From: a virus
Length of the DNA: 27,613 nt
IMG/VR virus record: IMGVR_UViG_3300024238_000005
Location: 1 to 27,613 of that record
Reading direction: 5' to 3' (one strand)
In this document: positions 1 through 27,613 of the stretch, piece by piece
Layout: every line of letters starts with the position of its first letter
Position numbering within the stretch: the first letter of the stretch is position 1
Notes under the pieces: generated by a model
The model's database searches: none
Told to the model about the DNA's origin: nothing
The model's input: the letters and a program-made list of their open reading frames with translations, nothing else
Translations under genes and position numbers: made by a program

Positions 1-217
1 CACTGCAATTGATAGCAGCAGATGTGCCATCGGCTTTCAACATTACAATGGTAACGTTGTTAAGCCTTTCCTTACCTTCGAAGTCCTTCACAATAGCACC
101 AGTAAGGTTCTTCTCAGAAGCAAACCTGATACCACCACCAACTCCAACAACCTCGGCTACTGTTCCAAGATTTTCCAATGCTACCCCTTCCTTAGGGACG
201 TAAACTCTAAATTCCAT
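1..217 (-). CDS. Unknown protein, 5' part only (leftward gene)
   Basis: An open frame on the minus strand starts with ATG at 217-215 and runs off the left edge, giving 72 residues with no stop. The protein begins MEFRVYVPKEGVALENLG and contains a Gly-rich stretch (VVGVGGGIRF) and the segment NVTIVMLKADGTS. It reads like a compact beta-rich protein; I do not recognise the family. The leader just upstream (231-218) is A/T-only or nearly so with no Shine-Dalgarno site, as for the rightward genes. It is the only leftward gene here, so the strand switch between the two gene blocks of the phage lies in 218-543. In crAss-like phages such a switch usually separates replication/expression genes from virion genes, so this may be an early gene; that is inference. 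Confidence 0.6.
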   Translation of the reverse strand, partial: MEFRVYVPKEGVALENLGTVAEVVGVGGGIRFASEKNLTGAIVKDFEGKERLNNVTIVMLKADGTSAAINCS

Positions 218-249
218 GATTCTAATTTTTAATTGTTAATAATGAAGCT

Positions 250-286
250 GGGGACTACCCCCAACCCTCTCAACTTGGCGGGGGGT
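250..286. repeat. G/C-rich hairpin-forming segment
   Basis: GGGG at 250-253 and CCCC at 258-261 can fold with a 4-base loop. Alternatively ACCCCC at 257-262 can pair with GGGGGT at 281-286, placing 263-280 in the loop. The two folds exclude each other. The segment lies in the leader of the leftward gene, so a regulatory role there is possible but not shown. Confidence 0.4.
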
Positions 287-335
287 GAGAACTTTAGGTC
301 TGCTATGCAATCGCACACATTATTGAAATAGAAAA

Positions 336-392
336 CCCCCTAAAATATTTGGTAAATAAAGAATCTCCTCTTTCCTTTATTTATATAGGGGG
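336..392. repeat. Two-tier inverted repeat in the divergent region
   Basis: CCCCCTA at 336-342 pairs with TAGGGGG at 386-392, and inside it TAAATAAAG at 353-361 pairs with CTTTATTTA at 375-383 around a 13-base loop. The two stems are separated by an asymmetric internal loop (343-352 against 384-385). It could be a regulator site, a bidirectional transcription block, or a replication-linked structure. Confidence 0.45.
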
Positions 393-475
393 GAGTCTTT
401 ATGGGGATTATTTATAAATGGGGGATAGTTATGTTTAGGGAGATGTATATTTTTCTCCTACAGAGAAATAATTAT

Positions 476-507
476 TTTGGTTATTTCAATTTTGTTATAT
501 ATATTTG
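476..507 (+). promoter_or_regulatory. Bacteroidetes-type promoter for the virion gene block
   Basis: TTTG at 476-479 is followed after 20 bases by TATATTTG at 500-507, which fits the Bacteroides primary sigma consensus (TTTG near -33, TAnnTTTG near -7) at every defined position. Transcription would begin near 513-515, leaving a leader of about 30 bases before the ATG at 544. Position and orientation fit a promoter for the tightly packed rightward genes. Recognition by the host RNA polymerase is inferred from consensus alone. Confidence 0.6.
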
Positions 508-543
508 TGAGGGTGTTTTATTAAGGATATAAATGAACTACGT

Positions 544-927
544 ATGGGAAAGAAAGTGTATAGGTATGATCCTGTTATTTATCCTGTAAGGGTATGGGGG
601 TGTATTACAGATGATGCAGATGATTTGTCAGATAGGTTTGTCTATTCTCCTTCTGGGGATAGTTTCTGTAGAGATGAGGGAGCTGATAAATTATTAGGAT
701 ATGTTTCCTCTGTGCAGGATATTAAGAGTGGGGACATAGGATTTTTAGTTGTATATAAGAATAGGAAGGTTATGAATATTGAGCTCATGGCTCATGAGGC
801 TACACATGTAGCAAGAAAGATATGGGAGTATTTAGGGGAGGATACAACAGGAAGAGAAGCAGATGCTTATTTAGTTGGGTGGATAGCTAGTTGTTTAGAG
901 GATATGAAGAATAGGAAGGAGAAATAG
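544..927 (+). CDS. HExxH metallopeptidase-like protein
   Basis: A 127-residue protein with the zinc-binding signature HEATH at residues 84-88, in a helix-like context (ELMAHEATHVARKI). A Glu at 105 (GREADAYLVGW) sits about 17 residues later and could be the third metal ligand, as in HExxH...E enzymes. The short conserved core followed by a second helix resembles small phage and ImmA/IrrE-like or SprT-like metalloprotease folds, but I cannot assign one. There is no signal peptide or membrane segment, so action in the cytoplasm or the virion is likely. It is the first gene behind the promoter-like site at 476-507 and is followed after one base by the next gene. Possible roles are processing of virion proteins or of a host factor. 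Metal binding is well supported; activity and target are inference. Confidence 0.6.
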   Translation: MGKKVYRYDPVIYPVRVWGCITDDADDLSDRFVYSPSGDSFCRDEGADKLLGYVSSVQDIKSGDIGFLVVYKNRKVMNIELMAHEATHVARKIWEYLGEDTTGREADAYLVGWIASCLEDMKNRKEK

Positions 928-928
928 T

Positions 929-1309
929 ATGGAAGCCAGGAAAGAGATATTACAGAGGATGGGAATTAAGAGTGAGGATGCTCTCTCTCTTGCAGAGAGG
1001 TATTATAATATTCTTTTTGCTATGAATGGGTTTAAGTTTACACAGAGAGAGGTTCAGCTTGTTGCTTTTGCTGCTGTAAGAGGGAATATGACATACGGAA
1101 ATATTAGGGAGGATTTTTGTAGGAAGTATGATACAACGTCTCCTACGATAAATAATATGATTAGCAAGAAGCTTAAGCCGATGGGTATTCTTGTTAAGGT
1201 GGATGGGAAGGTAAAGGTGAATCCAAAGATATTGTTAGATTTCAAGAATGTTAATATAATATTAGAGATAAAATTAGATGGAGAATTCAAACCTGTCATT
1301 AAAGGATAG
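929..1309 (+). CDS. Winged-helix-like DNA-binding protein
   Basis: A 126-residue protein with a helix-turn-helix pattern. Residues 38-50 and 55-66 are helical (TQREVQLVAFAA; YGNIREDFCRKY), followed by a recognition-like helix (residues 70-83, TSPTINNMISKKLK) and a beta-wing (residues 86-97, GILVKVDGKVKV). This is the usual order of a winged helix. The start follows the upstream TAG by one base, and the 3' end overlaps the next gene by 32 bp, so the genes are probably co-translated. It could regulate late transcription or act in packaging (small terminases also carry helix-turn-helix domains). The fold is read from pattern only. Confidence 0.5.
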   Translation: MEARKEILQRMGIKSEDALSLAERYYNILFAMNGFKFTQREVQLVAFAAVRGNMTYGNIREDFCRKYDTTSPTINNMISKKLKPMGILVKVDGKVKVNPKILLDFKNVNIILEIKLDGEFKPVIKG

Positions 1310-1664
1310 TATTATTAAGAAGATAGTTATAGAGCAAGCTGTTCCTATGAATGTAGTTGTTGCTGTAATTGATCATCAGTTTAGTTCTGTTATAGAGGCA
1401 TTAAGCAAATATAATGTAGTGGAGGTTGCAAGACTTGGAAAATACATATTAAGGGATAGTCATATTATAAGGGCATTAAAGGGCATGCGTACAATGAAGA
1501 GAATATATCTTAAGACTATTGATGATGAGAAAGTGCTTTTAAGCCGAAGAGAAGATGCAAAGGAAAAGCTTGTCCTCACATTGGATAATATAGAGTATTT
1601 GGAAGGAAGACTAAGTGCAGAAGGAGTGGAGAAGAATAATAAGCTTAAAGCAGAGGAGAAATAG
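1278..1664 (+). CDS. HU/IHF-like fold protein (first of two candidates)
   Basis: A 128-residue protein. Residues 20-60 follow the pattern of the HU/IHF family: a helix with VVVAVIDHQFSSVIEAL, then VVEVARLGKYILR, which corresponds to the 'V.i.glG.F..r' strand segment of HU proteins. A charged helical C-terminal part (residues 83-128) follows. HU/IHF-like subunits are a recognised component of crAss-like structural blocks, and another candidate lies at 18171-18662. Whether these bind DNA or have become neck building blocks is not settled by sequence. The start lies 32 bp inside the previous gene and is the only ATG that keeps the whole domain. Confidence 0.45.
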   Translation: MENSNLSLKDSIIKKIVIEQAVPMNVVVAVIDHQFSSVIEALSKYNVVEVARLGKYILRDSHIIRALKGMRTMKRIYLKTIDDEKVLLSRREDAKEKLVLTLDNIEYLEGRLSAEGVEKNNKLKAEEK

Positions 1665-1668
1665 CATA

Positions 1669-2052
1669 ATGAAACTAATTGAATATTTGAAGCTGATTCC
1701 TAAGGGACTTCCTAATATAGTAGAGATAGTTAGAGGTCTTATTAATAATGTAGAGCTTAAGTATGATAGGCTTCCTGAGGATATAAAGGATGAGATTATA
1801 CGTAGGAGAGTGATATGTCTTTCTTGTCCATACAATAGTATTAATGCTAAAACCAGTGAAGAGTATTTCTCTCTCTATAGAGAACATTATGCTACAGAGA
1901 GAGAAGATGAGCATTGCATATTTTGTGGATGTCCTATAGAGGTGAGGACAGCTTCTTTAGATTGTAATTGTGGAGCAGAAGAAGCAGACCTTCCTCCGAA
2001 GTGGGAGAAGTATGATGTAAAACATATAGACAATGAAGAATACATTCCTTAA
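1669..2052 (+). CDS. Cys-rich, probably zinc-binding small protein
   Basis: A 127-residue protein starting MKLIEYLKLIPKG. I chose ATG 1669 because it follows the upstream TAG by four bases; an earlier in-frame ATG at 1615 lies inside the preceding gene. An amphipathic N-terminal half (residues 1-48) is followed by Cys50-x2-Cys53, Cys83-x2-Cys86-x-Cys88 and Cys99-x-Cys101, enough ligands for one or two zinc sites. There is no export signal. The 3' end overlaps the next gene by 20 bp. I do not recognise the family; its position just before the terminase suggests a packaging or virion-assembly accessory role, which is inference. Confidence 0.65.
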   Translation: MKLIEYLKLIPKGLPNIVEIVRGLINNVELKYDRLPEDIKDEIIRRRVICLSCPYNSINAKTSEEYFSLYREHYATEREDEHCIFCGCPIEVRTASLDCNCGAEEADLPPKWEKYDVKHIDNEEYIP

Positions 2053-2245
2053 TAAAATCCCTTTGAGACCTCTTATAGAGGAGTTAATAACAGTGTATAA
2101 TGATGGTGCTGATTATATAGATGCCTCTATAGATATAAAGAGGGGAATGATTATACGTGTTAAGGAAGAGTATATAAATATGTTGGAAGAGGATGCGGAT
2201 AGAGGATTAACACAAGAGGATATAGATAAATTAATGAAAGCATAA
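2033..2245 (+). CDS. Small unknown protein
   Basis: A 70-residue acidic protein with the core segment DGADYIDASIDIKRGM and a C-terminal helix rich in Glu and Asp (EEDADRGLTQEDIDKLMKA). It starts inside the end of the Cys-rich gene (20 bp overlap), and its TAA shares one base with the ATG of the next gene (TAATG), a classic translational coupling junction. No catalytic motif or membrane segment is visible. I do not know its function; the conserved gene packing argues that it is real. Confidence 0.6.
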   Translation: MKNTFLNKIPLRPLIEELITVYNDGADYIDASIDIKRGMIIRVKEEYINMLEEDADRGLTQEDIDKLMKA

Positions 2246-2580
2246 TGGCAGTTAAGAAGACTTTACTTATAGAATATGAATTAGCTTTTCTGGAAGAGAA
2301 GTTAAAAGAGCTAAAGGATTATATAGAAAAGAATCCTTATTCTAAATTAGAAGATAGGATGGCTTGGAAAGAGACTAAGAATGGAGGAGCTATTCCAATC
2401 TGTATTGCTAATAAGGAAGCACAACGTAAAGATCTAACACAAGCTCTAAAAGATTATGTTGAGATTCTTAGGTCTGTAGAATCCATGCGGGAGAAGGAAG
2501 AAACTAAAGTGAAGGTAAGGGGAGATAAAGAGATTGGAACTCTGGCAGATGATTTTATAAATAAGAGAGGCAAACGATAA
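2245..2580 (+). CDS. Small helical protein; candidate small terminase subunit
   Basis: A 111-residue, highly charged protein that reads as mainly helical, with long stretches suitable for coiled coil (LAFLEEKLKELKDYIEK; LTQALKDYVEILRSVESMREKEE) and a basic C-terminus (NKRGKR). It lies directly before the large terminase, two bases apart, which is the usual place of a small terminase subunit. No clear DNA-binding domain is seen in this protein, and the winged-helix-like gene at 929 is an alternative candidate. The name is therefore positional inference. Confidence 0.45.
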   Translation: MAVKKTLLIEYELAFLEEKLKELKDYIEKNPYSKLEDRMAWKETKNGGAIPICIANKEAQRKDLTQALKDYVEILRSVESMREKEETKVKVRGDKEIGTLADDFINKRGKR

Positions 2581-2582
2581 TA

Positions 2583-4601
2583 ATGGAAAAGCTTCTATCA
2601 ATAGACTATAAGGATTGGTATCTCAATCAAAAGAGGATACCAGATTCTTCATCTAAAGAATATAAGAGCTTCTTTGAGTTTCATAAGAAATTATGTATGG
2701 ATGGATTTATGATGGGAGGGGTATTCATAAATCCATTTTTATATTGGCATATAAATTTTTGGCATACAGAAGTAGATATAGTAGACGAGAGAGGAAGAAT
2801 AAGTCAAAGATATGCCACTCCTTATCTGAGAGACAATGAATGGATAGTAACAAATGAGATAGATAGGGCACAGAAAGAGCATAAAGGACTAATTATCATG
2901 TCGATAAGGCGTTTGGCAAAAACTGTCCTAGAGGCATCTTATATAGGATGGGGAGCTACATTTGATGAGAACTCCCAGAATGTTATTGCAGGACTTAACT
3001 CCCCCGATATAAAACTTATTACAGATAAACTAGATAAGGGATTAAACTTTCTTCCTGAAGCATGGAGATGGCAAAGGGTAGAAGATAATTGGAAGAATCA
3101 GGTTACTCTTGGGGTAAGAACTAAAACAGGAGAACGTATTCCATTCTCTCAGATATTAATACGTAACTTAGATGAGGGAAATAATGAAGAGGCTATTGCA
3201 GGAACAAACCCTCGTAAGTTAATTATAGATGAGTTTGCTAAGGGGTCTGCTTTAAGAGCATTACAAGCAGCTATTCCAGGTTTCACTACTCCTTACGGCT
3301 GGAGATGTTCTCCTATTATTACGGCTACAGGGGGAGACTTTAAGAAGTTCATGGATGCAAAGAGTTTAATGTTTGATGTTGAGAACTATAACTTTCTCTC
3401 ATATAAACATGAGAATGATCCTTCAAGAATTCATGGATTATTTCTCTCCTATAAATATAGGATGGAGGCTAAGGAGAGTAGTACTCTGGGAGACTACTTA
3501 GGAGTAGATAAGTTAAAGAATGTTCCTATACTTGTCTCTAATGAGGAGAAAGCAAAGCAGATTACAGATGGGAACTTAGAGAGATTAAAGAAGGCTGGAG
3601 ATAGGATGGCTTACATGAAGGAGAAGATGTACTATCCAAAGACTGTAGATGATGTCTTCTTAAATGAGGATACAAATATATTTGATATAGAGATTGCAAA
3701 AAGACAGAAGACAAAACTTTTACAACAGGACTCTGTAGGAACTCCTGTAGTTTTATTCTTAGATGAGGAGGGAAAGATAAGACATGAGACTTCTGATAAG
3801 AAGCCAATAAGTAACTATCCATTAAGATCCAGTGATTCAAAAGATGCCCCTATTGTCATATATGAGTTTCCTATAGAAGATCCTCCTTATGGTTTGTATG
3901 TGGCTGGAATTGACCCATTTAGACAAGGGCAAGCTGCTTATAGTTCTTCTTTAGGAAGTGTCTACATCTATAAAAGGATGCATGCTTTAACAGGAGAAAA
4001 GTATCAGGATATGTTTGTAGCTTCTTATTGTGCTAGGCCAGATAAGAAAGATACTTGGGAGGAACAGGCAAGACTCTTAATAAAATATTATAACGCAAGA
4101 GCTCTATGTGAGAATGATGAGATATCCTTTATAGAGTATATGAAAGCAAAAGGGGATGCACATTATCTTGAGAAACAACCTGGGTGGCTAATGGAATTAG
4201 TACCTAACTCCACTGTAAAGAGAGATTATGGTGTACATCGTAGCGCACAGAAGATAATTGACTATCTTCACTCTTGTCTTAAGAGGTATATGGAAGAAAC
4301 TGTATATAAAGAGACAGATGAGAATGGAGATACAGTGAGAGAACTCTTAGGAGTAACAAAGATATTAGATCCAATGTTATTAGAAGAGATTATACAATAT
4401 AATGAGGAAGGAAACTTTGACAGGATAGTAGCCGCAGAACTCGCTATCGCACAAGCACTTAAGATGAATCCCCTTATGGGAGCTATAACAGATGGAGGAA
4501 ATACAAGGATGAATTCTCTCAATAAGAGGGCAACAAGACAAATCCTCTTTCAACAGTCGAGAGGAATATTTAGGAATAATAAACGTAGACTATTTGTCTA
4601 A
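2583..4601 (+). CDS. terL: Terminase large subunit (packaging ATPase-nuclease)
   Basis: A 672-residue protein with both halves of a DNA-packaging motor. ATPase half: Walker A-like SIRRLAKT at 107-114, Walker B LIIDEF at 213-218 (Asp216, Glu217), and a TATGG coupling motif at 248-252. Nuclease half (RNase H fold): Asp444 in VAGIDPF, Glu510 in LCEND and a plausible third acidic residue Asp613 in NFDRIVA. Length and motif order fit the family. The Walker A has Ala where most terminases have Gly (GKT/GKS). With the portal it would cut concatemeric DNA and pump it into the empty head. The ATG at 2583 lies two bases after the upstream stop and precedes a typical N-terminal region, so the start is firm. 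Confidence 0.92.
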   Translation: MEKLLSIDYKDWYLNQKRIPDSSSKEYKSFFEFHKKLCMDGFMMGGVFINPFLYWHINFWHTEVDIVDERGRISQRYATPYLRDNEWIVTNEIDRAQKEHKGLIIMSIRRLAKTVLEASYIGWGATFDENSQNVIAGLNSPDIKLITDKLDKGLNFLPEAWRWQRVEDNWKNQVTLGVRTKTGERIPFSQILIRNLDEGNNEEAIAGTNPRKLIIDEFAKGSALRALQAAIPGFTTPYGWRCSPIITATGGDFKKFMDAKSLMFDVENYNFLSYKHENDPSRIHGLFLSYKYRMEAKESSTLGDYLGVDKLKNVPILVSNEEKAKQITDGNLERLKKAGDRMAYMKEKMYYPKTVDDVFLNEDTNIFDIEIAKRQKTKLLQQDSVGTPVVLFLDEEGKIRHETSDKKPISNYPLRSSDSKDAPIVIYEFPIEDPPYGLYVAGIDPFRQGQAAYSSSLGSVYIYKRMHALTGEKYQDMFVASYCARPDKKDTWEEQARLLIKYYNARALCENDEISFIEYMKAKGDAHYLEKQPGWLMELVPNSTVKRDYGVHRSAQKIIDYLHSCLKRYMEETVYKETDENGDTVRELLGVTKILDPMLLEEIIQYNEEGNFDRIVAAELAIAQALKMNPLMGAITDGGNTRMNSLNKRATRQILFQQSRGIFRNNKRRLFV

Positions 4602-4615
4602 ATAATAATATTATT

Positions 4616-7192
4616 ATGAGTATCATTAGATATAGTAAAGATTCTACAATAAGGTATGCTTACCTTAATATCTTCCCCGATCAATTTAAAACTGAGGAAG
4701 ATAAACAGAATGAAGGTTGGCAGAAGAATACAATGGACTATTTTGCTAATCAGGCGTATTATCAGTTTGTAAAAGCAAGAGAAACATTTGTTAAGAACTA
4801 TGATCTTCTAAAGGGGATATTAAAATCCTATGACTTTTATCAGGAGGATACTGTTAAGAGTTTTGCAGAGATGCTTGAGGCAGATTTAAATCTTCCAGCC
4901 TATGTAAAACATTATTCTATCCTCACCACTCCTATTAATGAACTTGTTGGGGAGATATCAAAGAGACCAGACCTATATAAAGTAAAAGCTTATGATGATG
5001 ATTCTAAGTCAGAGGAGCTTCAGTTTAAGACAAACCTATTACAGGAGTTTGTTATAGCTCAAGCAAAGCAGAGAATAATGGCAGAGGCTGCAATGAAGGG
5101 AGAGCAACTCTCTGACGATCAAGCTCAACAACTAACTATGAATGAGGTGAAGGATGAATTAGATTCTTACACCTCAATAGCAGAGAGATGGGGAAATAAG
5201 ATATTAACTTGCCAGAAGGCAGACTTTAATATAAAGGAGAAGAGTGAAGAAACCTTTAGGGATCTTATAATAGCAGCCAGAGAATTCTATCTTCTCTATG
5301 AAGATAATTCTAAGGTGGGATATAATCTTGAGGTGATGAATCCCAAGAATGTTTGGTATCTAACTACTCCTGATAGAAAGTATATCTCTGATCCTTCTGG
5401 GAGAGCACAGGGAGCCTATGCAGCAGGAACAGTACAAGTAATGGAGCTCTCTGAAATAATCGAACTCATCCCTGATCTCTCTAAAGAGGAAATAGACCAC
5501 TTAAGAAGCAGTTTACAGGACTATGGCCTCATTAATGTAAGGGAGTCTAATTTAGGAAGAGATGTTACTCCTGGGCAGGATTCTATAGAATATGATACTT
5601 ATGACCCTCTGGTCTTACAAACCAGAATGATGATTGAGAGTGAGATGAAAGAGAACAATGATGAGCTCCAAGACTTCTTAGGACTAACATCTAATGTATC
5701 TTCATTTGGATATAAGTATGTTGTAGTGAGAGCATTCTGGCTCTCAAAGAGAAAGATAGGTAAGGTGGTATATACAGATGAGATGGGAAATGAACAGTCT
5801 CTTCTTGTAGATGAAAATTATAAGTCAAAAACTATACCAACACAAATCTCTCTTGAATGGGGATGGGTAAATCAATGGTATCAGGGGATTAAAATAGGGC
5901 CAGATATTTATTTTGTAAAGCCTTTTAAACTTCTTTCTTATTGCCCTCTTATTGGAACAGTATATGAAATAAAGAATACAGAGGCAAGATCTTTGGTAGA
6001 TCTTATGAAGCCCTTTCAAATCTTATATAACATCTGTCTTAACCAACTCTATACACTATTAGAGAAGGAGATTGGTAATGTAGCTAGTGTAAACATACGT
6101 AGGATACCAAAGGTAAAAGATGGAGATGATCAGGATGCTATAGATATATGGGAGATGGATGCCAGACAGAAGGGAGTTATATTTGATGATGATTCCCCTG
6201 AGAATACAAAAGCTCCTGTAAGTAATACCTCTGTAGCGAAGAATATAGACCTTACAAGGACTAGTGAGATACAATCCAGGTATAATCTAGCTGTACAATT
6301 AAAGAATGAATGCTGGGAGCTTGTAGGGATGTCTAAGCAAAGGATGGGAAGTATATCTGCTAGTGAGAGTGCTACAGGAACTAACACAGCTATTACACAG
6401 AGTTACTCTCAGACAGAACCTCTATTCGTAGCACATGAATATGTCTTAGGACAACTCTATCAGGCAATCATAGATGCTTCGCTCTATATAGAGGGCTCAA
6501 AACCAGAGTCAACTCTTTCTTATATTACATCAGAAGGGGATTCTGCTTTTGTACAAGTGAATGGTAGTGATATTAGATTCAGGGATCTTAAGGTATTTTC
6601 TACTAATAGACCAGAGGATACTAAGATGTTTAATGAACTTCGTGGACTCTCTCAAGCTATTATACAGAATGGAGGTACATTATATGATGTTGTTGAATTA
6701 TATTCAACTAATAGCATACGTCAGATTAAGAAGACCTTTAAAGAACTTAGGGATAGGCAAATAGCTATTCAACAACAGAATGCTGCTCTTGAGCAACAGA
6801 AGGTTGACCAACAACAGAAGATTGCTCAGGCTAATCTGCAACAAGCGCAACAAGATAAAGCTGCTGATAGGGCAAGCACAAGTTATGAGAAGGCTCTTGA
6901 TAGAGTTAATCAGAAGGAGATAGCTGTTATACAGGCAGAGGCAAAAGGCTCTGTACAGGATCTAAATAATAATAAAGTGCCTGATGCTTTTGAGATTACT
7001 AAACTTACAAGTGAAGAAGCCAAAGCAAATAGAGAGTATGCAATTAAGATGGCAGATATTCAATCAAGGAATGCTAAGACATTAAAAGAGCTGGAAGTAA
7101 AGAGAGAAGCTCTTCAGGTGGAGAGAGATAACCAAAAAAATGATTTAGAGGTAGCAAAAGTTAATGCAAGTAACAGAAAAGCAAAGAAATAA
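4616..7192 (+). CDS. Portal protein
   Basis: An 858-residue protein directly after the terminase, of the size and layout of crAss-like portals: an alpha/beta body (about residues 1-560), then a helical stem and crown, and a long Gln/Lys/Glu-rich coiled coil at about 715-858. It should form the dodecameric ring at the unique head vertex, receive the terminase, and later hold the neck ring proteins. The C-terminal region contains DLNNNKVPDAFE at 782-793, which matches the DxNxNxxPDxxE calcium loop of EF-hand or thrombospondin-type-3 repeats, unusual for a portal. The leader 4602-4615 is purely A/T with no Shine-Dalgarno site. The assignment rests on position, length and the overall pattern rather than a short diagnostic motif. 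Confidence 0.85.
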   Translation: MSIIRYSKDSTIRYAYLNIFPDQFKTEEDKQNEGWQKNTMDYFANQAYYQFVKARETFVKNYDLLKGILKSYDFYQEDTVKSFAEMLEADLNLPAYVKHYSILTTPINELVGEISKRPDLYKVKAYDDDSKSEELQFKTNLLQEFVIAQAKQRIMAEAAMKGEQLSDDQAQQLTMNEVKDELDSYTSIAERWGNKILTCQKADFNIKEKSEETFRDLIIAAREFYLLYEDNSKVGYNLEVMNPKNVWYLTTPDRKYISDPSGRAQGAYAAGTVQVMELSEIIELIPDLSKEEIDHLRSSLQDYGLINVRESNLGRDVTPGQDSIEYDTYDPLVLQTRMMIESEMKENNDELQDFLGLTSNVSSFGYKYVVVRAFWLSKRKIGKVVYTDEMGNEQSLLVDENYKSKTIPTQISLEWGWVNQWYQGIKIGPDIYFVKPFKLLSYCPLIGTVYEIKNTEARSLVDLMKPFQILYNICLNQLYTLLEKEIGNVASVNIRRIPKVKDGDDQDAIDIWEMDARQKGVIFDDDSPENTKAPVSNTSVAKNIDLTRTSEIQSRYNLAVQLKNECWELVGMSKQRMGSISASESATGTNTAITQSYSQTEPLFVAHEYVLGQLYQAIIDASLYIEGSKPESTLSYITSEGDSAFVQVNGSDIRFRDLKVFSTNRPEDTKMFNELRGLSQAIIQNGGTLYDVVELYSTNSIRQIKKTFKELRDRQIAIQQQNAALEQQKVDQQQKIAQANLQQAQQDKAADRASTSYEKALDRVNQKEIAVIQAEAKGSVQDLNNNKVPDAFEITKLTSEEAKANREYAIKMADIQSRNAKTLKELEVKREALQVERDNQKNDLEVAKVNASNRKAKK

Positions 7193-7328
7193 TTAATTTA
7201 ATTATAAGAGGAAAAATAGAATGCTATATAATGACAAAATTACTATCTTCTATGTATTTTCTATTGGTTATTAATTATACTTGTCTTATTTTTACATAGA
7301 CAAAAACCAATTCACAAATAAACTAAAT

Positions 7329-8546
7329 ATGGCAACTGAAGTTAAAACCTCAGATCTTGATTTTAATATTCAAGAAACTCTGGAGAGAGGGAGTACGGAA
7401 CTCTTAAATGATTTATATTCTCCAGAAACACAAACAGCGTCTCCAGAAGAACTTGAGACTATAGAGAAAGAAGTAAAACCTCCAGCTCCTCCAAAACCTT
7501 CTCCTTCTAAAAAGACAGTGGAGGTAATTGAGAAAGAAGAAGGAGAAGCTCCTACAGGACAAGAGATACTTAGTAGCTTTCTAAATGTAGGAGATGATGA
7601 TGAGGAAGAAGAAGCAGCAGAAGGGAAACAGGATATTCCTTCCCCTAAAGAGGAAAAAATTCCAGGGAGTGATAATGAAATATTTAGTTCCCTCTCTAAA
7701 GAGTTAGAAAATCTAGGGGTCTTTACAAAAGAAGAAGGAGAAGATATAACAATCTCTACTCCCGAAGAATTTCTTGAGAGGTTTCAAGCTGAGAAACAGA
7801 AGGGAGCAGTCGAACTCTTAGATAATTTCATAGGAAAGTTCGGACAAGATTATAAAGAGGCTTTCGTTGCCATATATCAAAATGGTGTAGATCCCAAAGA
7901 GTATTGGGGAACATACAATGAGGTAGTAAACTTTGCAGAGCTGGATTTAACACAAGAAGAGAATCAGATAAGAGTTTTGAAGGAAGCATTAGCTGCTCAA
8001 AGATTTGAACCTGAGGATATTAAAGATGAGATAGATAGAATAAGAAACTATGGTGATCTTGAGACAGTGGCACGAAGACATCATAAAGTCTTAATCAAAG
8101 ATCAAGTTCAGAAGTTAGAACAGAAAGGACAGAAGGCTAAACAGGATCAAGAACAGAAAGCTGCTCTCCGATCACAGTTTGAGCAAAATGTTAACACTAT
8201 TCTCTCTGAGAAATTAAAAGCTAAAGAATATGATGGCATCCCCATCAACACAAAATTAGCAAGCGAACTACATGACTTCTTACTAGTAGACAAATGGAGA
8301 ACTCCTTCAGGAGAAACGCTTACTGATTTTGATCGTGCTATTCTGGATTTAAAAAGACCTGAGAACCATGCAATGAAGATTAAGTGGGCACTGCTCCTAA
8401 AGACATTAGAAAAAGATCCTACGCTTTCTACAATACAGAAACTAGGAGTTAGTAAGCAGTCAAGTGGCCTATTTAATGAAGTGAGGAGAGCAGTGGCAAA
8501 ACCCTCTGTCTCACAAGAGAAAACACCTAGTTCATGGTTTAAATAA
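7329..8546 (+). CDS. Probable scaffolding or capsid-assembly protein
   Basis: A 405-residue acidic protein between portal and capsid genes. I chose ATG 7329 (MATEVKTSDLDFN); the frame extends upstream only to a TTG at 7281, and the A-rich leader before 7329 looks like that of the capsid gene. Residues 1-130 are low-complexity and rich in Glu, Pro and Lys (KPPAPPKPSPSKK; GDDDEEEEAAEGK). The centre and C-terminal part are helical with a Gln/Lys-rich coiled coil near 250-300 (QKLEQKGQKAKQDQEQKAA). This composition, the place before the capsid gene and the lack of enzyme motifs are typical of scaffolding proteins. A minor virion or ejected protein is the alternative. Confidence 0.55.
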   Translation: MATEVKTSDLDFNIQETLERGSTELLNDLYSPETQTASPEELETIEKEVKPPAPPKPSPSKKTVEVIEKEEGEAPTGQEILSSFLNVGDDDEEEEAAEGKQDIPSPKEEKIPGSDNEIFSSLSKELENLGVFTKEEGEDITISTPEEFLERFQAEKQKGAVELLDNFIGKFGQDYKEAFVAIYQNGVDPKEYWGTYNEVVNFAELDLTQEENQIRVLKEALAAQRFEPEDIKDEIDRIRNYGDLETVARRHHKVLIKDQVQKLEQKGQKAKQDQEQKAALRSQFEQNVNTILSEKLKAKEYDGIPINTKLASELHDFLLVDKWRTPSGETLTDFDRAILDLKRPENHAMKIKWALLLKTLEKDPTLSTIQKLGVSKQSSGLFNEVRRAVAKPSVSQEKTPSSWFK

Positions 8547-8575
8547 TTATAAGGTTTAATTTAATACAAACAAAA

Positions 8576-10129
8576 ATGGCACTTCAAACACTACCAGGCG
8601 TAACTGGATTTATGTATGCTCGTGTATCCTCTATGGATAAACGTGCTGTAGGAAAGCTTACAGATTCTAATCACCTGGAAGCTTTTCACTCAACAGAACC
8701 CGCAGATTATGATAAGAAAATCATAAGTCTCTACACACAGAGTTCATTGTACAGCAATGATTTTCTGGATATGATTAATAAAAGCACACCTTATTATATT
8801 GATAATAATAGTGATGCTTGGAAATGGGATATTAATGTCCCTTATAAATTCCCGAAGATTATTGATATTCCTTCTGCAACGACAGCCCTCACTACTCCAG
8901 GTATTGATGGACAAGAGTTTGTATTAGTATTAGATACTAATGAATTCTCTAAGAATGCTATTGTTTCTGTTGGTACTCGTCAGTATGGCCCTCGGTTGTA
9001 TGTAGTTAAAGATCCTATGCCTTACAATGCAGGGTATCTTTATACATTCACTCTTGTATCTGATAATCCACTTGTAGACTTTGTTAGTCCTACCTTCCTT
9101 AAAGTTGGAGTAGAGCTTGAACTTGTCGATGCAGCTATTGGAGAATTTGATCAGGATCTTTTAGGTCTTCCTCGTCTTGGAGAAAAAATCACCATGTTTG
9201 AAAGTCTTGGTAGTGGTTATGGTTATGAGCATACTATTACAGAATGGGCTGATACTAAGATGATGAGAGATGCTAATGGCAAACCTCTTGATATTCTTGT
9301 CTATGCTCCACAACGTAGGAATCAGCTTCCTATGACAAAGAATGATTTGAAATGGGAACCATTCATTGAATTCTGGATGCGTAAATCAATGCTTGAACTG
9401 AAGGTTAAAAAGATGATCTGGGGAAAACCTGGAACAGTAAAAACCAATGGTAGTAAGCAAGAAGTTAAACGTACCTCTGCTGGTGTATATCATAGGATGC
9501 GTAATAGTGGAAACTATGTCCCTTATAATAGAGGAGAGTTCTCTGCTAACTTACTCCGTAGTGTATTTGGAGATCTGTATTATAGAAGGGTTGATGTTAA
9601 AGACAGACATGTTAAGCTCTATACAAATGAAGCTGGATTTGATGTCTTTGGACAAGCAATGAAGAATGATGCTCTCAATAGTGGCCTTACATTCATGGCA
9701 GATTCTGGCAACAGATTCTTGCAGGGTGAAGGTCAGCATATCACGTATAACTTTGCATTTGATGCTATGGTTACTCGTGAAACTGGTAGGGTAGAACTTA
9801 TCCACTTGAAAGAGCTTGATCTTCCTCAGACCAATCTTGAGTTTGGGCAGAATAAGAAATCTACTCCTGTCTTCTTTGTATTTGATGTATCTCCTATGAG
9901 TGATGGCTCTATGGTGAATAACATCAGAGAAGTCAGGATGGAAGGTGCTCCTTCTATGACTTGGGGATATATTGATGGTACTCGTCACCACTTAGGATTC
10001 GCAAGATCTCAGGGTATGAGTTCAGCAAATAAATTCCCAGGCTATGAAATCTGGATGAAAGACCGTTGTGATGTATTCATTGAAGATCTTTCTCGTACAG
10101 TATTAATTGAGGAAATTCCACAATTTTAG
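8576..10129 (+). CDS. Major capsid protein
   Basis: A 517-residue protein beginning MALQTLPGVTGFMYARVSSMD, which reads like the crAss-like HK97-fold capsid proteins. The following regions are rich in aromatic and beta-type segments (YYIDNNSDAWKWDINVPYKF; FIEFWMRKSMLELKVKKMIWGK) and the C-terminal part ends in a strongly beta pattern (DRCDVFIEDLSRTVLIEEI). Codons look less A/T-biased than in neighbours (GGT, CGT and CTT are common), as expected for a highly expressed gene. It would form the icosahedral shell. The leader is A-rich, and the gene is followed by a strong hairpin at 10172-10200. Identification is by position, length and overall pattern. Confidence 0.85.
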   Translation: MALQTLPGVTGFMYARVSSMDKRAVGKLTDSNHLEAFHSTEPADYDKKIISLYTQSSLYSNDFLDMINKSTPYYIDNNSDAWKWDINVPYKFPKIIDIPSATTALTTPGIDGQEFVLVLDTNEFSKNAIVSVGTRQYGPRLYVVKDPMPYNAGYLYTFTLVSDNPLVDFVSPTFLKVGVELELVDAAIGEFDQDLLGLPRLGEKITMFESLGSGYGYEHTITEWADTKMMRDANGKPLDILVYAPQRRNQLPMTKNDLKWEPFIEFWMRKSMLELKVKKMIWGKPGTVKTNGSKQEVKRTSAGVYHRMRNSGNYVPYNRGEFSANLLRSVFGDLYYRRVDVKDRHVKLYTNEAGFDVFGQAMKNDALNSGLTFMADSGNRFLQGEGQHITYNFAFDAMVTRETGRVELIHLKELDLPQTNLEFGQNKKSTPVFFVFDVSPMSDGSMVNNIREVRMEGAPSMTWGYIDGTRHHLGFARSQGMSSANKFPGYEIWMKDRCDVFIEDLSRTVLIEEIPQF

Positions 10130-10171
10130 TGGTTCTCTGGTTTTAATCTTTATATAACACCCCCTTGCAAA

Positions 10172-10200
10172 GAAGCCTCTCTAGCGGATGGAGAGGCTTC
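10172..10200 (+). terminator. Strong hairpin after the capsid gene
   Basis: GAAGCCTCTC at 10172-10181 pairs perfectly with GAGAGGCTTC at 10191-10200 around a 9-base loop. No U-run follows, so it is not a textbook intrinsic terminator; it may end transcription partly or protect the 3' end of capsid mRNA. It sits in a 183-base gap that otherwise holds only an A-rich leader for the next gene. Confidence 0.55.
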
Positions 10201-10312
10201 ACAAGAGGAAAATAAGAGGCAGAAGAAACAATACGTTGTCTAAAGGTTCGCTCCTTATGTCTCACAAACCAAAGAATAATAATTTTCTATTATTCTAATT
10301 AATAAACTACAC

Positions 10313-11281
10313 ATGGGCAAAATAGGAAAGATTTCAGTAATTAAGAAAGACTTTAATGGCTCTCAATTACAAACGATGGAAGGAGGATTATCTCAGAGAG
10401 GAATGACAAGAGTACCTGGAACTGGTGTTTTTAAATTCCCCTATAAAGAGTTAGATGGTCAATATAGAACAGGACTCGATGAGAATGCAGCATATATTCG
10501 TAGGATACAAGATCCTACAGAGCAGAAGCTGGAGAAGAAAAGAGTAAGCGAGCTTCGGAAAAAATTGGAGATGGAACTAGGAGGTATTGACTTAGGTTCT
10601 CGTTCTTCTTTTTGGAACTATGGGCTAGCAAGTTCTCCTAATGATACAGCACATGTACAACCAATAAAGCTGATGGATGGAGATAATCTATTTGATTTGA
10701 CTATTCCTTTTAAGGAACTTTCATTTGCATGGTTAAGAGTACATCCTACTATCGCTTCTAGTTATAGTGCTTGGGAACGTGGAGAATATCCTGCTGATAC
10801 ACAATTCTATGTCTCAGATGAGGATGTAGAAAGCTTGATAGTCTTTAATAAGAAGCTGGCTATTAATAAAGCAATTGCTAAGTTTGACAGTATGTCTCCT
10901 AGTAAGAAACTTAAGGTGGCAAGATTATTGGGTCTTCCTGTATCCGATGATACAAAGGCTGAAGTGATATATAACTTAGTAGATAACACATTGAAAGACT
11001 TACAATTTAAGAGTGGTAAGAATCAAGGAAGATCTACAATAGATGAGTTCAATCGCTTTGCTGATATGAAGGACAATTTGCTCCATGTGAAAGATTTAAT
11101 TAAACAGGCTATTTCTCATTCTATTTATAGGTTGAAACCTAATGGTCATATTACTGAAGGGGAGTTTGAGATAGCAACATCAGAAGAAGAACTTGTTATG
11201 AAGTTGGTAGATGTAGATAATCAGGATCAACTTCTTATGTTAGAGAGTCAATTGAAAACAAAAAAATTAGCTTCACAATGA
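10313..11281 (+). CDS. Conserved head-associated protein after the capsid gene
   Basis: A 322-residue protein with a basic N-terminus (MGKIGKISVIKKDFNGSQL), a charged helix near 65-85 (EQKLEKKRVSELRKKLEME), a central mixed region with FWNYGLASSPND and FAWLRVHPTI, and a helical C-terminal half (IDEFNRFADMKDNLLHVKDL). No enzyme motif or membrane segment is seen. Its place between the capsid protein and the first connector candidate, and a 4-bp ATGA overlap with the latter, suggest a head completion, capsid-decorating or inner-head role. I know genes of this type follow the capsid gene in crAss-like phages but cannot name a precise function. Confidence 0.5.
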   Translation: MGKIGKISVIKKDFNGSQLQTMEGGLSQRGMTRVPGTGVFKFPYKELDGQYRTGLDENAAYIRRIQDPTEQKLEKKRVSELRKKLEMELGGIDLGSRSSFWNYGLASSPNDTAHVQPIKLMDGDNLFDLTIPFKELSFAWLRVHPTIASSYSAWERGEYPADTQFYVSDEDVESLIVFNKKLAINKAIAKFDSMSPSKKLKVARLLGLPVSDDTKAEVIYNLVDNTLKDLQFKSGKNQGRSTIDEFNRFADMKDNLLHVKDLIKQAISHSIYRLKPNGHITEGEFEIATSEEELVMKLVDVDNQDQLLMLESQLKTKKLASQ

Positions 11282-12009
11282 TAGCAGTTGATAGTTTATT
11301 ATACAAGATAGAACAGAAATTAAATAAACTATCAACCAATGCACATCAGTCGATTGCAGTAGAGGATAAGATACTGGCTCTTAATGAAGCTCAGTTGAAA
11401 CTAATAAAACAAAAAGTAGATGGTTTCAGTACTGTTAGTGGTTTGGGCATGGATGCTTTTAAGAAAAGATATGAGGATTTACAAAGTCTTGTAGAATATT
11501 ATGACCACCAACCTTTAACATTAACAGAAATAAACAGTAAACTAAATCAGTGGAGTGCTAATGTAAGACTTCTTGTACCAAAATATATGTTCTATTTAGA
11601 TAGTTATATTTTGGCAGACAAAGGAAGATGTAGGGATAGAATCATTTGGATTAATAGGGATCTTGCCAAACATGGTGACCTACAATTTCTTATGAATAAT
11701 GATCATTATAAACCTTCTTTTGAATATCAGGAGACTTTTAATTTTTTATCTTCGGATGAAATTAGTATCTTTACTGACGGAACATTCACACCAAGTAAGA
11801 TCTACATAATGTATTTGAGATATCCTGCTTACATTGATAAGGCAGGATATACTCATTTAGATGGTACTCTCTCTATAGATAGAGATTGTGAATTGGAGAC
11901 TTATTTAGAGGATGAGTTATTAGATTTAACAGTGCAATCTCTGGCGATGTATACAGAAAATGTCTCTGCTGCACAGAGTGCCCAGATGAGAATACAGACA
12001 AACGAATAA
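11278..12009 (+). CDS. Head-tail connector (ring) protein candidate
   Basis: A 243-residue protein with an N-terminal helical part (VDSLLYKIEQKLNKL; ALNEAQLKLIKQKVDGF), a beta-rich centre including SKIYIMYLRYPAYID (about 178-192), and a C-terminal helix with YLEDELLDLTVQSLAMY (about 209-225). The C-terminal pattern YLE..LLDLT.Q.L is repeated in the candidate ring protein at 17425-18174 (YLEKQVLDLTSQKLLSTY), suggesting both adopt the same connector fold and stack below the portal. It starts by a 4-bp ATGA overlap with the previous gene. The role follows from this similarity and from position. Confidence 0.55.
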   Translation: MIAVDSLLYKIEQKLNKLSTNAHQSIAVEDKILALNEAQLKLIKQKVDGFSTVSGLGMDAFKKRYEDLQSLVEYYDHQPLTLTEINSKLNQWSANVRLLVPKYMFYLDSYILADKGRCRDRIIWINRDLAKHGDLQFLMNNDHYKPSFEYQETFNFLSSDEISIFTDGTFTPSKIYIMYLRYPAYIDKAGYTHLDGTLSIDRDCELETYLEDELLDLTVQSLAMYTENVSAAQSAQMRIQTNE

Positions 12010-12044
12010 GAGGTTTTAGTATAAATATTTAAAAATTAAGCAAA

Positions 12045-13205
12045 ATGGATTATTCATTAACCACGCTTTTCGTAGTTCCAGTGGGGCAGACAACTTTCCC
12101 TAGCTCTGGCTCTACACAAAATCTGACTGCTGGTCAGTTAGGGCTTTTTAGTAATACGTATGTAGCTTTAACGGCTGGTACGATTGTTAACTATCCTTAT
12201 TTCTATGTAGCTCAAGGAAGGACTAATACAGTTCTTGAAGGCTCTAAACGTTCTGATAAAATTGCAGGATGTATCAGTGCAACAGGATGTAAATCCAATG
12301 TCACTGAATGGTATAAAGTTACAGGATGTTCTACACATACCCCAGAGGTTGTTGAGATCTCAGGATGGAGTGCTCACTGTGGTGATGATATCACTATTAC
12401 ATTGAGAGCTCACTCTTCTTATATTGATACCTTATGGATGAATGGTCTTACTCGCTCTGTAACAGTTAAAGCACCTTGCTGTACTTGTGGAGGGAATCCT
12501 TGTGACACTGTAGATGTTAATGCTCTTATTAATTTAGCAATTGCTAAGTTACAGGCTGCTCCTACAGGAACTAACCCAGATAATGTAACTCTTAGTACAT
12601 TCTTTGTCTTTGAGAACATTGGAGGCACAGTTCTTAGGATTACAGCAAAACCACTTACTACTTATGGAGTACCGTGTGATGTAGCTGCTTTCCCATTTGA
12701 GTATGATAGATTATGGTTTAGGGCTTTTATATATAGTGGCCCAGCTACTACAGCAGACTTCATTGTATCAGATCCTTGTAATCTGGTTGCCACTGCTGCT
12801 GTTACTCAGAGGGCTACTTATCCTATTGGAACATCTAATGAGATTACACAACTTGAAAAGAACTTATATAGTTATCAGGTAGGTGCTTTGAAACATCTCT
12901 ATAGAATGGTGGGATATAACCAGAAGTTTGAAAGTTTTGTAACTGATGGAACTTACTATGATACCTATTATATTAAGTTTAATGAGTGGGATAAGGCTGA
13001 TAATAATTGGGGAGATAAAGTAAATGAAGACAGTATGGTGATTATTGCTGTTCCAACAGGCAGTGCTGCTGCATCTGCATTAGAAGCAATTCTTGTTGCT
13101 GGATTAGGGGCTGTAACAGCTAAGAACACTTGTGCTACTACCACCACAACTACGTCAACTACGAGTCTTACTACTACGACAACAACCACAATTCTCATCC
13201 CATAA
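12045..13205 (+). CDS. Cys-rich virion protein with a poly-Thr tail
   Basis: A 386-residue protein. Residues 1-150 form a beta-rich region with many Cys (GCISATGCKSNVTEW; CCTCGGNPC near 149-157). Residues 158-360 are mixed, including VDVNALINLAIAKLQ, a tyrosine-rich segment YDTYYIKFNEWDK and an Ala-rich helix (GSAAASALEAILVAGLGAV). The C-terminus is a Thr/Ser/Leu tract (365-382) ending ILIP. GGT and GCT codons are frequent, suggesting high expression. It is followed by a good terminator, so it ends a transcription unit that begins at or before the capsid gene. It could be a capsid decoration, head fibre or tail protein; I do not recognise the family. Thr tails recur in the downstream proteins. 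Confidence 0.5.
   Translation: MDYSLTTLFVVPVGQTTFPSSGSTQNLTAGQLGLFSNTYVALTAGTIVNYPYFYVAQGRTNTVLEGSKRSDKIAGCISATGCKSNVTEWYKVTGCSTHTPEVVEISGWSAHCGDDITITLRAHSSYIDTLWMNGLTRSVTVKAPCCTCGGNPCDTVDVNALINLAIAKLQAAPTGTNPDNVTLSTFFVFENIGGTVLRITAKPLTTYGVPCDVAAFPFEYDRLWFRAFIYSGPATTADFIVSDPCNLVATAAVTQRATYPIGTSNEITQLEKNLYSYQVGALKHLYRMVGYNQKFESFVTDGTYYDTYYIKFNEWDKADNNWGDKVNEDSMVIIAVPTGSAAASALEAILVAGLGAVTAKNTCATTTTTTSTTSLTTTTTTTILIP
13137..13190 (+). repeat. Poly-Thr tract at a protein C-terminus
   Basis: Eighteen ACN-rich codons encode fifteen Thr with two Ser and one Leu, four residues before the stop. Codons are mixed (ACT, ACC, ACA, ACG), so this is not a pure triplet expansion and seems to be kept at protein level. 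Confidence 0.9.
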
Positions 13206-13234
13206 GATAAGAAGTAATAAGTTTACCAAAGAAT

Positions 13235-13276
13235 AAAAGGGAGATAGAAGAGGAAAACTCTCTCTCTCCCTTTTTT
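13235..13276 (+). terminator. Intrinsic terminator
   Basis: AAAAGGGAGA at 13235-13244 pairs with TCTCCCTTTT at 13265-13274, with partial further pairing of the purine-rich loop against CTCTCTC, and a run of six T at 13271-13276. It lies 30 bases after the stop of the Thr-tailed gene and just before the next start, separating the head block from the fibre block. Confidence 0.85.
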
Positions 13277-13293
13277 CTTAAAATATTAAAATC

Positions 13294-13857
13294 ATGCCTA
13301 CACTCAATTTGAATATATTGGTAGTTCCAACTTATGACACATTCACTCTTGGAATTGCTGATGCTTCTACGTATCCAGATTCTCCCCCTGTTGTAACATC
13401 TCCTCTTATAGAGATAACAATTCCCTCTTTTGATACAGTGAGTTTTACTTTTCCTATTCTTGAGACTACATTCTATAATTCTGAGACACTACTTATTACT
13501 CCCTCTGGAGATAATTTAGTTTCTCTTCCTGATGGTATATATACATTAAAATATTCTATTGACCCAGCAGATATAAATTACATAGAACGCTCTATAATGA
13601 GAGTAGATAGGTTACAGGAAAAGTTTGATACAGCTTTTATGAAACTTGATATGATGGAGTGTGATAGAGAGATTAAGACACAATCAAAAGTAGACTTGAA
13701 TAGTATATACTTTTTTATTCAAGGCTCTATAGCAGCAGCTAATAATTGTGCAACAGAGGAGGCTAATAAGTTATATCATTATGCAGATAAGATGTTAGAT
13801 AGATTCCTGGGGGACAATTGTGGATGCTCAGGAAATAATTATAAGAAAAACTTTTAA
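13294..13857 (+). CDS. Beta-domain plus helical structural protein
   Basis: A 187-residue protein. Residues 1-92 are beta-rich and end with LPDGIYTLKYSID (78-90), an Ig-like closing strand resembling IPDGIYTLSVVDS in the protein at 24861. Residues 93-172 are helical (ERSIMRVDRLQEKFDTAFMK; EEANKLYHYADKMLDRFLGD), and the end is Cys-rich (NCGCSGNN). The ATG follows the terminator at 13235-13276 by 18 bases; no promoter consensus was seen, so it may rely on read-through or a phage-specific promoter. The two-part design suits a virion adaptor that links an outer beta domain to the particle. The family is not recognised. Confidence 0.55.
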   Translation: MPTLNLNILVVPTYDTFTLGIADASTYPDSPPVVTSPLIEITIPSFDTVSFTFPILETTFYNSETLLITPSGDNLVSLPDGIYTLKYSIDPADINYIERSIMRVDRLQEKFDTAFMKLDMMECDREIKTQSKVDLNSIYFFIQGSIAAANNCATEEANKLYHYADKMLDRFLGDNCGCSGNNYKKNF

Positions 13858-13878
13858 TAACCGATAAACCAATAAGTT

Positions 13879-14010
13879 ATGCCAGTTTGCAAATCATGTG
13901 GAACATCTGTCGGATGTGGATGTCAGCTAGTAAATGGATTATGTGTCAAATGTAATTCAGTTCTTACAGAGAGTCAAAATAAACCAGAGGAAAATAAGAC
14001 AGAAAAATAA
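13879..14010 (+). CDS. Very small zinc-ribbon-like protein
   Basis: A 43-residue protein with Cys4-x2-Cys7, Cys13-x-Cys15 and Cys22-x2-Cys25: two CxxC knuckles about 15 residues apart, as in a zinc ribbon, followed by a polar tail (ESQNKPEENKTEK). The ATG at 13879 comes 21 bases after the previous TAA, and the TAA at 14008-14010 is five bases before the next start, so it fills the space between two genes exactly. It may be a structural zinc module of the fibre complex or an assembly factor. The gene is short, but the Cys spacing and packing support it. Confidence 0.6.
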   Translation: MPVCKSCGTSVGCGCQLVNGLCVKCNSVLTESQNKPEENKTEK

Positions 14011-14015
14011 ATGTC

Positions 14016-15635
14016 ATGTTAAATCCAAGACTTAGAGATTGTAAAGAATATAATACAATTCCTTCCTTAATAAAGGCTATTGATTGTAAGATAAGTAAGA
14101 TAGCTACAGCTCTTTATAATAATACTATATTCTCTTTAAATATTAGTATTGATTCTGATACAATGCTAAGTCTTTTAAATTATAGAAGAATTCTATTGTA
14201 TAAGTATTGTAATAGTGAGTATGCAAAGAGAATTGAATTAGATAAGATCATTAGTAAAGTAAAACTGTTAACAGCAGGATGTAAACCTAAATGTCTTCCA
14301 AAGGATAGTTTTCATAGAGGTACTATTACAACTACTACAGCTATTCCAACATACATGACTTATATAGTAAATGTCTTTTCTTGTAATGGAGAAGATGCTT
14401 GTGGAACAGTAGTAGCTACTAATGTAAGATATACAAACTTAGCTAGTAATCAAATATTAACAAATGGAAATTTCTATAAGTATATAAATGTCTTTGAGAT
14501 TATTTTATGTTTAGGGGTGTTAACTCCAGAAGAAAATACCTTTTATATATGGGAAGGTGGAGAGACTTCTTGTTCTGCATTTAATTTTCATTGTACTACA
14601 ACAACTACTACAACTGCTCCATCTACTACTACTACTACTACTACAACTGCTCCATCTACTACTACTACTACTACTACAACTGCTCCATCTACTACTACTA
14701 CTACTACAACTGCTCCATCTACTACTACTACTACTACTACAACTGCTCCATCTACTACTACTACTACTACAACTGCTCCATCTACTACTACTACTACTAC
14801 AACTGCTCCATCTACTACTACTACTACTACTACAACTGCTCCATCTACTACTACTACTACTACAACTGCTCCATCTACTACTACTACAACTACATCAACC
14901 ACAACTACATCAACTACAAGTACTACAACTACTCAAGGAAGTTCTACATCCTCCACAACCTCTACTACTACTACACTTCCACCAATTGTACAAGAATATG
15001 GATATTTATATAATTGGTATGCTGGAACTGATGCAAAAAATATAGCAAATGTAGGTTGGCATAATCTTACTGTTGCTGATATGGTAAATTTAAGATTATA
15101 TTTAGACCCTACAGGTACAGCATATACTAATGTTGCTGGTGGACATATGAAAAGTAGTGGAACAACTTATTGGAATTCTCCTAATACAGGTGCTGATAAT
15201 AGTTCTAAGTTAGATTTTAGAGGATCAGGAGATAGAGATCAGGTAGGTAATTTTGCTTTAAATAAAGGTTCTTGTTGGATATGGAATACGCAAGATTTAG
15301 GAGGAGAACTTGGTGGAGGAATAGCTACATTGGCTAATAATAGTGCTAATTTTATTACTGAATCTGGATACACTTCTAGTTCTAAACGTGTTGGTGCTTC
15401 TATAAGATTAAAAAAAGATACAACAACCTCACAACCAGATTTTACTATTATTCCTAATGGATATACAGGAAATGATGGACAAGTTTATGATACTGTTGTA
15501 ATTAATGGTTATGAATGGTTACAGGAGAATATAAAAGAAACAAAATATAGAAACGGAGATGCTATTCCAGAAGTATTGAATAATACATCTTGGTCAGCAT
15601 TATCTACAGGAGCTATGTGTTATTATGTAATTTAA
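14016..15635 (+). CDS. Modular adhesin: Thr-rich stalk and a permuted FISUMP domain
   Basis: A 539-residue protein with four parts. (1) Residues 1-100, helical with paired Cys (CKEYNTIPSLIKAIDCKI; GCKPKC), probably the virion anchor. (2) Residues 112-193, a Cys-containing beta module (YIVNVFSCNGEDACGTVVA) that recurs in the protein at 25918. (3) Residues 194-320, a Thr stalk with nine APS interruptions. (4) Residues 328-539, a FISUMP-type domain (Fibrobacter major paralogous, C-type-lectin style). Its usual second half (YGYLYNWYA, TTYWNSPNTGADNSS, GASIRLKKD) comes first, and the usual first half (GQVYDTVVINGYEWLQENI, KYRNGDAIP, GAMCYY) ends the protein. A receptor-binding role is inferred. 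It lacks a signal peptide, as expected for a virion protein. Part boundaries are clear; the function is likely but unproven. Confidence 0.7.
   Translation: MLNPRLRDCKEYNTIPSLIKAIDCKISKIATALYNNTIFSLNISIDSDTMLSLLNYRRILLYKYCNSEYAKRIELDKIISKVKLLTAGCKPKCLPKDSFHRGTITTTTAIPTYMTYIVNVFSCNGEDACGTVVATNVRYTNLASNQILTNGNFYKYINVFEIILCLGVLTPEENTFYIWEGGETSCSAFNFHCTTTTTTTAPSTTTTTTTTAPSTTTTTTTTAPSTTTTTTTAPSTTTTTTTTAPSTTTTTTTAPSTTTTTTTAPSTTTTTTTTAPSTTTTTTTAPSTTTTTTSTTTTSTTSTTTTQGSSTSSTTSTTTTLPPIVQEYGYLYNWYAGTDAKNIANVGWHNLTVADMVNLRLYLDPTGTAYTNVAGGHMKSSGTTYWNSPNTGADNSSKLDFRGSGDRDQVGNFALNKGSCWIWNTQDLGGELGGGIATLANNSANFITESGYTSSSKRVGASIRLKKDTTTSQPDFTIIPNGYTGNDGQVYDTVVINGYEWLQENIKETKYRNGDAIPEVLNNTSWSALSTGAMCYYVI
14595..14975 (+). 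repeat. Thr(7-8)-Ala-Pro-Ser tandem repeat and Thr/Ser stalk
   Basis: From 14595 to 14876 nine units each encode seven or eight Thr followed by Ala-Pro-Ser (Thr runs 7,8,8,7,8,7,7,8,7), so the repeat period is 30 or 33 bases and always in frame. A less regular Thr/Ser/Gln/Gly tract continues to 14975. Within each unit the Thr codons are mostly ACT with ACA next to last, so units are nearly identical at DNA level and likely to change in number by slippage or recombination. Confidence 0.95.
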
Positions 15636-15647
15636 AATACTATTGTC

Positions 15648-16769
15648 ATGAATTGCAATAATTGTGGTAATGGATGTACAGAGATACAATCTGATAAATG
15701 TATAAAATATACAGGAGTAAATATTCCTGCTCTTGGAATAAATAATGGGGATTATTTATGTCAGGTAGAGACACAGATAATTGATTTTCTTCTAACAGCA
15801 TTAGATGGAACTGGAGTGATAATAGACGTAGATCCCCTTTGTGAGATTGTATCTTCTAATCTTACAGTGGAAGAAGAACTAACTATAGTGAATGTTACTA
15901 CAGCTCTAATAAAGACTGCCTGTAGTCTACAGACACAAGTAACAAGTCTCTCAGATAGTATTACATCTATTACAGAGGCTATCTCTACAATAGAAGCAGA
16001 ATATACTATAGACTGTTTAGTAAATGTTACTACCTCTTCTGGAACTCATGCAATACTTCAGGAAGTAATAACTACTCTCTGTGAGTTACAGACTAATCTT
16101 AGTACAAACTATATAGCAGGAGGGGCTCCATTAAATGAGTATATACAGAACTATCTTGATAGTCAGACAACTGCTTCTCTTATGAGAGATAAGATGGTTC
16201 CTTATGTTGCTATGGAATATTTTGGCCCAATGAGTTATTTTGATTCTTCAGGGGCTGGTACTGGAGATTGGGTAAGTATTTACCTCTGTAATGGAAGAAA
16301 TAATACTCCAGATATGAGAGGGAGGATTCCTGTATGTGCTATTCAGGGGATGAATGGATTAACATTAGATCCTGAAGTAGATCCAAATGAATCTTCTGAT
16401 AATCCTAATTACAGTCTTAGTGATAAGGGAGGAAGTAATGCTGTTACATTAAGTATCAATCAGATACCAACACACTCTCATAATAACTTAGGGGATGTTA
16501 CTATAGTTCCTCACACACACTTCACTGTATCAGAAGGATCAAGTGGTGTATTAACATCTTCTACTCCTATAAAGAGGGGAGTAACTCTTGGAGGAAATAC
16601 AAGTTACGACTTACAAGGAGCTTCATCTGTTGCTACAGAGGGATTAACAAGTCCTACAGAACAGAGTATTGTGTCAGTAAATATGACTAATGCTAGTGCG
16701 GGAGGAAGTCTTTCTCATACGAATATCCCGCCTGTTATCTCTTGTTACTACATTATGTATCGTCCTTAA
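15648..16769 (+). CDS. Short tail fibre with tail-collar domain
   Basis: A 373-residue protein. Residues 1-50 contain a small anchor-like segment (CIKYTGVNIPALGI) shared with the next gene. Residues 75-175 are helical and hydroxyl-rich, suitable for a trimeric coiled coil. Residues 187-373 match the phage tail collar domain: LCNGRNNTPDMRGRIPV (213-229), a Gly-Gly segment before VTLSINQIPTHSHN (266-279), a second His pair in PHTHF, and the closing NIPPVISCYYIMYRP. Such domains end the short fibres of many tailed phages, and the HxH pairs can bind metal on the trimer axis. It begins 12 bases after the adhesin stop. Binding to the host surface is the expected role. Confidence 0.8.
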   Translation: MNCNNCGNGCTEIQSDKCIKYTGVNIPALGINNGDYLCQVETQIIDFLLTALDGTGVIIDVDPLCEIVSSNLTVEEELTIVNVTTALIKTACSLQTQVTSLSDSITSITEAISTIEAEYTIDCLVNVTTSSGTHAILQEVITTLCELQTNLSTNYIAGGAPLNEYIQNYLDSQTTASLMRDKMVPYVAMEYFGPMSYFDSSGAGTGDWVSIYLCNGRNNTPDMRGRIPVCAIQGMNGLTLDPEVDPNESSDNPNYSLSDKGGSNAVTLSINQIPTHSHNNLGDVTIVPHTHFTVSEGSSGVLTSSTPIKRGVTLGGNTSYDLQGASSVATEGLTSPTEQSIVSVNMTNASAGGSLSHTNIPPVISCYYIMYRP

Positions 16770-16780
16770 TAGAATATGTT

Positions 16781-17002
16781 ATGACAAAATGTAATACAGA
16801 ATACATATCAATAGGAGGATATGCATATCCTAAGGGATGTGTTCCTTCTAAGAAGATAATTCAAACAGGGGATATTAAATATAATGGAGTCGAACTCCCT
16901 TGCTTACATGTACAACCATGTGACTCTCTTAATACTATATTAAGTCAGTTGAACTCTATACTCTGTACTTTGACTACAACAACAACACAATATCCAGCAT
17001 GA
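16781..17002 (+). CDS. Small protein sharing the fibre anchor segment, Thr-tailed
   Basis: A 73-residue protein. I chose ATG 16781, 12 bases after the fibre stop, over an in-frame ATG at 16742 that lies inside the fibre gene. It has several Cys, then IKYNGVELPCLHVQPCDSL followed by a helix (TILSQLNSIL), which matches the N-terminal segment of the upstream fibre (IKYTGVNIPALGINNGDYL). It ends with five Thr and QYPA. It overlaps the next gene by four bases (ATGA). It looks like an anchor module without its fibre body and may pair with the fibre or be a remnant of a longer protein. Confidence 0.55.
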   Translation: MTKCNTEYISIGGYAYPKGCVPSKKIIQTGDIKYNGVELPCLHVQPCDSLNTILSQLNSILCTLTTTTTQYPA

Positions 17003-17244
17003 CAATTTATTTAAAAATAGATAGTGTGGGAGATTCTATAAGTACATTTAATCTCTATTCAGATGTTGATGGATTCTTAGTTTCATTCTATACTGATATG
17101 CCTAAAGAGGAGTTGATAGCAGGAACTAATTGTGAAGCTCCTATTAATACCTCTATAGTGGAGATTAGAGCAAATGACACTTGTAGTAATTCGATATATG
17201 TTACTCTTACCACTACCACAACAACTACAGAAGCTCCGTCTTAA
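16999..17244 (+). CDS. Single FNLY-type module with a Thr tail
   Basis: An 81-residue protein made of one beta-rich module (residues 1-70; STFNLYSDVDGFLVSFYTDM, then a late TCSNSIYVTL) followed by seven Thr and EAPS. The module is clearly related to the N-terminus of the protein at 25918 (PFNLYTDLDNYATPFATDV; LCTGAIYLSV) and less closely to the start of the protein at 27237. The 4-bp ATGA overlap with the previous gene suggests coupled translation. It may bind another virion protein through its module, leaving the Thr tail free. The gene is followed by a hairpin at 17280-17303, ending the fibre block. Confidence 0.6.
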   Translation: MTIYLKIDSVGDSISTFNLYSDVDGFLVSFYTDMPKEELIAGTNCEAPINTSIVEIRANDTCSNSIYVTLTTTTTTTEAPS

Positions 17245-17279
17245 TATTCTGTTTTATTGGTTTAGCAGAATATAGAAAG

Positions 17280-17303
17280 CTCCTCAGGATTTATTCTGGG
17301 GAG
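17280..17303 (+). terminator. Hairpin ending the fibre block
   Basis: CTCCTCAG at 17280-17287 pairs with CTGGGGAG at 17296-17303 (one G-T pair) around an 8-base loop, 35 bases after the stop of the small FNLY-type gene. No clear U-run follows. Its place just before a promoter-like site supports a role as a transcription boundary. Confidence 0.5.
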
Positions 17304-17359
17304 TACCTATGTAAATAACTAATTTAATTATAATAAGTAATTGGTTTAGTTAAAAATAT

Positions 17360-17390
17360 TTTGAGAGCATTAAAAGAAAATCTATCTTTA
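17360..17390 (+). promoter_or_regulatory. Bacteroidetes-type promoter for the neck and tail block
   Basis: TTTG at 17360-17363 is followed after 19 bases by TATCTTTA at 17383-17390, one base away from TAnnTTTG. Transcription would begin near 17397, about 28 bases before the ATG at 17425, the same leader length as predicted for the promoter-like site at 476-507. Confidence 0.45.
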
Positions 17391-17424
17391 CTAAAAGTTT
17401 AGATGTCATATAAATAAGTAAAAC

Positions 17425-18174
17425 ATGCCAACCCTTAGATCACTGGTATCTAGTGTTAGAAGTTCACATAAACTACTTAGCACTGACACACTTGCTACCG
17501 ATAGATTCATTGCTTCTGAGATTAGAAATGCTACATTATTTCTAGTTAAGAGGGAGACAAACCTAAGAAAGCTTTGGGCTACAGATAGTATTTTTACCAC
17601 TATCCCTTGTCTGGAATTAGTAGAAGTTCCAATCTCAGAATGCTGTGGATATACAGACCCTTGTACAATAGCACGTAGCAAATATCCTCTTCCTAGAATA
17701 TCAGAAGGTAATTATCAATATGTTATACAAGGAGTCTATTCTATAAATGCAATGGGAGGTAATGGGAATAGACTTAAGGAGATATCTATTAATAGATATT
17801 TGAATCTGTTGAAACTACCTATTATTAAGAAGGAAGATTACTTCTGGATATCTAATGGATATTTATACATAACTAATCCTAATCTACAAGCAGTAAGACT
17901 TGTTGGTATGTTTGAAGAGGATATACCTAATGAGATGATGTATCCTGAATGTGGATGTGGTCAGAATGTATCTGATGAAGAGTGGTGTAAAAACCCTCTT
18001 GATAAGGAATATTCTCTTCCTGGGTATTTAGAGAAGCAAGTATTAGATTTAACTTCTCAGAAGTTATTGTCTACTTATTTTAGATTAAGAGCTGATGTAT
18101 CTCAAAATGATATTGATGAACAAGCACCAAATGGCCCTATGCAAAACCAACAACAAACTCAACAGAATAGATGA
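17425..18174 (+). CDS. Neck or tail ring protein (tubular, P22 gp4-like candidate)
   Basis: A 249-residue protein starting MPTLRSLVSSVRSSHKLLS. The N-terminal half is helical (DRFIASEIRNATLFLVKRET) with a conserved-looking LELVEVPISECCGYTDP, the centre is beta-rich (FWISNGYLYITNPNLQAVRL), and a C-terminal helix carries YLEKQVLDLTSQKLLSTYFR. The end is Gln-rich and likely disordered. The layout matches crAss-like neck ring proteins below the portal. The last helix is also similar to the connector candidate at 11278-12009. It overlaps the following HU/IHF-like gene by four bases (ATGA). The exact position in the neck cannot be told from sequence. Confidence 0.6.
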   Translation: MPTLRSLVSSVRSSHKLLSTDTLATDRFIASEIRNATLFLVKRETNLRKLWATDSIFTTIPCLELVEVPISECCGYTDPCTIARSKYPLPRISEGNYQYVIQGVYSINAMGGNGNRLKEISINRYLNLLKLPIIKKEDYFWISNGYLYITNPNLQAVRLVGMFEEDIPNEMMYPECGCGQNVSDEEWCKNPLDKEYSLPGYLEKQVLDLTSQKLLSTYFRLRADVSQNDIDEQAPNGPMQNQQQTQQNR

Positions 18175-18662
18175 GACAACATGTAGACTTTAGTTCTGTT
18201 AGTGATATTAACTACAAGGATTTTAAGAAGAAACATCCAACAATTAAACTCTCTTATAAAGAGTGGAGAGCTATTTCTAATTCTTTTGTAGATCACTTTA
18301 GAACACATATTTTAGAGACAGGAGAAAGGGGAAGACTCCCCAATGGATTAGGAGAATTTACAATTAGAAAAAAGAAGAGGGATAAGACAGTTATAATTAA
18401 TGGAAAGGAATATATAAATCTCCCTGTAGATTGGAAAGCCTCAAAAGAGAAGGGTAAAAAGATTTATAATTTTAACTATCATACTGATGGTTTTTTCTTT
18501 GGATGGTTATGGTGTAAAAGAACTACTATCTTTAGAAACTCTAAGGTATGGGTTTTTAGACCAGCTAGAGTAGCATCAAGATCAATAGCCAGATACATAT
18601 TCTCTGATGAGAAATATAAAGATATTTATAAGGAGTGGAGTGCTGTTCCTAAATCAGGATAG
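18171..18662 (+). CDS. HU/IHF-like subunit of the crAss-like neck block
   Basis: A 163-residue basic protein. Residues 30-65 follow the HU/IHF pattern: a helix YKEWRAISNSFVDHFRTHIL and then RLPNGLGEFTIRKKKR, equal to the 'v.l.glG.F.v..r' strand of HU proteins. Residues 66-163 add a basic, aromatic extension (GFFFGWLWCKRTTIFRNSKV) and a C-terminal helix. Genes annotated as IHF subunits by remote similarity are typical of crAss-like structural blocks and sit in this place, next to the ring proteins. The extension suggests it has become a virion part rather than a free nucleoid protein. It shares a 4-bp overlap with the upstream ring protein gene. Confidence 0.6.
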   Translation: MRQHVDFSSVSDINYKDFKKKHPTIKLSYKEWRAISNSFVDHFRTHILETGERGRLPNGLGEFTIRKKKRDKTVIINGKEYINLPVDWKASKEKGKKIYNFNYHTDGFFFGWLWCKRTTIFRNSKVWVFRPARVASRSIARYIFSDEKYKDIYKEWSAVPKSG

Positions 18663-18681
18663 GATATAAATAATTAAGATT

Positions 18682-19650
18682 ATGAGTTATTATTATAAAT
18701 ATGCTTTTGTTAGTCCAGAGCCTATATATGCTGTAGTGAGAGAAGAACTAAAGTCATATATGGATACTGGAGCTGTTGACAGTCTACTTTTTCCAACTTA
18801 CACAGATAAGTGTCTGAGAAAGTTGGGGAGATCTTCCTATGTTATAACAGAGGATCTTTTACATTTAGAGGATTTTGAAGCGAGACTTCCTGATAATTTT
18901 TATGCTGTTAGAGAGGCATGGCTTTGTACAGAGGTAAATGGAAGATCTTTTCAGGTTGCAAGTTCATTCTATTCTCAAACTCTTTCCACTACAATACAGA
19001 TTTCTCCTTTTATTGTAGATGGAGAACCTTGTACAAATCCTAATTGTACTAATCCTAATTGCTCTGGATGTGGAGAAGATGAATGTATGCCAGAAGTAAT
19101 ACAAGCTGTTTATAAGACTAACCATGAGATGCCAAGAACTTTCAAGAAACAATTCCTATTAAAACCAGGAAATATTTCAGCAAAGAAAAGTTGTGATGTA
19201 AGTTATATAGATGCATGGGGATCTGTCCCAAATAATAGGACACTCCCATTCTCTTCAACATACGACTCTTTTGATGTAAGAGGAAATAAGTTTGTTACTA
19301 ATTTTAGGAATGGAACTATTTATCTTTTATTCTATGCTACAGAGTATGATAGAGAAGGAAATCAATTGATCCCAGATAATATAAGAATAAGGGATTATAT
19401 AGAAGCCTACCTAAAATATAAAGTCTTTGAGACTTTAAGTAATCAGACTAATGATGAGACTTTTCAACAGCTTCAACAGAAGATGGCCTATTATAAAACT
19501 ATGTCTGATGAGGCATATATTTTAGCAGATATAGAGATAAAAAAACAGACAGTTTCTCAGAAGCAACATAATATAAAGAGACAGTTAAATAGTTTTAGTA
19601 GATATGAAATCCCTACCTCTTCCTATAGAGGAATTAGGTACAGACGTTAA
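18682..19650 (+). CDS. Conserved neck/tail ring protein
   Basis: A 322-residue protein. It starts SYYYKYAFVSPEPIYAVVRE and has a helical segment, then a beta domain (YAVREAWLCTEVNGRSFQV) interrupted by a Cys-rich hairpin at about 116-134 (CTNPNCTNPNCSGCGEDEC) that could hold zinc. The late segment GTIYLLFYATEYD followed by DYIEAYLKYKVFETL repeats the order seen in the two ring candidates at 11278 and 17425. The C-terminal helix is basic and ends SYRGIRYRR. It lies between the HU/IHF-like gene and the muzzle gene, where crAss-like phages keep their neck proteins. The Cys hairpin looks like an insertion. Confidence 0.6.
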   Translation: MSYYYKYAFVSPEPIYAVVREELKSYMDTGAVDSLLFPTYTDKCLRKLGRSSYVITEDLLHLEDFEARLPDNFYAVREAWLCTEVNGRSFQVASSFYSQTLSTTIQISPFIVDGEPCTNPNCTNPNCSGCGEDECMPEVIQAVYKTNHEMPRTFKKQFLLKPGNISAKKSCDVSYIDAWGSVPNNRTLPFSSTYDSFDVRGNKFVTNFRNGTIYLLFYATEYDREGNQLIPDNIRIRDYIEAYLKYKVFETLSNQTNDETFQQLQQKMAYYKTMSDEAYILADIEIKKQTVSQKQHNIKRQLNSFSRYEIPTSSYRGIRYRR

Positions 19651-19660
19651 TACTTAGCAG

Positions 19661-22600
19661 ATGGCTGAACAGGAACAACCACAAGGTAATATAAGACAAG
19701 AATCTAATACTGCGACAGTAGGACTTAATTTAGATCAGACTCTCTCACAAGTACGTAAGGGACAATTAACTTTTGCCCTAAATGCTGCTGTAGAAAACTA
19801 TGATGCTAATAGTATAAATTATACTAATGAAGAAGGAAATGAATTTTGTTTAAGTTTTCCTGAGGGACTTATTCTTATTGGTAAACATTTTATCGCAGAG
19901 AGGAATAAGCATATATTTATGCTGGCTAGTAAAGATAAATCTGTAAGTCAGATTGGGTATATGGAGAACAATGATTGTATCTATCATACCCTTATAGAAG
20001 CTTCCTGTTTAAATTTTGATATTCATTATCCTATACATAAGATTGTCCATAAAATTACAAATTGCTCTACAGAGATTTATTGGGTCGATGGTCATAATCC
20101 AAGAAGATATTTAGATATTGATAATATTCCTTTTAAGTTAAAATATGGAACGGTATTCTGTGATCCTAATTATACAGATGAAGTAGATTGTAATCAGTTA
20201 ACCTTACAACCAATTTTCTCTATACCACAGATTAATATTATAGATGTGATAGCAGGAGGAAATAATACTGCGGGAACTGTTCAGTTTGCTGTACAATATT
20301 CTGATGCTGTAGGAGATCCTTATACCTCTTACTATTCTATTACCAATCCTACTCCTATTTATGATCCTACTGATGTTACAGTGAATTTTAATACGCATGT
20401 TGGAAAATCTGTGGTAGTAAAGATTAGTAATCTAGATACAACAGGAGAGTTTCATTTCTTCAACTTAGCAGTAGTTAAGACTATTAATGATATTCCTTCT
20501 GTAGAACTTGTAGGAACTTACTCTATAGAGGATGTAAGTAAAACGATAACATATACAGGGCAGGATGTCTCAAGTGTAAGACTTAGTATCAATGATATAT
20601 TTGAGAAGTTTCCTTTTTATGAAATAGCCAATGATGTTACAGTGGTAGATGATGTTCTTGTATGGAGTGATTTAGCTACCTCTGAGAGATTAAACTGTCA
20701 GAAGATTGCTAATCAGATCTCTCTTAAGTGGGAAACATGGAGAATTCCTCCTACAGAGAATTATGCAGATGAGATTAATGCTACGAATTTTAGAGGATAT
20801 CTGAGAGATGAGGTATATTCTTATGAGATTGCATTTCTCTTAAATAATGGAAAACAGACAGATGGTTTTCATATTCCTGGGAGAGGAAAGAGTGCTCTTG
20901 AACAGCATTCTGATATACAAGAGACAGACCCAGATTTTATAGGAACACCAGATTATTATTCAGGAGGGATAGGTTATTCTCCATATTGGAAGATATATAA
21001 TACAGCTTCTGTTACAAACTTCTCTCCAGAGTATATCTCAGATCCTAAGTATAAAGGGCCATATCAATATGGGGAGTTCTCATATTGGGAATCAGAAGAG
21101 ACTTATCCTTGTGATAGTAATGTCTGGGGAGACTTAGCAGGGCAGAAAATTAGACATCATAAATTCCCTGATGTCTTAGTTAGCCCTATTAATGAGTCTA
21201 AAGTCTTTATATCTCCTTCTACAATGGAGATGGGTAATAATGCAATATTCCCTATAGGAGTTAAGATAGATAAGAATCAGATTAAATCTCTTATTAGTAA
21301 TTCTTCTTTAACTAAGACACAGAAAGATAGTATCGTAGGATTTAAAATCCTAAGAGGAGATAGGGGAACAAACAAGTCTATTATTGCAAAGGGTATATTA
21401 AGAAATGTAGGTACATATAAAAGAGAAGATCAGGAGTATTACTTTCCAAATTATCCTTATAACGACTTAACAACAGATCCATTTCTTAATGGGAGTAATA
21501 ACGCTTTTGCACAACTCTGTAATACGTATGATATAAATATTAAGATATTAGGAGCAAATCATACAGCCGAAGTACAATATAAGGATTGCAATACAAATAA
21601 GATAAATAAGAAGGTTTATACAGAAATAGGCTCTTATGAGTTATGCTCTACAGAAAAGCCTACTATCTCTGGAGATGCAATAGGAACAACAGGCATAGCT
21701 ACTTATGAGATATGGAGAGTATCTAGTTGTGCTCTCTGTAGAGGATGGAGAGTGGGATGGGATGATCCTATAGAGGGTTATAGAGAAGATTGGGTAGATG
21801 GTATGGGAGGAAGTATGCACATCAATGTTATAGTAGGAACAGAAGGGCCTAAACAAGTAGGTGGTGATGGTACTTCAACTATAGAATATATAGAACTACA
21901 TACTCCTAGCACATCTTGTAATCAGATACAGAGTCTTCCTAGTATAAAAGAAACTCCTACATTAAGTTATAGACAAGTATTTAATTCTCCTGAGACCTCT
22001 TTTGGTCAACCATTCTTAGGAGATGTATTAAAACTTGAGAGTGTTATATATGGTACTGGAAAGGCTCATTTTACTGAGGTAAAGAAGAATGCTAAGTATA
22101 AACTTATAACAGAAGAAGTACAAAGAGATGCATTGAGAAGTGCAGAAGCTCTTGGATTATTAACTCATCCATTAGATGCTACTGCTATGTTTACAGCATA
22201 TCAGGCTTATCTGACTATATATGTAAATGGTATTACCAGAAAGAATTATGCATATTCTTTCAACTCTATAGCAGACTATAACTATTTAGCTTCTATTCCT
22301 AATGGATTAGGAGTAAAACAACGTTCTCTGGATATAGCAAAATACCTAATACCTGGGGTACAATCAGTAGGGCATAAAGAGTTAAATATTAATAATTATA
22401 GTAGAGAGTCTTCTGTTTTCTTAAGAACAGATATAAATAAGACAGCTCTCCCATTTCCAGATGAAACTCCCTCATTAGTCTCAGGAGGTAGTAGTGTTAT
22501 TAAAGAGAAGTCAAGATTTACTATCTCTGATATAAATAATTGTAGTACTCCTGGAAAGGAAGAACCTATACAAGTAGTAAGTTATTATGCTTCTATAAAG

Positions 22601-24859
22601 AATCAGATAGTAAATCAATGGGGACAGATATATTCTTATGAGACTATTGATACAGGATTTCAGGTAATATTCGATACTAATGAGAATCCTACAACAGTTT
22701 TTGGAGGAGATACATTCATTGGAAGACATACATTTAAGACTAAACTCCCCTTCTTTTTTGATAATAGGGTTAATGCCCCTGATGATAGTGATATATTCTA
22801 TGATGAGATAGGAAATGTTGCCTATCCTAAATACTGGCATTCAGCTAGATCTATTCTAAAAGATTATACAGTAACAGATGCAGGGTTATTAAGTAATATT
22901 ATTGCGTATAAAGCACATAATTTTGATTGCCCCAATACCCCATCTGATTTTGTAACAGTTCCTTATACTCCTCCTACTCCAGGTACTACTACTACCACTA
23001 GTACCACTACTACTACCACCACTATATATAAAAATGGAGATGAAATAAGTAGTAGTACAATAACTTATTATGATGGCTATTTCTATTTATTTGCTTATGG
23101 AGTTCCAAACTTCTATTGTGAGAGTAGTTATAACATGGATTTAAGACAAGCTTTTAATAATAGAGAAGGAGAGTATTGGCCTCATGTTAATACAAATATT
23201 CCTGATGAATGGGTACAAGAAAGCTTTGTTCCTATTGCACAAGATAACACATATTATTATAACGTAACGTTTTCTAAGCAAAACAAAGAAAGTTACTTCT
23301 CTCATCTCCCTATAGAGTGGAATATAAACTGTCATACTTATTACCCCTTTAGAGCTATTGTTTCTGATACACAGAATAGAGATGCAGACGCAAGAGTAAA
23401 TGCATGGCTTACATATAGAGCTGCTTCCTATTTTGATTTTCCACAGAACTATGGGAAGTTAATATCTCTTGATGGAGTACAGAATAGTCAGGTGCTAGCG
23501 AGATTTGAGAATAAGAGTTTACTCTATCATAGTATGCTTACTATTAATACAAGTAATCCTCTCTCTGCCTATATGGGAAATCCTAACTTATTTAGGGGCA
23601 CACCTCCATTAGATTTCGCAGACACAGATCTTGGATATGTAGGTAGTCAGCATAAATTTCTATTAAAGATTCCTCAGGGACAAATTACTATTGATGCTAA
23701 GAGAGGACAGATATTCTTATTAGATACGGATGCTTATGGTAGACCACAAGCGCATGATCTCTCAGGTTTTGGCTCTGGGTTAAATAGATTCTTTACAGAT
23801 CATCTTGCTTTTGAAATATTAAGATATTTCCCAGAAGTAGATATAGATAATGCTTTCACCTCTGTAGGACTACATGGAGTGTATGATAGCAAATATGATA
23901 GGGTAATAATTACTAAGCTGGATTATATTCCTATTGATTCAGGGATAAAGTATGATTCTTCTCTTAAAGAGTTTTATATAGATAAAAATATAGGAGGGGC
24001 TTTAATAAGGACAAAGGTGGAGTTATCTGATCGAGATTACTTCTGTAATAAGAGTTGGACTCTTTCATATAATATAACTACAAAATCTTGGATATCTTTT
24101 CATAGTTATTTACCAAATTGGTATATTGCAGAGAATAATTTCTTCTATTCTGGATTGAATGAATGCTGTGATGACTTTGATTTTATAGTAGATGTCTTAG
24201 GAGAGAATCCTCCAGATTGTAACCTACAAGGTCATCTTACAGTGATACCAAAGATACCATGTCTTATAGATGTAGAAATTCCAGAGTGTACAACAGCTCC
24301 AGAAGTAGGAGATGATTTTCAAGGAGGAAAGGTAGCTTATATATTACAAGAGAGTGATCCTGGCTTTATAGAGGGAGTCGTAAAGGGGTTTATTGTGACC
24401 CCTTCTGATTTAGGAACATTTGTAAAATGGAGTAAACATGCATCATATCCTCTTCCAAGTGTTTCAACATCTATCTCTATAGGAGAAGGAGGAAATAATA
24501 CTCAAGCTATTCTCTTAGTAGAAGGGAACAGTGGGAGTTATGCTGCTAAATTATGTGCAGACTATGTTATAGACGAATATAATGATTGGGTATTACCTTC
24601 TAAGGATGAGTTAAATAAGATACATCAGAATAGAGCAGTATTAGGATTAGATTCAGAGACTATTACAAGTTATTGGAGTAGTAGTCAAGGAGATAATAGT
24701 AATGATGCTTGGATGCAAATATTTAATTATCCGGGACATGAAGGCCAGCAACAACAAGATGCTAAACTATTCGGGTACTTTATTAGAGCAATAAGATATT
24801 TTACTATTCCTAATCCCTGCACTACTACTACAACATCTACAACAATTATTCTTGAATAA
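19661..24859 (+). CDS. Tail stabilisation (muzzle) protein with Thr insert and DUF1566-like C-terminal domain
   Basis: At 1732 residues this is the largest gene. The N-terminus (GLNLDQTLSQVRKGQLTFAL, YDANSINYTNEEGNEFCLSF) resembles the crAss-like tail stabilisation protein (P22 gp10-like; the 'muzzle' of phicrAss001). The body is beta-rich with many Tyr and Asn. At 1109-1121 a tract of twelve Thr and one Ser interrupts the body, and the typical sequence resumes at YYDGYFYLFAYGVPNFYCES. Residues 1545-1716 are an added DUF1566-like domain: GDDFQGGKVAYIL, DWVLPSKDELNKIHQN, SYWSSSQ, then FIRAIRYF. A second Thr tract (1721-1728) ends the protein. The body should close the tail tip, and the added domain probably binds a surface ligand. 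Start: ATG ten bases after the ring gene stop. Confidence 0.8.
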   Translation: MAEQEQPQGNIRQESNTATVGLNLDQTLSQVRKGQLTFALNAAVENYDANSINYTNEEGNEFCLSFPEGLILIGKHFIAERNKHIFMLASKDKSVSQIGYMENNDCIYHTLIEASCLNFDIHYPIHKIVHKITNCSTEIYWVDGHNPRRYLDIDNIPFKLKYGTVFCDPNYTDEVDCNQLTLQPIFSIPQINIIDVIAGGNNTAGTVQFAVQYSDAVGDPYTSYYSITNPTPIYDPTDVTVNFNTHVGKSVVVKISNLDTTGEFHFFNLAVVKTINDIPSVELVGTYSIEDVSKTITYTGQDVSSVRLSINDIFEKFPFYEIANDVTVVDDVLVWSDLATSERLNCQKIANQISLKWETWRIPPTENYADEINATNFRGYLRDEVYSYEIAFLLNNGKQTDGFHIPGRGKSALEQHSDIQETDPDFIGTPDYYSGGIGYSPYWKIYNTASVTNFSPEYISDPKYKGPYQYGEFSYWESEETYPCDSNVWGDLAGQKIRHHKFPDVLVSPINESKVFISPSTMEMGNNAIFPIGVKIDKNQIKSLISNSSLTKTQKDSIVGFKILRGDRGTNKSIIAKGILRNVGTYKREDQEYYFPNYPYNDLTTDPFLNGSNNAFAQLCNTYDINIKILGANHTAEVQYKDCNTNKINKKVYTEIGSYELCSTEKPTISGDAIGTTGIATYEIWRVSSCALCRGWRVGWDDPIEGYREDWVDGMGGSMHINVIVGTEGPKQVGGDGTSTIEYIELHTPSTSCNQIQSLPSIKETPTLSYRQVFNSPETSFGQPFLGDVLKLESVIYGTGKAHFTEVKKNAKYKLITEEVQRDALRSAEALGLLTHPLDATAMFTAYQAYLTIYVNGITRKNYAYSFNSIADYNYLASIPNGLGVKQRSLDIAKYLIPGVQSVGHKELNINNYSRESSVFLRTDINKTALPFPDETPSLVSGGSSVIKEKSRFTISDINNCSTPGKEEPIQVVSYYASIKNQIVNQWGQIYSYETIDTGFQVIFDTNENPTTVFGGDTFIGRHTFKTKLPFFFDNRVNAPDDSDIFYDEIGNVAYPKYWHSARSILKDYTVTDAGLLSNIIAYKAHNFDCPNTPSDFVTVPYTPPTPGTTTTTSTTTTTTTIYKNGDEISSSTITYYDGYFYLFAYGVPNFYCESSYNMDLRQAFNNREGEYWPHVNTNIPDEWVQESFVPIAQDNTYYYNVTFSKQNKESYFSHLPIEWNINCHTYYPFRAIVSDTQNRDADARVNAWLTYRAASYFDFPQNYGKLISLDGVQNSQVLARFENKSLLYHSMLTINTSNPLSAYMGNPNLFRGTPPLDFADTDLGYVGSQHKFLLKIPQGQITIDAKRGQIFLLDTDAYGRPQAHDLSGFGSGLNRFFTDHLAFEILRYFPEVDIDNAFTSVGLHGVYDSKYDRVIITKLDYIPIDSGIKYDSSLKEFYIDKNIGGALIRTKVELSDRDYFCNKSWTLSYNITTKSWISFHSYLPNWYIAENNFFYSGLNECCDDFDFIVDVLGENPPDCNLQGHLTVIPKIPCLIDVEIPECTTAPEVGDDFQGGKVAYILQESDPGFIEGVVKGFIVTPSDLGTFVKWSKHASYPLPSVSTSISIGEGGNNTQAILLVEGNSGSYAAKLCADYVIDEYNDWVLPSKDELNKIHQNRAVLGLDSETITSYWSSSQGDNSNDAWMQIFNYPGHEGQQQQDAKLFGYFIRAIRYFTIPNPCTTTTTSTTIILE
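22985..23023 (+). repeat. Poly-Thr tract inside the muzzle protein
   Basis: Thirteen codons (twelve Thr, one Ser) follow a Pro-rich stretch (PYTPPTPG). It is the only Thr tract here that sits inside a large protein body rather than between small modules or at an end. Confidence 0.9.
24821..24844 (+). repeat. Poly-Thr tract at the muzzle C-terminus
   Basis: Eight codons (seven Thr, one Ser) just after the DUF1566-like domain and a Cys, four residues before the stop. Confidence 0.9.
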
Positions 24860-24860
24860 A

Positions 24861-25901
24861 ATGGCAGTACTTGTATATAGTATATTATCTGGAGATCCTA
24901 ATTTTACAGCAAGCATTGATCCTACTGTAACTTCTCCTAATATCCATACAGAGATAGGAACATATTTCTTTGCAGGAATTCCGGATGGAATATATACTCT
25001 CTCTGTAGTAGATAGTAATGGTTGTAAGAATGTTCAGAAAGTAGAGACAGTAGGTTACACTACAACGACTACATCTACTACGTCTTCTACCACATCTACT
25101 ACAACAACAACAGAATATGTACTACCTCCTTGTAAGAGACCTACAAATCTAAGTACTTTTAATCTTATTAGAGGATATACTACTCCTTCTACAGGGGTAT
25201 CTATTGACTCTACTTTAAGTGCAGACTATGTTTGTGCAGCTATTACTTATATGAATTCTTTTATAGATGGGTACATAGATGTTATATGGAATATTTTTAG
25301 AATAGAAGCTACAGGATTAGATTTATTTGCTCAATGCTATTTAGTAAATGGAACAAATGATTGTAGTTGTCCTACAGATGGATGGTATTTTACTGAGAGC
25401 AGTGCATATAGTCATATTACATATCATATAGTTAATTGTCATATAGTAGAGATATTATCATGTGATTGTCTTATTGATGGTGGGTATGCAATACAAGTAG
25501 ATTGTGGATTAGAAGGTTATATAATTAATCCTATTATAGGAACTACTACTACTTCTACGACCACTATCACTACAACTACAATAAATCCTGAGTCTGTAAA
25601 TTATAGTTTCTCTATTAGCCCCCATGTTCCTAGTATGACTATCACATCTATTAAGATAAATGGAAGTGAAATCCTAACAACTCCAGTAACAAGTGTAGCT
25701 CCTCAATATGGAACTATGCTTCCTGTCTCTGATGCTACGATAGTATTTACTTGGGGAGGAACACCAACACCAGAGCCAGATCTTTATTTCTGGGCAGATG
25801 GAGTTGTACATCATCATGCAGTATATCCAGGAGATTATCAGACGTATACACATATAGATATTTCTCATTCATTTATAGTAGCAATGGCAAAGTATAATTA
25901 A
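24861..25901 (+). CDS. Three-domain Thr-linked modular protein
   Basis: A 346-residue protein; ATG 24861 follows the muzzle TAA by one base, and the frame reaches further only to a TTG inside that gene. Residues 1-66 are an Ig-like module ending IPDGIYTLSVVDSNGCKNVQ, close to the 'G.Y.v.V.D..GC' ending of SprB-type repeats in Bacteroidetes surface proteins. A Thr/Ser tract (67-84) leads to a Cys-rich domain (85-227; NDCSCPTDGWYF, ILSCDCLIDGG), a second tract (228-240), and a last beta-rich domain (241-346) with WADGVVHHHAVYPGDY. There are no enzyme motifs. Position after the muzzle and the modular build suggest a tail-tip or fibre component in host contact. Confidence 0.55.
   Translation: MAVLVYSILSGDPNFTASIDPTVTSPNIHTEIGTYFFAGIPDGIYTLSVVDSNGCKNVQKVETVGYTTTTTSTTSSTTSTTTTTEYVLPPCKRPTNLSTFNLIRGYTTPSTGVSIDSTLSADYVCAAITYMNSFIDGYIDVIWNIFRIEATGLDLFAQCYLVNGTNDCSCPTDGWYFTESSAYSHITYHIVNCHIVEILSCDCLIDGGYAIQVDCGLEGYIINPIIGTTTTSTTTITTTTINPESVNYSFSISPHVPSMTITSIKINGSEILTTPVTSVAPQYGTMLPVSDATIVFTWGGTPTPEPDLYFWADGVVHHHAVYPGDYQTYTHIDISHSFIVAMAKYN
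25059..25112 (+). repeat. Poly-Thr/Ser linker
   Basis: Eighteen Thr/Ser codons join the Ig-like module to the Cys-rich domain of the protein starting at 24861. Confidence 0.9.
25542..25580 (+). repeat. Poly-Thr linker
   Basis: Thirteen codons (eleven Thr, one Ser, one Ile) join the Cys-rich domain to the last domain of the same protein. Confidence 0.9.
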
Positions 25902-25917
25902 TCTAAAATAAAGAATT

Positions 25918-27237
25918 ATGAATATAATTATAACATTAACTCTTGCAGGAACTGATACAGGGCCATTTAATCTGTATACAGATCTTGATAATTATGCAAC
26001 ACCATTTGCTACAGATGTAGAGAAATCTGTCCTATTAATAGGAGGTAGTTATTCTATTCCTGATAGTGTTAGTATAGTAAAGGTATTATCTACTGGTTTA
26101 TGTACAGGAGCTATTTATTTAAGTGTTCCTACTACTACCACAACAACCACTAGTATATCTACAACGTCTACCACTACTACTATCTCTCCAACATCTACAA
26201 CTACCACTACTACAACAACATTATATCATCCACCATCCTTAGAGATAGATGTAAATACTTTTGGTGTAACTCCTTCTGAGTATGGTATTAGTTGTGTTAA
26301 GGTAGGTGGCAATCCTTGTTTTGGAGGTTCTGTAGGTTATGGAGATATAACCTCACAACAATTTATAATTGGATCTACATTTATAGGAACACAATCTCTT
26401 ATTGTATCTGCTGATGGTGCTGGACATATAGGTAGTACTATTTCTGTTATAGATAGTCTTGGTACAGTTTCTACATTAGCTTATTCAGGGGCAGGAGATT
26501 ATACATTCCCAGGAATTGTGATAGATAATATTACAATGATAATAGTAACAATGAATGTTCATTATGTTACAACCACTACAACAACGACAACAATAATTCC
26601 AGTAATTCAGAGATATACAGTGAATATCTATGAGTGCTCAGAGGGATCAGCTTGTGGAAATCTTATAGCTTCTAATCAACATTATTCTAGTTACTATGGG
26701 TCATTAACAGTAGGACATTTCTACTATAATGGATATGTCTATGAAATAGTTTCTTATGACGGATTATATCCATATACTACAATGATGTATGTAACAGGAG
26801 TAGGAACCGCTAATTGTTCTGACTTTGATAGTTATTGTGTATCTCCTCCTACAACTACAACAAGTACTACTCCAGGAACTACTACCACTACATCCAGTAC
26901 AACTACTACGACTACAACACTTCCTCCACTTAATTGTTCAGGACTTAATATTTTAAGTTTAGATGCTACAGGAGGAACAGGAGAAGTAAGTTGTAGTATG
27001 TCTGTTGTTGATCCAAATAACATTCTTCAGGCTGCGTCTTTTGTTCTCTTTACAGAGAGTTTAGGATTTGTGGAAAATGGGGCAGATTATTCTATTTCTG
27101 GACATAGTGCAACAGCAACCTATACTTTCACAGGAGTAGCTCCTGGAAATTATATCTTTAAGGGATCAGTTTTCTCTGGGACTTGGGGTTGTAATTATTC
27201 TTCATTAGATCAGTCAAATACTGTAACTGTAAGCTAA
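25918..27237 (+). CDS. Four-domain Thr-linked modular protein
   Basis: A 439-residue protein with four small beta domains joined by three Thr tracts. Domain 1 (1-71) is an FNLY-type module. Domain 2 (102-217) is Gly-rich (PCFGGSVGYGDITSQQFIIG; YSGAGDYTFPGIVID). Domain 3 (226-311) is the Cys-Gly module also found in the adhesin at 14016 (YTVNIYECSEGSACGNLIAS; HFYYNGYVYEIV). Domain 4 (335-439) is Ig-like (ATYTFTGVAPGNYIFKGSVF). It has no signal peptide. The TAA shares a base with the ATG of the next gene (TAATG). The beads-on-a-string build suggests a flexible fibre or decoration protein whose domains are exchanged with other genes of this block. No enzymatic motif is seen. Confidence 0.6.
   Translation: MNIIITLTLAGTDTGPFNLYTDLDNYATPFATDVEKSVLLIGGSYSIPDSVSIVKVLSTGLCTGAIYLSVPTTTTTTTSISTTSTTTTISPTSTTTTTTTTLYHPPSLEIDVNTFGVTPSEYGISCVKVGGNPCFGGSVGYGDITSQQFIIGSTFIGTQSLIVSADGAGHIGSTISVIDSLGTVSTLAYSGAGDYTFPGIVIDNITMIIVTMNVHYVTTTTTTTTIIPVIQRYTVNIYECSEGSACGNLIASNQHYSSYYGSLTVGHFYYNGYVYEIVSYDGLYPYTTMMYVTGVGTANCSDFDSYCVSPPTTTTSTTPGTTTTTSSTTTTTTTLPPLNCSGLNILSLDATGGTGEVSCSMSVVDPNNILQAASFVLFTESLGFVENGADYSISGHSATATYTFTGVAPGNYIFKGSVFSGTWGCNYSSLDQSNTVTVS
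26131..26220 (+). repeat. Poly-Thr/Ser linker 1 of the four-domain protein
   Basis: Thirty codons, mostly Thr with Ser, Ile and one Pro, between domains 1 and 2; the longest linker in this protein. Confidence 0.9.
26569..26592 (+). repeat. Poly-Thr linker 2 of the four-domain protein
   Basis: Eight uninterrupted Thr codons between domains 2 and 3. Confidence 0.9.
26851..26919 (+). repeat. Poly-Thr/Ser linker 3 of the four-domain protein
   Basis: Twenty-three codons of Thr and Ser with a single Pro-Gly, between domains 3 and 4. Confidence 0.9.
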
Positions 27238-27613
27238 TGTCAAAGATAATATCTATAAAACTAACAAGGGCCAGTAATAAGGCTGGCCCTTTTAACATAG
27301 TAAATGAACATGGAAATGTTATTGCTTCTGATGTTTCTAAGAAAGATCTTATCTCTGGAGTAAGTTACTCTGTAGATGACAGTGTAAATTTTATCTCTGT
27401 AAAGGATAATGGAGGATGTGGAATAGAGAAGATTAAACCTATAGGAACCATTTCTCCTAATGACTACTATTCTACTAAGTTTACTTCTTCACAGAAAGCT
27501 TGTTTATGGAGACATCTTACTGATGTAAAACATTTCAATCATTTCTATGGAGTGACTCATCCTTATATAATTGAATATCCTTTCTACTTTGGAGCACAGG
27601 ATGAAATATTACA
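27237..27613 (+). CDS. Partial protein with an N-terminal FNLY-type module
   Basis: The ATG at 27237 overlaps the previous TAA by one base, and the frame stays open to the window end (125 full codons). Residues 1-62 contain GPFNIVNEHGNVIASDVSKK and LISGVSYSVDDSVNFISV, which align with the first module of the upstream protein (GPFNLYTDLDN; LLIGGSYSIPDSVSIVKV). A different sequence follows (SPNDYYSTKFTSSQKACLWR; FYGVTHPYIIEYPFYFGAQ), without a Thr tract between. It may be a tail or ejected virion protein that uses the module as an attachment domain. A strong hairpin lies over codons 10-19. The 3' part is outside the window, so the function cannot be judged. Confidence 0.6.
   Translation, partial: MSKIISIKLTRASNKAGPFNIVNEHGNVIASDVSKKDLISGVSYSVDDSVNFISVKDNGGCGIEKIKPIGTISPNDYYSTKFTSSQKACLWRHLTDVKHFNHFYGVTHPYIIEYPFYFGAQDEIL
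27266..27293 (+). terminator. Terminator-like hairpin inside a coding start
   Basis: AAGGGCCAG at 27266-27274 pairs perfectly with CTGGCCCTT at 27283-27291 around an 8-base loop, with four T in a row at 27290-27293. It is one of the strongest G/C stems in the window, 29 bases downstream of the start codon, within a reading frame that looks real from its module similarity. It could act as an attenuator. Confidence 0.5.

Follow-up and report, generated by a model that had tools for sequence, protein, structure and literature searches.

Threonine-rich tails and dock-cargo linkers on putative outward-facing virion proteins of an environmental crAss-like phage clade

The head fibres of the crAss-like phage ΦcrAss001 (Kehishuvirus primarius) dock on the particle by their N-termini (PMC10172136), a mode of attachment that presumably recurs in the locus described here. 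The two are alike in gene order, in the fold of the auxiliary protein (gp36) and in the muzzle family PF25731 (gp44), whereas loci of the ΦcrAss001 type have almost no Thr tracts, and neither glycosyltransferase (GT) family 1 nor family 2 is found in 20 related records. Variable arrays of β domains are also known on crAss-like proteins as the tandem BACON repeats of crAssphage; these are repeats of one domain, and Thr joints are absent from the published summary (PMC6949934). In mycobacteriophages, the surface of virion proteins is combined with phage-encoded glycosyltransferases in glycosylated capsid and tail proteins, a modification that in this account is inferred only from the GT genes (PMC11256854). 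Modular tail fibers and adhesins keep a conserved attachment part and vary the distal part or combine it from modules, as in fiber recombination of Litunavirus (PMC9786124) and the Ig-like adhesins of gut phages (PMC13370021). In contrast to these fibers, the present clade uses one kind of joint, a Thr tract, on several docks unrelated to one another, among them the muzzle and a protein at the hub position, and cargo crosses between docks. In contrast to what is known of the mycobacteriophage case, its Thr tracts are long and repeated on many proteins, and their glycosylation is a prediction. Low-complexity Thr stretches joining folded modules are familiar from the Thr/Pro-rich linkers of modular glycosidases and from mucin-like domains. 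Those belong to secreted cellular proteins, with neither exchange on a virion dock nor a capsid tail. A search of the open-access literature (preprints and subscription papers lay outside it) returned no description of poly-Thr tracts in phages.

The window, that is, the whole 27.6-kb stretch analyzed, covers part of the genome of an environmental crAss-like phage. Its terminase, portal and major capsid protein (MCP) match PHROG families, and its genes, which are named below by their start positions (those given with coordinates lie on the plus strand), follow the ΦcrAss001 order TerL-portal-MCP-...-AUX-hub-rings-IHF-muzzle. Gene 19661 matches the muzzle family PF25731 (E 4.7e-33, best stretch residues 13-306), and in the ring/IHF region profile matches pair 17425 with gp40 (50% probability), 18171 with gp42 (95%) and 18682 with gp43 (44%). 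In several relatives (L013, L035, L044, L047 and others), a gene of ∼405 aa that has no homolog in the window lies just before the 17425 (R2-like) gene. At least 598 contigs matched, and in the 80 IMG/VR contigs retained the MCP is 88%-90% identical to that of the window, which indicates that the clade is common in the environment. Cultured relatives are distant, with MCP identities of 25% to Leptolyngbya phage Lbo-JY46 and 21% to the Flavobacterium Fpv phages; no tracts were seen in the structural genes examined of Fpv1 and Lbo-JY46, the nearest cultured phages found. The comparisons below use 123 loci, the window and 122 relatives, all from metagenomic contigs with mechanically called ORFs; they were fetched by similarity to the window and hence are not independent draws. 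One contig of the clade with Thr tracts, L193 (JACIXZ010000023.1), is included in a Tissierellales MAG, probably through a binning error. As the sole match among genome contigs and probably mis-binned, it was not used to assign a host.

The original prediction placed Thr tracts in seven proteins of the window, and exactly these were found to carry them: those starting at 12045, 14016, 16781, 16999, 19661, 24861 and 25918 (with alternative TTG starts, 16781 is listed as 16742 and 24861 as 24852). The remaining predicted genes of the window contain no Thr run longer than two. Runs of five or more Thr would be expected ∼0.01 times in ∼8,400 codons (hand calculation, with Thr at ∼7% outside the tracts) and more than 20 were observed, so that chance can be excluded as their source. 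The predicted length of 5 to 30 residues needs correction: the longest uninterrupted run is eight, and the longer tracts are T/S-rich, interrupted and extend to 113 residues in 14016. Across the clade, tracts occur in 121 of 123 loci and differ in length among relatives. They are carried by 104 of 106 AUX, 74 of 80 g25918-type, 29 of 30 g16742-type and 47 of 76 muzzle proteins, with a lower share among the g14016-type (28/117) and g15648-type (9/121) proteins, and by none of 859 homologs of TerL, portal, SCF, MCP, 10313, 11278, 13294, 17425, 18171 and 18682. With a single detection rule, 366 of 2,230 clade genes have a tract, compared to three weak hits in 949 genes of ΦcrAss001-like controls. 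The expectation that head-assembly, packaging and ring proteins would be free of tracts holds for packaging and ring-type proteins but fails for 12045, a protein of the head shell. Among 569 tracts, 266 lie between modules and 222 are C-terminal tails with nothing beyond. The idea of a common spacer thus fits the linkers with exchanged cargo and does not fit these bare tails, the AUX proteins, which are the most conserved carriers and never have cargo, or a bare loop in the muzzle.

Gene 12045 (12045-13205) encodes the capsid auxiliary protein (AUX), the homolog of gp36 in ΦcrAss001, as judged from fold and gene position. An AlphaFold model of residues 1-364 (pLDDT 77) superposes on chain a of 7qof, the ΦcrAss001 capsid, with Z 16.6 and rmsd 5.7 over 283 aligned residues, nearly the whole length, whereas the next entry from another phage reaches only Z 9.6. 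The length of this chain, 333 residues, fits gp36, the predicted fold has the same two domains, PH-like and FliD-like, and 12045 occupies the position of gp36 in the gene order. Sequence profile searches with 12045, including the PDB, gave nothing useful. Unlike gp36, which ends at residue 333 with no Thr tail, 12045 ends in a Thr tail at 13137-13190 (TTTTTTSTTSLTTTTTTT, then ILIP and the stop). Of 106 homologs, 104 have the tail, as do 80 of 80 proteins of a second, partly overlapping set. Throughout the AUX cluster, the protein terminates with this tail plus a few residues such as LIP, and no member carries a cargo module. Each asymmetric unit of the ΦcrAss001 capsid contains nine auxiliary proteins (PMC10172136); a particle of the present clade would bear ∼540 copies, provided that its capsid has the same T=9 architecture. 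The C terminus of AUX is probably exposed on the surface. The predicted surface exposure of the tract carriers agrees with the components whose homolog is known, the auxiliary protein and the muzzle, both of which lie on the virion surface; for the other carriers it is likely by extension.

The AUX tail also allows the maintenance of Thr to be followed. In pairs of 85%-95% identity, the codons at Thr/Thr columns differ at a frequency of 0.289 in the tail (body, 0.254), and Thr is replaced at 0.029 (body, 0.203). Pairs of 70%-85% identity show codon differences of 0.51 and 0.53 and replacements of 0.23 and 0.47 (tail and body), a bin in which Thr conservation may be overstated because alignment of the tails favors Thr-Thr matches; the close bin should contain few indels. 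Codons in the tail therefore drift no differently from those of the body, while replacements are several-fold rarer, which supports purifying selection at the protein level, as had been proposed. The accompanying claim that the codons are mixed applies to most tracts, where the longest run of identical codons is usually two or three, but not to the long tract of 14016.

Two genes lie at the hub positions. The first, 13294 (13294-13857; PHROG 31752), is a virion structural protein with no tract and a candidate tail-hub protein at the gp38/THA position, although the profile match to gp38 is weak (probability 11.8%). The second, 14016 (14016-15635), has an N-terminal domain that is conserved among relatives and is assigned to the hub by gene position only (gp39/THB; profile probability below 1%), followed by a small β module, a long Thr tract and a C-terminal FISUMP-type domain (PF09603, residues 308-464). 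This tract is a DNA tandem array at 14594-14894, with a 30/33-bp unit encoding (T)7-8APS repeats (TRF, 9.6 copies, 91%-92% matches). Its units are near-identical and ACT-rich, and it is the one clear case of repeat expansion. The tract runs on to 14933, and a second one occupies 14955-14975.

The adjacent genes carry docks of two types. The tail-fiber-like protein 15648 (15648-16769; PHROGs 8763 and 8469) has no tract, and its N terminus is homologous (hhalign probability 95.7%) to the dock of 16781 (16781-17002), a fiber-type dock with a short Thr tail at 16973-16987 (dock cluster c1, 76 loci). Gene 16999 (16999-17244) consists of an Ig/FN3-like dock with a Thr tail at 17209-17229 (cluster c2, 73 loci). 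The muzzle protein 19661 (19661-24859) has a C-terminal module of Lcl_C type (PF07603, E 5e-7, under its curated cut-off), a Thr tail at 24821-24835 and a bare Thr insertion in a loop (22985-23023, residues 1109-1121) at which no module is exchanged. This insertion is found in seven loci, and the other muzzles aligned have a short '...NPxRT' loop in its place. Gene 24861 (24861-25901), for which no PHROG or Pfam match was found, has three modules joined by two tracts (25059-25112 and 25542-25580). In 25918 (25918-27237), an Ig/FN3-like dock (25918-26130, model pLDDT 91) precedes small modules joined by tracts at 26131-26181, 26197-26220, 26569-26592 and 26851-26919; the cargo module at 26593-26850 has a homolog behind a different dock, at 14349-14594 (35% identity over 78 aa, E 6e-12). 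Gene 27237 (27237-27611, cut by the end of the window) has the same Ig-like dock type with no Thr tract, fused to a constant partner, and serves as an internal control. In the window, the segment 24852-27237 places two tract genes between the muzzle gene and 27237, and in most relatives examined the 27237 homolog lies directly 3′ of the muzzle gene. A Foldseek/VIA search with the Ig-like dock gave no significant match (best Z 6.0) and nothing beyond a β-sandwich, and sequence searches of the hub-type and Ig-like docks against the PDB gave nothing useful. PDB hits for the fiber-type dock were mostly designed helical proteins and were disregarded.

Module boundaries in relatives do change at the Thr tracts, as would be expected if modules are exchanged there: docks are constant and cargo differs. 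Segments between tracts fall into three clusters of 84-103 members and two of 22-36, all N-terminal, while those after tracts form 125 small clusters, and close relatives combine a constant N-terminal dock with non-homologous C termini. Five of the cargo clusters are found on two or more types of dock. One module is found at 81%-83% identity behind three unrelated docks (fiber-type, Ig-like and muzzle); its DNA alignment ends at the stop codon in two cases and enters another Thr tract in the third. An Lcl_C module occurs at 61% identity on two docks and FISUMP on three. Pairs of Ig-like docks at 75%-90% identity have cargo in common in 19 of 153 cases. In several pairs, the DNA is 88%-91% identical through the dock into the tract, the cargo is unrelated, and homology resumes at 93%-98% from the stop codon for ∼3 kb, extending into a conserved hairpin/terminator-like sequence; in other pairs, it is regained only close to the following gene, or not in the part examined. 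Just after the g25918-type gene (L063, L086, L057, L014 and others), a conserved double hairpin-like sequence, probably a terminator, ends in CCCCTGGCCTTTCTAGGCTGGGGGTTTTT and marks the right-hand limit of the cassette that is exchanged.

A first boundary statistic, based on HSP ends at masked tracts, was set aside since masking itself breaks alignments, and docks with and without a tract were compared instead. The 27237 family has no tract, and of the 496 pairs formed by its 32 homologs, 99% align over >80% of their length, compared to 2.8% of pairs in the 25918 family, which has the same Ig-like dock with a tract. Likewise, 85% of pairs are full-length homologous in the 15648 fiber family, mostly lacking a tract, and 5.3% in the related-dock 16742 family. 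The comparison is strong but is not a clean experiment, because position and gene context differ between the families. Among 72 cargo representatives, most had no family match; FISUMP, Lcl_C, propeller-like domains and a weak match to CBM56 were the only plausible binders recognized, and these fold families point to possible receptor or polymer binding by the cargo.

Taken together, we consider it probable that the clade carries Thr-rich segments, probably unstructured and extended, on several outward-facing virion proteins. They would take two forms: free tails and loops, most prominently those of the auxiliary protein, and linkers that connect an N-terminal dock, be it of fiber, Ig-like, hub or muzzle type, to an exchangeable C-terminal cargo, which may be a C-type-lectin-like FISUMP or Lcl_C domain, a propeller-like domain or a small β domain. 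The linker would let unrelated cargo sit in frame on any dock, so that recombination between phages replaces the cargo, joining on the left at the tract and on the right at the stop codon. Exchange of binding domains is known in phages, and the joint is usually invisible. Here it is marked by a recognizable sequence across many genes and phages, so that metagenomes directly reveal the cargo repertoires.

The bare tails raise the possibility that the Thr segments serve mainly as acceptors of O-linked sugars for phage glycosyltransferases, forming a mucin-like coat on capsid and tail, with the linker role secondary. We regard this as possible but not favored. The conservation of segments that carry nothing (AUX, the 222 tails, the muzzle loop) and the preservation of Thr while codons drift speak for it. 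In addition, GT2 (PF00535) occurs in 14 of 20 long clade records and GT1 (PF00534) in 6, at least one of them in 15, compared to none for either family in 20 ΦcrAss001-like controls, which makes O-glycosylation plausible. These counts come from long records other than the window, a 27.6-kb fragment, and one of the 14 GT2 matches is under the curated cut-off. The contrast is one between two clades, in effect a single evolutionary event, and is confounded by habitat; five of the 20 clade records, at least one of them 114 kb long, have neither family, and the enzymes may act on host surface polymers or phage DNA instead. In one example, a 726-aa phage protein encoded in L126 (868-3048), GT1 and GT9 domains are combined. 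The canonical O-glycosylation motif of Bacteroidota has Asp before Ser/Thr. Asp was not among the ten commonest residues preceding the tracts, where Pro, Ser, Ile, Val and Cys rank first. The frequency of phage GTs suggests that the Thr segments may be O-glycosylated; that phage enzymes modify the bare tails is less certain than the surface exposure of the tract carriers. A combined form, in which several hundred tails per capsid and stalks on fibers, hub and muzzle are all O-glycosylated and the stalks double as swap joints, is doubtful. Nevertheless, the conserved bare AUX tail and the frequent phage GTs make a glycan-coated capsid a concrete hypothesis for abundant uncultured phages.

It had also been proposed that the ACN-rich DNA serves as short homology for in-frame exchange. 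As a functional element, it would offer a near-universal homology that recruits recombination, since ∼79% of bases agree between any two ACN runs, irrespective of origin (2/3, to which one third of the chance codon identity of 0.38 is added). Where the dock is the same and the cargo unrelated, identity of Thr codons is 0.85 in the dock but only 0.53 and 0.42 at the dock and cargo ends of the tract, the latter close to the chance value, which places the exchange junction at the tract. Both ends give 0.64 when the cargo is homologous, indicating that tracts drift independently as well. Inside the tract, the gradient is weakly supported (0.60 versus 0.41, sign test p 0.011 with the first filter set; median p 0.17 with a stricter one). 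The reverse test, with shared cargo, was contaminated by near-identical genes and was not used. Against a driving role, the right-hand crossover lies at the stop codon, outside any tract, cargo-free tails are kept equally well, and the single-strand annealing proteins RecT and ERF were not found in the 20 records, 15 of which have a weak, unspecific AAA_24 match. The same picture would arise if breakpoints were selected for in a linker that tolerates them. The junction at the tract is compatible with ACN-driven recombination, which we nevertheless think unlikely.

It is very improbable that no exchange occurs, with cargo diverging past recognition and the tracts being passive filler from slippage. 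The array in 14016 and the variable tract length would fit such a view, but the mixed codons and the purifying selection on Thr do not, and divergence alone is ruled out by the same cargo at 81%-83% identity on unrelated docks and by unrelated cargo between flanks of ∼90% and 93%-98% identity. FISUMP and Lcl_C share the C-type-lectin-like fold of the target proteins of diversity-generating retroelements (DGRs), yet variation of the cargo by DGR mutagenesis was rejected as having almost no likelihood, given that whole modules are replaced and that no reverse transcriptase (PF00078) was found in the window or the 20 long clade records, which may be incomplete. Exchange of cargo at Thr joints, as set out above, is the reading we retain. 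Elsewhere in the window, hairpin-like, terminator-like sequences are present in two intergenic stretches, after the MCP gene (10130-10312) and after 16999 (17245-17424).

Follow-up and report, generated by a model that had tools for sequence, protein, structure and literature searches.

The 27,613-nucleotide stretch analysed here (hereafter the window) covers positions 1 to 27,613 of a crAss-like phage record in IMG/VR (IMGVR_UViG_3300024238_000005), a metagenomic contig, and is apparently a genome fragment. TerL and portal genes were detected, together with a Crass_capsid gene (8576-10129), genes for ring proteins 2 and 1, and a gene for the muzzle protein (ORF 19661-24859). Between the crAss-like capsid and ring genes and a tail-type ORF at 15648 lies an intact ORF on the plus strand (14016..15635), which encodes a putative stalked virion protein of 539 residues with a permuted FISUMP domain at its tip. 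A search of PHROGs returned no family for this protein.

The protein begins with a head (residues 1-93; 14016..14294, +) that is common to related phages bearing other tips and is the probable virion anchor. The head is followed by a module (residues 102-193; 14319..14594, +) that is 94% conserved in a sister phage, L349. This module recurs in a second Thr-stalked ORF of the window (25918-27237), where the copy (26572..26934, +) is 44% identical (E = 4.4e-17). A Thr-rich stalk (residues 194-320; 14594..14975, +) then leads to the FISUMP domain; it contains a 30/33-nt tandem array encoding T(7-8)APS units (14594-14894, +) and marks where the L349 tip swap begins on the left.

An earlier note on this DNA had described the FISUMP-type domain as carrying its two halves in swapped order. 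The motifs occur as claimed: YGYLYNWYA, TTYWNSPNTGADNSS and GASIRLKKD, then the SQPDFTIIPNGYTGND joint, followed by GQVYDTVVINGYEWLQENI, KYRNGDAIP and GAMCYY. The FISUMP C-half is placed first (YGYLYNWYA...GASIRLKKD, residues 328-468; 14997..15419, +) and the N-half last (TGNDGQVYDTVVINGYEWLQENI...GAMCYY, residues 484-537; 15465..15626, +). Read from the sequence, a new joint connects the old C-terminus to the old N-terminus (residues 469-483; 15420..15464, +), and the final residues VI and the stop codon (15627..15635, +) follow a domain end that coincides with the canonical CxY/YGxLYNWY joint. The codon of Y328 lies at 14997, one base before the start given earlier, and the domain continues to the stop at 15633-15635, closing with GAMCYY-VI-stop. 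The statement that the ends of the protein fall exactly at the canonical joint holds for the domain and for the C-terminus of the protein, but not for its N-terminus, which lies 327 residues upstream, beyond the stalk, module and head. Other permuted ORFs end similarly (CYYIL, CTYLF, CYYTIP or CAYNNDxxNV), and the D-TTLTHGQTGTYVGNDG type of joint is also present in relatives of the window domain.

The Pfam model PF09603 matched the protein in two stretches at 40.1 bits (gathering cut-off 33.9; E = 5.9e-10), which excludes a chance match. TIGR02145 scored 22.3 bits, below its cut-off of 41.65; a model built on the linear order is split by a permuted domain, and linear family models such as this one under-call permuted FISUMP. 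To compare the two orders, we used hhalign to align a profile built from 47 permuted domains, the window domain heading the set (A3), to one of 30 bacterial domains (A4). In native order, the alignment gave two swapped hits: canonical positions 65-191 were matched by residues 1-141 of the domain (E = 5e-49), and canonical positions 2-55 by its residues 157-210 (E = 3e-28). Rotating A3 at the joint gave a single hit over 2-191 (183 columns, E = 2.5e-76), with a score of 474 versus 307 and 179 for the two native-order hits. The rotated window domain is 42% identical to a bacterial domain (L093) over 183 columns, and invariant positions are present in both halves across the permuted family. Two swapped hits in native order and one collinear alignment after rotation, the comparison that the earlier note had proposed, indicate circular permutation. 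It is virtually certain from these alignments that the window domain carries the FISUMP halves in swapped order. At the level of sequence, the domain is a circularly permuted variant of the family rather than an ordinary member: it shares the conserved motifs of both halves with FISUMP/Fib_succ_major proteins (PF09603, TIGR02145), but its halves are reversed, its ends lie at the CxY/YGxLYNWY joint and it falls short of the TIGR02145 cut-off. In the open-licence literature searched, we found no description of a FISUMP permutation.

AlphaFold2, run with A3 on the permuted domain, placed both halves in one fold (pLDDT 93.1, pTM 0.89), with the N-half among the most confident regions. In a Foldseek search of BFVD, the two best matches were viral models with the same order that aligned from end to end (TM 0.87 and 0.90). 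The structure prediction suggested by the earlier note thus yielded one confident fold and not two separate incomplete ones. The new ends are predicted to lie close together and the halves to be in contact, as judged from pTM and pLDDT and from the shortness of the canonical loop. The short joints on both sides, together with the C-type lectin (CTL) fold discussed below, are consistent with adjacent parental termini and adjacent new ends. A single-chain prediction cannot discriminate between this arrangement and a mature tip in which the permuted sequence forms a domain-swapped oligomer, with the N-half of one chain completing the C-half of its neighbour. Stalked phage appendages are often trimers, and the 15-residue joint could permit such swapping. 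However, the single chain already folds in the prediction (pTM 0.89), and the varied contexts in which the domain occurs, including internal insertions, favour a self-contained unit. We therefore consider the domain-swapped oligomer improbable.

A sequence search of the PDB with the permuted and canonical forms found no solved FISUMP, and a Foldseek search of the PDB with the permuted model gave no match at E < 1e-3, as expected for a permuted order. We therefore modelled a canonical bacterial relative (pLDDT 96.5), which matched CTL folds over its full length (1-191), including TvpA (Z 8.4), Mtd (Z 6.5), Lcl-CTD (Z 6.2), the formylglycine-generating enzyme and invasins. Taken singly, Z values of about 8 or below carry little weight, and the argument for a CTL fold rests on the consistency of the match list: among the matches listed, CTL-fold chains dominate. 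CTL chains likewise head the list for the permuted model, but only over residues 1-147 and with Z about 3, a partial match that fits the swapped connectivity. FISUMP is thus predicted to have a C-type lectin fold.

Among known systems, Mtd of Bordetella phage BPP-1 and TvpA have the CTL fold that canonical FISUMP matches over its full length, and they share the fibre-tip position that we infer here for the window domain. Both differ in being unpermuted and diversified by a diversity-generating retroelement (DGR), of which the window fragment shows no sign. The C-terminal domain of Legionella Lcl (Lcl_C/DUF1566; 8q4e) has a related CTL-like fold, but differs from the window domain in belonging to another family with canonical topology. 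The tail fibre proteins of zeta crAss-like phages combine a stem with a C-terminal CTL domain as binding tip; unlike the window protein, they are under DGR control and no permutation has been reported for them (PMC12386605).

The window tip could likewise be a DGR variable domain, like CTL-fold tail proteins elsewhere among the crAss-like phages. DGRs are known to target Fib_succ_major and DUF1566 domains (PMC4159848, PMC8143477), and the CTL tips of zeta crAss-like phages are under DGR control (PMC12386605). Yet a reverse transcriptase was found in only one of the 49 records searched and nowhere in the window, an absence that is weak evidence given that many records are fragments, and the window, itself a genome fragment, contains no template-like repeat. 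With one reverse transcriptase in 49 records, and that one adjoining another likely target, a DGR is unlikely to be the driver of the permuted class, and we regard a DGR-variable tip in the window as very unlikely. The record concerned (L356:13800-17881, -) carries a permuted FISUMP gene (13800-14444) and the reverse transcriptase (15051-16121); the ORF beside the latter (16409-17881) ends SSYGVSVLSVTFGSRLCL, and the locus may be a DGR that targets a gene other than FISUMP.

An initial viral scan with the window as query retrieved 41 loci, mostly in the same order as the window. To remove this query bias, we scanned a sample of IMG/VR with an order-blind DNA pattern for YGxLYNWY and assigned the halves with half-domain HMMs. 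Among the matches listed, 33 distinct C-halves were permuted, 62 were canonical and 5 were flanked on both sides. The corresponding search of bacterial and archaeal genomes, via YGYLYNWY, gave 113 canonical domains versus 1 permuted, and this sole case on a bacterial contig (L086) adjoins a gene for a phage portal protein (phrog_11226, E = 1e-68). No permuted pair occurred among the FISUMP domain hits in 118 Bacteroidota genomes, and a search of plasmids partially matched a single FISUMP gene, in Persicobacter. The permuted order was found in >60 distinct phage domains from many samples, as well as in a GenBank phage genome (OP947161) and in L350, a protein with a related head. The GenBank case, gp88 of Rhodobacteraceae phage LS06-2018-MD05 (WBC28475), comes from a complete genome record and has the permuted order along its whole length; it differs from the window protein in being a stand-alone protein of about 210 residues with no Thr stalk, encoded in a genome with no crAss capsid match. 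As for other crAss-like phages, in which the earlier note had suggested looking for this order, a crAss capsid is present in 19 of the 49 records searched, nearly all of which carry a permuted domain. The permuted form belongs to phages, where it is common without being universal. The proviso that this order might simply be the ordinary one for the family is thus half borne out, since phages often have this order but the bacterial DNA searched yielded none of it. Half order is a simple marker of phage versus host, with the permuted order common in phages and unseen in the bacterial copies examined.

Stand-alone permuted phage proteins measure about 210-250 residues. The minimal permuted ORFs, read stop to stop, comprise 220 (L004), 214 (L277), 226 (L261) and 210 residues (L001); they contain little beyond the permuted unit and end at CxY or a few residues past it. 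These proteins bear on the alternative named in the earlier note, in which the two halves are remnants of successive copies in a tandem array, a C-half from the first and an N-half from the second, and form no single fold. Such a remnant could form, as phages and bacteria both contain canonical tandem arrays with short joints of 6-13 residues (L241, L316 and L104). By contrast, the confident AlphaFold model spans both halves and has full-length counterparts in BFVD, a single C-half with a single N-half recurs in dozens of diverse phages, minimal ORFs included, and the invariant positions fall in both halves across the family. Together, these observations make left-over halves highly improbable. 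The collinearity after rotation, the single predicted fold, the stand-alone proteins and the BFVD matches instead uphold a true circular permutation with both halves in one fold, which we consider very probable from sequence and model. A canonical FISUMP gene altered by an assembly rearrangement or mis-joined reads is conceivable for a single metagenomic contig, but a chimeric assembly is ruled out by the same order in the >60 distinct domains, OP947161 and L350, leaving this explanation a negligible probability.

To examine the origin of the permuted form, we built a tree of rotated sequences (180 rows), in which 65 of the 71 permuted rows group together and 6 lie outside the main group. For a reduced 65-row set, a tree constrained to keep all permuted sequences in one clade exceeded the unconstrained search by 38.9 in lnL (p-AU 0.935), and a single origin is thus not rejected by the AU test. 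It falls short of proof, because internal tree support is low and the constraints shared at the new joint could draw permuted sequences together in such a shallowly supported tree. The permuted unit probably arose once, in phages, and a phage-specific form with one main origin appears reasonably likely. A plausible route would start from the canonical tandem arrays as intermediates: duplication of a canonical N-C unit, followed by loss of the outer halves, would leave the old C- and N-termini connected by a short joint, with new ends at the old CxY/YGxLYNWY loop.

The earlier note had proposed that the ends were moved so that the domain could be hung from the Thr stalk. This rationale did not survive the comparison, as the permutation is widespread in phages, a Thr stalk is absent from most permuted copies and canonical FISUMP also sits at protein C-termini. 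The two forms differ in what follows them. Permuted domains are more often embedded in longer proteins: at least 60 residues followed the domain in 22 of 59 permuted cases, but in 5 of 53 viral cases with the canonical order (P = 7e-4) and in 7 of 82 such bacterial cases (P = 4e-5). Because its new ends must lie adjacent, the permuted unit is likely to be insertable; it may hang on a stalk, stand alone, or enter loops of other proteins, its own kind included. Adjacent ends, which would make an insertable and exchangeable binding cassette, offer a testable rationale for the permutation.

In nine arrays (L002, L003, L010, L011, L015, L034, L166, L168 and L238), n YGxLYNW-type strands come first and are followed by n bodies, the later bodies having no YGxLYNW strand; L168, for example, has three strands and three bodies. 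Five further arrays (L014, L026, L031, L234 and L248) have no extra stacked strands, and their later bodies keep their own strand. The order of parts in the nine stacked arrays leans towards recursive insertion of one permuted domain into another, at the loop that follows the latter's first strand.

Sister phage L349 shows how the tip varies on an otherwise conserved protein. We aligned L349:1-4308, a contig fragment that starts inside the gene and so leaves the head outside it, to window positions 14281-18900. The two are 94% identical over 14281-14678 and 97.8% identical over 15648-18900. Between these regions, from the first stalk unit to the stop codon, the tip of L349 is wholly different, with a weak fn3 match and no FISUMP, and homology starts again at the ATG of the next gene. 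In the related proteins L350-L355, residues 1-93 are matched at 51-56% identity and the C-terminal parts differ. L350 keeps the head (56% identity over residues 1-93) and a Thr stalk, and carries a permuted FISUMP domain ending GAMCYYTIP. As the L349 tip differs between near-identical flanks and L350 retains the head, the tip appears to be an interchangeable piece on a conserved base, as receptor-binding tips are, and we consider it likely that the FISUMP domain is such an exchangeable tip. The repetitive stalk DNA would be a natural site of exchange. With its neighbouring genes nearly alike, this sister pair represents a natural experiment in tip exchange.

The fold, the tip position and the tip exchange suggest that the tip probably binds a host receptor. 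In the window phage, the permuted domain would then serve as the tip with which a Thr-stalked virion appendage binds its receptor. The head and first module would be kept and the tip traded between sister phages via the repeated stalk and the 3' end of the gene, altering the surface to which the phage adheres. We are fairly confident that an ancient circular permutation gave rise to a phage adhesin cassette whose ends are adjacent, and that the window phage uses it as a receptor-binding tip that can be exchanged. The fuller account, in which one ancient, phage-specific permutation produced a plug-in cassette that spread across phage groups, is swapped at Thr-stalk tips and nests recursively, is evenly poised.

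Poly-Thr (ACN)n runs occur in many virion ORFs of the window phage (13130-13205, 14594-14975, 16970-17000, 17210-17244, 22966-23024, 26130-26230 and 26849-26919) and are possible shared stalk or recombination joints. At the C-terminus of the muzzle protein (ORF 19661-24859), a Lcl_C/DUF1566-like domain (24407-24796; E = 4.8e-7, below the Pfam cut-off) is a candidate second CTL-type tip.
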